From NCBI GenBank assembly GCA_026702755.1, contig JAPPBX010000102.1:24402-88401 (forward strand): a stretch of 64,000 bases of DNA. The letters are read 5' to 3'. The notes beneath the pieces were generated by a model. The model saw only the letters and a program-made list of their open reading frames with translations. It was not told the origin of the DNA and did no database searches. Position numbers and translations under genes: made by a program. The DNA comes from Candidatus Poribacteria bacterium (GTDB taxonomy: Bacteria; Poribacteria; WGA-4E; WGA-3G). Below, in pieces: positions 1-64,000 of the stretch (positions within the stretch are counted from its first letter, which is position 1; each line of letters starts with the position of its first letter).

Positions 1-1
1 G

Positions 2-2128
2 AAAATGATGCCGGATCGGTGGGAGATGAGTCAGTCAATATACAAGGCACTTGAGATTCCTGCCCAATTTGTCACGTATGAGAATACTCGACATGAAATC
101 AGGCGGGAAATAATTGATGATGTCGTCGCGTTTTTCAAGGCGAATTCGGGTACCGATATAGTTGAAATTAACCCGTATCAATATTCAGATGAACGCACCA
201 TCGTTCTGAGTGCCAGTGCTGCTACCGAAAGCGGAGAACATTTGGCGGATGGCACTGTTACGCTCAGGGAAACCGATACGGTTTTGACATCCGCAACTTA
301 TGGAACCCGTGGGATGGGTAAAAACGATCCATCGCCGAGGTACATGTTAATAAGTTATCTTGTGCACCATCCAACAGACCTGTTTAGATTTCCCCTGATT
401 GTCGGAGATACTTGGACACAGGAAGGGGATTGGGAAGCACAAATAGAGATAACCTTAGAGGGGCATGAAGCGGTGGAGGTCTCCGCAGACATTTTCACGA
501 TATGCCTGAAACATAAAACCGTCTTCACTGGTACTGATACCGGTTCTGAACTTAAGAATTCGCTTGTGAACGGTACACGTTATTTGTGGTTCGCCAAGGG
601 TGTTGGACTCGTGAAAATGCGCTATGAACATGCCAACGGTGTTGTAACGGAAGCCGAGCTGCTTGAATACGACGTTCCAGTCAAAGGGGAAGAATACCTT
701 CCCTTGCAGATTGGCAACACGTGGACATATAGATGGCAAAATAGTTATCGGGACGAGGCGGTTATTGAGAAATGGCAAGTCGCCGACTTTTTTAGATACG
801 ACGGGGCCGATGTGGCGCAACAAGGGACAACACCGCCAAAAGTTGTAAAGACTATTCCGGACGTATCTAAAAAAGTTTCTACGGATCTAAAAGAGATACG
901 GGTCGTCTTCAGCGAGAGGATGCAGGGAATGGATGTCGGGTTTGCTGGGGTTCCAGTCGGCGATATCCAGTGGGAAGATGACAATACAACCCTCGTTATT
1001 TCGTTTAATCAACGTCTATCACCTTCAAAAATTTACCGGCTTATATTGGGACGCAATGAAGGTTACAGGGATATGACTGGAGTTCCGCTGGAAGAGTATA
1101 TCCTAACATTTACAACGGAAGGCACCGATCCAGTTACGCCTACTTTTGTGGATATGATACCTATTCATGTAACAGGTATTGAAGAATTAAACCTCTCGAA
1201 TGAATCGCTTTATCGCATTTCAGCCGACCTCACAGAAGGGTTTGCTTTTCCGTATTATCTGTTTGTTCCACAAGGAATGGATTCCAGCAAACCGGTTCAT
1301 CTACTGATAGAGCCTTGCAACACCGGAACAGTTAGCGACAATTTTAAAATCCACGATAAGAATGTGAAAGGATTAGCAGAGGCATCTCATGCGACTGACA
1401 TCGCAAGGAAACTGAAAGTACCACTGCTTGTGCCTGTTTTTCCGAGACCCGGCGGCGATCGGACGCATATCTACACGCATGCTTTAGATAGAGATACCCT
1501 CCTGATTGAAGAAGGTGGGCTTAGGCGGATCGACTTGCAACTCATCAAAATGATAAACCATGCACAGCAACTTCTGCGATACAACGACCTAAAGGTAAAT
1601 GATCAGGTCTTCATGAATGGATTTTCGGCTTCTGGGACGTTTACAAATCGGTTTACGATTTTACACCCGACGGTGGTCCGTGCGGTCGCGACGGGTGGCA
1701 TCAACTGTATTCCGACCTTCCCAACGGATCGCTGGGACGGGACCACGATGCGTTACCCAGTTGGGATCTCGGATGTGAAGGAAATCGCTGGTATTGAATT
1801 TGACGAGATGGCGTATAAGAAGGTTTCCCAGTATATTTACATGGGCGCGCTTGACGATAATGACACCGTTCCCTTCCGAGATGCTTATGATGAGGTGGAT
1901 GCTGAGTTAGTCAAAAGCCTCATTGGGGCGAAAATGATGCCGGATCGGTGGGAGATGAGTCAGTTGATATACAAGGCACTTGGGGTTCCTGCCCAATTTG
2001 TTACTTATGAGGATACCCGGCATGAAATCAAAAGTGAAATGATTGATGATATTGTCGCCTTTTTCAAGGCGAACGCTGCGGATGAAATTGTTGAAATCGT
2101 TCCGCATCAATATCCGATTGGAGAGTGA
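2..2128 (+). CDS. Esterase / Ig-like multidomain protein, 5' end cut by the window
   Basis: The frame is open from the first bases, so the true start lies upstream. Residues 1-60 nearly repeat the last 60 residues (both contain M-M-P-D-R-W-E-M-S-Q and T-R-H-E-I), so the visible N-terminus is probably the tail of an earlier esterase domain. Residues about 65-270 hold two beta-rich blocks, each with a G-(D/N)-T-W-T motif. Residues 275-375 resemble a bacterial SbsA-type Ig-like domain (V-V-F-S-E-R-M, L-V-I-S-F). Residues 385-700 are an alpha/beta-hydrolase of PHB-depolymerase/esterase type: G-F-S-A-S-G holds the likely Ser nucleophile, D-D-N-D the acid region and T-R-H-E the likely His. Its stop overlaps the start of the next gene (GTGA). 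It is probably secreted and acts on polymers or esters outside the cell, but the substrate is unknown. Confidence 0.75.
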   Translation, partial: KMMPDRWEMSQSIYKALEIPAQFVTYENTRHEIRREIIDDVVAFFKANSGTDIVEINPYQYSDERTIVLSASAATESGEHLADGTVTLRETDTVLTSATYGTRGMGKNDPSPRYMLISYLVHHPTDLFRFPLIVGDTWTQEGDWEAQIEITLEGHEAVEVSADIFTICLKHKTVFTGTDTGSELKNSLVNGTRYLWFAKGVGLVKMRYEHANGVVTEAELLEYDVPVKGEEYLPLQIGNTWTYRWQNSYRDEAVIEKWQVADFFRYDGADVAQQGTTPPKVVKTIPDVSKKVSTDLKEIRVVFSERMQGMDVGFAGVPVGDIQWEDDNTTLVISFNQRLSPSKIYRLILGRNEGYRDMTGVPLEEYILTFTTEGTDPVTPTFVDMIPIHVTGIEELNLSNESLYRISADLTEGFAFPYYLFVPQGMDSSKPVHLLIEPCNTGTVSDNFKIHDKNVKGLAEASHATDIARKLKVPLLVPVFPRPGGDRTHIYTHALDRDTLLIEEGGLRRIDLQLIKMINHAQQLLRYNDLKVNDQVFMNGFSASGTFTNRFTILHPTVVRAVATGGINCIPTFPTDRWDGTTMRYPVGISDVKEIAGIEFDEMAYKKVSQYIYMGALDDNDTVPFRDAYDEVDAELVKSLIGAKMMPDRWEMSQLIYKALGVPAQFVTYEDTRHEIKSEMIDDIVAFFKANAADEIVEIVPHQYPIGE

Positions 2129-2937
2129 AAATGAAAGGGATACTATTTCCTTTGGTTCTTGGGCTATTGGTAGTGGACTTCGTCTCTGCTGGGTTGGATG
2201 AGGACCTTGTTGTTTATTTTACCTTTGACAGTGTGGAAGGCAAGAAGATTCTTGATGCCTCCAGTAACGATCTCCATGCCGATGTCATCGCAAATACCGA
2301 TTTTGTCAAAGGTCGATATGGAGATGCCATTCATATTGCCCGTGATGCCCAAAGAACAGATTGCATCAATGTTTCTTCTGATTCTATACTAAAAATCGAA
2401 AGTAAGATAACCATGATGGCGTGGGTGTACCATGAAGATTGGAACGAAGCTTCGGGCCAGTGGTTTGATAAAGGCTCTCATGTCCAACCTTTTGGCTATG
2501 GCATGGGAGTATTCAAGGATATTGAGGGTTTTGGTTTCAAAGGTTTTGAAAAACAGATTGGGTTATTCCTTGGCGGCGAAGGCACATGGAAATTCTTTAC
2601 TGATAACCCGATAGCGGATAAAGGTTGGCATCACATCGCTGGCACCTACGATGGTGAGTTTGCGAAAATCTATCTGGATGGCGAGCTCATCTCTGAAGAT
2701 GAAAGTATATTTAAGCTCGTCACTGCTAATGATATGGACATGCGTATTGGTTGTGTCAAAGACCGTCCGCAATTCAACTTCAGAAACGGTTCTATTGACG
2801 AAGTGGGTGTCTGGCGACGTGCGCTCTCTCAGGCTGAAATTAAGGAGGCGATGAAGGATTTTCTCGCGGTTTCATCGAAAGATAAGGTCGCCACCACTTG
2901 GGGAGATATTAAGCATAGGGCAATTACTGACGAATAG
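2125..2937 (+). CDS. Secreted LamG-domain protein
   Basis: The start is GTG at 2125, overlapping the upstream stop by four bases, or ATG at 2131. Residues 1-22 are a signal peptide ending V-S-A-G. Residues 25-245 are a concanavalin-A-like LamG fold: D-L-V-V-Y-F-T-F-D, D-A-S-S-N-D, the W-H-H-I-A-G-T-Y-D-G strand and I-D-E-V-G-V-W-R-R-A-L-S are typical of this family. The last residues contain K-V-A-T-T-W-G-D-I-K, the C-terminal tail shared with four other secreted proteins in this window. Translational coupling to the esterase suggests a joint extracellular role, perhaps carbohydrate binding. The ligand is not predictable. Confidence 0.85.
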   Translation: MKMKGILFPLVLGLLVVDFVSAGLDEDLVVYFTFDSVEGKKILDASSNDLHADVIANTDFVKGRYGDAIHIARDAQRTDCINVSSDSILKIESKITMMAWVYHEDWNEASGQWFDKGSHVQPFGYGMGVFKDIEGFGFKGFEKQIGLFLGGEGTWKFFTDNPIADKGWHHIAGTYDGEFAKIYLDGELISEDESIFKLVTANDMDMRIGCVKDRPQFNFRNGSIDEVGVWRRALSQAEIKEAMKDFLAVSSKDKVATTWGDIKHRAITDE

Positions 2938-3077
2938 GTATCGGTTCCCCAAGGGATATAGTACAATCTGAACATAAATTGAGGTTGTAAGGGTTGCGTC
3001 TCTATACAAAATTATCGGAGGAAATTGCCCACGTATTAAAAACCAACACAAAAAATCTTTCAAAAGGAGAAATAATC

Positions 3078-4337
3078 ATGAGATTTCCAAACTTCAGACA
3101 CCCGCTTGTGGCTCTCGTTGGGATTTTAGTACTTTTGCTTGTTGCACCATTGCTTAGTAGGGGCGAGGTAACCTCGCCCCTACAAGAGGACGCGAGTACC
3201 CTCTCAGGGCGCGTTGTCGGTATGGCGGGGAATCCCGTTTCCGAGCTTACGTTGGGAATTCAACCGATTGATATTATTGATGGAAAGATGTGGCAGATAC
3301 CCACACCGATGCAACAATCTCGGACCAATTCAATCGGTAGTTTCCGCATCGGCAGCATCGTTCCGGGGCACGCGAAATTGGTGGTGGTTCCAAAGTCAGG
3401 AACCATTGAACCCGATACGGAAATTCGCTCCATCGACATTGGCGGCTTGAGTTTCTTACCAATTGACATGCCAAATTTCCAGATATCGCATGAGCAGCGT
3501 ATTAGGTTCCTTTCTACTTTTGAAGTCGAACCGAAGAAAGTGTCAACTGTGGGTGGTATCCCACTTTACATCAAGTCGGGGGTGGATATTAAAGACATAA
3601 CAGTAACCGTGCAACCTCGAATGCACATCCGTTGTCGGGTCCTTTTGGCGGATGGCACACCCTTAACCGACGCAACCGTAAAACTTCACCTAAGCTATCG
3701 GAGTTTAGATGATGTGATGAGCGGGAGTTTCAGCAGGAGTCCAACCTATACAGATTCGGGTGGCTACATTGTGATGTATGTGAATTTGCCAGCGTTTTGC
3801 ACAGTGTCTGTAGAATATCAAGGAGACACGGCAACAGCGGAAACGTTTAAGATCGCAGAGGGGCAACGCCGTCATGATTTGGTTTTCCGGTTGAGCGAGG
3901 CTTCAGTTCCGCCTGTCCCGAAGATGCCGATGCCGAACCCAATGGAAGCGTGGGTCGTGAATCCTGCCAATGGGCACGCCTATAAAAAGATTCGGTGTAA
4001 AAGTTGGGAGGATGCCCACACTACGGCGGCTGCCGAAAGAGCACACTTGGTGTCGATTAACGACGAAGCAGAGCAGAAGTGGCTTGTGGAAACATTCGGG
4101 GAAGAACCGTTTTTAATCGGGTTGACTCAGCTGGCAAATCAAACCGAATGGCAGTGGACGAGTGGTGAACCGGTTACGTACACGAACTGGGCACTTCAGG
4201 AATCGAAAATGGATCAAGGTGCGCTTGTGTTTGTGGATATGATAAATGGAAAATGGCATATCGGGACATCTGAGAGTTTACAACGTATCGGCATTGCGCT
4301 CCTCGAAAAAGAGGACGGCAATGCTGAAGTAAAGTAG
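3078..4337 (+). CDS. Secreted protein with regulatory-like beta domains and C-type-lectin-like C-terminus
   Basis: I chose ATG 3078 because AAAGGAGA lies 8-15 bases upstream; a longer frame from TTG 2994 has no such site. A signal peptide (R-F-P-N-F-R-H-P then a long hydrophobic core) is followed at once by residues S-R-G-E-V-T-S-P-L-Q. These are encoded by a 27-bp dispersed palindrome (3157-3183), so a repeat has inserted in frame. Next come two carboxypeptidase-regulatory-like beta domains (S-G-R-V-V-G-M-A-G-N-P-V; L-A-D-G-T-P-L-T-D-A-T-V). The last 120 residues resemble a C-type lectin fold: W-E-D-A-H, A-H-L-V-S-I, W-Q-W-T-S-G-E-P-V-T-Y-T-N-W. It is probably a surface or periplasmic binding protein. 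Confidence 0.8.
   Translation: MRFPNFRHPLVALVGILVLLLVAPLLSRGEVTSPLQEDASTLSGRVVGMAGNPVSELTLGIQPIDIIDGKMWQIPTPMQQSRTNSIGSFRIGSIVPGHAKLVVVPKSGTIEPDTEIRSIDIGGLSFLPIDMPNFQISHEQRIRFLSTFEVEPKKVSTVGGIPLYIKSGVDIKDITVTVQPRMHIRCRVLLADGTPLTDATVKLHLSYRSLDDVMSGSFSRSPTYTDSGGYIVMYVNLPAFCTVSVEYQGDTATAETFKIAEGQRRHDLVFRLSEASVPPVPKMPMPNPMEAWVVNPANGHAYKKIRCKSWEDAHTTAAAERAHLVSINDEAEQKWLVETFGEEPFLIGLTQLANQTEWQWTSGEPVTYTNWALQESKMDQGALVFVDMINGKWHIGTSESLQRIGIALLEKEDGNAEVK
3157..3183. repeat. 27-bp palindrome inside a CDS
   Basis: A perfect 13+1+13 inverted repeat (GTAGGGGCGAGGT, A, reverse complement). It matches the intergenic copy at 7986-8012 exactly, and a shorter copy lies at 4670-4688. It supplies codons directly after the signal peptide of the 3078 gene without breaking the frame. 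Confidence 0.9.
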
Positions 4338-4418
4338 TCGACGGTCGTCAGCAGTCAGCCCTCAGTAAGATCGGTCTGTGGCAGAAAGCAGGACGCAACC
4401 GCAGCTACTCTATTATAA

Positions 4419-4543
4419 TTAGGACTTACGCAAATTGAACAGACAAAATATGTTTTTTGCTGAAAAAGTTGTTATTTCGGTGTCTTTAACCCCCTAAATC
4501 CCCCTTATCAGGGGGACTTTAAGAGGAAGCGCGTAAGTCCTAA
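4419..4543. mobile_element. MITE-like element, 125 bp
   Basis: Perfect 13-base terminal inverted repeats (TTAGGACTTACGC at 4419-4431 and its complement at 4531-4543) enclose a non-coding interior with a CCCCCT...AGGGGG hairpin. AT-rich TA-type flanks fit IS630/Tc1-type miniature elements. A relative with the same ends lies at 38111-38242. No transposase is in the window. Confidence 0.7.
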
Positions 4544-4579
4544 TAATAAAACCCGTAATTACCTATATACCAACACAAG

Positions 4580-4600
4580 GGCGAGGTTGCAAACCTCGCC
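4580..4600. repeat. GGCGAGGTT palindromic element
   Basis: Inverted repeat GGCGAGGTT/AACCTCGCC with a few central bases. It shares flanks (ACCAACACAA on the left, AGCGGCGGTG on the right) with the copy at 36354-36374, and the right flank with the copy at 24919-24939. The mobile or amplified unit is therefore longer than the palindrome. Confidence 0.8.
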
Positions 4601-4669
4601 AGCGGCGGTGGGGTTTTTGTTCACTGAGGAACTGTAAACATATTTTCAGATTTTACTATGACACATATC

Positions 4670-4688
4670 GGGCGAGGTGACCTCGCCC
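4670..4688. repeat. GGGCGAGGT palindrome
   Basis: A 9+1+9 perfect inverted repeat, a short version of the element at 3157-3183, placed about 40 bases before the 4730 start codon. Confidence 0.75.
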
Positions 4689-4729
4689 CTACGACAACTA
4701 ACAACTGATAACCATTCAGAGGTAAGTTT

Positions 4730-6268
4730 ATGGCTATGCTTTGGTTGATTATCCAACGAGAATTCGTTTCAAATGTGTTAACATCCCGATTTATGATTGG
4801 GTTTATCGTGTGTGTGCTTTCAACGGCTGTCGCGGTTTTCGTCCAGGTGGATGATCACGAAAAGCGTTTGGTGGGATATAACACGGCTGTCCGGGAATCT
4901 CAGGCGGAGGTGCAGAATTGGAAACTCTACACGGATATTAGCGCGAAGGTGCACAGAAAACCGAATCCGCTCGGCATTTTTAACATCGGGATGGAAACCT
5001 CTGGTGTAAATACGGTCGTTGTTGAGCCTGACAAACCGATTTGGACACGGGATAGCCGTTCCCCCGGTTGGGGCGAAACGACTCAGAAAATGGGAGCAGA
5101 CAACCCTTTTCTCGCAATGTTTCTCTCCGTTGATGTGGTTTTCATCTTCAAGATCGTACTCAGTGCGTTAGCGATTCTGTTTGCTTACAACACAATTTCG
5201 GGCGAAAGAGAGGATGGCACACTGAAACTCGTGTTATCCAATTCGGTACCGAGGGATACGGTCGTTTTGGGGAAATACCTCGGTGGTATGTTGTCGCTGT
5301 TCCCTATTGTTGTGGTGAGTTTGATTGTGGCACTGTTAATGGCAATCTCTTCACCTGATGTCGCCTTTGATGGAAACGATATTGCACACGTTATCCTGAT
5401 ATTCGCTGTTTCGCTGTTGTACGTGTCAACGTGGTATCTTTTAGGACTGCTCTTATCTGTTTGGACGAAGGAAGCAACAACGACATTAATTCTTTCGATG
5501 TTTCTCTGGGTGATCCTGACGAGTGTTCATGCGAACGTGGCGACATTTGCGGTGACGAAATTTTCGCCACATAAACCGGACTCGGAGGAAAAAGTTTTTC
5601 AACAGACGATTCAACTCTGGAAGGATTTCAGAAAAGAACGCGACGATTACCTGAAAAAAAGGGGGTACGATAGTCCAACGAAGACGGTCTCTTGGCACCG
5701 CGATGAAAAAGGTAGAAGTGGTGGGTCTGCTGGTACTTCCTCTACCTCTGCGGAATGGTTTGTTACAGAGAGTTATCGCATTGGAAATATGAAGTACGCC
5801 GACGTTTCTGTTCTCCAGGAATTTTTAAGTTATCAGGAACCACTTCGGATTGCGTATACGGATAGGGCGGAAGAAATTCTCAGAAAAGCTGCGGACGACC
5901 GAGAGCGGAACGCAAAGTTCGCAGATTTTCTCTCCCGTATTTCCTTCGCAGATGTGTACCGCTTTGCTGTTGGGGCAATAGCAGGGACCGACCGGGAGAG
6001 TTATAATGACTTTCTTGAGAGTTCCAGGACCCATAAGCGTGAGGTTGTTGAGTATTTGAAAGATAAAAAGGCATTTTCTTCGCGAGCGTGGTTTTCGGAT
6101 GACCAGGGTGCTGCGGATTTGACGGATCTGCCGGTTTATCGACATCAGCGGTTCTCCCTCTCCGAAAGTTTCTCACGCGCTTCTGTGGATATTCTGATCT
6201 TGTTAGCATGGAATATCATTCTGTTTATGTTGGCTTATGTGTCTTTTCTGAGATATGAGATGAGTTGA
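4730..6268 (+). CDS. ABC-2 type transporter permease
   Basis: A 512-residue membrane protein of the ABC-2 permease superfamily with large inserted soluble loops. Residues 18-40 are the first transmembrane helix, followed by a loop of about 90 residues. A block of about five helices spans residues 125-285. The cytoplasmic signature S-G-E-R-E-D-G-T-L-K-L-V-L-S-N after the second helix is typical of the family. A second soluble region covers residues 290-480, and a final helix sits at the C-terminus. The start is ATG 4730 with GAGG upstream. The next gene encodes a second permease, so the two probably form a heterodimer; no ATPase is adjacent on this strand. The substrate is unknown. Confidence 0.9.
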   Translation: MAMLWLIIQREFVSNVLTSRFMIGFIVCVLSTAVAVFVQVDDHEKRLVGYNTAVRESQAEVQNWKLYTDISAKVHRKPNPLGIFNIGMETSGVNTVVVEPDKPIWTRDSRSPGWGETTQKMGADNPFLAMFLSVDVVFIFKIVLSALAILFAYNTISGEREDGTLKLVLSNSVPRDTVVLGKYLGGMLSLFPIVVVSLIVALLMAISSPDVAFDGNDIAHVILIFAVSLLYVSTWYLLGLLLSVWTKEATTTLILSMFLWVILTSVHANVATFAVTKFSPHKPDSEEKVFQQTIQLWKDFRKERDDYLKKRGYDSPTKTVSWHRDEKGRSGGSAGTSSTSAEWFVTESYRIGNMKYADVSVLQEFLSYQEPLRIAYTDRAEEILRKAADDRERNAKFADFLSRISFADVYRFAVGAIAGTDRESYNDFLESSRTHKREVVEYLKDKKAFSSRAWFSDDQGAADLTDLPVYRHQRFSLSESFSRASVDILILLAWNIILFMLAYVSFLRYEMS

Positions 6269-6275
6269 AAGGAGG

Positions 6276-6495
6276 GTTATCGGTTTTTAGTTTTCAGTTT
6301 TCAGTTAAGAGGCGTTTTGTAATACCAAATCTAAAAAATAAAGTCGCATTTCAGTGGTTTTGAAACGCATTAAAAGTTTCTGCATGTAAGAGCGCAATGA
6401 ATTGCGCAACTACGAACCGGCTTTTCGTTATTGTTACCAGAAACCTCTTGTGACTGATGACTGTTAACTGACTACTATTAACCGACAACTATTAA
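6276..6495. repeat. Paired CAGT/ACTG degenerate tandem repeats
   Basis: The left arm (6276-6313) has repeated T-T-T-T-C-A-G-T units ending CAGTTAAGAGG. The right arm (6441-6494) begins CCTCTTGTGACTGATGACTG, so the arms are inverted. A perfect small palindrome GCGCAATGAATTGCGC lies between them at 6392-6407. Similar paired elements occur at 53905-54008, 55016-55152, 58475-58671 and 59653-59697. Confidence 0.6.
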
Positions 6496-6497
6496 AA

Positions 6498-7982
6498 ATG
6501 ATTTTACACATTGCGAAGAAAGAGATTCATCACAATCTCACAACGCTCCGGTTCGCTTTGATGATAATTCTGCTACCCCTTCTGATGATAGCAAACGCGT
6601 TGATATACGGTTATGGTGATGATGGATACATAACACGGGTCAATGCTTACAATAAGCAAATAGAAAAAAAGTTATCTCATGTTGAAACGTATGCCGCCCA
6701 GGGTTTAGGGGAATTGGCGGTGATAGGCCCCGGGGATATGCCGAAACGTCCGAGTCCTCTGAAATTCTCCGCCAATGGGGCTGATGAAGTGATACCGCGT
6801 TATGTCATCATGCAGGAGTACGGATATGCCAGTCGCAGTGATAGGTCTGGTGAGTTTGAAGCTTATGCATGGAAGGGACCCTGGACGTTAAGGTATCCGT
6901 TGAATAGTTTTGATGAAGGAAGTGCAACCCGCGGTATCAAAATTGACTGGGTTTTCATCGGTGTGCTGATGAGTTTTTTCGCCATCTTGTTCACTTTCGA
7001 TGCCGTCGCTGGGGAACGATCGAGCGGCACACTCAGTTTGATGATGTCCAACACGGTCTCGCGCAGCCAAGTGTTGTTGGGAAAATCCGTCGGCGCATTT
7101 CTGACGCTCATGGTGCCACTCGTAATTGGCATCCTGATGAATCTACTACTTATCCAACTTTCTGGGAGTCTTTCCTTTGATTCGGGAACCTCTCTCAGAA
7201 TTCTGGGTATGATAGGACTTTTTGGGTTGCTCATTTCTGCTTTTATTTTCGTCGGCTTGTTTTTTTCAAGTCGCGTCTCAAACGCCATTACAAGCTTGGT
7301 ATGGCTCTTACTCACTTGGGTTTTCCTTGCGTTTGTCTTTCCGAATCTACTCGGGATTTTTGTCGGCAACCTGAATCCAATTCCATCGGTTGACGAAGTC
7401 TCATTGCGAAGAGATGCACAATTGAAGCAAATTAGTGAACAATTTCAGCCTTGGGGTGCGTACGGGCCTTGGGACGTGTCCGGCGAACCATCGAGTAAGT
7501 TGAACGAAGCACCCTCCACCGAAAATCCATCAGCGACGCGACAGTGGGCAACATATTTTACAACGCAGAAGGGAATAGAAACAAAAAGTCTTGATGAACA
7601 TATTGATAAGCAGTTTAGACAGGTGCAGCTCGCCCGCGACCTTACCCAAATCTCACCAATAGCGACTTTCCAGTATGCGATGGAAGGACTTGCAAATACG
7701 GGTATCGTGAGTTATATGAATTTTGTGAAACAGGCGCGCCGTTATCGGCAGACGTTCATAGACTTCATCAAAACCGAAGATCGGAGTGATCCAGAGAGTC
7801 TCCATATCTATCCTGTGAAGGAGGGATTGTCGCAGAAACCTGTGGATCCGGACGCTGTGCCGGTTTTTGAGGAGCAGATTTTTTATCGGAGTGTGTTATC
7901 GCAGGTCGGGTTGTTGGTGCTGTTTAATCTGCTGTTCTTTATTGTCGCGCAGGTCTCTTTTTTGATGAGCGAGATTAAGTGA
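6498..7982 (+). CDS. ABC-2 type transporter permease
   Basis: A 494-residue partner of the preceding permease. It has an N-terminal helix (residues 17-38), a soluble loop of about 110 residues, a helix block at about 150-300 carrying A-G-E-R-S-S-G-T-L-S-L-M-M-S-N, a second soluble region (300-465) and a C-terminal helix. The start is ATG 6498; no strong Shine-Dalgarno is visible because the upstream bases belong to a repeat. It is co-directional with 4730, separated by 229 bases of repeat-rich spacer. It ends four bases before a palindrome that may act as a transcript end. Confidence 0.88.
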   Translation: MILHIAKKEIHHNLTTLRFALMIILLPLLMIANALIYGYGDDGYITRVNAYNKQIEKKLSHVETYAAQGLGELAVIGPGDMPKRPSPLKFSANGADEVIPRYVIMQEYGYASRSDRSGEFEAYAWKGPWTLRYPLNSFDEGSATRGIKIDWVFIGVLMSFFAILFTFDAVAGERSSGTLSLMMSNTVSRSQVLLGKSVGAFLTLMVPLVIGILMNLLLIQLSGSLSFDSGTSLRILGMIGLFGLLISAFIFVGLFFSSRVSNAITSLVWLLLTWVFLAFVFPNLLGIFVGNLNPIPSVDEVSLRRDAQLKQISEQFQPWGAYGPWDVSGEPSSKLNEAPSTENPSATRQWATYFTTQKGIETKSLDEHIDKQFRQVQLARDLTQISPIATFQYAMEGLANTGIVSYMNFVKQARRYRQTFIDFIKTEDRSDPESLHIYPVKEGLSQKPVDPDAVPVFEEQIFYRSVLSQVGLLVLFNLLFFIVAQVSFLMSEIK

Positions 7983-7985
7983 TTT

Positions 7986-8012
7986 GTAGGGGCGAGGTAA
8001 CCTCGCCCCTAC
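7986..8012. repeat. 27-bp palindrome after the permease gene
   Basis: Identical to the copy at 3157-3183. It lies directly after the stop of the 6498 gene, but no T-run follows on the + strand, so terminator function is only possible. Confidence 0.85.
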
Positions 8013-8029
8013 CGGGTTTGTGTATTTTT

Positions 8030-8052
8030 GGTGCGGTTAGGAAACCGCACCA
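8030..8052. repeat. GGTGCGGTT palindrome
   Basis: Inverted repeat GGTGCGGTT/AACCGCACC around AGGA. It is a sequence variant of the same style of element as 8214-8235. Confidence 0.7.
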
Positions 8053-8213
8053 TAGGTGTCAATTTAAGGATATTTCGTTGTATTTTATAGAAACGTGCCA
8101 ACAAATGCCGCCCGTACGGGGCTTTATCTTTTTTTATTCCCATTTCTACACAGATACCATCCCTACGGGATTCAAGAGGTTTTTGAACGCTTCAAAGTTT
8201 CTGTGTAAAACTC

Positions 8214-8235
8214 GGTTCGGTTAGGAAACCGAACC
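8214..8235 (-). terminator. GGTTCGGTT palindrome at the sigma gene end; possible terminator
   Basis: Inverted repeat GGTTCGGTT/AACCGAACC that overlaps the TAG stop of the minus-strand sigma gene. On the minus strand it is followed by GAGTTTTAC, a weak T-rich tail. It could end the 13492-8235 operon transcript. It also belongs to the dispersed palindrome set. Confidence 0.45.
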
Positions 8236-8867
8236 TACCGGATATGGTGCTCAAGCGGTTCGTTTTGGAGGTAGGGGCGCAGCATATTTTGAAGTTTTTT
8301 TCGGGCATGATGCAGGGTCGTTTTAACAGTGCTCTCCGACTTGTTCATGTGTAAGGCAATTTGCTTTATCGGGAGTTCATGAAAGTACCGCAAACAAAAC
8401 ACTTGACGTTGGCGAGGTGGCAATTGCTGCACTGCCCTACGGATAGTGTGCCCAAGTTCCTCCTTCTCAAGGATTTGACAAGGCGATGGCTGCATCTGAA
8501 TCATCGGAAGGACATCGTCTGCGTTTTGGGGTAATGATTCGCAGGCGAAAATGATCTGTTTCTTTTGTTTCCGCTTGCGGAGGAAGTCAATACTGCAATT
8601 GACAGCAATTTTGTAGAGCCAAGTATAGAACACAGATTGTCCCTTAAATTTTGGCAGTGCTTGCCATGCCTTGAGGAATGTCTCTTGGCAGAGGTCTTTC
8701 GCTGTCTCACGATCATGAACCTGACGGTAAATCAGACGATAGATTTTCTGCTGATATTTGCGCACAAGTGGGTTAAACGCATCAGCATCACCATTCAGAA
8801 CACGCGTGACAAGTTCCTGCTCATCAAAATGGTTGGGTTCAGCGTGTATTGTTGAAGCACTTTTCAT
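8235..8867 (-). CDS. RNA polymerase ECF sigma factor
   Basis: A sigma-70 family, ECF-type protein. Sigma region 2 spans residues about 20-100 (A-F-N-P-L-V-R-K-Y, C-Q-E-T-F-L-K-A-W, F-Y-T-W-L-Y-K-I-A-V-N). Region 4 spans about 145-195 (L-P-P-R-Q-R-Q-V-F-C-L-R-Y, S-E-S-T-V-K-T-T-L-H-H-A-R-K-K-L). There is no fused sensor domain and no anti-sigma gene follows. An ATG at 8879 is in frame, but the ATG at 8867 has GGAG six bases upstream and is preferred. The gene starts 21 bases after the TolC-like gene stop, so it is the last gene of the ABC/NEW3/TolC operon. An ECF-like promoter motif precedes that operon (13641-13680), so it may be autoregulated. Confidence 0.92.
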   Translation of the reverse strand: MKSASTIHAEPNHFDEQELVTRVLNGDADAFNPLVRKYQQKIYRLIYRQVHDRETAKDLCQETFLKAWQALPKFKGQSVFYTWLYKIAVNCSIDFLRKRKQKKQIIFACESLPQNADDVLPMIQMQPSPCQILEKEELGHTIRRAVQQLPPRQRQVFCLRYFHELPIKQIALHMNKSESTVKTTLHHARKKLQNMLRPYLQNEPLEHHIR

Positions 8868-8888
8868 ATTTTTCTCCATGTGGATATC

Positions 8889-10286
8889 TTATTGGATCCA
8901 TTGCATTGTTTCTCGGAGTTTTTCCTTCGCCTCCGCGTAGTCTCGGCGTGTTTGATAAAAGACGCGTTGTGCCTCTGTAAATTGTGCCTGTGCTTGAAAC
9001 GCGTCGGTGAAGGTCAGACCTTGATAGCCCGGTATAGGTATATCAAACGTGACTTCATCAAGCACGCGCTCTATTGTCCGCAGTTGTTGTTCACGGATAC
9101 TCAATCGTGTCTCCTCGATCTCCATCCGTTCTTTCGCATTCGCCACGGCGCGGTAGTCCCGTCTCACAGCGACCCGAATCAATTTCGTTTTTTCAGTGTG
9201 TTCCAGCTGGAGTCGTTCCAGTTCCGCGAGTTCTACAGAGCGAAGGTTGGCGGTCTTTTTGCCATCATATAGCGGGATATTGAGGTTGAAGCGGACCTCC
9301 CATCCATCTTGTGTACGAGGGTTCGTCTCAAAAATGCTGGGCACATCTCGTTCCCGATCAAATATCACCGGATCGTAGAGTGCCTTTGCGTCCCAGGTTC
9401 GGTTCTGTTGGTGTTGTTCCAACAGCAGATGGAGATCTTTGTAGCGGGCTTCAGCCGAGAGTTCGGGGAACCGGTTCCATAGTGTCTCTGCAGCGAGGCG
9501 TTCTTGTCGGATAATATCACCACGTAAGTCGCGCAAATCAAGGCTGTTTACAAGTGCGAGTTCAACAGCGTCATCCAATGTTATATCATCATCAGGGAGG
9601 GATTGTGAAAGCACGACCTGTGCGAGTGGGTCGAGTCCAGTGAGTCTAATGAGTTCAGCGGTATCTACATCGAGCCGTCGCTGAAGTTCGTTAAGCGCGA
9701 GCCGCTGTTCCGAGAGTTCAAGTTCCGTATTGAGACGACTCAGGTAGCGGATTCGTTTTTCTTCATGCTTGCTTATCGTGCCTGCTAATTTTTCATCCAG
9801 TTCAATCTCAATCGTACGGCGTTGTTTAATTTCTTCCTGTGTTAAGATGATATTGTGCCAGAGATTCCGAACAGCGTGGACGCTCTCCTTTTTTGCGCGT
9901 TCGTGGTCAATCTCTGCTTTACGTACCTCTTCTTGTGCAATATCGAGTGCTTCAGGAATTTCACCGAATTGGGCGAGAAGCATACTCATCTGTGCCCGGG
10001 TGAGATAGTCTCTTTCATCGATATCGCCATTTTTTTGACGTTGATATTCGCTGGTGACACCTACCTGGGGTAGGTAAATGGCTTTGGACACACGGAGGTT
10101 CGCCTTGGCACGTTCTACGACCTTTTCTGCTTTTCTCACCGTCTCGTTGTTCTGTAAAGCGAGTTCTATTGCGCGTGCTGGCTGGAGCGAGATCAGTTGT
10201 TGTGCTGAGACAACACCGACGATAGAGAAAAGAAGCCAGACTGCAAGTGCCATCAACCTTTTGTTTATTCTAATTTTTTTAATCAT
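8889..10286 (-). CDS. TolC-family outer membrane efflux protein
   Basis: A 465-residue protein with a signal peptide (residues 1-28, ending V-S-A-Q). It has the duplicated alpha-helical/beta-barrel pattern of TolC-type channels: A-I-E-L-A-L-Q-N-N-E-T-V-R-K-A near the N-terminus, and long heptad-rich helices at about 110-215 and 330-400. The pattern V-E-L-A-L-V-N-S-L-D-L-R-D-L-R repeats the N-terminal motif. It would form a trimeric outer-membrane exit duct. The upstream neighbours (ABC ATPase, membrane-anchored NEW3 protein) suggest an export or cell-envelope remodelling system. No membrane fusion protein of classical type is present. Confidence 0.92.
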   Translation of the reverse strand: MIKKIRINKRLMALAVWLLFSIVGVVSAQQLISLQPARAIELALQNNETVRKAEKVVERAKANLRVSKAIYLPQVGVTSEYQRQKNGDIDERDYLTRAQMSMLLAQFGEIPEALDIAQEEVRKAEIDHERAKKESVHAVRNLWHNIILTQEEIKQRRTIEIELDEKLAGTISKHEEKRIRYLSRLNTELELSEQRLALNELQRRLDVDTAELIRLTGLDPLAQVVLSQSLPDDDITLDDAVELALVNSLDLRDLRGDIIRQERLAAETLWNRFPELSAEARYKDLHLLLEQHQQNRTWDAKALYDPVIFDRERDVPSIFETNPRTQDGWEVRFNLNIPLYDGKKTANLRSVELAELERLQLEHTEKTKLIRVAVRRDYRAVANAKERMEIEETRLSIREQQLRTIERVLDEVTFDIPIPGYQGLTFTDAFQAQAQFTEAQRVFYQTRRDYAEAKEKLRETMQWIQ

Positions 10287-10331
10287 GCCTATCTCGTATT
10301 GTGTTTTGGGTGGTTGTCATTAATTTGAAAA

Positions 10332-12737
10332 TTAACGTCGGCTGATGCGGATTGTGACGATAACGATCGCAATCATAAGGAGTATCAATGCCCCAAACAG
10401 CAGTGTTGTCACCGACATTTGCGTCTTTGACTCGACTTGCACCGTAATTGATCGGTCGCGTGCCTCAAACTTACGGTTATCAACGGTGACTTCTGCGTTC
10501 AACTTCGCTTGATATTCACCGACCCCGATATCCGCAGGTGGACTCAGCGTCAGTTGTATTTCCGTCTCCTCGTTCCGTCCGAGTGAACCGATGACTTCTG
10601 GGATAACGGTGTATTTCCAATCCGTGTTGACATCAACAACCATGCGGATGTCAACCAAATCACGGGTACCGATATTTTTTAGCGTCGCTGTCATGTTGAC
10701 CTCTTCGCCGATTTTAATCGTCTGGAACGCATTCGGCACGAACACCTCAATCTCCGGCACACCCTTTGGAATCAATTCAAATCGCTCGACACCGCCTTGT
10801 ATACTCGCAATCCTATCAGCGGGTAGGTCCAACCGATTGTTGACACCACCGAGTTCGTTGGCTTCCGTTTCGTCAAGCACAGCGACGTGGAACTCAAGGG
10901 TACTGTCAAGATAGGAGGCATCCAATTCTTCTGGTAGGTAGACAATCAACGACAGATTCCGTTTCGACTGCTCCTGCGTAAATTTCACCTGGGACTGCCG
11001 AGATTTCGTCTCCGGATCCTGGAATTCAAAGTTAAGGCGGTTGAGTAGGTTAATGACACGCAACTGGAATGTATTTTCGGTTTCCGCCAACCGGTCGAGC
11101 GTCAAATCATAAGTGATGCTGCTCCCCAAGTTGCCTTCCTGCGAAAATCGGAGCGAACTGACATTGACGACATCCAGCGCAGATTCTTTTTGCAGGTAGA
11201 TCAGTCGTGTATCAGGTTCGGCAAGTTCGGGATAATTTAACGATACCTGTAGACTCTCGACGTCTTTCTGGAGTTGGAAGGTCAATTCCACGGTTTCGTT
11301 GTAGCCGAGGACTGGGATCTTCTCTTCATACGGTTTAACGATGTTCGTGCCATCGAGGACATCGAGTAAGGAGACATAAATCGAGCGAATCTCATTCGCT
11401 GCTGCAATCTCTTCAGGGGTCGCATTGATCGACATCGCTTCAGTTGTAGATGTATTCTTTAGTTGAAGCGTTACCATCATCTGGTTGTCGACGCGAAACT
11501 TCTTCGCACTCAGGATAGAGATATGGCGCGTGTCCTCCTCAAGATGGATTTTATACGGGATTATTTGTTCAAGGTATGTGAGACTAATAATGACGCTGTC
11601 CACATTCCGCCGTAGTTCAAAATCGAGGGTTTTCTCTTCACCGTCTTTCAGTGTCGGAATACGGTGTTCATAAGGGAAACCGATGATAGCAGCGGTGTCG
11701 TCTTTGATAGAGACGTAGATGTTATTAATTTCTTGTGCTGTGGTCTCTATTTCCGTGGTGGTGTCTATTTCCTCTGTTTCGGTACTTAACGCACCGTACG
11801 TGAGGACGACTTCCAACCGTCGGCGGTCACCCTCTTTATAACGCCTCGCGGACACGACAGAGATATACGGATCCTCCTGTTTGAGGTGGATATTTTTCTT
11901 TTCCTCACGACCCGAATACTTCAACTCTACGACGACATCTCGTATGTTCTCTTTGATGAGTTCAAAGTCCAAAGTGACAGATTCACCCTCTTTGAGTGTC
12001 TCAATGCGTCGTTCATAGGGTTCGGTGATAATCGCCCCACTTGAGCCATAACTTTCCTGCTCTCTAATGGTGACGAAGATGTCATCAATCTGTGCACTGA
12101 TGATAATATCTTGCCCGACGACTTCGGAGCTTTCTACAAGTTTGACAGGAGATGAACTGTTCTGCAGGGTAATTGAGAATCGCTCTCTACCATCCTCAGA
12201 TTCATAGAGGCGGGTCTTTTCAACGGTGATGTGCCATTCATCTTGTAGCGATTCAAGTTCGACCTGTTGCAGTGTCAGCTTCGCCTGTTCATATTCAGAG
12301 ACAGCTGTTTCGTAGTCTTCCTCTGCGGTATTTACTTCGGCGACGGTGACGATGTTGTTTTCCTCCGTCATCATCGCCTTGAGTTTTTCGAGCTCAATCA
12401 ACTTTTTTGTCATCAGCCTTTTTGCTGATTCCATCTTCTGACGCTCGATTTCTATCTTGATATGACGATCCTGTTCATCTCTGGTTCTCGTGCTTTCTCC
12501 ATTAGGCGGGACAGGCTCTTCCGTCTGCGCTGATAGTTGAACGGGCATTGATAGCCCTATCGCGCCGATGAAAACCAGCAAGAACGTTAAAGCTTGGAAG
12601 CTTGGAAGCTTGGAGGTTGGAAAGTTGGAAGTTTGGAAGCTTGAAAGCGTGTTGCTCCCTTCTATCCATCCGTTCTTCCACGCATCCGTCCAGCCATCCA
12701 TGCTTCCATCTTTCCGTTTTTCCTTCCATCTTTCCAT
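10332..12737 (-). CDS. Membrane-anchored NEW3-domain protein with coiled coil
   Basis: An 801-residue exported protein. Residues 1-50 are low complexity and derive from an inserted GGAAG/CTTCC repeat (12594-12737). A hydrophobic signal sequence follows at about 50-70. Residues 85-165 are a charged coiled coil. Residues 165-530 hold three tandem beta repeats of about 115 residues, each with an (I/F)-(Y/F)-V-(T/S)-(I/L) strand, a P-Y-E-(R/H/E) motif and an L-x-F-(E/Q)-L strand. A NEW3 (NPCBM-associated) domain lies at about 665-770 (A-T-L-K-N-I-G-T-R-D-L), then a C-terminal transmembrane helix (about 775-797). The start ATG 12737 is itself within the repeat, preceded by GGGTGA. It sits 20 bases after the ABC ATPase and probably bridges the inner membrane to the TolC-like protein. 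Confidence 0.82.
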   Translation of the reverse strand: MERWKEKRKDGSMDGWTDAWKNGWIEGSNTLSSFQTSNFPTSKLPSFQALTFLLVFIGAIGLSMPVQLSAQTEEPVPPNGESTRTRDEQDRHIKIEIERQKMESAKRLMTKKLIELEKLKAMMTEENNIVTVAEVNTAEEDYETAVSEYEQAKLTLQQVELESLQDEWHITVEKTRLYESEDGRERFSITLQNSSSPVKLVESSEVVGQDIIISAQIDDIFVTIREQESYGSSGAIITEPYERRIETLKEGESVTLDFELIKENIRDVVVELKYSGREEKKNIHLKQEDPYISVVSARRYKEGDRRRLEVVLTYGALSTETEEIDTTTEIETTAQEINNIYVSIKDDTAAIIGFPYEHRIPTLKDGEEKTLDFELRRNVDSVIISLTYLEQIIPYKIHLEEDTRHISILSAKKFRVDNQMMVTLQLKNTSTTEAMSINATPEEIAAANEIRSIYVSLLDVLDGTNIVKPYEEKIPVLGYNETVELTFQLQKDVESLQVSLNYPELAEPDTRLIYLQKESALDVVNVSSLRFSQEGNLGSSITYDLTLDRLAETENTFQLRVINLLNRLNFEFQDPETKSRQSQVKFTQEQSKRNLSLIVYLPEELDASYLDSTLEFHVAVLDETEANELGGVNNRLDLPADRIASIQGGVERFELIPKGVPEIEVFVPNAFQTIKIGEEVNMTATLKNIGTRDLVDIRMVVDVNTDWKYTVIPEVIGSLGRNEETEIQLTLSPPADIGVGEYQAKLNAEVTVDNRKFEARDRSITVQVESKTQMSVTTLLFGALILLMIAIVIVTIRISRR
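12594..12737. repeat. GGAAG/CTTCC tandem repeat pair inside a CDS start
   Basis: The left part (12594-12650) is a tandem run of GGAAGCTT-like octamers. The right part (12657-12737) is TCCATC/CTTCC-rich, giving an imperfect long inverted repeat. It encodes the first ~50 residues of the minus-strand NEW3 protein, including its start codon. Similar pairs lie at about 30790-30875, 38153-38213 and 56885-56965. Confidence 0.8.
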
Positions 12738-12757
12738 ATTGTTTCACCCTTCCCTGT

Positions 12758-13492
12758 TTACTCGGTCGCGTCTTCCGCAGGTTCGTATCCGGCAACATAA
12801 TGCAGATACAGTGCCTCGAGGTCCTCTTCTTGAATCTCCTCACGCGTCAATTCTCGTTCAAGGTTGCCCTGCACGAGAATGCCAATCCTGTCGGCGATCT
12901 CTTTCGCTCGAAAGATGTCGTGCGTGGACATGAAAATGGCTTTGCCTTCCTCTTTTAGTTCACGGAGCAGATTCAGAAAATCGGCACCGCCCTTCGGATC
13001 GAGTCCGGAAGTCGGTTCGTCGAGTAGGACGGCTTGTGCGTTCTTCATAATCGCAATCGCAATGCCCAGGCGTTGGCGCATCCCTTTGGAGAAGGTCTTG
13101 ACGCGCCGTGTAAAGGCTTCCTCGGGTAAACCGACGCGTCCAAGGGTCGCATCGAGTTCTTCATTTGATACCTTCTTCCGTCCGCCGAGTTTCGCAAAAA
13201 AAGAGAGGTTTTGTCGTGCTGTAAAGTTGCGATAGAGTTCCACGTTCTCGGAGACGTAGGCGAGATGCTTCTTTGCTTCGAGTGGAAACTTGGGGATCTC
13301 AATGTCACCGATCAGGGCAGTACCGCTCGTCGGTTCGATGAAGTTCAGCAGCATAGAGATGGTCGTGCTTTTTCCAGCACCGTTCGCGCCGAGGACGACA
13401 TAGATTTCGCCGTCGTCTACTTTCAAATTCAATTCGTTGACGGCTAACACGCTTTCGTTGTAAACTTTCGTGAGGTCACGAGTTTCTAACAT
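12758..13492 (-). CDS. ABC transporter ATP-binding protein
   Basis: A 244-residue nucleotide-binding domain. Walker A is G-A-N-G-A-G-K-S-T (residues about 34-42), the signature is S-K-G-M-R-Q-R-L, Walker B is A-V-L-L-D-E-P-T-S-G-L-D-P, and the switch His is in S-T-H-D. It resembles CcmA/NatA-type ATPases that work with ABC-2 permeases. The start ATG 13492 has a strong GGAGGAG upstream. It is the only ABC ATPase in a window with eight ABC-2 permeases, so it may serve several. It leads the minus-strand operon NEW3, TolC-like, ECF sigma. Confidence 0.95.
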   Translation of the reverse strand: MLETRDLTKVYNESVLAVNELNLKVDDGEIYVVLGANGAGKSTTISMLLNFIEPTSGTALIGDIEIPKFPLEAKKHLAYVSENVELYRNFTARQNLSFFAKLGGRKKVSNEELDATLGRVGLPEEAFTRRVKTFSKGMRQRLGIAIAIMKNAQAVLLDEPTSGLDPKGGADFLNLLRELKEEGKAIFMSTHDIFRAKEIADRIGILVQGNLERELTREEIQEEDLEALYLHYVAGYEPAEDATE

Positions 13493-13640
13493 CGGGTTTC
13501 TCCTCCGGTTGATTTTCCGCTATATAATACCAGAAGTCTAAGGCGTTTTCAAACAAGACTTACTGGTTTAACCTAAGAGACGTTGTATTCCTTCATTCTA
13601 TTTTTTTGAAGTTTAGCCACGAAACGATATTTTGGCTTAT

Positions 13641-13680
13641 GTTATAGTGACGCGTTTTGAAGGTGAAAAGGTTGCATTAT
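13641..13680 (-). promoter_or_regulatory. ECF-like promoter ahead of the ABC/NEW3/TolC/sigma operon
   Basis: On the minus strand it reads TGCAACCTTTT, then CGTCACTATAAC, with exactly 17 bases between GCAACC and CGTCAC. An AAC-containing -35 and a CGTC-type -10 are usual for ECF sigma factors. It lies 150-190 bases before the ATPase start codon. Confidence 0.55.
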
Positions 13681-13980
13681 TTTCAAAAGAATCGTGAAAA
13701 ATATGAATTTTAATCTGAAATGAGTTGTTTCAATCCGCTCCGTGCATTTTGAGGTTGTTGTTACTACTACAAACGAGTTTCAAAAAAGTTGTGTTTTATT
13801 TTATTTTTAAATTTTGAAAATTGAGGGTTTGTCTGTTAGAGACCCTTCGTACGGTAAAAGATAGTAATAATTTTACCTATACACCAACACAATGGTGCGG
13901 TTCCTATGGGAAATCCGCAGAAATATCCAAGCGAAAACACCTCTTTCCGTGAAGTGGTGTATGATCCCCTTTTATAATTA

Positions 13981-14009
13981 AGGATATAAGTTTGGGACGA
14001 AAAGGGTGC
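13981..14009 (-). promoter_or_regulatory. Variant ECF-like promoter motif
   Basis: GCACCC and TATCCT separated by 17 bases on the minus strand, in the same ATGCA-CCC-TTTTCG context as the copy at 31767-31795. It lies about 490 bases before the ATPase gene, so its target is uncertain. Confidence 0.3.
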
Positions 14010-14071
14010 ATAAAACGAAGAATACTATCAAGACTTACGCAATTTTTTTACCAATAGGGACTACCATACGC

Positions 14072-14100
14072 CGCTGGCGAGGTTTTAAACCTCGCCAGCG
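14072..14100. repeat. 29-bp perfect palindrome
   Basis: A 14+1+14 inverted repeat (CGCTGGCGAGGTTT and complement), between the end of the 14189 gene and the ATPase promoter region. It is the same family as 19008-19034. Confidence 0.88.
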
Positions 14101-14188
14101 AGGAAGCAGTATGAACATACAAGATTTGGTATTTCCACAGTCTAATTACACACTGTTTCCTCAGAGAAGTTCCGAAAATAGTGGAGGT

Positions 14189-15748
14189 TCACACATCTGA
14201 ACGGATGAAGACGAGGAAGGCACCTGAAAGAAACACACCGAGCAATAAAACGAGGAGTAGCATATCCACTATCGCTGCATTGAACGTATCACTAAAAGTG
14301 ATCTTATCCTCAAATCTTGGAAGTGCCTGTGGTGAAATCGGTTTTTTAGACATTCCCTCGGGGACTCCGATGATATGGAGGCTTTCTGTATCGGCGCGAT
14401 CGGTTTCAGTGATGAAGTCTCGGAACTGTTTGATATGAATATCCACACCTTTGAGGAATTGCAAATGCCGGTTCAACCCTGTGCCGGTCATTGATTGAAG
14501 GGCGTATTGGACAATCGCTGCCGGTGAGAATCGGGTTACCATCCTTGCACGCTGGACCTGCGCGAGTTGTGCGCTTAAATGCTCGCGGTTCAGCCGTTCC
14601 CGAACCTCAACATCTCTGTTGATGAGCTCAGCCCTGATGCGCAATTCCTCCGGACCTGCCTTTTGGGATGCCAATTGCGCCACCGCTAATCTGAGTTCTG
14701 CCTCGTTCTCCTTCGCTAATTTTTCTGCCTCTTCAGGCGAGGTTTTCCAAAGTTCCTCGAGTTCATTGAGAAGACTGGCTGCAGGTGACTGTGCCTCTCG
14801 TTTGTTCCTCATTCGCTCGTCAAAATCTTCGTTAATCTGCTCAAGCGCGCTACTTCTTGCCATTTTCCGTTGGTGAGCGGTCTGGACAGGGGACATCCAT
14901 TTTGTGGCAAGCGTGCCGAGGGTAGAAGGCATAAAGACGACGAGTGCCACCCAAACAATCAATAGCACAACGAGACTGACTCGGCTATCCCGCGTGCTGG
15001 CGGAGACCATCAACCCTACTGCGATGAAGATGCTGGTATAGCCTGAAGCGATCAGCATAATCATTCCCAAACGTCCCCAGTCCGCTGCCCCGAGCTGTGT
15101 CCAACTATCTAAAGAAATCACTGCCAGATTCAGCAGAACTGCAAAGACGAAAGGAATGAGAACGGTTATTAGAGTCCCTAAAAATTTTCCGACTAACAAC
15201 GCGGGGCGAGAAATTGGGTTCGCGAGACACAACCGAAGCGTTCCCCTTTCTCTTTCGCCGGAGAGGGCATCAAACGTAAACAAAAGCGGGATGAAAGAGA
15301 GCAGATAGGTGATAATGAATACCCAGTCTATCTTGGTTGCTTTGGGACGAAGGTTCCGCGCATTCGGATTGGCAGTTGGATAGTCCAGCGACCAGATACT
15401 CCTTACCTTTCCGCTGGATCCTGTAGTTCTACTCCAAGACCCCCAATTTGTCGTTCCGCGATTCGGTAGAAAGGCATCCCCACCGTCTGCAATGAAAGTC
15501 AGTGCGGATGGCTGTTTGTAAAGTGTACCGGGCCCCTCTTTCAGGAGTTCATAGAGTTCTGTCCGGGACTGCAATTTGTTTTGGTCGGCGGTAATGTTCT
15601 CAGAGTACCTTCGGACTTTGTCTGGATGGCTCTGAAGATGCACCACAGCGTTCGTTACCATGAGTGCTGCCAGAATAAGCGTGGTTAAGGCGAAGCGGAG
15701 ACTGTTGAGATGGTCAAAGAATTCTCTTTTAACAATATGTCCGATCAT
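14189..15748 (-). CDS. ABC-2 type transporter permease
   Basis: A 519-residue permease with the N-terminal helix at 17-38, soluble loop to about 140, a helix block at about 145-300 with S-G-E-R-E-R-G-T-L-R-L-C-L-A-N-P-I-S-R-P, a charged soluble region (about 300-470) and a C-terminal helix. GGAG precedes ATG 15748. It lies 18 bases after the 15767 permease gene, so the two are co-translated and probably heterodimeric. It is closely similar to the 27557 product along its whole length (shared S-A-L-M-V-T-N-A-V-V-H-L type N-terminus and M-P-S-T-L-G-T-L motif). Confidence 0.9.
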   Translation of the reverse strand: MIGHIVKREFFDHLNSLRFALTTLILAALMVTNAVVHLQSHPDKVRRYSENITADQNKLQSRTELYELLKEGPGTLYKQPSALTFIADGGDAFLPNRGTTNWGSWSRTTGSSGKVRSIWSLDYPTANPNARNLRPKATKIDWVFIITYLLSFIPLLFTFDALSGERERGTLRLCLANPISRPALLVGKFLGTLITVLIPFVFAVLLNLAVISLDSWTQLGAADWGRLGMIMLIASGYTSIFIAVGLMVSASTRDSRVSLVVLLIVWVALVVFMPSTLGTLATKWMSPVQTAHQRKMARSSALEQINEDFDERMRNKREAQSPAASLLNELEELWKTSPEEAEKLAKENEAELRLAVAQLASQKAGPEELRIRAELINRDVEVRERLNREHLSAQLAQVQRARMVTRFSPAAIVQYALQSMTGTGLNRHLQFLKGVDIHIKQFRDFITETDRADTESLHIIGVPEGMSKKPISPQALPRFEDKITFSDTFNAAIVDMLLLVLLLGVFLSGAFLVFIRSDV

Positions 15749-15766
15749 CGTGTTTCTCCAATTTTT

Positions 15767-17242
15767 TTATACTTCAACTTTGATAAAAATCAGGAATGTC
15801 ACTATAAACAGGATCAGATTCATGAGAAAAAGGAGTAACACATCTGCTAAGGCGCGTTGTGCGTTTTCCGAGACATCCGTCCGTTCAAAGCGAAACTGGG
15901 GCAAATCCCACCAATCTACGGTGCCTTGATCAGAAGCGAACCATTGCCGACTCGCAAGCGCGTCTTTATCATGGAAATAGTCAATCAGCATCTGGCGGTA
16001 TCCTTGGGTGGTACGACTAAAATCTAACATGCCATCTAAATCGGTGCCTGCCCAGGCGGAGGTTGCAAAGGTATAGAGGCTTGCAGGACTGAATTTCATC
16101 AACCGTTTATCCCACGTTGCTTGCCGGATGTCTGTCCGTGCCAAGCGTTGTTCGCGTATCAACGCAGCTTTTTCTGCCAGGCGGATGTGCGTCGCACCGA
16201 TGAATGCCTGATAGTTTTGGAAATGCGGGACGGACGGTTCTGACTCCTCGTTCACTTTGGTCATGTTAAACTCATACCTTCTGCCGCTCCAAGAGCTTGA
16301 CCCTGAATATCCTATGTTAAACTTAGGGGGATCCCCCTCAAGCGGACTGTTTGCTAAAAATCGTTGTTCTTCCCGGTCTGCTTCTTCCCAAATTTGGTCA
16401 ATCTGTTGACTCGCGGACTGTCTTTCGGCGCGCATATCGCCCACCGGATTAATGGAAAAGCGACTCCAGTTCGGATAAACGAGGACCAAACCGACCCATA
16501 AGAACATACAGAGCATCAGGGATGTAGCCGTGCGCCGGGTTGTTGTGGAAATCAATAGTCCGATGAGGTAGAAAAGGGATAAGTAGACAATCGTCGTCCA
16601 GACTATCCCGCCAATCCGGAGCAGATCCGCTGTGCTGAACTGGATCGAACTGGCGAGGGAGCACAAAATCAACACCATCAGCAGACTCATTAGCACAGGC
16701 AGCAGCAAGCATATCATGGCAGCGATATATTTCCCAAACAGAATCAACCCGCGCCGCACGGGATGTGAGATAACCAGTCGCAAGGTACCGCTTTCCCAGT
16801 CGCCGGCAATTGCATCGTAAGCGAAGAGTAGGGACAGTAGGCTTAGGACGACTTGAAAGATGGATACCAAGTCAATCTGCGAAAAGAGATTTAGATACGG
16901 ATTCTCCAAGTTTCGTGCGGAGACACTTGAAATCATCGGTACCTCTCCGTGATAAATTTCGACGGTGGTTCCCAACTGCTTGTCCAACCCTGCACTAAAA
17001 AGACTTAGGGGGTTCGGAGGACGTTCAACAAAGAGTTCCAACCTTGAATAGGTTTCCGCTGCCACCGCTTTCTCACGATGAACTTTCTCTTGCTGGCTAT
17101 AACTCGCCACGCGGTTTTCGTGCTCGTCAATTAGCACAACTGTATTGGCGACGACGAGTAGGAGCGTAATAACGACCGCGGCGAGGAAGCGCGCGCTCAT
17201 CATAAGGGATAGAAGTTCTTGGTTTATCAGTGTGCGTAACAT
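15767..17242 (-). CDS. ABC-2 type transporter permease
   Basis: A 491-residue permease. It has an N-terminal helix at 18-38, a soluble loop, a helix block (about 125-265) with G-D-W-E-S-G-T-L-R-L-V-I-S-H-P-V-R-R-G, a soluble region with W-A-G-T-D-L-D-G-M and F-A-S-D-Q-G-T-V-D-W-W-D-L-P, and a C-terminal helix. GAGG precedes ATG 17242. It is closely similar to the 29128 product, and its partner 14189 is similar to 27557, so a two-gene permease module has been duplicated. It follows the 17265 gene by 22 bases. Confidence 0.9.
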   Translation of the reverse strand: MLRTLINQELLSLMMSARFLAAVVITLLLVVANTVVLIDEHENRVASYSQQEKVHREKAVAAETYSRLELFVERPPNPLSLFSAGLDKQLGTTVEIYHGEVPMISSVSARNLENPYLNLFSQIDLVSIFQVVLSLLSLLFAYDAIAGDWESGTLRLVISHPVRRGLILFGKYIAAMICLLLPVLMSLLMVLILCSLASSIQFSTADLLRIGGIVWTTIVYLSLFYLIGLLISTTTRRTATSLMLCMFLWVGLVLVYPNWSRFSINPVGDMRAERQSASQQIDQIWEEADREEQRFLANSPLEGDPPKFNIGYSGSSSWSGRRYEFNMTKVNEESEPSVPHFQNYQAFIGATHIRLAEKAALIREQRLARTDIRQATWDKRLMKFSPASLYTFATSAWAGTDLDGMLDFSRTTQGYRQMLIDYFHDKDALASRQWFASDQGTVDWWDLPQFRFERTDVSENAQRALADVLLLFLMNLILFIVTFLIFIKVEV

Positions 17243-17264
17243 GTTTGAACCTCAATTTACCTAA

Positions 17265-18962
17265 CTATTTGGTTTGATTGATGGATTCCTGAATGGAGAT
17301 TCGTGCTCGAAAGGCATTGATACCTCCTTTCTCACCGACCCAACCCCCGGTAGCCCTCAATTGAAAAACCTGTCCTTTGTCAAATTGATATGTGATTGTT
17401 CCTGTTTCACCGGGTTGAATCCCCCATGCCTGTGCAAGTATGCTCTCGGGTGTTTCTTCTGTGGGGGGATCGCTATTGCCATCAAACAGATCGAACGAAC
17501 CTACAGGGGCTGCGCGACCGACGTGAATATCAATGGTGAGTGTGCCACCGTTTTCAAACGCTGTGGCATCTATTTTAATAACGGTGTCATCTTGAGAACC
17601 TGCCACAGGTGCCTGAAAAGTGTCTAATACCTCTATTGAGGGTTGCGCACGATCAAGCACAACGTTCAGACTGCTTGATAAAGCGACAGGGTCTTTCTCG
17701 CCCAATCCGGGACGTTTTCCTTCCAATGATTCCACAAGGAACAACTGATAATGTTCTGCCTTCATGTACCACTCGTGCCTGGAGAGTTCGTTGACGGGTT
17801 GCCTGCCCATGATTCCAAGTTCAGGCGAGATAATCAAGCAATCTGTAGGTGAGTGTCTCTTCCACGCCCGAACGATTGTTTGGGGCAAAGGAAGCATTTC
17901 GTCAATACCTTTTGCATCGCGCAAACGTTTCATATCGGTATTGAGCACCCATGTGTTGACGAAATTTTCATTCAAGAATTTGATGTTCCCATCATCAGAG
18001 AGGGCAGTTGCCCTCAAACCTTTGCCACTCCCGCCACATGCTTCGTCATCAAGCGGACCATTTATTGAGATAACATGAATGAGCTTCTGTTGTGTCTTTG
18101 CTATTTCCAACGCTTCGTTTACCGATACCCAATTGATTTGTTGTGATTTATAAAAACGCAGTGTCAGGACACGTTTGGCTTCTGCTAAGGTTATTGCTTC
18201 AGAAAATTGAGTGTCTTGAATTATATTTTCCGTCCCCGTACGGAGTTCGATTTGTGGACAAAAGCCCATATCCGCACCAAAGGAGCGACCACCGGGACGA
18301 TGATAGCGGTTGACATCAAAATTGATTGTGCGTTTGGGAACGGACATCTTGAAGAAGGCAATTTTCCCTGCTGTCCGGTTGATAACAAGATTCCCAGTAA
18401 ATTGTGAGGGTGTGAACCAGCCGTTCTCTAACTTAAACTCTGCATGAATCCGCAATACGATATCCGCAAATTCAGCGTTATAAGCGCGCAGACACGCCCA
18501 TGCCCCGCGAGAGTCTCCCCAATTGAGGTGCATATCCAGATTGGGATTGGGATGAAGTTGTCTCAGCAATTCCAGTAATCCATCTTGTTCAATCTGCCAG
18601 ACTTCGCCAACAGAAACACTATTTCCTTTTTTTGTAAGATTTTCGTGAGGAGATCTCTTTAATTCCTGCCGAGACGGTTTTTCTCTTCCCTTCTGCAGGC
18701 GTGCTTCAGTCGGGAGAAATGCCTCAAACACCGAAGCAGGATGATGCTTTTCAGGTTCGGCGACTCGCAGATTCGCCAGTGCATCCCACGTCAGATGGAA
18801 GTTGTCTTGGGTGTACTCAATTGGGGCAATGAAACCCTTAATCAACACTTTGGCGTTGTGGTCAAGCGTGAGTGCAATTCTATTAGAGGTAGATGCCTCA
18901 TCCGCGAATCCATATTGTAAAGATAGGATAAAAATCAGACAACCGGTACCTAATGTTTTCAT
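17265..18962 (-). CDS. Exported thioredoxin-like protein, Gly at the selenocysteine position of its paralogues
   Basis: A 565-residue protein from ATG 18962 (a TTG at 18977 is also in frame). Signal peptide residues 1-20 end G-F-A-D. An N-terminal domain I do not recognise (about 25-285; motifs R-I-H-A-E-F and W-F-T-P-S-Q-F) is shared with the two selenoprotein candidates downstream. Residues about 290-430 look thioredoxin-like: a beta strand (L-I-H-V-I-S-I-N), then D-E-A-C-G-G-S-G-K-G-L-R, F-V-N-T-W-V-L-N-T-D, and a strand pair at L-I-I-S-P-E-L-G-I-M-G. Where the paralogues have in-frame TGA this gene has GGC (18033-18035). The last ~115 residues form a beta domain (I-E-V-L-D-x-F to A-F-R-A-R-I-S-I) also fused to the upstream sigma factor. 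Compared with the 23167 protein it has a ~25-residue insert near residue 90. It probably acts outside the cytoplasm; its redox activity may be lost. Confidence 0.82.
   Translation of the reverse strand: MKTLGTGCLIFILSLQYGFADEASTSNRIALTLDHNAKVLIKGFIAPIEYTQDNFHLTWDALANLRVAEPEKHHPASVFEAFLPTEARLQKGREKPSRQELKRSPHENLTKKGNSVSVGEVWQIEQDGLLELLRQLHPNPNLDMHLNWGDSRGAWACLRAYNAEFADIVLRIHAEFKLENGWFTPSQFTGNLVINRTAGKIAFFKMSVPKRTINFDVNRYHRPGGRSFGADMGFCPQIELRTGTENIIQDTQFSEAITLAEAKRVLTLRFYKSQQINWVSVNEALEIAKTQQKLIHVISINGPLDDEACGGSGKGLRATALSDDGNIKFLNENFVNTWVLNTDMKRLRDAKGIDEMLPLPQTIVRAWKRHSPTDCLIISPELGIMGRQPVNELSRHEWYMKAEHYQLFLVESLEGKRPGLGEKDPVALSSSLNVVLDRAQPSIEVLDTFQAPVAGSQDDTVIKIDATAFENGGTLTIDIHVGRAAPVGSFDLFDGNSDPPTEETPESILAQAWGIQPGETGTITYQFDKGQVFQLRATGGWVGEKGGINAFRARISIQESINQTK
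18000..18015 (-). other. SECIS-position hairpin without the GU loop
   Basis: GAGGGC/GCCCTC stem with loop AACT, 17 bases after the GGC that replaces the TGA codon. The stem matches the hairpins at 22047-22062 and 23800-23815, but the loop lacks the GU present in both. Confidence 0.5.
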
Positions 18963-19007
18963 TTTAAAATATCCCAAAAAAGATTGAATAGGATTTACAC
19001 ACCCTTT

Positions 19008-19034
19008 GCTGGCGAGGTTTCAAACCTCGCCAGC
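19008..19034. repeat. 27-bp perfect palindrome
   Basis: A 13+1+13 inverted repeat (GCTGGCGAGGTTT and complement) in the 86-99 base gap between the sigma gene 19064 and the thioredoxin-like gene. It could fold in the mRNA and separate expression of the two genes. Confidence 0.85.
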
Positions 19035-19063
19035 GTTGGGTAGCAAGTGTATCTGTTCGAGAT

Positions 19064-20386
19064 TTACCGAATGGAAATTCGTGCGTGAAAAGCATTGATG
19101 CTCCCTTTCTCACTGAACCAATCGCCAGTAGCACCCAATTGAAAGACTTTGCCTTGATTGAATCGATAAGCGATTATCCCTGTTCCACCGGGCGGAATTC
19201 CCCATTCATGTGCGAGTCTGTTGTTGGGTATGCCTTCTGTAGGCAGCTCACTGGTCCCATTGAACAGATCAAACGAGCCAGATGCTTTGCCGCTACCGAC
19301 TCGGATATCAATGGTTAGCATACCACCGTCTTCAAACGCGGTAGCATCAATTTTTACAACGGTATAATCCTGATGCTCTCTTTCCGGCGTCCGAAAAAAG
19401 TCTAAGACCTCTGTTTGAATCTGTTGTATCTCTTCTATTTCTGCTTTTGTCTCTTGCGTTTGCGCACCTATTACTCGGAGGCTGTCTACTTGTGGATTGG
19501 ATCTACTATTTTTACCCGATGTGTCTATCTTACCCAGTTGTGTTCGCACAGCAGGTTTCGCCTTGATAATGGGTTTCGCTGTTGCCTCCACAATGTCAAC
19601 CTTTATAGCAGAGACTGCTTCCAAACTATAGGGTTGTTGGAAATGGGATAGATATTTATTGCTTATTCCGAGAGTGAGTGTCGCCAAAATAGCGACTGAC
19701 GCGGCTATCGCCCATGGCACTATGGGTTTGCCGTTTGAAGAAGGAACAGGTTTGATGCGGTTGGCTTCTCGTATAATGTTCTCGGTTAAATTGCTGGGCA
19801 ATTGTACGCTACTGAGCACTTCACTAATCAAAATTTCTTCGCCGCGTGCCTGTAAACGCTTTCGCGCACGGCTAAGCCGACTCTTAATTGTGTTCGCCGA
19901 TACACCCAAAAATTTGCTAATATCCTTCACTTTCATTTCACCAAGATAATGGAGCGTCACCACCGTCCGTTCGCTCTCCGGCAGTCTTTCCAGAAGTCTT
20001 TTGACGATTTTATGCCGTTGTTCAGTCGTTTCCAGGTCGAGTTGTTCCGATACATGATGTGTATAAGAGGCTTCTTCTATTTCTTCCACGGGTGTGTCTT
20101 CCAGTGATTGCATCATGTATCTGTTTCTTTGAATCCAATTAATACAAAGTCGGTCTACAATGACATAAAGCCATCCAGAAAACTGATTGGGATTCTTTAG
20201 TGTTGAGAGGCTTTTATAGACTCGAAGGAAGGCATCTTGCGTAATTTCTTCAGCAAGGTGAAAGTCCCCAAGTTTGCGCCACGCCAGGGCGTGAACGCTT
20301 TTCTGATGTTTTCGGACTAATGCACCGAATGCCTCTTCGTCCCCGGACAAAATTTTATGAATTAGTTGAACATCGTTTTCTTCCAT
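19064..20386 (-). CDS. ECF sigma factor fused to a transmembrane helix and an exported beta domain
   Basis: A 440-residue protein. Sigma region 2 is at about 7-85 (A-F-G-A-L-V-R-K-H, I-T-Q-D-A-F-L-R-V-Y-K-S, F-S-G-W-L-Y). Region 4 is at about 130-185 (L-P-E-S-E-R-T-V-V-T-L-H-Y-L, S-A-N-T-I-K-S-R-L-S-R-A-R-K-R-L). A single hydrophobic helix lies at 221-243, followed by a linker, then residues 325-440, a beta domain closely similar to the C-termini of the 17265 and 20997 proteins (A-T-A-F-E-D-G-G-M-L-T-I-D-I; W-F-S-E-K-G). With the sigma part in the cytoplasm, the C-terminal domain would face the periplasm. AAGGAAG precedes ATG 20386, and the gene follows the 20400 membrane protein by 13 bases. 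No separate anti-sigma is seen; the fused segment may be the sensor. Confidence 0.9.
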   Translation of the reverse strand: MEENDVQLIHKILSGDEEAFGALVRKHQKSVHALAWRKLGDFHLAEEITQDAFLRVYKSLSTLKNPNQFSGWLYVIVDRLCINWIQRNRYMMQSLEDTPVEEIEEASYTHHVSEQLDLETTEQRHKIVKRLLERLPESERTVVTLHYLGEMKVKDISKFLGVSANTIKSRLSRARKRLQARGEEILISEVLSSVQLPSNLTENIIREANRIKPVPSSNGKPIVPWAIAASVAILATLTLGISNKYLSHFQQPYSLEAVSAIKVDIVEATAKPIIKAKPAVRTQLGKIDTSGKNSRSNPQVDSLRVIGAQTQETKAEIEEIQQIQTEVLDFFRTPEREHQDYTVVKIDATAFEDGGMLTIDIRVGSGKASGSFDLFNGTSELPTEGIPNNRLAHEWGIPPGGTGIIAYRFNQGKVFQLGATGDWFSEKGSINAFHARISIR

Positions 20387-20399
20387 CGGAATACTTCCT

Positions 20400-20774
20400 T
20401 TATGCTTTGGGTTCTTCTACCTGTTCGGGTTGAGGGTTGCGGAATTTTCCCAGTCGCCACTCTCTATAAACGAGGAAACCACCAAGCAAACATAAGCAGC
20501 TGTATAGCAAGGGTTTTACCAGGGCAACACTCATTAGGAAATCTCCGATATTCATATTCTGCACTCGCTCACCGGTTATTTCACTCGCTATCCATCGATC
20601 CATATATAAACCAAGGACTTGTTCAAAAATCGAATTAAACATTCCACTGGTAAGGAGTATCGCGCTAATGAGTATCAACCCCTTTGACCTCGTCCGAAGA
20701 CATAAAACCACCAGTAGCACTGCAAGTGCCAACCATACAATAATATTCAGACCGTAAAAAACGCTATTAAACAT
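20400..20774 (-). CDS. Small membrane protein upstream of the fused sigma factor
   Basis: A 124-residue protein with three predicted transmembrane helices (about residues 5-24, 30-50 and 80-102) and a charged C-terminal tail (P-Q-P-E-Q-V-E-E-P-K-A). The frame extends to 20807, but ATG 20774 has GGAGG nine bases upstream and is preferred. It is not recognised as a known family. Its stop is 13 bases from the sigma factor start, so it could modulate or anchor the membrane-tethered sigma factor; this is context only. Confidence 0.7.
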   Translation of the reverse strand: MFNSVFYGLNIIVWLALAVLLVVLCLRTRSKGLILISAILLTSGMFNSIFEQVLGLYMDRWIASEITGERVQNMNIGDFLMSVALVKPLLYSCLCLLGGFLVYREWRLGKFRNPQPEQVEEPKA

Positions 20775-20795
20775 CGTCAGAACCTCCAACGAGAT

Positions 20796-20859
20796 AGCGA
20801 AACCCAACGCAAACCTGCCATGTTTGTAGCGTTTGACCTAAAGAACGTTGGGTTTCGCT
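20796..20859. repeat. Inverted repeat upstream of the small membrane gene
   Basis: Perfect 14-base arms (20796-20809 and 20846-20859; AGCGAAACCCAACG and complement) around a 36-base loop. CAACCTACGG-type sequence follows at about 20940. It covers the expected promoter region of the 20774 gene. It could be an operator or another dispersed element. Confidence 0.65.
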
Positions 20860-20996
20860 GGATTTCTCTATGCATACGCGGGTATATCAGATTTGATGTA
20901 TTTTGAAATATCTACCTTTGATTTTCAATCCCGCTCAACCCAACCTACGGACCTCTAACAGGATAGCAGCGGGAGAATTCAATTTTGAAATTTGAA

Positions 20997-22976
20997 TCAC
21001 TTGGCATCATAAATGCGCCAGATACCTTCCACTTTTCGCATCTTAACAGGTACTTCCGGCGGCTGCGCCGTCGGTACTCTTAATCGGAAGTGGAATTCAT
21101 CACCCACATATTCGCTGCTTACAATCTCCATCTGACTCAACATTTGACGTATCTGAGGACGCATATCCTCTGGCATATCCTCAAAATCACTTTCAAATGT
21201 CTCTCTGGCATCTCCTGTAAGCATCGAGCGTATTGTCTCTGAATCAAGATTTTTAAATGCTTCCACGAAAGTGTTCATTACATCTTCCGGAGATTGCCCC
21301 GTGCGCGCTGATGACACTTTTCTCGGCTCTGAATTCGGTTCGACAGAGATTTTTGCCCAAAAAGCGTTGACCAACCCTTTCTCGCTGAACCAACTGCCAG
21401 TACCCCCCAACTTAAAGAGCTGCCCTCGGTCAAAAGGGTGAACGATTTGTTCACTCATGCCCGGCTCAATATCCCACGCAGAAGCCAACGCATTATCAGG
21501 TACACCTGTTGTGGGAAGTTCCGTATCTCCGGCGAATAGATCGAACGAACCCTGCCCTTCGCCATTGCCCACCCAGATATCAATGGTGAGTTTACCACCG
21601 TCTTCAAACGGTGTGGTGTCAATCTCAACGGTTGTGTAATCCTGATTACCCCGGCCGGGCGCGCGAAAAATGTTCAGGATCTCCATTGAGGGTCGCTGAG
21701 CGTTGAGTGCGACGTGTCGACTACTACTCGGTCCGCGGTGTTTCCCAAGTGCCGCCAAAGCATCCTTTAGAAATGTTTCATACTTTTTCACGTCAATATT
21801 GGACTCGCCCGGTTTGCGATAGGGTAAATGACTTATCAACTCTAACTCGGGTGAGAGTATAAAAGTGTTTACCGAGCGACCTACCTTGTGTTGTACCACA
21901 GCCTCTTCAAGTGTTGTAGAAATCGTGCTTGCCAATCTACTTACCGGTTCACCCTTCGTCCCGCTCTGAAATTCAGGAAGGTCCCCTAAAAGTACGAATA
22001 CATTGACAAATTGTTCGTTGAGAAGTCCTATAATTTTTGAATTGGAGAGGACACCTGCCCTCAAAGATTTGCCGCTCCCTCAGCACGATTCATCATCAAA
22101 TACACCCCATGTCATCAGCACATGAATAGGGCGATCCTTCGCTTGTGCCTGTGCAACAACCTCTTCAATAGGGAACCTCTTGATCTCGGCAGACTTGTAG
22201 AAGGCAGCCGCCAACATCGCCTTCGTCTCTTCTTCTGTAATGGCAGTCTCCCAGACAATATCACTCTGATCATCTGCGTTCTGTCCGATAAGTTCCATGC
22301 GTGGGACGAAAACCATATCCGCTGCGTTAAAGGCGTTGATGTCAACATTGGTATTGCGAGAAGGGAGATAGAGCCAAAATTCTCGAATTGTCCCATTGTT
22401 CCGATTCAGCACCAATCGTCCAGTAAATTGTGCCGGTGTAAAGTAAGCAGGAGCGTCCTTATCCAAGAGGAATTCCGCATGAACTCTGAAAACAATTTCT
22501 GCATAATCGGACGATAGTGCCCGTAGACACGCGAAGCCACCGTCCGACTCCATACCACTTACGGCTCTACGATGATCTGCTGTCGTATACCAGCCACCCG
22601 GATTTAAATGCATTTCAGCAGTTGCCCCGGGGTGAAATTGACGAAGAAAGGGGACAATCTTGTTAACATCAAGTTCCCATAGGTCTCCGACGGTAACATC
22701 TCCGTTGGGGAAAAAGGCTGTGAAAGCGTCTGCTTTATATTCCTGACTTGGATGCGCCGGTGAAAGGTTGTTGAAGATGGCTGCATTTTCCGGTGAGTAA
22801 TTGGACAGACCCAATGCTGAATCTGCAATAGGTTCCCAATAGGCACGCACTTGTAAAGTTGCCTTCTCATCCAATGTATTCTCCATGTTTATCTTATTAG
22901 CGGCACTTTGAAGGGTTAAGTTCAACCCTAAAACCCATATTACTAATATTGAGACAATCAACCAATTCCTTTTCAT
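20997..22976 (-). CDS. Candidate selenoprotein: exported thioredoxin-like protein with C-U-G-S-G-K motif
   Basis: Read through the in-frame TGA at 22080-22082, this is a 659-residue protein in one continuous frame (1980 bases). GGAG precedes ATG 22976. Residues 1-26 are a signal peptide. Residues 30-270 are the family's unrecognised N-terminal domain (H-A-E-F, Y-F-T-P-A-Q-F, F-V-P-R-M-E-L). The thioredoxin-like domain runs about 270-400, with D-D-E-S-C-U-G-S-G-K-S-L-R and Sec as residue 299. A beta domain shared with the 19064 sigma factor covers about 431-547, and an NTF2-like domain about 561-659 (V-M-N-T-F-V-E-A-F-K-N-L-D). The Sec aligns with the first Cys of a C-x-x-C-K motif, with a Cys just before it. 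Without recoding, the protein would break in the middle of its active site. A hairpin follows at 22047-22062. The redox partner is unknown. Confidence 0.82.
22047..22062 (-). other. Candidate bacterial SECIS hairpin, first selenoprotein gene
   Basis: In the mRNA, GAGGGC pairs with GUCCUC (one G-U pair) around the loop AGGU, starting 17 bases after the UGA. Bacterial SECIS elements lie just downstream of UGA, within the coding sequence, and usually show GU in the apical loop, as here. Folding has not been computed. Confidence 0.55.
22080..22082 (-). other. In-frame TGA, probable selenocysteine codon
   Basis: It follows a Cys codon (TGC) and precedes G-S-G-K-S-L-R. The same TGA occurs at the equivalent codon in the 23167-24672 paralogue. 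No other stop interrupts either frame. Confidence 0.82.
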
Positions 22977-23045
22977 TATTAACTCCTGGATTTGATTTAT
23001 CGTGAATGATGAACATAGATGGAGATTTCAAGCTAAATAGACATA

Positions 23046-23062
23046 GCACTCCGCTGGAGTGC
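23046..23062. repeat. GCACTCC palindrome
   Basis: GCACTCC-GCT-GGAGTGC in the spacer between the two selenoprotein candidates. The same 17 bases occur at 34429-34445. Confidence 0.7.
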
Positions 23063-23166
23063 GGTCGCGCGGAGATTATGAAAGTGCTTGTTCGCCTGCT
23101 GTATCCTTTTTAGAGGGAGAATGTCTAACAGGATAGCAGCAGGAAAACTAAATTTTGAAATTTGAA

Positions 23167-24672
23167 TCACTTGACATCATAAATGAACCACACGCCCTCC
23201 ACTTTTCGCATCTTAAAAGATTTCTCCGGCGACTGCGGCAGTCTTAATCGGAAGTGGAATTCATCATCTACATATTCGCTGCTCAAAACCTCCATCTGAC
23301 TTAACATTTGACGCATCTGGGTACGCACATCTTCTGGCAAATTTTCAGTATTCATTCCAAATGCTTCTCTGGCATCCTCTGTAAGCATCGGAAGCATTTT
23401 CTCTGAGTCAAGATTCTTAAATGCTTCCACGAAAGCGTTCATTACATTTTCCGCTGAGGTTCGCTGAACGTCGAGAACGTTGAGAGCGACATGTCGAGTA
23501 CTACCTAATCCGGGGCGTTTCCCTTCTAACGATTCCACGAGAAACCGACGGTAAGCCTCCTCCATGTTATTTATCGCATTGAATAGTTCATTGACCGGTT
23601 GCCGTCCCATCAGTTCCAGGTCTGGCGATATTACCAAGCAATCTACTGGAGAATGCCGCTTCCACCCACTAATAATTGTTCGCGCCAAAGGCTGCATTCC
23701 GTCAATTCCCTTCGCTTCACGTAATCTTTTCATATCAGTGTTCAGCACCCAAGTATTGACAAATTTTTCGTTTAGCGATTCGATGATTCGGTCATTGGAG
23801 AGGACAACTGCCCTCAAGGTTTTTCCGCTCCCTCAGCACGCCTCGTCGGTGAGCGGTCCATTGATCGAAACCACATGAATCGGCCGTTGTAGCGACTTTG
23901 CTATCTCTAACGCTTTGTCCATTGCTACCCATTCGATTTGTTCCGACTTGTAGAAACGGTGTATCAGCCTACGTTCCGCCTCTTCCTGGGTGATGGCTTC
24001 GGTGAATTGCGTGTCTGACGTGATAGCCTCTGTACCCGCAAGAAGTCCTATTTGGGGACAGAAGCCGGCATCCGTACCGTAGGAGGAACTGTTCTTGTGT
24101 TGCCGGTTCACATCGAAGTTGAGTGTGCCTTCAGGGACGGACATCTCAAAGAAGGCGACCTTAGCCTCGGCACGGTTGATAACCAAACGCCCAGCAAACT
24201 GGGACGGGGTGAACCAACCGTCCTCTAAAGCAAATTCTGCATGAATGCGAAACACAATTTCGGCAAAGAGATCATTGTAAGCGCGAAGCGTTGCCCATAA
24301 TCCTGATGAATCCACAGGACTGTGCATCTCCACGTATGGGTTGGGGTGAAGTTGCTTCAGCAATTCCAGAACGCCCTCCGGTTTAACTTGCCACAGTTCG
24401 CCAACGGAAACAGGTTGATGCGGCAGAAATGCGTGGAAAACAGACGCTGCATATCGCTTTTCTGGCTCGGCGACTTTCAAGTTCGCTAATGTGTCCCAAT
24501 TCAGATGAAAGTTGTCTACTGTAAACTCAATCGGGGCAATGAAGCCTTTGACAGAGACTTCTGACATGCTATCAAGGTTAAGTGTGATTTTGTTAGGTAT
24601 GGCGTTCTCATCAGCGTTGAGTTGTCCACTCATCATCACCAGAATGAGAAGTCCAATCGTTAAAGTTTTCAT
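23167..24672 (-). CDS. Candidate selenoprotein: second thioredoxin-like paralogue with C-U-G-S-G-K motif
   Basis: Read through the in-frame TGA at 23833-23835, this gives a 501-residue protein in one frame (1506 bases). AAGGAG precedes ATG 24672. Residues 1-21 are a signal peptide (ending L-N-A-D). The family N-terminal domain covers about 25-245 (R-I-H-A-E-F, W-F-T-P-S-Q-F, F-C-P-Q-I-G-L). The thioredoxin-like domain covers about 250-385, with D-E-A-C-U-G-S-G-K-T-L-R and Sec as residue 280. An NTF2-like C-terminal domain (about 405-501) matches the end of the 20997 protein. It lacks the beta domain that the 20997 and 17265 proteins carry. An ECF-like promoter lies 120-155 bases upstream (24794-24825). 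It is presumably exported and involved in thiol or peroxide chemistry; the substrate is unknown. Confidence 0.82.
23800..23815 (-). other. Candidate bacterial SECIS hairpin, second selenoprotein gene
   Basis: Same GAGGGC/GUCCUC stem at the same 17-base distance after the UGA, with loop AGUU, which keeps a GU. Confidence 0.5.
23833..23835 (-). other. In-frame TGA, probable selenocysteine codon
   Basis: It follows TGC (Cys) and precedes G-S-G-K-T-L-R, at the same alignment position as the TGA at 22080-22082. Confidence 0.82.
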
Positions 24673-24793
24673 TTTTAATCTCCTTAGTCATAATTAACAT
24701 TCTACACTAACAGCACTTATATAAAAAGTTGTTGCTTACATAGATTTTATAGTAAAGCCCAAAATTATCTGTGGGAGTTCATTACCCTTTATA

Positions 24794-24825
24794 ATTAAAG
24801 ACCCAGTTTTGCGCAAAAAGGTTGC
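24794..24825 (-). promoter_or_regulatory. ECF-like promoter ahead of the second selenoprotein gene
   Basis: On the minus strand it reads ATGCAACCTTTTTGCG then GTCTTTAAT, with 17 bases between GCAACC and GTC. This matches the -35/-10 pattern at 13641-13680. It lies 120-155 bases before ATG 24672. Confidence 0.5.
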
Positions 24826-24918
24826 ATAATGTTAAAAAATGGGAAAATTTCAATTTTATTGGGGCGGGAGCTCGTTCCTAAAGAAAGATGGGAGGCGGCG
24901 CAGATACATCAACGGAAT

Positions 24919-24939
24919 GGCGAGGTTATAAACCTCGCC
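24919..24939. repeat. GGCGAGGTT palindromic element
   Basis: GGCGAGGTT-ATA-AACCTCGCC followed by AGCGGCGGTGAGGG, the same right flank as the 4580 and 36354 copies. Confidence 0.8.
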
Positions 24940-25194
24940 AGCGGCGGTGAGGGTATTTTGGCAATGTAATACTAAGGAACGGATTTAGTCTAATCCCAGA
25001 CTATAGTGACCTCTAAAAATAATGAAACACATTTTGGAAGGCGGACGAGGAAACCTCGCCCCTACGAACCGGCTTCTGTTAAAGATGAAGTGTCTATTTA
25101 ATTGTTGGTTTTACTATAAATCCAGTATTTCTGCGTATTTTCGTCGTTTACTAACCGACTGTCAACATATTTCGGATTTTACTATAGCCTGCTT

Positions 25195-26076
25195 TCACTT
25201 CAGGCGAATTTCACCCGTAGAGGCGTGCAATTTCAGTAAGGGTCCACCACCGTTCAGTGTTCCCTTTAGCAGATTTTCTGTAATTTCATCTTGAGGTTGA
25301 AGAGAGAAATCGCTTGAGATTTTCCCTTGGGTTTGAGCGTCTATGTCAATGGCAATATGGGGGCCGAGCGTAACATCTATCGCTCCACCCATTGATGCGT
25401 GCAAAGTCCAGGGATGTTGTGGTTGCATTGTCATTTCCGCACGGATATTTCCCATACCGGTTGTCAAGTTAACGCTACTTTGACACCCTTTGAGAGTAAT
25501 GTTCCCACTCAAACCGGTTTCTCCCCAGACTTCGTCTTGGATTTTTCCAAGATAAATATTACCGCCTAAAGCCTCTGCTCTAACTGACCCTATCAGGTCA
25601 CCGACATGAATATCTCCGCTGGATGCAGTTTTGAGCGTGACATTATACTGACGTGGGACTGTTGCTTGAATTTCAACTTTAAACCACTTCAATCCGTCTT
25701 GCCAATATTCCCGCCCACGCTTGAATTTTCCCACGACTCGGATATTCGATTGGGTATCCAGCCCTTCGTATTCAATCGTAGTTTCAAAATCCTCAAACAA
25801 TTCGTCCCGCCATCCGACAAGTTTCGGTCGCATTATTAGCAGTCTCGATCTCCATATTTTTTTAATGGCGATATCGACGTGATTGTGATCTGTGGTTTCT
25901 ATATTGATTGTACCAAACTCTGTGTCAACTGTTAAATGTCCGGTAGGATAAACGTTGTGCCCTTCTGATCTCGAGCTTGATTGGCTGATTCCTGATGAGA
26001 GTAGACCAAGAATAATCAATGATAGGAACAGAAGCGGAAAGATCACAAAAGCGACGAACCGCTTGGACTTTGTCAT
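25195..26076 (-). CDS. Membrane-anchored or secreted DUF4097-like protein
   Basis: A 293-residue protein with an N-terminal signal or anchor helix (about 8-30). Residues about 150-290 form repeated short strands of the type S-G-D-I-H-V, G-G-N-I-Y-L-G, L-S-G-N-I-T-L and T-G-M-G-N-I-R-A. This is the right-handed beta-helix pattern seen in DUF4097/putative adhesin proteins. AAGGAG precedes ATG 26076. Such proteins often sit beside ECF sigma or anti-sigma genes, but here the neighbours are the selenoprotein candidate and a secreted protein. No function is assigned. Confidence 0.75.
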   Translation of the reverse strand: MTKSKRFVAFVIFPLLFLSLIILGLLSSGISQSSSRSEGHNVYPTGHLTVDTEFGTINIETTDHNHVDIAIKKIWRSRLLIMRPKLVGWRDELFEDFETTIEYEGLDTQSNIRVVGKFKRGREYWQDGLKWFKVEIQATVPRQYNVTLKTASSGDIHVGDLIGSVRAEALGGNIYLGKIQDEVWGETGLSGNITLKGCQSSVNLTTGMGNIRAEMTMQPQHPWTLHASMGGAIDVTLGPHIAIDIDAQTQGKISSDFSLQPQDEITENLLKGTLNGGGPLLKLHASTGEIRLK

Positions 26077-26502
26077 CTGAGTCTCCTTTTGTTAGTATCC
26101 AATTCACCAATGGGTTATTTAATACTATGCCTATCTGGCATACTTGTCAAGAAGATAAGCGGTGCCACTCTTGCGACTGCATCAAGAAGCCTTCCTGTCC
26201 CTCTTATACCATTTCTGAAAGTAGATATTGCATGAACAACTTTTCTGAAAGGGGCACGGTGGCACAGACTAACAGTCTATGCTACATGCACATTGAAAGG
26301 TATTCAATTAGAAATGGTATTATGCGAGGATTCGGGACAAGAAGGCTCCTTCTACAAATATTAACCCAAGTTGTCGTTTGGGTTCTCAAACAGCAACCTC
26401 AGCAGAATAAAATTACTGGCTATTTCCCAAAATACCTAACAGGATAACACACCGTTAGCTGTTGTTATTCTGACGTTTGATTGATGATGGACCGGAAGTT
26501 AC
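26077..26502. other. Spacer with an inverted-repeat element
   Basis: No convincing gene; a plus-strand frame of 142 codons here has no ribosome-binding site and lies across the repeat. It holds the inverted-repeat element at 26207-26324. Confidence 0.6.
26207..26324. mobile_element. Possible MITE with TACCATTTCT ends
   Basis: ATACCATTTCT near the left end and AGAAATGGTAT near the right end form terminal inverted repeats about 115 bases apart, with ACTAACAGT...GCTACATG-type inner sequence. A solo ATACCATTTCTAA end recurs at about 63478. No transposase. Confidence 0.5.
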
Positions 26503-27393
26503 TTATTCGCTTCCCGAATCAGCCGATTTGACTTCATACTTCTTTAATTCCAAGTTTAATTCAGGGGGCTTGACTGTAGGCAGAGCTCCAACTTCAGGAG
26601 GCATAGTCGTAGAGATAGTTTTCAGAAAAATATCCTCGGCCTTTTGATGAAGCTTGACAATCCCGATATTGGGTGCTACCCACAGCGTTGTAACGGATTC
26701 GCCGGGCGGATCTGATCCCGTTTCCGGTGAAGGCACTGCTGCTACCTCTGTTTCTGTTCGGTATTCAATTTTCAAACAGTCTTCAAAAGTGCCAGCGGGT
26801 GTCTCAACGTTTTCTCTGCCCACCACGGTCCCTGTTTCGACAATAGTGAATTCGAGTGTGATTTCTGGAGGATCTTGGGGAGGAACAGGTGTCAGTGTGA
26901 TTTTGGCTTTTATCTGCGTTGCCTTCCACTTTTCGTTGAAGGTGACAGGGATCGGCAGTGCATAAAACGGGTCTTGTGCCTCTATCTCAATATTATAGAG
27001 CATAATAAACGGTGCCCCCATTTTCTGCAATAATTTCAGAAAAGCCTCCATCTCTTTGGTAAGATGTGCTTTGACGGCTTTCTCTGCCTCATCACCGACC
27101 CAGAACGTGACCTTCTCCTCACCGATCCGATAGAAATTGGGATGGATGTGATAATCATAGTCTGCCCAATCCTCGAAGGCGGGTTCATAGTTGAAGGCAT
27201 GATACGTCTTACCCTCAATTTCTTTTTTCTCTACAGCACGGCGTGTCAATTCATTGCCATCCTGATCTTCGTAAACCCAGTAACTCCCTTGCACGTGTGG
27301 AAAATAGGCATCTTTGCTTTCCGCCGCGAACAGCGTTGTACTGAAGCTAAAAATGAGCAGTAGACTTAAAACGAAACGAAATCTTTTTAACAT
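26503..27393 (-). CDS. Secreted protein of unknown function
   Basis: A 296-residue protein from ATG 27393 (AGAGGAAC upstream). The frame is open to 27468, but the extra 25 residues precede a clear signal peptide (L-K-R-F-R-F-V-L-S-L-L-L-I-F ending L-F-A-A). The mature part begins Y-F-P-H-V-Q-G-S-Y-W-V-Y-E-D-Q-D-G, similar in style to the G-(D/N)-T-W-T-Y blocks of the esterase at 2-2128, and ends in charged strands. No catalytic motif is visible. It is not recognised beyond this pattern. It lies between a DUF4097-like gene and a permease pair, with its own palindrome-containing upstream region. Confidence 0.7.
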   Translation of the reverse strand: MLKRFRFVLSLLLIFSFSTTLFAAESKDAYFPHVQGSYWVYEDQDGNELTRRAVEKKEIEGKTYHAFNYEPAFEDWADYDYHIHPNFYRIGEEKVTFWVGDEAEKAVKAHLTKEMEAFLKLLQKMGAPFIMLYNIEIEAQDPFYALPIPVTFNEKWKATQIKAKITLTPVPPQDPPEITLEFTIVETGTVVGRENVETPAGTFEDCLKIEYRTETEVAAVPSPETGSDPPGESVTTLWVAPNIGIVKLHQKAEDIFLKTISTTMPPEVGALPTVKPPELNLELKKYEVKSADSGSE

Positions 27394-27430
27394 GATAGGT
27401 TCCTCTTTATTAGTAAGGTGAGTTCTGTAT

Positions 27431-27492
27431 TTGTAGCGCAAACTTTTAGTTTGCGCCTTATGGGACACAATCTAAAAGATTGTGCTACAAAA
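27431..27492. repeat. Composite palindromic element
   Basis: Two hairpins in tandem: GCGCAAAC-TTTTA-GTTTGCGC and CACAATCT-AAA-AGATTGTG. The outer ends TTTGTAGC and GCTACAAA are also complementary. A related GTAGCATAATCT...AGATTGTGC element lies at about 34580-34604. Confidence 0.7.
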
Positions 27493-27556
27493 ACGCCGCC
27501 GATTCTGAAAAGGACACGCGATGCGTTTCTGATGGTTGATGGTTATTCTTTGGCAT

Positions 27557-29086
27557 TTATACTTCTGCGCGTATGAAGATAAGAAATGCCCCCGAGAAAA
27601 ATACACCGAGCAGTAAAACGAGCAACAGCAGATCTAAAGTCGCGGTGTTGAACGTATCGCTGAAGGCGATCTTATCCTCAAATTTCGGAATCGCTTCACT
27701 TGAGAACGGTTTCTCGGACATGCCTTCAGGGATGCCGATGAGGTGGCGACTTTGCATGTCTGCTCTGTCGGTTTCGACGATGAATTGTCGGAATTGTTTT
27801 GTGTAATCGTGCACGCGTTCTAAGTATTGCAAGTGGCGGTTGAAGCCGGTACCTGCCATTGATTCAAGGGCGTATTGGACAATCGCCGCTGGTGAGAACC
27901 GGGTTACAACCCTTGCGCGTTGTACCTGTACGATTTGTGCGTCTAAATACTCGCGGTTAAGGCGTTCTCGGGTTTCTATGTCTCTGTTGACGAGTTCCGC
28001 CTTGAGTGCCAGTTCTTCATCACCTTCTGTTTCCCACGCCGCCATATACTTTTCCGCTTCGGCTCTGGCAGCTTCAGGGTCAGTTTCAAAAAGTTTCTGA
28101 AGTTCACTTAAGCTTGGAAGGTTAGGGGTCTTTTTTTCTTTGATTGCGTTCAATCGATCATTATAGTCAGCGTCAATCTGACCAAGGGCTGCGTCTCTTG
28201 AGGCATGAAATTGATCGATCGTTTGGACGGGTGGCATCCATTTTGTGGAAAGGGTGCCGAGGGTTGACGGCATAAAAATCACAGTGGCTACCCAAATCAA
28301 TAGAAGCACAACGAGACTTATCCGAGGCTCTCGCGTGCCAGCAGAAACCATCAGTCCCAATCCGACAAAGATACCCGCGTAGCCGAAAGCAATCAGTAGA
28401 ACCAATCCTAAACGTCCCCAATCGGCTGTACTTAGTTGTGTCCAATTGTCAGTCGAGATCACCGCCAGATTCAGCAATACTGCGAAAACAAACGGAATGA
28501 GGACAGTTATTAAAGTGCCTAAGAATTTACCGATCAACAGAACAGGGCGCGAAATCGGATTCGCGAGACACAATCGCAAGGTTCCCTGTTGTCGCTCACC
28601 TGAAAGCGCGTCGAAGGTGAATAAAAGCGGAATAAAGGAGAGCAGATAGGTGATGATGAATACCCAATCTATCTTTGTTGCCTGCGGACGCAGGTCTCCT
28701 TCATCTGGATTCGCGGAGCCGTAACTCAGCCACCAATTGCTTTTCGCCTTCCACCCTGGACCACTTTTGGACCAAGTCCCCTCGCTCTTCGGTGTATGTC
28801 CCGGTAGATAAGCGTTGCCGCCGTCTGCAATGAAGGCAAGCGCAGAGGGACGTTTATGGAGGTTCCCTGGTCCCTTTTCGGCTAAAGTATACAACTGCGT
28901 CCGAGATTTCAACGTATTGAGGGACTCGGTAACATTCTTGGAATAATTACGGACCCTTTCTGAGTGTGTCCGAAGATGCACTACGGCGTTGGTGACCATT
29001 AAGGCGGAAAGTATCACAACCGTTAGAATAAAACGCAGGCTATTGATGTGATCAAAGAGTTCTCGTTTGATAATATGCCAAATCAT
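27557..29086 (-). CDS. ABC-2 type transporter permease (paralogue of the 14189 gene)
   Basis: A 509-residue permease with the same topology as the 14189 product: N-terminal helix 17-38, soluble loop, helix block at about 140-300 with S-G-E-R-Q-Q-G-T-L-R-L-C-L-A-N-P-I-S-R-P, charged soluble segment and C-terminal helix. Long stretches match the 14189 product (T-K-I-D-W-V-F-I-I-T-Y-L-L-S-F-I-P-L-L-F is present in both). AAGGAAA precedes ATG 29086. It lies 41 bases after the 29128 gene; the pair duplicates the 14189/15767 module. Confidence 0.9.
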   Translation of the reverse strand: MIWHIIKRELFDHINSLRFILTVVILSALMVTNAVVHLRTHSERVRNYSKNVTESLNTLKSRTQLYTLAEKGPGNLHKRPSALAFIADGGNAYLPGHTPKSEGTWSKSGPGWKAKSNWWLSYGSANPDEGDLRPQATKIDWVFIITYLLSFIPLLFTFDALSGERQQGTLRLCLANPISRPVLLIGKFLGTLITVLIPFVFAVLLNLAVISTDNWTQLSTADWGRLGLVLLIAFGYAGIFVGLGLMVSAGTREPRISLVVLLLIWVATVIFMPSTLGTLSTKWMPPVQTIDQFHASRDAALGQIDADYNDRLNAIKEKKTPNLPSLSELQKLFETDPEAARAEAEKYMAAWETEGDEELALKAELVNRDIETRERLNREYLDAQIVQVQRARVVTRFSPAAIVQYALESMAGTGFNRHLQYLERVHDYTKQFRQFIVETDRADMQSRHLIGIPEGMSEKPFSSEAIPKFEDKIAFSDTFNTATLDLLLLVLLLGVFFSGAFLIFIRAEV

Positions 29087-29127
29087 TTTTTTAATTTTCC
29101 TTGCGGTTTGATGTGGTTCGTTTGGTA

Positions 29128-30615
29128 TTAGACTTCAATTTTGGTGAAAATCAGAGATGTCAGCGTGAACAGAACCAGATTGATTAATAGGAGTAAAAAC
29201 AATTCGGGCAGTGCCCGCGTTGTGTTTTCCCAAACATCCGCCCGCTTAAAACGGAACTGTGGCAAGTCCCACCAGTCTACTGTGCCTTTGTCAGAAGCGA
29301 ACCATTGCCGACTGCCGAATGCATCTTTGTCGTGGAAATAGTCAATGACCGTACGCCGGTAACCCTGAGCGGCTTGCACAAAATCAAACATGCCCTCCAA
29401 ATCCGTGCCTGCCCAAGCGGAGGTTGCAAACGTATATAAGCTGGCAGGACTGAGTTTCATTAAACGTTCATGCCATATCGCTCTCCGGAGAGAGGTGGTA
29501 TCTAAAGTCTGTTTTCGGACTAAAGCGATCTGTTCTGCCGAACGGATGTACAAGGCACCCATAGTCGCATGATAGTTTTGAACGTGCGGCACGAGGGCAT
29601 CTGATTGATTTCCCAATTTCAGATCTATTCCATATCGTCTACTGAGGTGCCCGCCTGATGAGAAACTATTTGACTGCTGAACATCCAGATTAAACTTTCG
29701 AGGTTTGCCTTCGAGCGGACTGTTCGCTAAAAATTGGCTTTCCTCTCTGTCAACCTCCTCCCAAATCTGTTCAATCTGTTGATTCGCCGATGAATGTATT
29801 GCGCGCGTATCACCCACCGGGGTGATGGCAAATCGGCTCCAATTTGGATAGACGAGTACCAAAGCTACCCACAAAAACATACAGAGCATCAATGATGTGG
29901 CAGTCCGGCGCGTTGTTGTGGAAATCAACAGTCCGATCAGATAAAAAGCAGACAAATAGATGGTTGTCGTCAGAACTATCCCGCCGATCCGAAGGAAATC
30001 TTCTCCACCCAATTGGATTGAACCGACAGTAGATAACAGGATCAGGACCATCAGCAGGCTCATCAGTACGGGGAGCAGCAGGCAGGCCATAGCACCAATA
30101 TATTTGGCAAGTAGAATGGATCCACGCCTCACTGGATGGGAGATAACCAGGCGTAAGGTGCCACTTTCCCAGTCTCCTGCAATTGCGTCATAAGCGAAAA
30201 GCAGTGCCATCAGGCTCAAAACGACTTGAAAAATGAGGACGAGATCAATCTTTGAAAAGAGGTTGAGAAACGCGTTATCGAGACTTCGCGCCGAACCATC
30301 TGAAATCATCGGGACGCGACCGTAGTAGATGTCAAAAGTACTTCCAAGCCGCTTATCCAATCCCGCGCTAAAGAGACTTAAGGGGTTCGGCGGACGTTCA
30401 ACAGATAGTTTTAGCATTGAGTAGGTTTTCGCTTCCTGCGCTTTCTGACGATGAACATTCTCTTGCTGGCTATATCTCACCAATCGACGCTCGTAATCTT
30501 CGAGAAGCACAACGGCATTGGCGAAAACGAGGAGAAGCGTAATCACAACAGCAGCAAAGAATCGCGCACTCATCAAATGCGTTAGAAGCTCTTGGCGGAT
30601 CAGGTTTCGTAGCAT
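29128..30615 (-). CDS. ABC-2 type transporter permease (paralogue of the 15767 gene)
   Basis: A 495-residue permease. It has an N-terminal helix (18-38), a helix block with G-D-W-E-S-G-T-L-R-L-V-I-S-H-P-V-R-R-G, the soluble motif W-A-G-T-D-L-E-G-M and F-A-S-D-K-G-T-V-D-W-W-D-L-P, and a C-terminal helix. AAGGAAG precedes ATG 30615. It pairs with the 27557 gene. The cognate ATPase is not adjacent and may be the 12758 product or lie outside the window. Confidence 0.9.
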   Translation of the reverse strand: MLRNLIRQELLTHLMSARFFAAVVITLLLVFANAVVLLEDYERRLVRYSQQENVHRQKAQEAKTYSMLKLSVERPPNPLSLFSAGLDKRLGSTFDIYYGRVPMISDGSARSLDNAFLNLFSKIDLVLIFQVVLSLMALLFAYDAIAGDWESGTLRLVISHPVRRGSILLAKYIGAMACLLLPVLMSLLMVLILLSTVGSIQLGGEDFLRIGGIVLTTTIYLSAFYLIGLLISTTTRRTATSLMLCMFLWVALVLVYPNWSRFAITPVGDTRAIHSSANQQIEQIWEEVDREESQFLANSPLEGKPRKFNLDVQQSNSFSSGGHLSRRYGIDLKLGNQSDALVPHVQNYHATMGALYIRSAEQIALVRKQTLDTTSLRRAIWHERLMKLSPASLYTFATSAWAGTDLEGMFDFVQAAQGYRRTVIDYFHDKDAFGSRQWFASDKGTVDWWDLPQFRFKRADVWENTTRALPELFLLLLINLVLFTLTSLIFTKIEV

Positions 30616-30925
30616 GATGCTTCCTTAAAAATTTGGGATTTGTCTATTAGAGACACTTTGGAGAAAAAAGGATAGTAAAAACTGTGCGGGATAGTGAAAT
30701 GGGGGAAATGTTGCTGTTAGTAGTCCCTGTGGTGGGAGAGGTAGGTTAAGCAAGTTGAAGTATTAACATTGAAGTTTTGCATTTCCAAGTGGGTTGGAAA
30801 GTTGGAAGGCGGGAAGGTTGGAAGATAGGGGGTACGATGTTGCTGCCAGTCTTCCTGTCTTCCACCCTTCCTCAAAACCTGATTCTGGTATTCTCCTTAT
30901 ACCGTTGACAAACCTATCTTTACCT
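30616..30925. other. Spacer with GGAAG/CTTCC inverted repeat
   Basis: About 30790-30826 is GGTTGGAAAG/GGAAGG-rich and 30850-30875 is CTTCC-rich, giving an imperfect hairpin like those at 12594-12737 and 38153-38213. GTCTATTAGAGAC near 30643 also resembles GTCTGTTAGAGAC near 13831. No gene is seen. Confidence 0.65.
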
Positions 30926-31684
30926 CTATAGCGGTGGATAGGGTGACCTCTTCCGCATGTTCCGATTTGGTTGCTGGAGTGGGATCGGGTTCTGGAAACG
31001 TTCTAAAGCCTCTTGGGCACGTCTGAGTTGTTTTGTAGCGTGCTCAATCTGTTTTCTGGCGTGTTCAACTTGTTTCGGATTGGGTTGTTTCTTGGCGCGC
31101 GCAATCCGTTCCTTGGCACTCTCAATTCGTTTCTTGGCGCGCTCCATTTGTTTCTTGTGGTCCTCAACCCGTTTGGCTACCAGTTTATCAATATAAGCGA
31201 CTTTATAAGCGTTCTGATTATCCATTAAAGGCATGCCAAGAAACCCGATTTCCTGCAAATCTGGATTGTCCTCCAAAAATGCCAAAGTATGTCGCTTTGA
31301 CAGGTAGATCCTATAATCGTCGAAATCCTCTATAGTGATACCTCTCTGCAAAAGCATCTGAAGCCACTCTATTCGTGAATGTCTCGCGTCTATTTCACCG
31401 CTAATTGCAAGCTCGCTACTGTAAACAACACCATCCTCACAGAGTGCTATCACCTTCGCCTTTGAATACTTTTGGTTGTATGCCGCATCAAAGGCGTTCA
31501 TCAACCCCTTCACGGTTTGCAACCCTTCATACTTTTCAGGAGTGGTATCTGGTGCTGGGTGCTTGGCTTCTATTGATTCTATGAAGGTATTAACTGTTTG
31601 CGAGTTTGCTTGGAAGCCAAAAAAAGTAGTGAACCCGAGAACTATCAAAATTATGAACATTCGCACGGCGTTTTTACGTGTCAT
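30926..31684 (-). CDS. Secreted coiled-coil protein, member of a local paralogous pair
   Basis: A 252-residue protein. AAGGAGAGG precedes ATG 31684. The signal peptide spans about 1-29. A conserved region (about 55-165; D-A-R-H-S-R-I-E-W-L-Q-M-L-L, R-G-I-T-I-E) matches the 33315 product. Residues about 170-240 are a Lys/Arg/Glu-rich coiled coil with repeated A-K-K-R-I-E-S-A-K-type units. The last residues R-K-R-S-P-Y-P-P-L resemble the R-T-P-R-Y-P-P-L end of the paralogue. The family is not recognised. It follows the 31864 permease, and the same permease/coiled-coil order recurs at 34819/33315. Confidence 0.75.
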   Translation of the reverse strand: MTRKNAVRMFIILIVLGFTTFFGFQANSQTVNTFIESIEAKHPAPDTTPEKYEGLQTVKGLMNAFDAAYNQKYSKAKVIALCEDGVVYSSELAISGEIDARHSRIEWLQMLLQRGITIEDFDDYRIYLSKRHTLAFLEDNPDLQEIGFLGMPLMDNQNAYKVAYIDKLVAKRVEDHKKQMERAKKRIESAKERIARAKKQPNPKQVEHARKQIEHATKQLRRAQEALERFQNPIPLQQPNRNMRKRSPYPPL

Positions 31685-31766
31685 TTCGTTGCCTCTCCTT
31701 CGTTAGTCTTGTTTTGTGTAAACTTGTTGAGGTAATTCGCTATTGTCGTCGTGTCTTCTAATATTA

Positions 31767-31795
31767 ATGATCTAATTTGTGGACGAAAAGGGTGC
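31767..31795 (-). promoter_or_regulatory. ECF-like promoter motif ahead of the coiled-coil gene
   Basis: GCACCC and GATCAT separated by 17 bases on the minus strand, in the context ATGCACCCTTTTCGTCC shared with 13981-14009. It lies 85-110 bases before ATG 31684. Confidence 0.35.
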
Positions 31796-31863
31796 ATAAT
31801 TTCAGATTTTGATGAGATAACTTGTAAGACCTTCGACTAATAGTATGCGAACTGGTGTGTGCG

Positions 31864-33273
31864 TCAAATATCCAATCTAAAAAATTTCAGGAACGCCACG
31901 GTTGTCAACACCACTGATAGGAAACAGAGCAGCAGTAAATCTACTACAGAGTGTCGAAGGGTTTCTGATAAGGAGGTTTCTGTCATGTCTGGCGGCGGGG
32001 CAATCTTCTTGGGTTCAGCTTTACCAGATACGAATCGCGCCATTGTGGCAAAGTCATCGTCCGTAATTTCACTGAAATACTCTTCTTCAAGCTGAATGTA
32101 ATAACGATTGCCCGCTTGAAAGTAGGTGTTTCTTTTTATTTTCCCGGTCTCGGCTAAATTCATGGCGAGGTAAATCAAGGAAGATGTGGGAGTGATTCGA
32201 GAAAGGGTTTCTCCAACCGATTCTTGCCGCTTTTTTTCACGCTGGTATTCTCGCTCGAGTTTGTCGACTTGCTCCTGAAACTTCTGTCGATATTCGGCAT
32301 CGATTGGTTCCCTGAGTTCCTTGATTTTTGGGAGAGTCTCGTTGAGACTAAACGAAGTCCCTAAAGTTTCTGTTATTTTTTTCCCAAGCACTTGTTCCTT
32401 TTCTGCATTAAGGTTATTGCGAATCGCAGTTTTTTCCATGTGGACGCTCTGAATCGCGCGTGTTGGGGCGATAAGTTTAGCGGTGAGAAACCCAACGCGT
32501 GGGGCAATCAGCACGGCAAGTACCCAGACGGTAAAGGCAATAATGAGTGCTGTTTTCGAGTTGTCTAAGTAGGTGGAAATTACGGTCCCTATTGCAAAAA
32601 ATACACCGATGTAGAGCAACGAAACTAACGTCAAACTGAGCACACGTAGGAAGATGTCAGATTCACCCAAAGGAAACCCTTGCGAAACAAGCAGGAGTAA
32701 ACCTAAGAGAAACGCTACGAGGAACGGAACAACAAACACGATATATCCACCAATTAGTTTACTCCACAAGAACAAATCTCGTGGTAAGGCATTTGCCAGA
32801 GTTATCCGAAGCGTTCCAGCCTCTTTTTCACCTGCGACAGCATCAAACGTAAACAACAGCGCAAGTAGACTGAAGACAGTGCTAACAACGAACAGAAAAT
32901 CGAGGTTCCCTAAAGCGGAGGAGAGAGGGGCTTCTGCAACGGACGTTGAACCCTGTTTTACACCGTTGCGTGTCATTCCAAGATAACTGGGAAGCGATTC
33001 CTCTAAACCTTTCGCGAAGACGCTCAAAGGTGTCGGTTCAAGAAAGAGTTTGGAAACTTCCAGGTCCGGGGCTGGGGAATCTGGCAGTTTCTCCTCGGTT
33101 TCTGCGTCCGATAGTTTGATGGATTCTTGATAATTGACTTGGTTTTGAAGGTAATTGCGGTAATTGATGTGTAGGGTGAGCGGAACAAGCAGGAGACACA
33201 TCAACAGGAGCGCGACGAACCGGACGCTCAGAATATGATGCATCATCTCTTTTTGAATTAGCGTCATTAACAT
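31864..33273 (-). CDS. ABC-2 type transporter permease
   Basis: A 469-residue permease of a second subgroup. The N-terminus L-M-T-L-I-Q-K-E-M-M-H-H-I-L-S leads into a helix at 18-36. The helix block at about 125-285 carries A-G-E-K-E-A-G-T-L-R-I-T-L-A-N-A-L-P-R-D. A coiled soluble region covers about 285-410, and a final helix follows. AAGGAG precedes ATG 33273. It is very similar to the 34819 product through most of its length. It lies upstream of the coiled-coil secreted gene 30926. Confidence 0.9.
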   Translation of the reverse strand: MLMTLIQKEMMHHILSVRFVALLLMCLLLVPLTLHINYRNYLQNQVNYQESIKLSDAETEEKLPDSPAPDLEVSKLFLEPTPLSVFAKGLEESLPSYLGMTRNGVKQGSTSVAEAPLSSALGNLDFLFVVSTVFSLLALLFTFDAVAGEKEAGTLRITLANALPRDLFLWSKLIGGYIVFVVPFLVAFLLGLLLLVSQGFPLGESDIFLRVLSLTLVSLLYIGVFFAIGTVISTYLDNSKTALIIAFTVWVLAVLIAPRVGFLTAKLIAPTRAIQSVHMEKTAIRNNLNAEKEQVLGKKITETLGTSFSLNETLPKIKELREPIDAEYRQKFQEQVDKLEREYQREKKRQESVGETLSRITPTSSLIYLAMNLAETGKIKRNTYFQAGNRYYIQLEEEYFSEITDDDFATMARFVSGKAEPKKIAPPPDMTETSLSETLRHSVVDLLLLCFLSVVLTTVAFLKFFRLDI

Positions 33274-33314
33274 TTAGCGTGCTCCTTATGCAATGGACAA
33301 AACCTATCTTTCTC

Positions 33315-34343
33315 CTACAAAGGCGGATAGCGGGGTGTCCTTTTCATATTCTGGTTTGGTTCGTTAGGTGTTTTGTCACGTTCCAGAATCTTCTTGATGT
33401 GTTCCAACACCTCTTTGACCTGCTCCGCTGCGTCCGATCTGTTTTGACGTTCCAAATCTTCTACTGTCTGTTCTAATTGGTTCACAAGGCTCCGTAGAGG
33501 TGAAAGCGTCATCTCTTCAATTTCGCTGTGAAGCTGCGGAACTTGTGGGATTGTTGGAACGTTAGGTGCTTTTGGGATACTACTTTCGACAACTTCTATC
33601 TGTGCCTTTATCCTTTTCTTGGCGGCTTCTACTCTCGTCTTTGAGGCTGCTATCCGTGCCTTAGTGGTTTCTATCCGTTTTGCAGTGGCTTCTGCTGGGA
33701 TTTTCCAATTCCGAGTATAGTATCTTACAAACCGATCAATATAATCGGCTTTGTAGGTTTCCCATGCCTCTGTTGACGGAATACCGTGAATCTCGGTTTT
33801 CCAGAGATACGGACTATCCTCAAGGAATGCCAACTGATGCCGATGTGCCATACAGAAAAAATAATCGATAAGGCTTTCTATGGTGATACCTCTCTCCAAA
33901 AGGAGTTGAAGCCATGCGGTTCGGGGGTACCGGGCATCTATTTCAGTGCCCTTAAAAGAGCTGGAGATACCTTTCTTTGAGAGCAGCTCTGACCACTTAT
34001 GGATCCCCACTATTTCGTCCGGTTTAATTTCAGCGATACTCGCTTTTGAGAATACGGTCGCTATGGTACGTGAGTGCTTGCGGTTATAGGCTTCATCAAA
34101 GGTGTGCATCAGTGCTTGTACGGTTTGTGGACCTCTATATTCTTTAGAACCGTAAGAGATTCCCTCATTGAATTCTGTCCGCACCAATGCCTTCTGTGAA
34201 GGATCCCACTTATCTCCTGCAGGCACCCATGTTATTGAGCGTTCAAGTACTATCGGACCCGCCTGCAGATCGAAAAAAGGGGAAGCACTCAACACAATCA
34301 AAAGGACGAGTATACACACGACATTTCTACGTTTTATTTCCAT
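33315..34343 (-). CDS. Secreted coiled-coil protein, second paralogue
   Basis: A 342-residue protein. GGAGGAGA precedes ATG 34343. The signal peptide covers 1-28. The conserved region includes T-V-Q-A-L-M-H-T-F-D-E-A-Y-N-R-K, D-A-R-Y-P-R-T-A-W-L-Q-L-L-L and R-G-I-T-I-E. Two coiled-coil stretches follow (about 215-255 and 275-325), and the protein ends R-T-P-R-Y-P-P-L. It is longer than its 30926 paralogue by an extra segment near residue 95 and by the second coiled coil. It follows the 34819 permease on the same strand. It may be a periplasmic accessory factor for the permease; this rests on gene order only. Confidence 0.75.
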   Translation of the reverse strand: MEIKRRNVVCILVLLIVLSASPFFDLQAGPIVLERSITWVPAGDKWDPSQKALVRTEFNEGISYGSKEYRGPQTVQALMHTFDEAYNRKHSRTIATVFSKASIAEIKPDEIVGIHKWSELLSKKGISSSFKGTEIDARYPRTAWLQLLLERGITIESLIDYFFCMAHRHQLAFLEDSPYLWKTEIHGIPSTEAWETYKADYIDRFVRYYTRNWKIPAEATAKRIETTKARIAASKTRVEAAKKRIKAQIEVVESSIPKAPNVPTIPQVPQLHSEIEEMTLSPLRSLVNQLEQTVEDLERQNRSDAAEQVKEVLEHIKKILERDKTPNEPNQNMKRTPRYPPL

Positions 34344-34818
34344 AATGTCTCCTCCGTTTCTAAAGCAGATGTTTGCGTCATCGGTCGCTTTTCCTTATTA
34401 TAACCTAAGCCACCTATTTGTGCACATGGCACTCCGCTGGAGTGCAAGAGGTTGTAGACTGCATTTTCTATAGACATAGCACCCCTACGGGGTGAGGAAA
34501 GTATTTGAAAAACCGTGTTAGAATGCCAAAAATCCGTTGGTAGCAACTTGGGTTATTATAACGCAAGTTGCCACCTTTCGTAGCATAATCTGTTAGATTG
34601 TGCAGAAGAAGGCGCAACCTAATAGGTTATTATACACATGTTAGCGAAAAAAGTTGCAATGAATTGCTTCAATTCCCACCGCGCATTTTGAGGTTGTCGT
34701 TACTACAAACGAGTTTCAAAAAAGTTGCATTTTATTTTAAAAAAACAGTATATCCAAGGAATCCTTGAAGCGGAAAGGCTAATTGGTTATCAATAAACGT
34801 ACATCGCAGCTTGTTGCA
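34344..34818. other. Spacer with palindromes and ECF-like promoter motifs
   Basis: It holds GCACTCC-GCT-GGAGTGC (34429-34445, also at 23046), CACCCC-TAC-GGGGTG (34480-34494), a GTAGCATAATCT element (about 34580-34604), two minus-strand GCAACT promoter-like motifs (34629-34657, about 34700-34728), and the 75-bp segment shared with 13725-13802. No gene is seen. Confidence 0.65.
34629..34657 (-). promoter_or_regulatory. Promoter-like motif GCAACT-17-TATAAT
   Basis: On the minus strand TTGCAAC and TATAAT are separated by a ~17-base spacer containing TTTTTTCG. It could be read by the housekeeping sigma factor or as a hybrid of the ECF-like motif. It lies about 290 bases before ATG 34343. Confidence 0.4.
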
Positions 34819-36234
34819 TCAAATATCCAACCTGAAGAATTTCAGGAATGACACAGTCGTCAACACGACTGCAAAGAAGCAGAGCAGGAGCACATCCACG
34901 GCTGATTGGCGGACCGTTTCTGCTAAGGTTGTGGTTTCCAAAGGTGGCGGCTGTGTAATTTTGACGATATCAGTCGCCGGGTTCCACGTTCTTACGGAAG
35001 CATGATCTACAATTTTACTGAACAGATCCGTATGGAGTTCATTATAGTAACGCTCACCCGCTTGAAAGTAATTGCTCCTTTTTTGCTTCCCTGTCTGTGT
35101 CAAGTTTGTAGTGAGATAGATGAGGGATGATGTTGGCGTAATTCGTGAAAGCGTCTCACCTACCTGTTCTTGCTGTTCTGTTTCACGTTTGTAATCCCGG
35201 TCGAGTTTGTCAGCGTGATCTTGAAATTTCTGTCTATATTCCTCTTCAAAGGGTTTCATGCGTTCATCAACTTTGTTCGCAACCTCTCCAGCTATTATGC
35301 GTGTGCCCCGTTCATATGCGGGCATCTCCATGACAATTTTCTTTTTTTCTTCTGAGAGTGCCGCATTGAAATCATCTCGAATAGCTTTCTTTTCCATATA
35401 GACGCTCTGTGAAGTTCGTGTTGGGGCGATAACCTTTGCTGCAAGGAATCCTATGCGTGGCGTAATCAGCACGGCGAACACCCAAAGGGTGAAAGCGACG
35501 ATGAGTGCTGTTTTGGCACTGTCCAAGTAGGTGGAAATCACGGTTCCTATTGCAAAAAACACCCCGATGTAGAGTAGTGAGGCGAGGGTTAGACTGAGGA
35601 CCCGTGGAAAAATATCTGACTCGCCAAGAGGAAACCCTTGCCAGACAAGTAGCAGTAAGCCGAATAGAAACGACACCAGAAAGGGAACAACAAACACAAG
35701 GTAGCCACCGATTAGCTTACTCCACAAAAAGAGATCGCGCGGCACAGCGTTTGATAGGGTAATCCGAATTGTACCTGCCTCTCGCTCCCCAGCAACGGCA
35801 TCAAATGTGAACAGGAGTGCAAGCAGGCTAAAAACGGTACCTACCACGAATAGAAAATCGAGATGTCCCAGAAGTTGGGAGAGCGGCGCAGAAAATGTAG
35901 AGGGTGGTCCCTGTGTGATTCCATTACGCGTCATCCCAAAGTAGCTCGGTAGTGAATCACCTAATCCGTTCGCGAAGACGCTCAAAGGTGTCGGTTTAAG
36001 AAAGAGTTTAGAAACTTCAATCTCCGGTTCCAGTGGTCTCTTCGGGTTTACTGTCTTTTCCTCGATGTTCGCCAGTTTAACCGCTTCTTGGTAATCCACC
36101 AAGTCTTGCTGATAGTTTCGATAATTAATAGAAAGCGTGAGTGGAATAAGCAGGAGACACATCACGAGGAGCGCGACAAATCGGACACTCAAAATGTGAT
36201 GCATCATTTCTTTCTGAATTAGCGTTAGGAACAT
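34819..36234 (-). CDS. ABC-2 type transporter permease (paralogue of the 31864 gene)
   Basis: A 471-residue permease from ATG 36234 (AAGGTGA upstream). The frame is open 39 bases further, but the internal start matches the N-terminus of the 31864 product. It has a helix at about 18-36, a helix block with A-G-E-R-E-A-G-T-I-R-I-T-L-S-N-A-V-P-R-D, a coiled charged region with repeated E/K/R heptads, and a C-terminal helix. It shares Y-L-V-F-V-V-P-F-L-type membrane segments and the R-I-G-F/R-V-G-F-L motif with 31864. It precedes the 33315 coiled-coil gene. Confidence 0.9.
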   Translation of the reverse strand: MFLTLIQKEMMHHILSVRFVALLVMCLLLIPLTLSINYRNYQQDLVDYQEAVKLANIEEKTVNPKRPLEPEIEVSKLFLKPTPLSVFANGLGDSLPSYFGMTRNGITQGPPSTFSAPLSQLLGHLDFLFVVGTVFSLLALLFTFDAVAGEREAGTIRITLSNAVPRDLFLWSKLIGGYLVFVVPFLVSFLFGLLLLVWQGFPLGESDIFPRVLSLTLASLLYIGVFFAIGTVISTYLDSAKTALIVAFTLWVFAVLITPRIGFLAAKVIAPTRTSQSVYMEKKAIRDDFNAALSEEKKKIVMEMPAYERGTRIIAGEVANKVDERMKPFEEEYRQKFQDHADKLDRDYKRETEQQEQVGETLSRITPTSSLIYLTTNLTQTGKQKRSNYFQAGERYYNELHTDLFSKIVDHASVRTWNPATDIVKITQPPPLETTTLAETVRQSAVDVLLLCFFAVVLTTVSFLKFFRLDI

Positions 36235-36353
36235 GTTTTCACCTTGCCTTGCTATTCTAAGGTCAGTTTTCAATCAAGAAAGTCCTATAATGCTGAAAAT
36301 CCTGGTTCAGACAATTATAGTAAAGCCCGTAAGTATTTATACACCAACACAAA

Positions 36354-36374
36354 GGCGAGGATACAATCCTCGCC
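36354..36374. repeat. GGCGAGGAT palindromic element
   Basis: GGCGAGGAT-ACA-ATCCTCGCC, flanked by ACACCAACACAA on the left and AGCGGCGGTGGGG on the right, as at 4580. The central base pair differs (GAT instead of GTT) and is compensated on the other arm. Confidence 0.8.
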
Positions 36375-36420
36375 AGCGGCGGTGGGGATTGTTTCCTGAC
36401 GAACTGTTATAAGACCTATA

Positions 36421-38013
36421 TTACTTGATTAAATTCTTTATCTTCGTTGAAAGTGTCTCTGGATCGACATCTATAAGGACATCTTTGATAACGAGTTCCC
36501 GATTTAAAAGGAGTGTTATGAGCTCCGTTTGGGGTTCGGATGCCTCTCTATTGAGGAGCGACTGTATATTAAGGAACGTCCGTATTTGGTTGTTTTTATC
36601 AACCCAGATGGGCATCGAAAGTTGGTGTTTTGCCTTGAACGCCTCAATTGCTGTCGCGGAATCATCCGTGCTAATGCCAACCGCTTGCAATTGGGTAGCG
36701 TCGTAGTTTGCAAGCAGTCTCTCCATCTGTTTTAGTTTCGGGCCGCAGGTGGGAACGTCTGTTGAAAACAGGTTCACAAGGACAAACTTGCCGCGGAGTG
36801 TCTCTAACTTAACGGGTTTCTCGGAAAGGTTCGTCAGCGCGATGTCTGGCATCGGTTTGCCCAATAGCAGTGCCAATTCCTCCTGATCTATGGACACGGT
36901 GGGTGTTGGCGTTAATTGCTGGAGTATTGCTTTTCCCTCTGGTGATTCCAGAAACGCCTCGCCGAGTTGTTCTTTGAGTTTCGTTTGTACGTCGTCCGAG
37001 GGCTTGATTTGGATTTGGAAGATGTTTCTTTTTACGTTATTATTGCCGCCTTTGAGAAGCTGCTCTGCCATTTGTTTCCTGACTTCTTCGGGCAAATCTG
37101 CTGGTAGGTTGGGTTGAATGGAAATCCTTGTCACGACTTTCGTTTCGTTATAGATATTTCTCTGCGGACCATTTCGATAAAGTTTTCCGCTAATGCTTAG
37201 ATTGAGCAGATGATGTTGGCAGCGCACAATAGGTATCATGTCGCCTTCTATTTCCAGTAGAATTTCCTGTCCTGCTTTCTGTTCAGGGCGAAATTCGTAA
37301 AGATAACTACACGGCAGTGTCGGGTCCGATCCGTCGTCAGTGAGAACCCCAGGGATGCCTACTGTTGTGTCTGCAGGGCAGAGCAGCACTTTTTCCTCCA
37401 GATATTGTGGAGAGAGTTCAGATAGCCACTGTGGTTCTCCGTCTGTCTCAGCGCGGTAGTTTTCGAGTGCGAGTTTTATCTGCCTTAAATTCTCTCTGCA
37501 TCTCTCAATCCCTGTTGAATCGTCGGGGTTCTGTTTTTCGGAAGGCAAGGCTAACTCATAAGGATAGACATCTGCCAGAAGGAGACGGTTTAAACGGATT
37601 AGGTCTTCTCCGCTTTGTGGGTTTTGCGCAAGGAGTTCCTGCGTCTGTTCGCTGAGTTCGATATTAGCGAGATGTTGTGCTTCGTAGAGTGGGGCGACTT
37701 GGAGCAGTCGGTTCAAATCGTCGAGCAGTGCTTTCTGAAGAGCCGGGGAAGGGTTACTTATACCATCATATTCGTCCAGCAGTCGCTGGGTTTCGGCGGA
37801 GAGTTGTGCAGCTATAGGTTTGGATACCGCAGCGCGTGTGTCTTGAAGTTTCACTGCTAAACTGCCGGGGTCTTTGAGATCTTCGAGATGAAACAGGAAT
37901 TGATTTTCATCTGCAAAGGCAACTGAAGTTAGACTCAGTAGGGTGGCAATCAGAAAGGTTGCAATTGTGTTCAGTAGGACGCGAGTTTTCAATCGTCCGA
38001 TTGTTTTTGGCAT
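36421..38013 (-). CDS. Exported redoxin/TlpA-like protein with an additional N-terminal region
   Basis: A 530-residue protein from ATG 38013 (AAGGAG upstream; a TTG six bases earlier is too close to the site). The signal peptide is at about 10-35. A middle stretch C-R-E-N-L-R-Q-I-K-L-A-L-E-N-Y resembles pseudopilin-like/DUF1559-type sequences, with a following L-L-C-P-A-D-T. Residues about 385-530 are an AhpC/TSA or TlpA-type thioredoxin fold (G-K-P-M-P-D-I-A-L, L-R-G-K-F-V-L-V-N-L-F, V-G-I-S-T-D-D). The usual W-C-x-x-C is replaced by V-P-T-C-G-P, so only one Cys remains. It is probably a periplasmic peroxidase or thiol-binding protein. Confidence 0.8.
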   Translation of the reverse strand: MPKTIGRLKTRVLLNTIATFLIATLLSLTSVAFADENQFLFHLEDLKDPGSLAVKLQDTRAAVSKPIAAQLSAETQRLLDEYDGISNPSPALQKALLDDLNRLLQVAPLYEAQHLANIELSEQTQELLAQNPQSGEDLIRLNRLLLADVYPYELALPSEKQNPDDSTGIERCRENLRQIKLALENYRAETDGEPQWLSELSPQYLEEKVLLCPADTTVGIPGVLTDDGSDPTLPCSYLYEFRPEQKAGQEILLEIEGDMIPIVRCQHHLLNLSISGKLYRNGPQRNIYNETKVVTRISIQPNLPADLPEEVRKQMAEQLLKGGNNNVKRNIFQIQIKPSDDVQTKLKEQLGEAFLESPEGKAILQQLTPTPTVSIDQEELALLLGKPMPDIALTNLSEKPVKLETLRGKFVLVNLFSTDVPTCGPKLKQMERLLANYDATQLQAVGISTDDSATAIEAFKAKHQLSMPIWVDKNNQIRTFLNIQSLLNREASEPQTELITLLLNRELVIKDVLIDVDPETLSTKIKNLIK

Positions 38014-38110
38014 ATTCAAATCTCCTTAGCACTTACAATTTTGTAAGGCGCAGTATCGTATTATCGGATTGCACACCTCCTTTCCAGAAAGGTTCCCGAA
38101 AAATATGTGT

Positions 38111-38242
38111 TAGGACTTACGCAAAATCCGTTCCTCTCCTGCAGAATCGGAAAATTGGAAGGATGGAAGCCTGGATGGTGGGTTCCATCCTTCCCTACCT
38201 TCCACCCTTTCAGCCGAATATCCGCTTTCTGCGTGAGTCCTG
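38111..38242. mobile_element. MITE-like element carrying a GGAAGG hairpin
   Basis: Ends AGGACTTACGCA (38112-38123) and TGCGTGAGTCCT (38230-38241) are inverted with one G-T difference, as in the 4419-4543 element. The interior is a GGAAGGATGGAAG / CTTCCCTACCTTCC inverted pair (about 38153-38213), so two repeat families are nested. Confidence 0.65.
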
Positions 38243-38254
38243 ATATGTTTTAGC

Positions 38255-38665
38255 CTACGCGTCTAACAGTTCAGTTTTATATTCCTCAACAATCGCCTCT
38301 AAAATGGATTCTGGGATCTCCTCCAATTGGGATGCTAATTCTTCTTCAACATTAACCATCAGGCTGTGGTCGAAGGTTTCGCGTTCGGCGCATGGGTCGA
38401 GGTATTCGCCGTGTGCTTCCAACAGGACTGCTAAGCGTGCTGGTGTCAATCCTTCGGAAATACCGTGCAATCCCCATGCTGTACCTTGATAACCTTTTTC
38501 ATAATCGGTGCCGAGATGTTTCTGTAGAATTTCTTCTCTTTCGGTACCTTGCGCACCGCTGTTTTCGAGTTCTTCTGCGGCAGCAATCGCTCGCGGATCC
38601 AGTTCAATTTGGAAGGCAGTTGATGCGTCTGCCGCTGGGACAGGGTAAATTTTATAGATTTCCAT
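38255..38665 (-). CDS. Conserved-looking hypothetical protein, 136 residues
   Basis: An acidic soluble protein with no signal peptide or membrane segment. The N-terminus M-E-I-Y-K-I-Y-P-V is followed by a helical region rich in Glu (L-E-N-S-G-A, E-E-L-A-S-Q-L-E-E-I-P-E). AAGGT precedes ATG 38665. It is not recognised. It stands alone between the redoxin gene and the SDR gene with repeat-bearing spacers on both sides. Confidence 0.6.
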   Translation of the reverse strand: MEIYKIYPVPAADASTAFQIELDPRAIAAAEELENSGAQGTEREEILQKHLGTDYEKGYQGTAWGLHGISEGLTPARLAVLLEAHGEYLDPCAERETFDHSLMVNVEEELASQLEEIPESILEAIVEEYKTELLDA

Positions 38666-38834
38666 TTTTTTAAGTACCTTTGATATTATGGCTTGTAAAG
38701 AAGAGCAGTTGGTTTGTAAAGAAGGGCAGCTACAAGGGCTGCCCCTACAAGGTTTGACAGTTCATCTATATGAATAGAGATTTCACTCAAAAACTGATGG
38801 GGTTAGGAAACCTCACCAGCGGTGGTGGGTTGTG

Positions 38835-39617
38835 CTACACGACTGCTGAGAGTCCGCCGTCAATGTTGATCGCTGTTCCAGTGATAAATGATGCACATTC
38901 GGAGACAAGGAAGGCGACGAGATGACCTACTTCACTCGGTTCACCTAAACGTCCAAGCGGATGTTCCGCACCGCGTTCCTCCCAATATTCCTCAAGTGTT
39001 CCCGGTGAACCCGCGGCTTTCCACGCGCGCTCCCCCTGAGCACTTTTAATTGAGGTGAGGCAGACGGTGTTAACCAAAATGTTGTGAGGTAAGAGTTCTT
39101 TGGAGAGTGCCTTCGTCAGAGCAATGCCAGCGGCTCGACTAACGGAGGTGGGGCAGGAACCCTCACTGGGCTGTTTGCCTCCGGGATGCGTGATATTGAT
39201 AATCCTTCCACTACCGTTGTTTTTCATGTGTGGGATCACCAATCGCGCACAGCGCACAGCACCCATTAACTTAAGGTCCAGGTCATCGTACCATGCTTCG
39301 TCGCTCATGGTTTCAAAATCGCCACCTGCTGAACGACCGGCGTTATTGACTAAAATATTGATCTTTCCAAAGTGGTTCGCGGTTTGTCTGATAAAATTCT
39401 CTAACGTCTCAGGTTTCGTTACATCAGCAGGGATTGCGAGGACTTCACCGCCGGTTTGTGTGCGGATCTCTTCAGCAGCGTCCGCTAAGACTGTTTCGCG
39501 TCTTCCGCAAATTGCGACTTTCGCGCCTTCTTCACATAAACGGCGCGCGATACCTTTACCGATTCCCTCGCTTCCACCAGTAATCACTGCGACTTTTCCA
39601 GTCAATCCGAGTTCCAT
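38835..39617 (-). CDS. Short-chain dehydrogenase/reductase-fold protein with altered catalytic residues
   Basis: A 260-residue SDR fold. The Rossmann motif T-G-G-S-E-G-I-G is at about 13-20, D-V-T at about 66 and N-N-A-G-R at about 91. It ends F-I-T-G-T-A-I-N-I-D-G-G, typical of FabG-like members. The usual Y-x-x-x-K is replaced by T-S-V-S-R (about 156-160), the catalytic Ser position is His (N-I-T-H-P) and the helix Asn position reads D-L-K. The normal Asn-Ser-Tyr-Lys tetrad is therefore not recognisable. GAGGAGG precedes ATG 39617. It could be a binding or regulatory protein, or use different chemistry. It lies 48 bases from the Nnr gene. Confidence 0.85.
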   Translation of the reverse strand: MELGLTGKVAVITGGSEGIGKGIARRLCEEGAKVAICGRRETVLADAAEEIRTQTGGEVLAIPADVTKPETLENFIRQTANHFGKINILVNNAGRSAGGDFETMSDEAWYDDLDLKLMGAVRCARLVIPHMKNNGSGRIINITHPGGKQPSEGSCPTSVSRAAGIALTKALSKELLPHNILVNTVCLTSIKSAQGERAWKAAGSPGTLEEYWEERGAEHPLGRLGEPSEVGHLVAFLVSECASFITGTAINIDGGLSAVV

Positions 39618-39665
39618 AATTCCTCCTCAGTATTTTTGTAGTTGTAGGACCATAGTTTCATGATG

Positions 39666-41234
39666 TCAGGTCAAGGAAGCGATTGCTTGAGGAACTGCCT
39701 GTAAGACATCGCTTGCGATGAGTCCGTGCATCCCAAGTTTCTCCGCGACGATGTCTCCTGCTAATCCATGTAGATAGATGCCAAGTGCGGCTGCCGTTTC
39801 GCTTGCAATTCCTTGTGCCATCAACCCAGCGATGACACCTGTCAAAACATCACCCATGCCTCCTGTTGCCATGCCGGGATTACCTGTGGAATTGATCCAC
39901 GCGTCCCCATTTGCGTCCGCGCTAACGGTAGGTGCACCTTTAAAGACAAGCGTTAAACTGTGTTCGCTTGCAAACTGCTGGGTAGTGTGGATCCTGTCTT
40001 TTTCTAATGTAGACACTGAAGCACCCGTTAACCGTGCCATCTCACCGGGATGTGGTGTGAGTACCGTCTCTCTGTCGAGTAATGAGAGGATGTTTCTGTC
40101 TTGTGAGAGGGCGTTCAGTCCATCCGCATCGATGACCATCCGTAAACTGAGTCCTTGCTCCCGATTCTCGCGTATCAATTGATGAACAAGTGAGACTGTT
40201 TCTGGATGTTGTGAAAGTCCGGGACCGATTGCGAGAACAGATTTCGTTTTTTCGGCAAATTCGAGAATGGCTGAAGTCGCAGATACTGCCAGACTCCCCG
40301 CTTCGGTTTCTGGCAGTGGTAAGGTCATCACTTCCGGCAGAAGACCTTCTAAGATTGGGTTGAGATGTTTCGGTGTAGCGAGTGTCAACAATCCAGCACC
40401 AGCACGCAAAGCCGCTTCGCTTGCGAGGGCGGCGGCACCTGTCATGCCTGTAGAGCCAGCGACGACAAGGACGCGCCCATAACTCCCTTTGTGGGAGGCG
40501 GAAGGACGTGGTGGCACCCATTGTGATGCCTGTGTTGCCGTTGTCCAGTTTACCTTAATATCTTGTGTGTCTACGACCTGTTCCGGAAAGCCGATGTCAA
40601 CGACCTCCAGTTTTCCAGCGAGTTCAGCACCTGGATGCATCAATAGACCTCTTTTCGGCAAGCCTATCGTTACCGTTCGATCCGCTTGTACGCAGGTGCC
40701 TAATGGATGTCCCGTATCCGCATCCAAACCGGAGGGTAAATCGACCGAAAGGACGGGTATAGGTAGGCTATTGATAGCATTAATTATGGAAGCGATTGGG
40801 CTGCGCACGGCACCACGCAACCCTGTGCCGAAAATAGCGTCTACAAAGAGTTCACAACTCGCTAAGGTAGTAGGCGCATCCCCTGTGTCGTAAAACCCTG
40901 TATCCGTCAGGATTTCCTCAATTTGTAACCCTAAACGTTTCGCAATTTGAAGATTGATCTGTGCCTCGCCGGTGAAACTATCTGGTGGGGAGACGAGGAA
41001 GATACGTACGTCGTCCCCTACGTGGGCGAGTTGGCGTGCGATGACGATTCCATCACCGCCGTTATTGCCTTTACCAGCAAAGATGCCGATCCGTTGGCAT
41101 GTGGGATAATGTCGTTTAATCGCTCGGACGATGGCACTCCCGGCGGTTTCCATAAGAACAATACCGGGAATGCCGATGCCTTCAATAGTGTCCTGATCGA
41201 TCCGACGCATTTCCGCCGCGGTCACGACTTTCAT
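39666..41234 (-). CDS. nnr: Bifunctional NAD(P)H-hydrate epimerase / ADP-dependent dehydratase
   Basis: A 522-residue protein. It repairs hydrated NADH and NADPH: the N-terminal YjeF-like domain (about 1-215; M-K-V-V-T-A-A-E-M-R-R-I-D, G-N-N-G-G-D-G) epimerises NAD(P)HX. The C-terminal ribokinase-like domain (about 225-510; T-P-H-P-G-E-M-A-R-L, N-P-G-M-A-T-G-G-M-G-D-V-L-T-G) dehydrates it with ADP. ATG 41234 matches the usual N-terminus, although no strong ribosome-binding site is visible; a TTG at 41264 is also in frame. The overall length and domain order are normal for the fused Nnr family. It is a housekeeping cytoplasmic enzyme. Confidence 0.95.
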   Translation of the reverse strand: MKVVTAAEMRRIDQDTIEGIGIPGIVLMETAGSAIVRAIKRHYPTCQRIGIFAGKGNNGGDGIVIARQLAHVGDDVRIFLVSPPDSFTGEAQINLQIAKRLGLQIEEILTDTGFYDTGDAPTTLASCELFVDAIFGTGLRGAVRSPIASIINAINSLPIPVLSVDLPSGLDADTGHPLGTCVQADRTVTIGLPKRGLLMHPGAELAGKLEVVDIGFPEQVVDTQDIKVNWTTATQASQWVPPRPSASHKGSYGRVLVVAGSTGMTGAAALASEAALRAGAGLLTLATPKHLNPILEGLLPEVMTLPLPETEAGSLAVSATSAILEFAEKTKSVLAIGPGLSQHPETVSLVHQLIRENREQGLSLRMVIDADGLNALSQDRNILSLLDRETVLTPHPGEMARLTGASVSTLEKDRIHTTQQFASEHSLTLVFKGAPTVSADANGDAWINSTGNPGMATGGMGDVLTGVIAGLMAQGIASETAAALGIYLHGLAGDIVAEKLGMHGLIASDVLQAVPQAIASLT

Positions 41235-41334
41235 GTTTTCATTTTTGCGCGAGGCGAGAAACAAACAGTTTGGTTTAACTGCGGTGTTAACATAAGTTCC
41301 GCAAGCCTCCGTTGCCCGCTTACTGCTGGCATTT

Positions 41335-41742
41335 TTATGCGGTGTCCTGCTGCAATTTGTCTGCGAGCACTAACAAGTGGGCTTCCATTTGGTGGGTTGC
41401 CTGTTCTAAGTTCTCCTGTTCTATTTGTACTTCTTGAACCCGTTCGTCCTGATGGGTTTGGAGACAGAAGTTCAAATTTGTGCGGAGGTCGAACAGGCTC
41501 TGTTGAATGTGATCTTGGAAAGTGCCTTCCGGGTACATCCACCGTCTACCGCGTGTCTGCCGGAGGTTGAAGTGGCAGTGCCCATTATCGCTGCCAAAGC
41601 AATCGAAGCGCATAATTTCATCGTCATAAACGTACAAGGAAGCCGCAGGACCGCGTCCACCGGCATCGTCACGCCAGTATGATTCTAATCGGACATTATC
41701 TTGGATGGGGTATTCAACCAGGTCGTGCTTTTGATTCGCCAT
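41335..41742 (-). CDS. Conserved hypothetical protein (DUF7700-like)
   Basis: A 135-residue soluble protein. AAGGAGG precedes ATG 41742. Residues 15-75 contain A-A-S-L-Y-V-Y-D-D-E-I-M-R-F-D-C-F-G and G-H-C-H-F-N, a pattern I associate with the small DUF7700 family. The C-terminal half is helical (E-Q-E-N-L-E-Q-A-T-H-Q-M-E-A-H). It is on the same strand as nnr, 100 bases upstream. Function unknown. Confidence 0.7.
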   Translation of the reverse strand: MANQKHDLVEYPIQDNVRLESYWRDDAGGRGPAASLYVYDDEIMRFDCFGSDNGHCHFNLRQTRGRRWMYPEGTFQDHIQQSLFDLRTNLNFCLQTHQDERVQEVQIEQENLEQATHQMEAHLLVLADKLQQDTA

Positions 41743-41914
41743 CTGTAGTCCCTCCTTGGGTATTTCTGCGTGGTTAAAAGAACCTCGCCTACAGTAACAG
41801 ATAAAAAAGTGACTTGAATTTCGGGCAGATTTGCGCTAAAGTATAGCAGCATTAAATACAAGCGTCAACATCAAAATTAAAAAGCAGATAATACAGAAGA
41901 AATGGAGTAACAAC

Positions 41915-42883
41915 GTGCATATTTCGATTGCTGATGCGCGACAACTCGCTGAGACTTTTCTAACAAAGAGTGGTATGCCACCAACGGATGCCACCATTAT
42001 TGCAGATATTTTATTGGAAGCGGAACTCCGTGGGCGAAAAACGCACGGCTTTATCCGGTTAACTGGGATTAAAACCCGCTATGAACAGGGCGAACGGGCT
42101 GATATACAGATTGATGAGGAGAAAGGTCAGTGCGTCCGAGTTAACGGTGGAAACCAACCCGGTTATCTTGTCGCGTATCGAGCAATGGAACTCGCAATTG
42201 GGCGTGCGAAGCAGACCGGCGCAAGCATTGTAGGTGTTTACAATACGTCGCATTGCGGTATGGCAGGATACTATGTTGATATGGCTCGGAAAGCGGATAT
42301 TATTGGGCTGCTCTTTGCGGACTGTTTGCCCCGAATTACCCCTGAAGGCGGTACGGAAGCCATTTTGGGAACAAATCCGATCGCCGTTGGAATCCCTTCT
42401 AACACAGTCCCACTCCTATTCGATATGTCTACCGCTGCGATTACCAACGGAGATCTGCTCGTTGCTATGCAGGGGGACACCCCAATCGCTGAAGGACTTG
42501 CATTTGATCCGGATGGTGAACCTACAACGAATGCAGATGCGGCATTAAAGGGGAGCGTTCGGCCTTTCGGTGGACATAAGGGGTTTGGGCTTGCCCTCAT
42601 CACACAAATCCTTGCCGGTGCGTTAGTCAACGCTGCGACAATCCCACCGCCCGGCACAAACTACGGTCTACTTATTATCGCTATTGACCCAACAAGTTTT
42701 GTCCCATTGACACAGTTCAAGGCAGAGGTTGACGCGCTTATTGCGCGTGTCAAAGAGAATCGATTGGAGGACGGCGTTACGGAAATTCTCATCCCCGGTG
42801 AACGGGCGTACCGTCAGAGGGAAATCCATCTTGCTGATGGCATCCATTTAGATGACACACTTGTAAATCAATTAACGTGTTAG
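41915..42883 (+). CDS. Ldh-family (malate/L-lactate-type) NAD(P)-dependent dehydrogenase
   Basis: A 322-residue protein of the Ldh/type-2 malate dehydrogenase family, which reduces 2-oxo acids or oxidises 2-hydroxy acids. Signature stretches are G-R-K-T-H-G-F-I-R (about 35-43, holding the conserved His), N-T-S-H-C-G-M-A-G-Y-Y, G-T-N-P-I-A-V-G-I-P and G-H-K-G-F-G-L-A-L. The start is GTG 41915 with GGAG eight bases upstream. It is divergent from the 41742 gene and is followed by the Gfo/Idh/MocA dehydrogenase, suggesting shared use in sugar or hydroxy-acid catabolism. The exact substrate is unknown. Confidence 0.9.
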   Translation: MHISIADARQLAETFLTKSGMPPTDATIIADILLEAELRGRKTHGFIRLTGIKTRYEQGERADIQIDEEKGQCVRVNGGNQPGYLVAYRAMELAIGRAKQTGASIVGVYNTSHCGMAGYYVDMARKADIIGLLFADCLPRITPEGGTEAILGTNPIAVGIPSNTVPLLFDMSTAAITNGDLLVAMQGDTPIAEGLAFDPDGEPTTNADAALKGSVRPFGGHKGFGLALITQILAGALVNAATIPPPGTNYGLLIIAIDPTSFVPLTQFKAEVDALIARVKENRLEDGVTEILIPGERAYRQREIHLADGIHLDDTLVNQLTC

Positions 42884-42916
42884 ATTGTGTAGGCGAGGTC
42901 ATCTCGCCCGTTAATA

Positions 42917-43060
42917 ACTTGACCGAATCGCAAGGAATAGTTAAAAGACGGTATAGTTCAAAATCGCGTAGTCCATAACGAAGTGAAGGACGGATATACG
43001 TCGATTAGTGTTATTTAACCAATTCACTTGACCGAACCGCAAGGAATAATTAAAAAATGG
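42917..43060 (+). repeat. Direct repeat that includes a ribosome-binding site
   Basis: ACTTGACCGAA-CGCAAGGAATA-TTAAAA occurs at about 42917-42951 and again at 43025-43060, where it carries the AAGGA site and start codon of the Gfo/Idh/MocA gene. The copies differ at a few bases and lie about 107 bases apart. A CGAGGT-CATCTCG palindrome variant lies just before (about 42890-42910). Confidence 0.7.
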
Positions 43061-44067
43061 AAACTACTTTTAAAGCAGGCGTTATCGGTTGTGGCGGACG
43101 TGGACGCTCGCATGCACGCGGGTATCAAGCTTCTCCAGATGTAGATATCGTCGCCTGTTCTGACCCAGTTGAAGATGCACGAAACGATTTCGCAGAGCAG
43201 TTTGAGGTACCCAACACCTACGAAGACTATCAGGAAATGTTGGACACAGAATCCCTTGATTTTGTGAGTGTCTGTACGTGGATTGAACTCCATAAACCTA
43301 TGGTCGTCGCTGCCGCCAATAGCGGGATTAAAGCCATCCATTGCGAGAAACCGATGGCACCCACTTGGGGCGATGCCAAAGAACTCTATCAAGCGTGTGT
43401 TGATAACAACGTGGTCATAACGTTTTGTCACCAACGTCGTTTCGGTGCCCAATTTGTCAAGGCGAAACGCTTGGCAAACGAGGGTGCGATCGGTGAATTG
43501 CGGCGGCTTGAAGGCGCGTGCCCGAATTTACTTGATTGGGGAACACACTGGTTTGACATGTTCTTTTTCTACAATAATGACGAACCTGTTGACTGGGTTA
43601 TCGGTCAAATAGATGTAGCGGGGGAAAACACTGTTTTCGGTGTTCAGGTTGAAACCAGTGGGGTCTCGTGGATTCGCTGGAAGAACGGCGTTGAAGGTCT
43701 ACTTGCGACGGGTGGTACGTCTTTAGGAGGTTTCGGCAATCGTCTCATCGGGACGAAAGGCATCATTGATGTTGGTGGTGGTGGATCCCCGTTGCGGATG
43801 CTCCGCGAGGATGGGGACGGATGGGAAGTGCCTGACTTAACCGGCTTGGTTCCTGAGCGCGACGCAACGACACTTTCTGTACTTGATCTTATTCACGGTG
43901 TAAAAACCGGACGTGAGCCGGAGCTCAGCGGACGCAAGGCACTTCAGGCGACTGAACTCATTTTTGCTACGTATCAATCAAGCCGAGAGCGTGCGAAGAT
44001 TAATTTACCGCTCACAGTGGAAGATTCCGCCCTGTTGACGATGGTTGCTAATGGGGATATTGGCTAA
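43057..44067 (+). CDS. Gfo/Idh/MocA-family oxidoreductase
   Basis: A 336-residue NAD(P)-dependent sugar or inositol-type dehydrogenase. The nucleotide-binding motif G-V-I-G-C-G-G-R-G-R-S-H-A-R-G lies at about 7-21. The catalytic E-K-P-M of the Lys region is at about 97-100, and a C-terminal beta-sheet domain with W-G-T-H-W-F-D-M holds the probable catalytic His pair. AAGGA lies within the direct repeat before ATG 43057. It follows the Ldh-family gene on the same strand. Such pairs are frequent in sponge- and marine-associated bacteria that use carbohydrates, but the substrate is not predictable. Confidence 0.92.
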   Translation: METTFKAGVIGCGGRGRSHARGYQASPDVDIVACSDPVEDARNDFAEQFEVPNTYEDYQEMLDTESLDFVSVCTWIELHKPMVVAAANSGIKAIHCEKPMAPTWGDAKELYQACVDNNVVITFCHQRRFGAQFVKAKRLANEGAIGELRRLEGACPNLLDWGTHWFDMFFFYNNDEPVDWVIGQIDVAGENTVFGVQVETSGVSWIRWKNGVEGLLATGGTSLGGFGNRLIGTKGIIDVGGGGSPLRMLREDGDGWEVPDLTGLVPERDATTLSVLDLIHGVKTGREPELSGRKALQATELIFATYQSSRERAKINLPLTVEDSALLTMVANGDIG

Positions 44068-44464
44068 AACTTATGTCTATAGGCTGCAAGCGCGGTTTGC
44101 AACCAACCGCGCACTGTAGCGATATTGTGTTCCTCTGGGTTTCTATAATTTTATCAACCTAATTAAAATTTTTGCGTCTAATCTAAAATAAAGGGGATTG
44201 TCACACGTCTGTTCCCTAAGAACGTGAAATTAAACAATTGAAATCAGTGAATAGATACGGAGAAATTGTCAACACACTCCTTTCAACGCCAGAGGCGCGT
44301 TCACGTGTGCAAAAAAATGCGTTTGCAGGATGCCTCTGATTGTATTTGAGGCGTGGGGGTGCGGACACCGCGGCAGGGTGCGGAACCTGTCCCGGAAAAC
44401 TGTGAATTAACGCGGATCGCCGGAGTTTGACGATCTTCGGGGCGCGACAAGCAGGGAGAAACGA
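44068..44464 (+). other. Leader region of the giant gene
   Basis: It holds a small palindrome GCGCGGTT-TGCAACC-AACCGCGC (44090-44112), which may end the upstream transcript, then AT-rich sequence, then a GC-richer region (about 44285-44460) with several complementary segments that could fold before the GTG start. No ORF is convincing. Confidence 0.6.
44285..44460 (+). ncRNA. Possible structured 5' leader RNA
   Basis: Stems visible by eye: CAGAGGC (44290-44296) with GCCTCTG (44332-44338); CCG-C-GGCAGG (44368-44377) with CCTGTC-C-CGG (44386-44395). There are also two mutually exclusive pairings, GATCG (44415-44419) with CGATC (44431-44435), and CCGGAG (44420-44425) with CTTCGG (44435-44440). 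It does not match riboswitch families I can recall. It lies directly before the GGGAG ribosome-binding site of the giant gene. Confidence 0.4.
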
Positions 44465-47400
44465 GTGTCAAAAAATAAAAATATGTATGGCGTAACTTGC
44501 AAGTCGATACACAAAAGTCGAAATCGACGTGATGGTGGAGATTACCCTTCCACCAAATTCCCAATCCGCTCGGGTGTGGTGAATTTTCTCTTTTTTCAAA
44601 TTTTTATCTGTCTCGCAGCCCTAATGATAACTCCCAACGTTTGGGCAGCTCTGACGAGTATGTCGGTGGATGCAAGCGGTGATTTGATTTTCAGGGGAGG
44701 TCGTGATAGGCTGCTTATTACTTTCACTGTTGATGATAGAACTGATGAAGATGGGGATCCGTATACTGTTACGGCTACGAGGGGTGATGTGGATAGAGCA
44801 CTCATTGCTCAAGGGACTGTGTTGCCAAACGAGACTGTTCGCATCCTCTGGGACGGAAGTGCTAACGGGCAACAACTTCCAGACGGGCCATATACCATTA
44901 AAGTTGTTCTCAACAGAGAGAAACAGGAAGGCGAAGAGGATGGCGATAGAGTAAAGACAGGACCAGATATTATTTTGGATGCAACTCCCCCTCGCATCTT
45001 CGAGATAGAAGCGGATGACGATGACACTGAAGCGGATGACACTATTAAAATTACCGAAGGCAAAGTTATTGAGACATCCATCTCTTCCATTACAGTAACG
45101 CCGGCTCGAGATGACGGGAGTCCAATTGATTTCGGTCCAAATTTATCGAATATCGTTTTGAAGAATGAGCGCGGGACTACCGTAGCGGGTTCCTTCAACT
45201 ACACAGACGACGGCACAGATGGCAGCACACTAACCCTTACTTTAGAAAATCCGCTGGATGCCGTTTCTGAGAACGGGACCTACACACTTGAGATTACCCT
45301 GTTTGATAAAGCCCGTAATGACTCAAAAAGCCAGACGAAATTTACCTTTGATTTTGGTGATGAGCTACCCAGTTTACCAACAAGCATTGCCACCAACAGA
45401 GGGAGACTTACACCTGGTGCTTATGTTAACCAACAGTTAAGTTATGTTGAAGCGACATTCGCAGATAACCTTGGAAGTGGCATTGAATCCCCTAATTTCA
45501 ACATTGAACTTTTTCGTGTTACCCAGTCCGATGGTACTGTATTGAATCCTCCTCAACAGATACCCGGGCAACAGACACAACTTTCTACGAATAGAATTCG
45601 ATTGCAGCTCCTATCACCCTTGTCACCGACAGGAGGTCTTCAAGACGGTGAGTATGAAATTCGGATTACTGATCCTGACAAAGAAGGTGCCGATGCTTCA
45701 ATTCTTACGATGCGTTTTCACTATGACAATCTTGCACCGGAACTTGTTTCACTAGAACCCGTCGAGGAACCCGTCGAGGCCGATAAATTTAACCGTATCG
45801 GTGACACAATCTACCACAAACTTCCACTTACCCAGTTTGTCGTTGAATTCAGGGATGATTCTGTGGTACGGGTCCCTCGAATTGTGTTCGGTACTCCCGG
45901 GGAGGATGGCATCAATGCGCTTGGGGGTAGGTCTTTCCCTGGCACAAATAGTAATACACTAATCTACATATTGGATAGACCGATTGTGAGTCGAGATGGA
46001 AGCCAAGATGGACGCTATATACTCAATGTTCAGGCGACAGACATCCTCGGTAATACCAGGACTTACAATTATCGGATTATCTACGATACGCAGCCACCGA
46101 CGCTCATCTCTACGATGCCAGCTGCCAATGAAACTGTCTCCGAGTTATCACAGGTTGAGGTGAAACTCAATGAGAAAACCAGCGGCATTGATTTCATTCA
46201 GAGCAGCTTCCGACTCACTCGTAATGATAATGGCGTACAAGTAGATGTACCTGTGAACATAACGAGTAACGGCACGGGTACAATCACGCTGACGCTCACG
46301 GAACCGATTGCCCTAGACGGTTCAGACGACGGTACCTATAGAATTGAAATAACCCCTACTGACCGGGCACGCAACAACAGTGGCCCAACTGCCGTGACTG
46401 CCGTGCGCGAGTTCTACCTTATCAGTCAAAAGCGTGAACCCGAAATCCGACTGACAATGCCTGCAACTACGACAGTCAACAGTTTGACGACGGTTACAGC
46501 CGAAATCACTGGTTATATTGGTGCAGGGATTGATTTTGATGCTTCGATGCTGACTGTCAGAGACTCTCAAGGTGCTCTCATTGCACAGGAAGATCTTACG
46601 CGTGATGAAGCGAGCAACCTGCTAACTTGGACTGCTCGGACACCTATCGCACGTGATGGAAGCGCAGATGGTACATACACGGTAACTGCGACATTTGTCG
46701 ATTTTACAGGACAAAGTTTTACACAAGAATTCCGGGTCGTTTTAGATACACAATTTCCCACGATTGAAAATGTTCAAGTGGCAGCCGAATCCCCAACGCT
46801 GCTTGCTGAGGATCGCACCACAGATATTGCCGACTCTGTTGGTCAGATAACTGTTGCGTTTGATGAGACGGCAGGTGATGTTGATTTTGGAGCGACGGTT
46901 GTATCGTTGATGGGACCCGGTGAGACCGTTATTCCTGTCAACCGAGTTGACAATGGACAAGCCGTTTTGACACTCAATTTCCAAGCCTTGACGCAGCGCG
47001 GTGAATATACATTGTCAATCACGCCACAAGACCTCGCTGGGAATCAGAGTGCGGCACCGTTCGTCTATCGGTTCCGGATTGATGTCGCCTTGCCAGCAGT
47101 TACTTCTGTTCTTATTGATGGTAAGGCTGGAACGCTCGTTTATGTCAACGGTACCGCTGCTAACATCGTCGCCAATTTCACCGATTTGAGCGGTGTTGGT
47201 GTCGCCTTAGGTGATGGTGGCTCAACTATCACTGTCACGAACCCCAACGGCATTCCTGCCCCTGGTATCACCACAGCCACTGGCACAAACCAATTGACGT
47301 GGACTCCCATTGTTCTTCCGACAGATGGGAGTGCGGATGGTCGCTACACCGTTACGGTTACACCGATTGATAACGCCGGAAGGCAGGGCGATGTCGTCTA

Positions 47401-50400
47401 TCGTCAATTCCTTTACGATACGCAGGAGCCGCGCATCACTGCAGCGACACCACTAACATTGAATGCCCCTGTCTCTTATGTCAGTGGTGGTTTGAATCAA
47501 CTCACATTTACGGTCGCAGATGTAATTCCTGGTGAAGGTATAGAACCTTCGGATATATTGTGGGAATCGCAAACGATTGAATTGCTGGGTGCCTCTGGAA
47601 CTGCAGTACCGGCCGCTCTAACGTATGATGAGTTAGCGAGTCAACTCTACTTGACGCTATCGTCTCCATTCGCGCAAGATGGGAGTGCGGATGGCGAATA
47701 TACCGTGAAATTAGGGATTGTTGACAGGTCCGGAAATCTGTTGGATGCGGAATACACTTTCATTTATGACTCTCAAGTCCCGTCTCTTTCCTCTGTGAGG
47801 GTGAACACTGAGCCACCAGTGGCACTTGTGCCAAATCGAATTACCGAGATTTTGGAATCTGTAAGCAGTATCACATTTGAATTTGAAGAGGCGACGCGCG
47901 TTGATTTTGCCAATACTCAGGTTACCTTGACGGGACCGACTGGGGAAACGATCCCGCTGACGTTGGAAGACAATGGCACGACGGGTCTCACTGCGAGTTT
48001 TCTCCCGTTGGTTCAAGTCGGTATGTATACGTTATCAGTGACGGCACAGGATGTAGCAGGGAATGTTGCCCCCGGTGCTGTTGATTACCGGTTCACTTTG
48101 GATTTAGCGTTGCCACTTGTCAGTTCTGTTCTGATTGATGGTAAGGCTGGGACGATCGTTTATGTCAACGGTACCGCTGCTAATATCGTCGCTACTTTCG
48201 CCGATTTGAGCGGTGTTGGTGTCGCCTTGGGCGATAGTGGCTCAACGATTGCTGTCACGAGCCCCAGCGGCATTCCCGCACCCGGTATCACCACAGCCAC
48301 AGGCGAGAATCAATTGACGTGGTCTCCCATAGTTCTTCCGACTGATGGGAGTGCGGATGGTCGCTATACCGTTACGATTACACCGATTGATAACGCCGGA
48401 AGGCAGGGTGATGTCTTCTATCGTCAGTTCGTTTACGATACACAGGAGCCACGTATTACAGCGGCGACATCACTAACATTGAATGCCCCTGTCTCTTATG
48501 TCAGTGGCGGTTTAAGTCAGTTCACGTTTACAATCGAAGATGTAGTTCCTGGTGAAGGTGTAGAGCCTTCGGATATATTGTGGGAATCGCAGACGATTGC
48601 GTTGTTAGATGCTTCAGGGAATACGGTTCCGGGGACACTGACGTATGATGAGTTATTGAGCCAACTCTACTTGACGCTCTCGTCTCCGTTTGCTCAAGAT
48701 GGAAGTGTTGATGGTGAATATACCGTCAAGTTAGGTATTGTTGACAAGGCGGGGAATCGTTTGGATTCGGCGCATATTTTCATTTATGATTCTCAAGTGC
48801 CACGTCTGTCTTCTGTGATGGTGAACGCTGAATCTCCAGTGGAACTTATACCAGAAGGTATTACTGATATTTCTGAATCTATAAGTAGTATCACACTTGA
48901 ATTTGAAGAGACGACGCGCGTTGATTTTACGAATACTCAGGTTACGTTGACGGGACCGGGTGGAGAAACGATTCCGCTGACGTTGGAAGATAATGGCACG
49001 ACGGGTCTGACGGCGAGTTTTCTGTCGTTGCGTGATGTTGGTGTGTATACGCTGTCTGTAACAGCACAGGATGTGGCTGGGAACTTTGCGTCGGGTGCTG
49101 TGAATTACCAGTTCGCACTGGATTTAACATTGCCAAGTGTGAGTTCAGTGATGATAGGTGATAAGTCAGGTGATGTTGTTTTCATCAATGGTAGCGATAC
49201 GACGATAGTAGCAATCTTCTCGGATGACACCGGTATGAGTCTAACCGAAGGTGGTTCAAGCATCGTCGTAACCAGTAGTGCTTCAGGTGCTGCAGTGCCG
49301 GGTCAGATGCGTATGGAAGGTGGTAATCAGTTGATATGGCAACCACTATCGCTGCCGACGGATGGAAGTGTTGATGGCAGATATACTGTAGAGATCACGC
49401 CTGTTGATACGTCAGGCAGGCGCGGTGAAGTCGTCTATCGTGAGTTTATCTATGATACAGAGGAGCCTCAAATAACAGCGTCGTCTCCTTTGACGTTGAG
49501 TCAACCTGTGTCTTATGTCGGTGGTGCTTTGAGCCAGTTGACGTTTACGGTTGCAGATGTGGGTCCCGCGGATTTAGTTTTGGAAGATCAAACTGTAATA
49601 CTCGTTGACGCTGCTGGGGATCCAGTTTCATCAGTCATGACCTATGACGAGTTGACGAACCAACTCTATCTGACACTTTCCTCTCCGTTTGCTCAAGACG
49701 GAAGTGCCGATGGTGAATATACCGTCAAGTTAGGCATTGTTGATAAAGCGGAAAACCGTTTGGATTTGGAGCATGCTTTTATTTATGACTCCCAAGTGCC
49801 TCATCCTTCATCTGTGATGGTAAACACGGAGACACCAGTGGAGCTTATACCGGGGGGTATTGCTGATATTTCTGAATCTATAGGCAGTATCACGCTTGCA
49901 TTCGAAGAGATGGCCCGCGTTGATTTTACGAATACTCAGGTTACGTTGACGGGACCGGGTGGAGAAACGATTCCGCTGACGTTGGAAGATAATGGCACGA
50001 CGGGTCTGACAGCGAGTTTTCTCCCGTTGGTTCAAGTGGGTATGTATACGCTGTCTGTGACAGCGCAAGATGTAGCAGGGAACGTTGCACCGGGTGCTGT
50101 TGATTACCGGTTTGCGCTGGATTTGGCATTGCCAAGTGTGAGTTCCGTGATGATAGGTGGTAAATCGGGTGATGTTGTTTTCATCAATGGTAGCGATCCG
50201 ACGATAGTAGCGACTTTTTTGGATGACACGGGCATTGGTTTAACGGAAGGCGGTTCAAGCGTTGTTGTAACGAGTGCTTCAGGTGCTGCAGTGCCGGGCC
50301 AGATGCGTGTGGAAAGTAATAATCAGCTGATATGGCATCCGTTATCGCTGCCAGCCGATGGGAGTGTTGACGGCAGATATACCGTAGAAATCACCCCGAT

Positions 50401-53400
50401 TAATAAAGCCGGTAGGCGTGGTGAAGTTGTTTCTCGCGAGTTTATCTATGATACAGAGGCACCTCAGATAACAGCGTCATCTCCTTTGACGTTGAGCCAA
50501 CCTGTGTCTTATATCAGTGGCGATTTGCGTCAGTTGACGTTTACGGTTGCAGATGTGGGTCCTTCAGATTTGTTATGGGAGTCACAGACGATTGCGTTGT
50601 TAGATGCTTCAGGGACTACGGTTCCAGCAACCGTGACATTCGATGAGTTAGCAAGTCAACTCTATCTGACGCTATCGTCTCCGTTTGCTCAGGATGGAAG
50701 TGTTGATGGTGAGTATACCGTCGAGTTAGGTATTGTTGACAAGGCGGGGAATCGTTCGGATTCGGCGCATATTTTCATTTACGATTCTCAAGTGCCAAAT
50801 CTCTCTTCTGTGATGGTGAATACTGACCCACCCGTGGAACTTGTGCCGAATCGAAATGCCGAAATTTTGGAATCTATAAGCAGTATCACACTTCGATTTG
50901 AAGAGGCGACCCGTATTGATTTCACCAATACCCAGATTACCTTAATGGGGCCAGATCCATCTGGGGCAACTGATGACTCTGGGGTGCCTATTGAATCTGA
51001 GTTCCCGCTCACTTTACAAGATGATGGCGCGTCTCAGGTTACCGTCAATTTCTTGAAATTGGAACAGATCGGTTCGTATACGCTCTCTATCACACCGCGG
51101 GATGTGGCAGGAAATGCCGCGTCCGGTCCTGTTGCGTACCGCTTCTTTTTGGATATTCCCCTACCACGTGTGACTTCTATTGTGATCGGTGAGTCCGAGA
51201 CGACAGAAAGCAGTGATGTCGCTTATGTCAACGCAAGCAATATGATCATTGGGGCGTTCTTAGTTGATCCAACAGAGACGGGATTATCTTTCGGAACTGA
51301 AGGATCGAGTATTACGGTGGTGGATGCCAATAACACGATTGTGCGCGGTGCAGCAGGTTCCAATGGGGAAAATGTAATCGTTTGGGAGCCGATAGGGCTT
51401 ACATCTGATGGCACTACGGATGGGCGGTATAGCGTATACGTTATACCCGTTGATCAAGCTGGACGGCAAGGCAGCACTATCTATCGTGAGTTTGTTTACG
51501 ACACCCAAGAGCCAGAGATAATAGCCGCGGACCCAATCAACTTAAGTCAACCGGTTTCCTATATCAGTCGGAGTTTGACACAGCTCCGCTTCACTGTCGC
51601 GGATGTTGGTCCCGCAGACCTTATCCTATCGGATCAGCAAGTTAGTCTCCGCGATGCGAGCGGCAGTTTGGTACCAGCGCAACTCACGAATGATACCGAC
51701 AACCAGCTCTTTCTCACGCTTGATCAGCCCTTACCACTTGATGGTAGTATGGATGGTGAATACACTGTCCTTATTGCGTTAGCAGACAAAGCAGGAAATC
51801 CGTATACGGTTGAACATTTGATTATCTATGATACCCAAGCACCCACCCTCGTTAGCACAGTTCCTGGTGATGGTGCTCTACTCACCGAGGATGTCACAGA
51901 GATACAGGTAACCCTCAATGATGAGGGGGGTAGTCGTATCGACTGGGCAACGACTACGGTAACCTTGGTTGACCCGAATGGAACGCAAATATCTGGTGAA
52001 CTTGTCAGTGACGGCGCAACAAAGTTAACCCTTACGACGAATCAGCTTGTTGCAGATGGACGTTATATCATTCGTGTCCAAGCTGTTGACCGAGCAGGCA
52101 ATGGCAATGCAACCGTTTTTGAACGGAGTTTCCTCTTGTCAAGACGCTTGCCTACCGTCATTTCGACAGAACCGACTACAGCACCGAAAGATGAAGCCTT
52201 TACAAATGAGGAGCTTGAGCGGATAGAGGTGAGACTTGAAACAGATGATGAAAACCACCTGTCAACGCTTCGTCTACTAAACAATGTTGAGCAAGTCGTT
52301 GCGGGACAGCAACGGCGAACAAGTACCCGGCTGATCTATGATCTCGTGCGTCCACTCGCAACGGATGGATCCGAAGATGGTGTTTATACCATTGAGTTTA
52401 CACCGATCAGTGCCTCCGGGCGGAGCGGTGGCGTTCAACGATTCACCTTCACCTACGACACCCAGTCACCGGAGATTGAGACTGATGAAGTAATTAGTCT
52501 CGTCGTTGTACAATCTGAGGTTAATAATTCTCTGACAGAGATTCGTGTCAATCTCACCGATGAAACGTCTGGGATTGATTGGAAAAACCTTGATGAGAAA
52601 TGGCTAACCTTTGAACGCCTCTCGCCAAACCCGACGAAAATTTCAGGACGGGTATCTGACGATGGACAGGGCAACCTCACTTTCCGGCTCACTGTCCCAC
52701 TCGCTGACAACGGTTCTGCAGATGGTGAATACAAAATCACTATTAACCCCAAAGACCGCGCAGGAAACGACGATGAACCCTACCAAAAGGTTTTCGTCTA
52801 TGACACCAACCCACCGACAATTGATGAAAGCACGTTGCTTATCAATGAGTTACCACTACTTGTTGACATCAATGCGGTGGATTATCCGACTGCAGTTTCC
52901 ACAACGGGTGGTGTCGTCATCCAAGCAAATATCTTTGACACAGGGTTAGGAGTCAACTTGGCGCAATCAAGGATTACTGTGAGGAGTCCCGACGGATCGG
53001 AAATCTCCGGCAGTACGCAGCAGAACGGCGTTGACACACTCATTTTCAAATCCGATGGACTCACGCTCCAAGGGGTTTATAAGATCACGGTTATCAGTGT
53101 CGGAAACGACTCCGAACTCCTCGGATTCGCACCAACGGACTCAATTACCGCCGAATTTCTATATGAAACGACGGAACCAACTGCCGCTATAACGAGCGAT
53201 GGTGGTGAAACCGAACTAACTGATAAGGCACTACCGTTGGAAGGGACAGCCTCTGATCCAGCAGGCACGCAGCGGGTTGGTGAGGGTGAGATTCCGGTCC
53301 CGGCATCAGGCGTGTGGCTTGTAGAAATCGTTGGTACCGGTCCCGACAAGCAGCCTATTGAGCCAGTCGCTGCTGTTGATGACAGCGATGCGGAACAGGA

Positions 53401-53860
53401 ACCGTGGAGCGTCTGGTCTATTGATTTCCTGCCAACGCGTTCTGGTGAATACGACTTAGATGTTCGAGTTACCGACAATGCGGGGAATTACGCCATTTAC
53501 GACATTGGTACGTATACTATGTCTGTGTCGCTCACCTTCCGAGGTACGACCTTTGGATGGCCAAATCCGCTTCGGCTCTCGAAACGGGATGTTGCGTTCT
53601 TTTCCTTTGATGTTAACGTTCCACTTGGAGACACGATCGAACTTACACTGAGCATCTACGATTGGGGCGGTGACATGGTACTCTCGCAAACGTATCCTGA
53701 TGTTGTGTCGGGACAGCGTAATGACCAGTTGGTGAAATGGAATTTGGAGAACCAAGCGGGCACTCCTGTCGCACGAGGACTCTATATCTTCCGCTTGGAG
53801 GCTGTCAATGCAGCGGGGAATCGTGCGAACGTTGTTGGCAAAGTGCTGGTCGTGGAATAG
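44465..53860 (+). CDS. Giant secreted Ig-like repeat protein with FlgD-like C-terminus
   Basis: A 3131-residue protein. GTG 44465 has GGGAG about seven bases upstream; ATG 44483 is an alternative. A signal or anchor segment lies at about 38-61. The rest is about 25 bacterial Ig-like units, each ending in a strand like D-G-S-x-D-G-(R/E)-Y-T-V followed by D-x-A-G-(N/R). Many are linked by (F/I)-x-Y-D-T-Q-x-P. In the middle (about 47100-52100) three units form a higher-order repeat of about 1.0 kb, present five times. Residues about 3015-3131 resemble a FlgD-type Ig domain with V-K-W-N-L-E-N-Q-A-G-T-P-V-A-R-G-L-Y-I-F, which often ends type IX-like secreted proteins. The PorV/PorQ-like gene downstream supports surface export. 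It is likely a surface adhesin or S-layer-like fibre. Confidence 0.9.
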   Translation: MSKNKNMYGVTCKSIHKSRNRRDGGDYPSTKFPIRSGVVNFLFFQIFICLAALMITPNVWAALTSMSVDASGDLIFRGGRDRLLITFTVDDRTDEDGDPYTVTATRGDVDRALIAQGTVLPNETVRILWDGSANGQQLPDGPYTIKVVLNREKQEGEEDGDRVKTGPDIILDATPPRIFEIEADDDDTEADDTIKITEGKVIETSISSITVTPARDDGSPIDFGPNLSNIVLKNERGTTVAGSFNYTDDGTDGSTLTLTLENPLDAVSENGTYTLEITLFDKARNDSKSQTKFTFDFGDELPSLPTSIATNRGRLTPGAYVNQQLSYVEATFADNLGSGIESPNFNIELFRVTQSDGTVLNPPQQIPGQQTQLSTNRIRLQLLSPLSPTGGLQDGEYEIRITDPDKEGADASILTMRFHYDNLAPELVSLEPVEEPVEADKFNRIGDTIYHKLPLTQFVVEFRDDSVVRVPRIVFGTPGEDGINALGGRSFPGTNSNTLIYILDRPIVSRDGSQDGRYILNVQATDILGNTRTYNYRIIYDTQPPTLISTMPAANETVSELSQVEVKLNEKTSGIDFIQSSFRLTRNDNGVQVDVPVNITSNGTGTITLTLTEPIALDGSDDGTYRIEITPTDRARNNSGPTAVTAVREFYLISQKREPEIRLTMPATTTVNSLTTVTAEITGYIGAGIDFDASMLTVRDSQGALIAQEDLTRDEASNLLTWTARTPIARDGSADGTYTVTATFVDFTGQSFTQEFRVVLDTQFPTIENVQVAAESPTLLAEDRTTDIADSVGQITVAFDETAGDVDFGATVVSLMGPGETVIPVNRVDNGQAVLTLNFQALTQRGEYTLSITPQDLAGNQSAAPFVYRFRIDVALPAVTSVLIDGKAGTLVYVNGTAANIVANFTDLSGVGVALGDGGSTITVTNPNGIPAPGITTATGTNQLTWTPIVLPTDGSADGRYTVTVTPIDNAGRQGDVVYRQFLYDTQEPRITAATPLTLNAPVSYVSGGLNQLTFTVADVIPGEGIEPSDILWESQTIELLGASGTAVPAALTYDELASQLYLTLSSPFAQDGSADGEYTVKLGIVDRSGNLLDAEYTFIYDSQVPSLSSVRVNTEPPVALVPNRITEILESVSSITFEFEEATRVDFANTQVTLTGPTGETIPLTLEDNGTTGLTASFLPLVQVGMYTLSVTAQDVAGNVAPGAVDYRFTLDLALPLVSSVLIDGKAGTIVYVNGTAANIVATFADLSGVGVALGDSGSTIAVTSPSGIPAPGITTATGENQLTWSPIVLPTDGSADGRYTVTITPIDNAGRQGDVFYRQFVYDTQEPRITAATSLTLNAPVSYVSGGLSQFTFTIEDVVPGEGVEPSDILWESQTIALLDASGNTVPGTLTYDELLSQLYLTLSSPFAQDGSVDGEYTVKLGIVDKAGNRLDSAHIFIYDSQVPRLSSVMVNAESPVELIPEGITDISESISSITLEFEETTRVDFTNTQVTLTGPGGETIPLTLEDNGTTGLTASFLSLRDVGVYTLSVTAQDVAGNFASGAVNYQFALDLTLPSVSSVMIGDKSGDVVFINGSDTTIVAIFSDDTGMSLTEGGSSIVVTSSASGAAVPGQMRMEGGNQLIWQPLSLPTDGSVDGRYTVEITPVDTSGRRGEVVYREFIYDTEEPQITASSPLTLSQPVSYVGGALSQLTFTVADVGPADLVLEDQTVILVDAAGDPVSSVMTYDELTNQLYLTLSSPFAQDGSADGEYTVKLGIVDKAENRLDLEHAFIYDSQVPHPSSVMVNTETPVELIPGGIADISESIGSITLAFEEMARVDFTNTQVTLTGPGGETIPLTLEDNGTTGLTASFLPLVQVGMYTLSVTAQDVAGNVAPGAVDYRFALDLALPSVSSVMIGGKSGDVVFINGSDPTIVATFLDDTGIGLTEGGSSVVVTSASGAAVPGQMRVESNNQLIWHPLSLPADGSVDGRYTVEITPINKAGRRGEVVSREFIYDTEAPQITASSPLTLSQPVSYISGDLRQLTFTVADVGPSDLLWESQTIALLDASGTTVPATVTFDELASQLYLTLSSPFAQDGSVDGEYTVELGIVDKAGNRSDSAHIFIYDSQVPNLSSVMVNTDPPVELVPNRNAEILESISSITLRFEEATRIDFTNTQITLMGPDPSGATDDSGVPIESEFPLTLQDDGASQVTVNFLKLEQIGSYTLSITPRDVAGNAASGPVAYRFFLDIPLPRVTSIVIGESETTESSDVAYVNASNMIIGAFLVDPTETGLSFGTEGSSITVVDANNTIVRGAAGSNGENVIVWEPIGLTSDGTTDGRYSVYVIPVDQAGRQGSTIYREFVYDTQEPEIIAADPINLSQPVSYISRSLTQLRFTVADVGPADLILSDQQVSLRDASGSLVPAQLTNDTDNQLFLTLDQPLPLDGSMDGEYTVLIALADKAGNPYTVEHLIIYDTQAPTLVSTVPGDGALLTEDVTEIQVTLNDEGGSRIDWATTTVTLVDPNGTQISGELVSDGATKLTLTTNQLVADGRYIIRVQAVDRAGNGNATVFERSFLLSRRLPTVISTEPTTAPKDEAFTNEELERIEVRLETDDENHLSTLRLLNNVEQVVAGQQRRTSTRLIYDLVRPLATDGSEDGVYTIEFTPISASGRSGGVQRFTFTYDTQSPEIETDEVISLVVVQSEVNNSLTEIRVNLTDETSGIDWKNLDEKWLTFERLSPNPTKISGRVSDDGQGNLTFRLTVPLADNGSADGEYKITINPKDRAGNDDEPYQKVFVYDTNPPTIDESTLLINELPLLVDINAVDYPTAVSTTGGVVIQANIFDTGLGVNLAQSRITVRSPDGSEISGSTQQNGVDTLIFKSDGLTLQGVYKITVISVGNDSELLGFAPTDSITAEFLYETTEPTAAITSDGGETELTDKALPLEGTASDPAGTQRVGEGEIPVPASGVWLVEIVGTGPDKQPIEPVAAVDDSDAEQEPWSVWSIDFLPTRSGEYDLDVRVTDNAGNYAIYDIGTYTMSVSLTFRGTTFGWPNPLRLSKRDVAFFSFDVNVPLGDTIELTLSIYDWGGDMVLSQTYPDVVSGQRNDQLVKWNLENQAGTPVARGLYIFRLEAVNAAGNRANVVGKVLVVE
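47100..52100 (+). repeat. Higher-order tandem repeat inside the giant gene
   Basis: Five copies of a ~1.0-kb unit, marked by V-x-S-V-(L/M)-I-(D/G)-x-K-(A/S)-G at about 47106, 48127, 49144 and 50147 and a diverged copy at 51175. Parts of neighbouring copies are almost identical at DNA level (for example around 48925-49020 and 49925-50020), so recent duplication or gene conversion is likely. Confidence 0.8.
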
Positions 53861-53904
53861 TTGTCAGAGGAATAGTTTTCAGTACGAGAACGAGTACGTT
53901 CTCT

Positions 53905-54008
53905 TTCAGTTATCGGTTATCAGTTAAGAGGTTATCGTTTAACAAAACCCTCTTGTAACTGATGGTTGACAACTGATGACTGATAACTATTAAAACTGAT
54001 AACTGAAA
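53905..54008. repeat. Paired CAGTTATC / GATAACTG repeats
   Basis: The left arm has CAGTTATCGGTTATCAGTTAAGAGG-type units. The right arm starts CCTCTTGTAACTGATGG and continues with ACTGATGACTGATAAC units, so the arms are inverted. It separates the giant gene and the PorV/PorQ-like gene. Confidence 0.6.
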
Positions 54009-54031
54009 CCGATTACAAAGGAGAATTTATA

Positions 54032-55015
54032 ATGCTGAAAAGGCGAACCGGTCTAATTATAATGGTGCTTCTCGTAGTAAGCGCGACTGCTCCATGCGTA
54101 CACGCGGTGAGTATCCATGATGGCGCAGGAACAACCGGTGCTGCTTTCCTAAAAATTGACGGGGGAAGCCGGCCTGTTGGAATGGGAGGTGCTTTTGCTG
54201 GACTTGCCAACGACATTAACACTATTTTTTGGAATCCAGCAGGGTTGACCGCTGTACACGACCAAGAATTGACTGCAATGCAACACTTTTCGTTTGCAGA
54301 GATTAACAACCAAACCATCGGATATGCACAGCGAGTAGATCGGCTTGTCTGGGGCGCGAGTTTCCTCGGCAGTTTCACTGAAATTGAACGCCGGCAGGGA
54401 CCAACAGAAGATCCCGATAGTACTGTGACGGTCGGCGGTTTTGCCACGGGATTATCTTTCGCTTATCCGCTTGGTACAGCAGTGTCAATCGGTGGCACGG
54501 CAAAGGTAATTTCAGAGCAGCTCGACATTCAAAATGCCTACGGTGCTGCAGCAGATGTGGGTGTGATCTTACGTTTGTTTGACAATCATCTTGGGATTGG
54601 GGTTGCTGTCCAAAACGCCGGCGTATTGGATGGTGGGGAGAACCTGCCGATGGCAGTCCGGGCAGGTGTCGCTTACAGAATGTGGAAGCAGCCTATAGTA
54701 GAGGACGGAGCAGAAGAAACAATGCCGCCGCGTGAACTTTGGGCATTCGTCGCCGATGCCAACCTCCCGCTCATTGATGCAAATCCGAGTTTTCACGTCG
54801 GAGCAGAACGCTGGTTTTACGATAGCGTCGCTGCACGCCTTGGATACCAGATCGGAATGAACGAGAATCCGAGCAACGGGTTATCGCTCGGTGTCGGGGT
54901 ACGACGTAGCGGTGAGGACGCATTAGCGAATATCGACTTCCAATTCGATTACGCTTTTGTCCCAGACGCTTATGTCGGCAATGCACATCGTGTTTCTTTT
55001 ATCACGCGCTTTTAG
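54032..55015 (+). CDS. PorV/PorQ-family outer membrane beta-barrel protein
   Basis: A 327-residue protein. AAAGGAGA precedes ATG 54032. The signal peptide is at about 1-25 (ending V-H-A-V). The mature start A-G-T-T-G-A-A-F-L-K-I-D-G-G-S-R-P-V-G-M-G-G-A-F-A-G-L-A-N-D, then W-N-P-A-G-L, is typical of the PorV/PorQ (UPF0164) family. Alternating amphipathic strands continue to a C-terminal strand ending V-S-F-I-T-R-F. In Bacteroidetes PorV binds type IX secretion cargo at the outer membrane. The adjacent giant protein with a FlgD-like end is the natural candidate cargo here. Other type IX components are not in the window. Confidence 0.88.
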   Translation: MLKRRTGLIIMVLLVVSATAPCVHAVSIHDGAGTTGAAFLKIDGGSRPVGMGGAFAGLANDINTIFWNPAGLTAVHDQELTAMQHFSFAEINNQTIGYAQRVDRLVWGASFLGSFTEIERRQGPTEDPDSTVTVGGFATGLSFAYPLGTAVSIGGTAKVISEQLDIQNAYGAAADVGVILRLFDNHLGIGVAVQNAGVLDGGENLPMAVRAGVAYRMWKQPIVEDGAEETMPPRELWAFVADANLPLIDANPSFHVGAERWFYDSVAARLGYQIGMNENPSNGLSLGVGVRRSGEDALANIDFQFDYAFVPDAYVGNAHRVSFITRF

Positions 55016-55152
55016 ATAGCAATCAGCAGTCAGCCTTCAGCAATCAGCCATCAATATGTTTGTTGTAGTTTTCGGATGACTTGTGGCATCTACAAGAAGT
55101 CTGGCTGCCACAAAAGCGTAACTGAAAGCCGACTGCTGAAGGCTGACGGCTA
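55016..55152. repeat. Paired CAGTCAGC / GCTGACTG repeats
   Basis: Left CAATCAGCAGTCAGCCTTCAGC and right GCCGACTGCTGAAGGCTGACGGC are inverted and close together, in the convergent gap between the PorV/PorQ-like gene and nadA. They could form a bidirectional transcript-end hairpin, without a clear T-run. Confidence 0.55.
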
Positions 55153-56280
55153 TTAAACACTCGCTTCGAGCATTCGCTCAATTGGCGCGCGGGCTTTGTC
55201 AATAGTTTCGGGATTCAGTGTAATCTCATATTCGTCGAGATCCGCGTCTTGGTCAATTGCCTCCAAAATGTTCGCTATTTTACCCAAATTTACCTGTGCC
55301 ATGTGTGAGCATCGGACTGAGCAGGCTGTCCAGAATTGAACATCTGGGAATTCTTGTGCAAGATTCGAGGTTAATTCACACTCCGAAGCGACAAAGGCAC
55401 GTTCAATTTGGTTTGCTGCAACGCGTTCGGCTATATCCTTCATAATCTGGCTGGTGCTGCCGTAAAAGTCTGCTTCTTGTAGGACATTCGGACGGCATTC
55501 CCAGTGTGCGTAAAGTTTACGACGCGGGTGTCCTTTCGGGATTTCAAACGATTCACGAATTCCGAGAAGGTCCTGAAGTGTAAATTTTTCGTGGACTTCA
55601 CAGACTGCACCGCGCGCTGTGTTGTCTTTGCCGGGATAGACGACATTCTTCTCGCCCTTCAGTTCTTCCTCCAAATTCTGTGCAAAGAAGATATCGGGCA
55701 CAAAGATTATTGTATCCCCTGGCATTGTTTTCGCGATGTGTGCCGCATTCGCCGACGTGCAACAGATATCCGATTCTGCTTTCGCGTCGGCGTAACTATT
55801 CACATAAATCATCACCGGCGCGCCGGGATAAAGGGCTTTCAACTTCTTGACGTCTTCTGCGCCAAAGTTATCGGCGAGTGAGCATCCTGCTGTTTTGTCT
55901 GCGACCAAGACTGTTTTGCTCGGGCTTAAGATTTTCGCTGTTTCCGCCATAAACGGCACACCGTTAAAGATTAGATACGGTGCCTCTGTTTTCGCAGCGA
56001 ACATACTCAAACCGAGTGAGTCGCCCTGCTCCTCTTTTTCTGATAATCCGAAAACGAGTGGCTCCATATAGTTGTGACCGAGCATCACAACGTTATGTTT
56101 CTGCTTCAGGGTCCGTATTCTGTGGATGGTTTTCGCGTGAGCTTCTATATCGAGAAACGTTAAGCTTGGGTGGTGGCGGTTGTACAATTCCTGTTTAACG
56201 TCCTCAAGGCTCAATTCCGTCGGACAATTCGGGGCATCTGTTGCGTCGGGAGTTTCTCCCTTAGAATGCATGACAGTCAT
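55153..56280 (-). CDS. nadA: Quinolinate synthase
   Basis: About 375 residues. It makes quinolinate from iminoaspartate and dihydroxyacetone phosphate in NAD synthesis, using a [4Fe-4S] cluster. Visible family motifs are V-M-L-G-H-N-Y-M, D-K-T-A-G-C-S-L-A-D, Y-V-N-S-Y-A-D, F-V-P-D, W-E-C-R and W-T-A-C-S-V-R-C-S-H-M. The three cluster ligands are likely among the Cys of A-G-C-S, E-C-E-L/E-C-R and A-C-S-V. The start is ATG 56280 or 56271; the frame also opens at TTG 56298. It has no nadB or nadC neighbour. It is convergent with the PorV/PorQ-like gene. Confidence 0.93.
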   Translation of the reverse strand: MTVMHSKGETPDATDAPNCPTELSLEDVKQELYNRHHPSLTFLDIEAHAKTIHRIRTLKQKHNVVMLGHNYMEPLVFGLSEKEEQGDSLGLSMFAAKTEAPYLIFNGVPFMAETAKILSPSKTVLVADKTAGCSLADNFGAEDVKKLKALYPGAPVMIYVNSYADAKAESDICCTSANAAHIAKTMPGDTIIFVPDIFFAQNLEEELKGEKNVVYPGKDNTARGAVCEVHEKFTLQDLLGIRESFEIPKGHPRRKLYAHWECRPNVLQEADFYGSTSQIMKDIAERVAANQIERAFVASECELTSNLAQEFPDVQFWTACSVRCSHMAQVNLGKIANILEAIDQDADLDEYEITLNPETIDKARAPIERMLEASV

Positions 56281-56497
56281 TTTTCTGGCACGCTCCAAGT
56301 AGATCGCTAATCAAAATGGCTGGTACATGGAACCGGCATACGCGCTTGCAGTCTGGGAAACTGACTAATTGTGCCTATTTTTAAATAGGAAACCCGCAGG
56401 CTACGTTCTGAATAGCGATTCTTTTTTTATTCATTCCTATTAGAATACCCGCAAAATTTTTTTTTGTCAAGCCTAATGTATTCAAAAGGTCACATAA

Positions 56498-57118
56498 ATG
56501 CAAAATTTTTGTCTAAAATCAAGAAAAATTTGTGCTATTGGGCTTATTCTATGCTTAATTTGGGGGTTAGCACCAGCTGCGGAAAGTATTTCGGTTAAAT
56601 TAAGAGGGAAAATTGCCTTGGGTGGGATTCTTTCGTGCCTCGCGTATGTGACACACACGCTTGTTAAACGAGACAAGCGGGCAGTAGAGGAATTACATCT
56701 TCGTCTCGGCCCGCCTGATCGCGTTGTTCAATTTGAACGTGGATTTGACCTATGGCGTATCGACGCTTATGGGGAACAGTCTTATGTGTTTCGGAACAAC
56801 CGTTTAATGCCCGAAAAGCCTCTGAAAGCTGTCTGTTCTACTTATGATGTGCCACCAAATTCCATAGAACGGCTTCGCTGGAATGGTGGAAGCCCAGAAG
56901 AAAGGAGGGAAGGATGGAAGAAGTGCGCTTCCAGTCTTCCAGTCTTCCACTCTTCCGTTCTGCCGCCATTTCTTATTGATACGCCTTTTTCAGGGAACCC
57001 CAAGTGGTTGTGGCTTTCCCTTTTGCATCCACGGCGAGCCCCTCGACTTGGATTTTCCTATCTTTATCGGTTGGGAGACGAACATCTGCTTGATCAGCCA
57101 CAGTGGCTTTCACATTAG
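56498..57118 (+). CDS. Small secreted protein with a repeat-derived C-terminus
   Basis: A 206-residue frame. AAAGGT precedes ATG 56498. A signal-like hydrophobic segment lies at about 12-30 (ending P-A-A-E-S). Residues 60-130 look like genuine protein sequence (E-L-H-L-R-L-G-P-P-D-R-V-V-Q-F-E-R-G-F-D-L-W-R-I-D). From about base 56885 the frame runs through a GGAAG/CTTCC repeat. From 56973 it is antisense to the end of the minus-strand CBM-like gene. The original stop may have been lost by repeat insertion. The true protein may end near residue 130. Confidence 0.5.
   Translation: MQNFCLKSRKICAIGLILCLIWGLAPAAESISVKLRGKIALGGILSCLAYVTHTLVKRDKRAVEELHLRLGPPDRVVQFERGFDLWRIDAYGEQSYVFRNNRLMPEKPLKAVCSTYDVPPNSIERLRWNGGSPEERREGWKKCASSLPVFHSSVLPPFLIDTPFSGNPKWLWLSLLHPRRAPRLGFSYLYRLGDEHLLDQPQWLSH
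56885..56965. repeat. GGAAGG/CTTCC repeat pair
   Basis: GGAGGGAAGGATGGAAG followed by CTTCCAGTCTTCCAGTCTTCC, an imperfect inverted pair of the same family as 12594-12737. It separates two genes whose ends overlap on opposite strands. Confidence 0.7.
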
Positions 57119-57647
57119 TTGTCACGAAGATGGCATCTATCATGGTGGCATCTTCGCGCACCCCGATACGAAGCACCGTCTCACCTGGTTCTTTGAATTT
57201 CCATTCTCGGTCAAACGTGCCGCCATCTAACCAGTGATTGATGCGGTCCCAGTGCCATGCGGCACCTTGTGCGACACCCCAGCGGAACTCGGTGTTCTGG
57301 GTTGCTTGCGCGTCTTCGTCGGGATCAGCGGGTTGCCAAGTCACCCAGAACGAATCACTATTGCCATCCCAAGCGATGACGTGCCCCCACAGCGCGTAGG
57401 TATCGGGTTGAGGAATATTGATAATAAACTCAGCATAGCCTCTACCTCCACCACCTGTGGCGGCGGCACCCTCCATCCAGATGAATTTTCCGTCGGATGC
57501 GTTCTTATCGTCCGCTATAATCATGGGGTCTACAATCTCGTTTGCTAACTCGGCTTCCAGGGCAATTTGTACTTCAGCATGAAGTCCAGCAATCCCGCAT
57601 AAGAATAGCCCCAGTATCATCAGTGTCAATGTTATTCCGTATTTCAT
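56973..57647 (-). CDS. Secreted carbohydrate-binding-module-like protein (CBM6/35 type)
   Basis: A 224-residue protein. AAGGAGG precedes ATG 57647. The signal peptide covers about 1-24 (L-H-A-E). The mature part begins A-L-E-A-E-L-A-N and continues D-K-N-A-S-D-G-K-F-I-W-M-E-G, Y-A-L-W-G, F-W-V-T-W-Q, W-H-W-D and L-R-I-G-V-R-E-D-A-T-M-I-D-A-I-F-V. This is the beta-sandwich pattern of CBM6/CBM35-like modules. It ends T-T-T-W-G-S-L-K, the shared secreted-protein tail. It is very similar to the neighbouring 57805 product; the two are tandem paralogues separated by repeats. Confidence 0.85.
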   Translation of the reverse strand: MKYGITLTLMILGLFLCGIAGLHAEVQIALEAELANEIVDPMIIADDKNASDGKFIWMEGAAATGGGGRGYAEFIINIPQPDTYALWGHVIAWDGNSDSFWVTWQPADPDEDAQATQNTEFRWGVAQGAAWHWDRINHWLDGGTFDREWKFKEPGETVLRIGVREDATMIDAIFVTTNVKATVADQADVRLPTDKDRKIQVEGLAVDAKGKATTTWGSLKKAYQ

Positions 57648-57663
57648 CGCAAACCTCCTTTCT

Positions 57664-57803
57664 TAATGGTTGTCAGCTGTCGGCTATTGGCACGTGGCTG
57701 GAAGGAAACTGGATGGGAGAATCGGTGCCCTAATCTTCTAAGCCTTTCTCCCTTCTATTTCTCCTCTTGCTGACTGCCAACCGCCGACTGCTGATGGCTA
57801 TTA
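57664..57803. repeat. Paired degenerate tandem repeats between CBM-like paralogues
   Basis: Left GTTGTCAGCTGTCGGCTATTGGC and right GACTGCCAACCGCCGACTGCTGATGGC are inverted. A GGAAGG/TTCTCCC-type pair lies between them. Confidence 0.5.
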
Positions 57804-57804
57804 A

Positions 57805-58458
57805 CTATCTTCTCGCTTTGAGCTTTGCCCATGTTGTGGCGAGTTTATCTTGTGGTTCAACAGGTACTAAGGAATCTGCTGGAATCGGGTCACGGGGACC
57901 TACTTCCGCTTCGTCTGCAGAAAGATTGTCGGTGATGAAGATCACATCTAACATGGTGGCATCTTCCCGGACTGCGATACGGAGCGTTGTATTCCCAGCT
58001 TCCTCGATCTCCCATTCCCGATCAAAAGTACCGCCATCTAACCAGTGATTGATGCGGTCCCAATGCCACTCGTCACCTTGTGCGACACCCCAGCGGAATT
58101 CGGTGTTCTGGGTTTCTTGGGCATTTTCATCTGGATCGGCGGGTTGCCATGTTACCCAGAAGGAATCGCTATTTCCGTCCCAGGCAAGGACCTTTCCCCA
58201 AAGCGCGTAGGTACCGGGTGCCGGGATAGGCAGGTTGTATTCTACCCAGCCTTCACCACCACCGCCTGTAACCGGCGGCCCCTCCATCCACACGAACTGT
58301 CCACCGGAAGCATTCGCATCATCGGCGATTTCCATCGGTGCTTCGATCGTATCCGCCATTTCTGCCTCAATTGCCCGCTCATAGCCGTAGCTTATACCGC
58401 TTGTTAGCAGTAAACTGAATATAAAAAGTGTTCCTAACACTAAAGTTTTGAAATGCAT
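57805..58458 (-). CDS. Secreted carbohydrate-binding-module-like protein, paralogue of the 56973 gene
   Basis: A 217-residue protein. AAGGAG precedes ATG 58458. The signal peptide covers about 1-27. The CBM6/35-like beta-sandwich uses the same motifs as the 56973 product (A-I-E-A-E-M-A, D-A-N-A-S-G-G-Q-F-V-W-M-E-G, F-R-W-G-V-A-Q-G, R-E-D-A-T-M-L-D-V-I-F-I). It ends K-L-A-T-T-W-A-K-L-K-A-R-R. Like its paralogue it has no catalytic domain, so it probably binds carbohydrate or another surface ligand. Confidence 0.85.
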   Translation of the reverse strand: MHFKTLVLGTLFIFSLLLTSGISYGYERAIEAEMADTIEAPMEIADDANASGGQFVWMEGPPVTGGGGEGWVEYNLPIPAPGTYALWGKVLAWDGNSDSFWVTWQPADPDENAQETQNTEFRWGVAQGDEWHWDRINHWLDGGTFDREWEIEEAGNTTLRIAVREDATMLDVIFITDNLSADEAEVGPRDPIPADSLVPVEPQDKLATTWAKLKARR

Positions 58459-58474
58459 AAAAATCTCCTTTTTT

Positions 58475-58671
58475 ATCAGTTGTCGGCTGTCAGTTATCAG
58501 TGATCAGTGAAGAGGTTTTCATGTAACAATTTACCGCTTCTTGGAGTAGGTCAAGAATATAATGCAAAAACAAATTTGGGCAAAAACAAATTTGGTTTCC
58601 GCATCTGGGCAAAATTTGAGTATATTGTTACAAAAGTGCCTCTTTACGGACAGCCGATAATTGATGACTAT
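58475..58671. repeat. Long inverted-repeat element in spacer
   Basis: Left arm GGCTGTCAGTTATCAG...GTGAAGAGG (58475-58516) and right arm GCCTCTTTACGGACAGCCGATAATTGATGAC (58638-58671) flank an AT-rich interior, filling nearly the whole gap between two minus-strand genes. Confidence 0.55.
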
Positions 58672-58675
58672 TTTG

Positions 58676-59635
58676 TTATGGGGTTCGGATTTTGCCCCAG
58701 AGTTGAATCTGTAACGCTGAAGGTGCTATCGGCAGCGCATCCGAACTACTTGTCCATTTTGGTTGCGTTGCCCATGCACCGTTATTAATCAATTCACGTC
58801 GGTCGGTTCCATCGGCACGCATGAGATGGATAACCCATCTACCGTCCTTCTCGAATTGGAAGGCAATGGTGTCTCCATCAGGTGCCCACGCTGGAACAGC
58901 CTCATCTGTTGGTGTGTCAGTGAGAGCCTGTTTATTTTCGCCATCAATTGCATCCATGATGTACAAGTCGAAATCAGCGAATTCTGCCTCTTGATGCATA
59001 GCGGCATACACAATCTGCTTACCATCGGGTGCCCACGCTGGATAGGTATCCATTAGCGGTTGATGTGTTAGTCGCTGTTCCACCCGACTGTTGACATTGA
59101 CCACGTATATATCCCAGTTGAGTTCCCGTTTTGAGTGGAAAACGAGGGTGTTTCCATCAGGTGCCCAAGCGGGTGCCTCATCTTGAAACGGATTTTCGGT
59201 GAGGTGAATTACCTCGCCATTATCGAGATGGAGCAGATAGATGTTGAAATGCCCATTGCGATTTGACGTAAAAGCGATGCGTTTGCCATCAGGAGCCCAA
59301 GCCGGTGCTTTATCCGTTGCAGGGTGGTGTGTCAACCGTTGCTGATTGGTTCCATCAGCCTGCATCACATAAATTTCATGATTCCCATCGCGCCGGGAAA
59401 AGAAGGCAATCTGCGTGCCGTCAGGTGCCCATGTCGGGTAGTAATCCGCTGCAGGGTTACGCGTGAGATTCGCCGGTTGCTTTCCGGTTGTATCTGTTAG
59501 GTAGATTTCCCAGTCCCCGCTCACATCCGAAGCAAACGCGATAATCGCTGGTGGATGCGACTGGCACAAAGCACTCCCAATTAAAAGCGCGAACATCACA
59601 AAAACACTGCTCTGATATGTTAACAGAATTCGCAT
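58676..59635 (-). CDS. Secreted TolB-like beta-propeller protein
   Basis: A 319-residue protein with a signal peptide at about 1-25. Six to seven PD40/WD40-like blades follow, each with an (A/T)-W-A-P-D-G-(T/K/N/D) motif followed by I-(A/V)-(F/Y) and an I-Y-(V/L) strand. This is the propeller pattern of TolB and DPP-IV-like proteins. No TolB N-terminal domain is present, and the whole protein is a propeller, so it is probably a periplasmic binding protein rather than TolB itself. The start ATG 59635 has no strong ribosome-binding site. Confidence 0.88.
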   Translation of the reverse strand: MRILLTYQSSVFVMFALLIGSALCQSHPPAIIAFASDVSGDWEIYLTDTTGKQPANLTRNPAADYYPTWAPDGTQIAFFSRRDGNHEIYVMQADGTNQQRLTHHPATDKAPAWAPDGKRIAFTSNRNGHFNIYLLHLDNGEVIHLTENPFQDEAPAWAPDGNTLVFHSKRELNWDIYVVNVNSRVEQRLTHQPLMDTYPAWAPDGKQIVYAAMHQEAEFADFDLYIMDAIDGENKQALTDTPTDEAVPAWAPDGDTIAFQFEKDGRWVIHLMRADGTDRRELINNGAWATQPKWTSSSDALPIAPSALQIQLWGKIRTP

Positions 59636-59652
59636 TTTTTGTCTATTTTTTT

Positions 59653-59697
59653 AAGTTATCGGTTGTCAGTTATCAGTTAAAACCGATAGCCGTTATC
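59653..59697. repeat. CAGTTATC tandem repeat with inverted end
   Basis: TATCGGTTGTCAGTTATCAG followed by AACCGATAGCCG, which is complementary to its start. It sits in the short gap between the 59696 gene end and the propeller start. Confidence 0.5.
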
Positions 59698-60715
59698 AGA
59701 ATTTTCCGTCGCGGACCTCGAAGTAGGTCGGTTTCCTGAGTGTGGTGCCACCTATCCGAACCCATTCTGCCATCCACTCAATCATCTGTTCTAAAGAGAC
59801 ACGCGGGTATCCAAACAGTCGATGACATTGAGAGGCATTGCTTAGCAGTGCTGTTTCTGCCTCCTGTCCCTCAAAAATCGGCGATTTGTTGAGGAGTGTT
59901 CCGAAACGCGACGCAAGGGAGCGTATAGAAACAGTCTCTGGACCCGTTACGTTGAGAATCAAGGGTGGACTTTGGCAGTGTGCGAAAGCACGCAACGCAA
60001 TCGCGTTAGCGTCCCCTTGCCATATTACGTTTACATTGCCCATTTTCAGGGAAATTGATTCCTCAGTATAAACTTTTTCGGCGATATCCAACAATATCCC
60101 GTAGCGGAGGTCAATCGCGTAATTCAAACGTAGGATCGCCATCGGTGTGCCGTATTGCAGTGAAAAATGGGTACATATTCGTTCACGACTCAGACAGGAT
60201 TGCGCGTATTCGCCAATCGGGGAAACGGATGAATCCTCAGTTGAACCGCCGTGAGAGACTGGGGTCAGTGGGTAAACATTTCCTGTTGAAAAAACGACCA
60301 GCCGAGAATCTTTAAATTTTTCCGCTACACGTCCCGGCATATAACTGTTCATTGCCCATGTCAGGTGCTCGTTGCCTGTTGAACCGAATTTCCTGCCTGC
60401 CATTAAAATTACGTTTTGAGTGTCAGGCAAATTTTGCAGATATTCTTCCGAGAGCAAGTCAGCAGTGATCGTTTCGATACCGGCTTCATGTAAATCTTCG
60501 CGCAGCCTTGGAGCCGAAAAACGAGAGACACCGGTAACCTTTTTGGTAATACCCGCACAATCGATTGCGCGTTTTGCCTGTTTGGCGAGTGTCGGCCCCA
60601 TTTTTCCACCGACACCGAGAATGAGGATATCCCCTTCCAGTGCAGCGATTGACGCTATCACCTCGTCTGTCGGTTCTGATAGTCGTGATTCCAGTTGGAT
60701 TTCTGTTTTTATCAA
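59696..60715 (-). CDS. NAD-dependent epimerase/dehydratase-like protein
   Basis: A 339-residue Rossmann-fold protein of the extended SDR type. The nucleotide-binding loop is G-V-G-G-K-M-G-P (about 34-41), with V-F-S-T-G-N-V-Y as the central strand and catalytic Ser/Thr region. G-E-Y-A-Q-S-C provides the Tyr, but the Lys of Y-x-x-x-K reads Cys. L-R-L-N-Y-A-I-D and L-N-V-T-G-P are also typical. The start appears to be TTG 60715, without a clear ribosome-binding site, so the true N-terminus is uncertain. The substrate is probably a nucleotide sugar or related compound. Confidence 0.8.
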   Translation of the reverse strand: MIKTEIQLESRLSEPTDEVIASIAALEGDILILGVGGKMGPTLAKQAKRAIDCAGITKKVTGVSRFSAPRLREDLHEAGIETITADLLSEEYLQNLPDTQNVILMAGRKFGSTGNEHLTWAMNSYMPGRVAEKFKDSRLVVFSTGNVYPLTPVSHGGSTEDSSVSPIGEYAQSCLSRERICTHFSLQYGTPMAILRLNYAIDLRYGILLDIAEKVYTEESISLKMGNVNVIWQGDANAIALRAFAHCQSPPLILNVTGPETVSIRSLASRFGTLLNKSPIFEGQEAETALLSNASQCHRLFGYPRVSLEQMIEWMAEWVRIGGTTLRKPTYFEVRDGKF

Positions 60716-60891
60716 GGGTTTTTTAACATTTTTAACAATTGAGTTTTACTCGTTTTCGGACAACAGAGGAAGCGGTTTTTGCGCTCAAAATTTTTCGCTG
60801 TAAGAACGACTTCAGCAGTTTCCGAAAGAAAGAAAGGTAAGCGAAGCGCGCCGAGTAACACTTGTAGGAGGAGTGTCTAACCTCGATTTAA

Positions 60892-61671
60892 TTAATACTC
60901 AGCCTTGATGTTTGCCCACGTAGTGCTTAGTTTTTCTCTGGGATCAACGGCGAATAAAACGCCATTATTCATGTCGGCTTTAATTTCATCCTCACTCAAT
61001 GCGCGGGTATAAAACGCGAACTCGTCAATAAAACCATTGAGATGTTGAATATCTGCTTCATTGTCCTTACCCAGAACGATGGCACCCGTCGGTGCGGCAA
61101 AGATCGTAAACTTTCCGCTCCACGCCTCTTCCGCTACAACTTTACCGTTAAAATAAGACTTTTGGACCTTACCGTCATAAGTGCCAGCGATATGCACCCA
61201 CTTTTTGACTGGAAGTTCGGGAATTGCTGTACGATGCTCCGTATTTTTGGTGTCGTAGATGTAAAATACCATCTCCCCTGCGCCTTCAATGAAGGTTTCG
61301 GCGGGCCATGCGCCCGCTGTATTCAGTGCTTCCCAAACTTGCTGTGTGTCACCGGTGATTGCGCTAAGCATCACCCAATGTTCCACGGTCATCTCTGCTA
61401 ACTCAACGTCTGTCAACCCCGGGACTTCTGGTGGACTTTTAATAGCACTTCCGCCATCAAATTCCATTGCACCGCCAAGTTTACCATCTTTACTCCATTC
61501 TGCACCTGAGATTTCGCCGTCAAACCCGTTACCACTATCGTCTGTAACCTCTTTTTCATCCTTGTCGAAGGAGTAGTAGATTAGCAAATCTGGATCATTC
61601 CGAATTGCCTCAACGTTTGCTGAAAGCGCGAGAACAGTACAAAAAACTAACCAAAATAACACCCTTTTCAT
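60892..61671 (-). CDS. Secreted LamG-domain protein
   Basis: A 259-residue protein. AAGGAG precedes ATG 61671. The signal peptide covers about 1-22 (N-V-E-A). The LamG fold covers about 28-235: L-L-I-Y-Y-S-F-D, D-D-S-G-N-G-F-D-G, W-V-H-I-A-G-T-Y-D-G and I-D-E-F-A-F-Y-T-R-A-L-S. It ends K-L-S-T-T-W-A-N-I-K. A second LamG gene follows on the same strand at 61824, with related but not identical sequence. Confidence 0.88.
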   Translation of the reverse strand: MKRVLFWLVFCTVLALSANVEAIRNDPDLLIYYSFDKDEKEVTDDSGNGFDGEISGAEWSKDGKLGGAMEFDGGSAIKSPPEVPGLTDVELAEMTVEHWVMLSAITGDTQQVWEALNTAGAWPAETFIEGAGEMVFYIYDTKNTEHRTAIPELPVKKWVHIAGTYDGKVQKSYFNGKVVAEEAWSGKFTIFAAPTGAIVLGKDNEADIQHLNGFIDEFAFYTRALSEDEIKADMNNGVLFAVDPREKLSTTWANIKAEY

Positions 61672-61823
61672 CGTTATCTCCTTTTCTATTTTAAACAGAG
61701 AGCCTAAAATTTTAGAGGTTTTGATGGTTCGTTAACAAGTTATTTGCTGATTATTGGTTGCTGACGAGGTTTCAAACCCCGCCAGCAACAATATATGTGT
61801 CTTTTCGATAAGCCGAAGTTAAG

Positions 61824-62609
61824 TTATCTGTTCGACTTAATGTTCGCCCAAGATGTGGCGAGTTTGCCTTGTGGCTCTACCGGTGTCAGGAATGATGCAG
61901 CATCTTGGTTCATGCTTGCTTTGATCTCATCTGCTGAAAGCGCGCGATTCCAGAGCCGCACCTCATCAACGCTCCCTGTCCATGCTTCGCCGCTCCAAGT
62001 GCCGATTTGCACCGCGCTCGTATTTTGTGCAGGCGCGACTGGGTTGCCAGACTCCTCGGAGTGTGTTACTTCGCCGTCTACGTAGATCTCCACTAAGCCG
62101 CTATTATCATCCGTGTGGGTGTAGGCGAGATAATACCACTTGCCTGTTTCGAGTGCTGTTTCGTTGTCGTTGATGTCTTTGAATCCACCGGCTGCGCCAT
62201 TAGTCCAAACTTTGATACCGTTCGCTGGGTTCATGCCGAATCCAAAGCCGATATGTCGGGTTGCACCGCCCTGTCGAGTGCCGAAGATAATGGCGTGCGC
62301 GCTTGGAAGCCGATCCAACTGCACCCATGCTGCTTGTGTGATTGCTCCTTCTATATGAAAGGCAGCATCGTCTTCAATGAGAACGTGATCTGCTGAAGCC
62401 GCAAATTGCAGTGCCGTTCCGTGCTTCCCATCAATCCATTTTGCATTGCCCTTTAGCTCACCCTCAAACCCGTTTGCGGATAAATCTTGGGTCGCAGTAC
62501 CGGAACCTTCATCAAGTGGCATGTATAGGACGAGTCCTTCCATTAGGTCCGCGTGAGAAAACGTCACACATAAGAGTAAACAGAGTGTGATTGTTGAAAA
62601 GAGTTTCAT
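61824..62609 (-). CDS. Secreted LamG-domain protein
   Basis: A 261-residue protein. AAGGAG precedes ATG 62609. The signal peptide covers about 1-20 (F-S-H-A). The LamG fold has G-L-V-L-Y-M-P-L-D, D-L-S-A-N-G-F-E-G, W-Y-Y-L-A-Y-T-H-T-D and V-D-E-V-R-L-W-N-R-A-L-S-A-D-E-I-K. It ends K-L-A-T-S-W-A-N-I-K. It is the first minus-strand gene before the long promoter-bearing region. Confidence 0.88.
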   Translation of the reverse strand: MKLFSTITLCLLLCVTFSHADLMEGLVLYMPLDEGSGTATQDLSANGFEGELKGNAKWIDGKHGTALQFAASADHVLIEDDAAFHIEGAITQAAWVQLDRLPSAHAIIFGTRQGGATRHIGFGFGMNPANGIKVWTNGAAGGFKDINDNETALETGKWYYLAYTHTDDNSGLVEIYVDGEVTHSEESGNPVAPAQNTSAVQIGTWSGEAWTGSVDEVRLWNRALSADEIKASMNQDAASFLTPVEPQGKLATSWANIKSNR

Positions 62610-62681
62610 GGAGTCTCCTTTTATAGTAAATTATAGAATTAAGTTGACGTTTCAATAGAAGCGGAAATCTCCATCGCCGCT

Positions 62682-62702
62682 GGCGAGGATTGTATCCTCG
62701 CC
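62682..62702. repeat. GGCGAGGAT palindromic element
   Basis: GGCGAGGAT-TGT-ATCCTCGCC near the 5' side of the LamG gene, the same family as 36354-36374. An imperfect relative, ACGAGGTTTCAAACCCCG, lies near 61763-61780. Confidence 0.75.
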
Positions 62703-62919
62703 TCTTGCAATGTCCAAGTAATTATAGATTTTGCTATAGTTGAAAAGTGAAAACAGTCTAAAATTATACCGAAGTTCAAAAAGCAAAAACAATAGTTGTT
62801 TTTTTCTTCTTGCATGATATACTAACAGATTTTCGTTTTTGTCTCAATACAGAAAATTTTATTCCAAAAAACAAGTTGTTTTACTTCACACGCCTCATCT
62901 TGTGGAGATTTAAAAAAGT

Positions 62920-62948
62920 TTGCAATACAGATGCTTGTGTGATATAAT
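62920..62948 (+). promoter_or_regulatory. Sigma-70-like promoter P1
   Basis: TTGCAA, 17 bases, TATAAT, with TGTGA before the -10 and an A-tract just upstream of the -35. Confidence 0.65.
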
Positions 62949-62957
62949 TAAAAAAAC

Positions 62958-62987
62958 TTGACAATTTTTCCATGGATGACCTATAAT
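62958..62987 (+). promoter_or_regulatory. Sigma-70-like promoter P2
   Basis: Consensus TTGACA, 18 bases, consensus TATAAT, with seven A residues just upstream of the -35. Confidence 0.75.
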
Positions 62988-63011
62988 TTGCACTGGAACC
63001 TAAAAAAAGAC

Positions 63012-63041
63012 TTGACGAAGTAAGTGTGTTTGTGATATTAT
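63012..63041 (+). promoter_or_regulatory. Sigma-70-like promoter P3
   Basis: TTGACG, 18 bases, TATTAT, with TGTGA before the -10 and an A-tract upstream of the -35. Confidence 0.65.
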
Positions 63042-63062
63042 ACACGCGAAAATGAAAAAATC

Positions 63063-63092
63063 TTGACATTTAAGGTTCAGATAGTGTATAAT
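63063..63092 (+). promoter_or_regulatory. Sigma-70-like promoter P4
   Basis: Consensus TTGACA, 18 bases, consensus TATAAT, preceded by an A-rich tract. A weaker fifth box pair (TTACCT, 17 bases, TATACT) follows at 63113-63141. Confidence 0.75.
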
Positions 63093-63162
63093 TTATGGTA
63101 ACTTGAAAAAAGTTACCTCCCGAATGTGTTTCTGGTATACTGAATACAGACATCGGGTTTTG

Positions 63163-63193
63163 TACCGTAACGCCCCATAGTTACGTTACGGTA
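63163..63193 (+). other. Perfect inverted repeat in the leader
   Basis: TACCGTAACG (63163-63172) and CGTTACGGTA (63184-63193) around an 11-base loop, just downstream of the last promoter. It could be an operator or an mRNA stabilising hairpin. Confidence 0.6.
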
Positions 63194-63216
63194 ACCAAAA
63201 GATATGAACGTTATGT

Positions 63217-63242
63217 CCTATAGGCGAAAATTGCCAAGGACG
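63217..63242 (+). other. Possible hairpin in the leader
   Basis: GTCCT-ATA-GGC pairs with GCC-A-AGGAC around GAAAATT. It could be part of a structured leader; no known riboswitch family was recognised. Confidence 0.35.
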
Positions 63243-63943
63243 ACAAACGACCATGAATAACCGAATTGTTAACTTTCAGTTAAAAAAAGTAGTTAGTCAA
63301 GATGTCCGATGCGGCCTTGACACGTCAGCGGTAGTGAACCCTTGTGCTGCCTTACGTCGCGTTATCAATATTAACTATCCGTTTTACCCCCCCCGCCACG
63401 ATTTAACTGTGAGTTAACTTTATCCAACCTTTGTTCCATCGTTGCCCGCTTGGTAAGGGTAACCACTAATCCACTTATACCATTTCTAATAAGACGCACG
63501 CGAACCCAACCAGTAGAGAAGGCACTTCTGTGCTTGCTTCTTGCTGGGTATTTCTTTTCGCGTCCGTCCTATCCAGTAACCTGTGTCCGACGCAGCACCT
63601 TGGATTCCCAAGCCGGAAAATACCCCAAGGTGCTAAATCTGTTTAACTTTGCTGGCTCTGGCAAGCCATTATCTGCGGACACACAATTCACGATTGTTAA
63701 TTATGATCAAACTGATAGCAGGCAACTCCGCCTGCCACGAAATGCGGGAATTGACCCGCGAACAGTCTTCGCGCCTACTGCCTTGAAACCGCGAGGCGTG
63801 AGTGACGCGAACCCTGCGCGGCACATACCAAATCCCGCGCGTCGTATCCCTACTGCTACTGCAGTGGGATTGGTGCATGTACTTAGGCACATCAACACAA
63901 TTTGATTTTTTCAAATTTAACACTATGTAATAGGAGAATTTAA

Positions 63944-64000
63944 ATGAGGGTGTTTCATAAATCATTAATATTCTATCGAAAGACAGTTTTAATGTGTGTG
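63944..64000 (+). CDS. Start of a strongly promoted gene, cut by the window end
   Basis: ATG 63944 has AGGAG seven bases upstream. The 19 visible codons read M-R-V-F-H-K-S-L-I-F-Y-R-K-T-V-L-M-C-V, a basic start turning hydrophobic, as in a signal peptide. Four or five tandem promoters and a leader of about 800 bases point to it. The product cannot be named; a very abundant surface protein would fit. Confidence 0.65.
   Translation, partial: MRVFHKSLIFYRKTVLMCV

Follow-up and report, generated by a model that had tools for sequence, protein, structure and literature searches.

The in-frame TGA at positions 22080-22082 of the window, the stretch of 64,000 nucleotides from a Candidatus Poribacteria contig analysed here, is very probably read as selenocysteine (Sec). 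The 659-residue product would belong to a bacterial branch of selenoprotein N (SelN, in animals SELENON). For this product we predict export and a function as selenol-thiol oxidoreductase, with Cys298 and Sec299 forming a vicinal pair in a thioredoxin fold. We assign this reading a probability of about 0.9. It is the best explanation for five observations taken together: the reading frame, the conserved Cys-TGA, the genes for the Sec machinery, a hairpin 3′ of the TGA and the homology to the SELENON core.

The interrupted frame and the Sec machinery

The first-pass annotation of this DNA had proposed that two adjacent open reading frames form one frame of 659 residues split by a TGA alone. Translation of 22976-20997 on the minus strand bore this out: the frame runs from the ATG at 22976 to the stop at 20997-20999 and its single interruption is TGA 22082-22080, which is located in the context DDESC-U-GSGKSLRAGVLS. 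A conservation in both paralogues had also been claimed, which holds for the flanks of the TGA and fails for the TGA itself, for which a third paralogue (18977-17265) has a Gly codon. The features of the locus are listed in the table. For the small ORF at 20400..20807 no Pfam match was obtained.

Table. Features of the SelN locus (window positions) and the basis of their assignment.
Feature	Position	Strand	Basis
SelN gene 1, 659-residue frame, U299	20997..22976	-	translation and SELENON homology
Predicted Sec codon TGA (Sec299), gene 1	22080..22082	-	frame and recurrence in relatives
Vicinal Cys298 codon TGC, gene 1	22083..22085	-	TGC at 155/155 TGA sites among the matches listed
SECIS-like hairpin, gene 1, GAGGGC-AGGT-GTCCTC	22047..22062	-	18-33 nt 3′ of TGA; fold, synonymous-codon and terminal-stop controls
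N-terminal hydrophobic segment, residues 1-27, likely export signal	22896..22976	-	sequence; helix 2-25 in the model
SelN-specific beta domain, residues 28-260 (FRVHAEF, FTPAQFTG)	22197..22895	-	aligns along SELENON
Thioredoxin-like domain, residues 261-415, with C298-U299-GSG-K303	21732..22196	-	predicted fold
Beta-sandwich domain, residues 419-547, common with the ECF sigma factor of the locus	21336..21722	-	sequence and fold
C-terminal alpha+beta domain, residues 563-658, NTF2/SnoaL-like (weak)	21003..21290	-	model; Pfam for the paralogue alone
SelN gene 2, 501 aa, U280	23167..24672	-	tandem, upstream of gene 1
Predicted Sec codon TGA, gene 2	23833..23835	-	DEAC-U-GSGK
SECIS-like hairpin, gene 2, GAGGGC-AGTT-GTCCTC	23800..23815	-	fold; terminal-stop control
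Non-Sec SelN paralogue, CGGSGK, Gly codon GGC	17265..18977	-	uninterrupted frame; hairpin stem kept, loop AACT
ECF sigma factor, hydrophobic segment (by eye), C-terminal beta-sandwich as in gene 1	19064..20386	-	
Small ORF between SelN gene 1 and the sigma factor gene, hydrophobic segments by eye	20400..20807	-	

Pairs of ABC-2 permease genes border the SelN-sigma cluster at either end (12758-17242 and 27557-30615 of the window, minus strand). These are accompanied by an ABC ATPase gene and DUF3108/DUF4097-like genes, all located on one strand. Elsewhere in the window, at 44465-53860 on the plus strand, a single very large open frame of 3131 aa was found.

A genome lacking the Sec machinery would speak against a selenoprotein. 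The genome of the window (5.84 Mb, 126 contigs) encodes all four components: SelA (523 bits), SelB (351 bits), SelD (356 bits) and tRNA-Sec (78 bits), the latter approximately 120 nt from selB on contig C86. Across the phylum, tRNA-Sec scores over the family cut-off in 74 and SelB is found in 75 of 84 genomes; among the 55 better genomes SelB is present in 54. In most bins from sponge symbionts, SelA and SelB were noted to occur together (PMC5649159). The SelD gene of the window genome (L020, G000:C96:159939-160862, minus strand) has one in-frame TGA (KCAGUASK), and a GCTC...GAGC after this TGA could pair as a hairpin. SelD of this genome is probably a selenoprotein itself.

Recurrence of the TGA and the SECIS-like hairpin

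Altogether, 155 of 160 distinct family sites in the phylum, among the matches listed, read TGC-TGA. The remaining five carry a codon for Gly (two GGA, two GGC) or Ser (one TCA). The 160 sites were taken from the loci that the searches returned and from fetched matches covering the site, and further matches exist beyond those listed; one partial hit, two sites near stretch ends and one place with the C-terminus only were left out. A scan for additional sites returned nine real ones, two of which (L189, L190) were already among the 160, and four other pattern hits that were out-of-frame noise; it recovered no site from L196, L198, L200 and L201. The seven sites outside the 160 (three genera, two other families of the order) all have TGC-TGA and a complete hairpin. 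The Cys codon preceding the TGA is TGC at all 155 sites among the matches listed; elsewhere in these genes TGT is the commoner Cys codon (114 vs 87).

The window genome contains 14 SelN cores, of which 13 are TGA genes and one is a Gly gene. Family matches, including those to the C-terminal domain only, were found among the matches listed in 67 of the 84 phylum genomes, and when 25 outer genomes of the phylum were searched with a profile, a SelN core was identified in five, all from one order. A scan of genome contigs starting from a single protein yielded one locus (L043, OX638316.1). The protein search returned 1582 proteins at E <= 0.001, and the best 120 of these are full-length non-Sec members and upstream halves ending at the Cys. 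The four organism names among the best 120 are all Candidatus Poribacteria, and the six named entries are all termed "hypothetical protein."

Besides the stop itself, nothing favours a pseudogene or a sequencing error at the TGA. This explanation is refuted in practice by the conserved hairpin described below and by the recurrence of the codon at the 155 sites, which come from many assemblies, including single-contig ones, with the downstream coding sequence conserved.

Alternatively, the UGA might terminate translation and the downstream half might start separately at a TTG or CTG approximately 16 nt later, which would result in a two-chain protein. Gene callers split the genes at this point (104 of the best 120 of the 1582 proteins end at the Cys), many databased downstream halves begin with MRAGVLS or similar, and an NTG is found at +16 in 153 of the 155 sites among the matches listed. 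However, 45 of these NTGs are CTG, and one TTA and one TTT also occur at this position. The Gly and Lys codons between TGA and NTG keep their meaning at all 155 sites among the matches listed while their third base varies, and the break would fall in the active-site loop of the thioredoxin-like domain. Moreover, animals have Sec in SCUG at the homologous site and the homologue P0005 has Cys there in one chain. We consider two separate chains very unlikely.

Comparing homologues at this codon had been proposed as a check, and its outcome agrees with Sec: apart from the Cys in P0005, the one homologue with this residue among the databased proteins listed, the animal SELENON site reads SCUG. Gly is found in the databased homologues P0004, P0058 and P0061. 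Since Gly is commoner than Cys, the residue at the Sec position is, judging from these codons, dispensable in some copies.

Several members of the family deviate further. P0198 and P0216, both full-length and divergent, read SCWG or SGWG where other SelN proteins have the Sec motif, and look like inactive copies. In L167 (G036:C82) the Ser codon TCA replaces the TGA and the complete hairpin is retained, which looks like a recent loss of Sec. P0067 has a SelN beta domain with a long insertion in its middle, perhaps a coiled-coil, and ends before the Sec region.

In a tree of 155 bacterial cores and six vertebrate proteins, from which frames open upstream were left out, the bacteria form one clade (support 1.0). 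The script reported vertebrate monophyly as False because the rooting was placed inside the vertebrates; since a bacteria-vertebrate tree of this kind cannot be rooted, we infer from it no direction of transfer. Three kinds of copy branch from within Sec clades: the Ser copy with a support of 0.99, the Cys fusion with 1.0, and the main group of Gly copies, among which TGA copies are interspersed, with 0.996. Sec is therefore most likely ancestral in the bacterial SelN family. The placement of P0004 is weak (0.45).

A stem-loop starts 18 nt after the TGA, with the sequence GAGGGC-AGGT-GTCCTC in gene 1 and GAGAGCG-GGTC-CGCTCTC in other members. Its loop resembles the loop of the E. coli fdhF SECIS element. 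The hairpin occurs in two registers, position 24 being A at 101 and G at 54 of the 155 TGA sites among the matches listed, and the stem is complete in either register at 150 of them. When the codons were redrawn synonymously from the usage of the same genes, a complete stem was obtained in a mean of 2.0% (highest 7%). For at most 60 randomly drawn genes, the folding energy relative to synonymous shuffles has z values of -1.90 and -2.36 in two folding windows over the hairpin and of -0.55 to +0.53 elsewhere. Among the matches listed, Arg in the stem is always encoded by AGR (155 of 155 sites), with CGN dominating elsewhere, and loop position 25 is G at 154 of 155.

Folding of single sequences was unremarkable against simple shuffles (z -0.55 for gene 1, -0.13 for gene 2). 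Covariation is modest in register 1 (96.3% paired cells vs a shuffle mean of 91.8% and a maximum of 95.4%), and in register 2 the observed value was reached by shuffles (96.8% vs 95.4%). The support for the hairpin thus comes from the comparison across genes, not from the folding of single sequences. Of the five non-Sec copies, three retain a hairpin of the TGA type and the other two carry AACT as their loop, a pattern compatible with losses of Sec at different times.

The behaviour of terminal TGA codons bears on a further possibility, that suppression or a changed genetic code places another amino acid, for instance Gly or Trp, at the UGA. Among the matches listed, four of the 160 sites do carry a Gly codon, two of them GGA, which is one base from TGA, and Trp occurs in two databased homologues. 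But TGA serves as the terminal stop in 41 of the 151 complete family genes and the hairpin follows it in none of these 41. Likewise, the terminal TGA of gene 1 looks like an ordinary stop, having no such hairpin 3′ of it and a second TGA six codons further. In addition, the genome has a full Sec system with tRNA-Sec, and the homologous animal site carries Sec, which makes insertion of another amino acid highly improbable. With Sec as the residue inserted, SelB and Sec-tRNA are predicted to read the UGA at the SECIS-like hairpin.

Kinship with selenoprotein N and predicted chemistry

According to the first-pass annotation, the arrangement was not one recognised among described selenoprotein families; both site and core proved to be those of animal selenoprotein N. 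The site motif and its flanks resemble those of animal SELENON, and this likeness was tested. A BLASTP comparison with a hand-typed human SELENON sequence gave 98/345 identities (E 7e-40) and placed U299 opposite Sec; the first 306 letters of this sequence are identical to a databased human entry. SELENON of the elephant shark (P0140) has 117/385 identities (30%, E 6e-43). Profile-profile comparison of 28 bacterial members with 10 vertebrate SELENON proteins resulted in a probability of 100 and an E of 2.9e-52 over 346 columns with 32% identity, Cys298 and the GSGK flank being located opposite vertebrate SC and SG. The databased vertebrate models that we used stop at or skip the Sec, which was placed from the SCUG motif in papers and from the hand-typed human sequence. 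Vertebrate gene models are often cut at ...WGALDDQSC, and the bacterial proteins are cut at the equivalent Cys (the 104 of the best 120 of 1582).

SELENON has been described as having a SCUG motif, a thioredoxin domain and an EF-hand (PMC12839072, PMC8967691, PMC7474598). The bacterial proteins share with it the core (FRIHAEF, FTPxQFTG and WGxxDDxSC.GSGxxLR..VL..S..I..LNE.F), the thioredoxin-like domain surrounding the Sec, and the place of the Sec itself (SCUG in PMC12839072 and PMC8967691; hand-typed human sequence); in bacteria the SCUG-type site reads S/A-C-TGA-G/A. Pfam gave no EF-hand match in P0001 or P0002, and the alignments with SELENON begin after the EF-hand region. Since a SCUG-type site and a thioredoxin domain are present and an EF-hand was not found, we assign the proteins to the SelN core family as its bacterial branch and keep them apart from animal-type SELENON. 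They also differ in having an export signal or no signal, whereas the animal protein has an ER membrane anchor, and in having the SECIS-like hairpin within the coding sequence, whereas the animal element is located in the 3′ UTR. Further differences are the additional beta-sandwich and NTF2-like domains, the multiplicity of copies in a genome and the fusions to sigma factors.

A table and a SECIS list in PMC3473315 include SelN of the sponge Amphimedon, and SelN has also been reported from algae, there almost exclusively in the Sec form (PMC7539508). These SelN proteins are eukaryotic and were compared through the reports. In a 2007 survey SelN was taken as animal-specific (PMC2375036). Table 1 of a 2026 inventory, which covers 119 prokaryotic selenoprotein families or subfamilies, has no SelN-like or sigma-factor entry (PMC13188914). 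The vicinal Cys-Sec pair ("CU" in that table) is shared with SaoL, SaoC, HgcA, MbdU and KCU-star, which are unrelated to bacterial SelN by the names and domains given. In PMC4807772, selenoprotein N appears in a reference title only. No report of a prokaryotic or poribacterial SelN was found in the open-access papers searched, and an earlier report may exist elsewhere. Neither the PDB sequences nor these papers gave support for a structural study of a poribacterial SelN.

Pfam and NCBIfam found nothing specific for the SelN genes, and the Pfam thioredoxin models had no match to them at E up to 1. In the PDB copy searched by sequence no credible relative turned up, any hits having an E of 0.12 or weaker. 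Foldseek with the full model was swamped by the beta-sandwich, and the core was therefore refolded separately. Of the domains named in the first pass, the thioredoxin-like domain was confirmed by a fold match, and the domain shared with the sigma factor by 55% identity of gene 1 residues 426-548 to the neighbouring ECF sigma factor. The NTF2-like domain was recovered weakly: in the paralogue P0002, SnoaL_2 matched with E 0.0085 but did not reach the cut-off of Pfam, and P0001 had no Pfam match.

The predicted fold of residues 261-415 is thioredoxin-like, as in AGR2/AGR3, ERp19, DsbD-gamma and DsbH. Many oxidoreductases of this group have a CxxC-type site; unlike these, bacterial SelN has C-U-x-x-G. 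In the 28-row alignment the Cys before U299 is invariant, and so is Gly302 at the place of the second Cys of CxxC, which means that the protein is not a thioredoxin in the classical sense. Because this second Cys is replaced by Gly (U-G-S-G-K), Cys298 would act as the resolving partner. A cycle between selenol-thiol and a vicinal selenenylsulfide is suggested by the thioredoxin-like placement of U299 together with the invariant preceding Cys and the invariant Gly at the place of the resolving Cys. The chain of gene 1 is predicted to be exported by its N-terminal signal and to fold into the SelN beta domain, the thioredoxin-like domain, the beta-sandwich and the NTF2-like tail; the Cys298-Sec299 enzyme might then reduce disulfides or peroxides in the envelope.

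The N-termini of 151 complete members were sorted with a crude rule that misses some signals: 47 are hydrophobic, 12 of these 47 being lipobox-like, two are sigma fusions and 102 have neither. Since approximately two thirds (102/151) are without a clear hydrophobic N-terminus by this rule, export is apparently not general in the family. The activity of the SelN family is probably not confined to one side of the membrane.

Sigma-factor fusions and possible roles

Twenty of 65 listed proteins have a length of 576-581 residues and contain sigma-70 domains; their last residue is the Cys that precedes the UGA. The precomputed Pfam matches of P0014 and 19 alike are PF04542, PF04545 and PF08281, corresponding to Sigma70 regions 2 and 4. 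At two loci (L060, L062) the DNA continues through the TGA to 690 and 699 residues, counted from the first possible start, and has a complete hairpin. The same fusion with read-through and hairpin is found in L079 and L080, starting from within the sigma part. The order in the fusions is sigma domains, hydrophobic segment, linker and SelN. Fusions occur in some species and account for two of the 151 complete members by the crude rule. In the window genome, sigma genes adjoin two of seven SelN loci within the stretches fetched. The fusions together with the neighbouring sigma genes suggest that some SelN members report the redox state to transcription. Two further ECF sigma genes are located just downstream of a four-gene SelN cluster (L202:15897-16472 and 17842-18408).

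It is conceivable, if rather unlikely, that the Sec protein is mainly a redox sensor or a binder of partners and not a turnover enzyme. This would be in line with L060 and L062, in which SelN is joined to an ECF sigma factor that has a hydrophobic segment, with the sigma genes beside clusters of the window genome and with the inactive-looking Gly copies in several genomes. However, most complete members are unfused, and the SCUG motif of SELENON has been described as conferring oxidoreductase activity (PMC12839072). We prefer a role as oxidoreductase for the Sec protein of gene 1.

According to published abstracts, mutations in SELENON lead to human myopathies. The chemistry of SELENON is poorly understood, in part since this membrane-bound selenoprotein is hard to purify (PMC7474598). 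The bacterial SelN proteins could serve as tractable models: they have no EF-hand, some are without a membrane segment, and natural Cys, Gly and Ser variants are available. New are the presence of SelN in bacteria, the expansion of the family and the fusions to sigma factors; with its predicted Sec, the sigma factor would represent a selenoprotein of a new kind. More tentatively, the phylum may use a Sec-containing, membrane-anchored ECF sigma factor, whose outside SelN domain would sense redox via Cys-Sec and control transcription directly, with the free SelN proteins of the family as partners or effectors in this circuit. In that case a bacterial redox-signalling module might be the ancestor of SELENON, or else its relative through an exchange between sponges and their symbionts.
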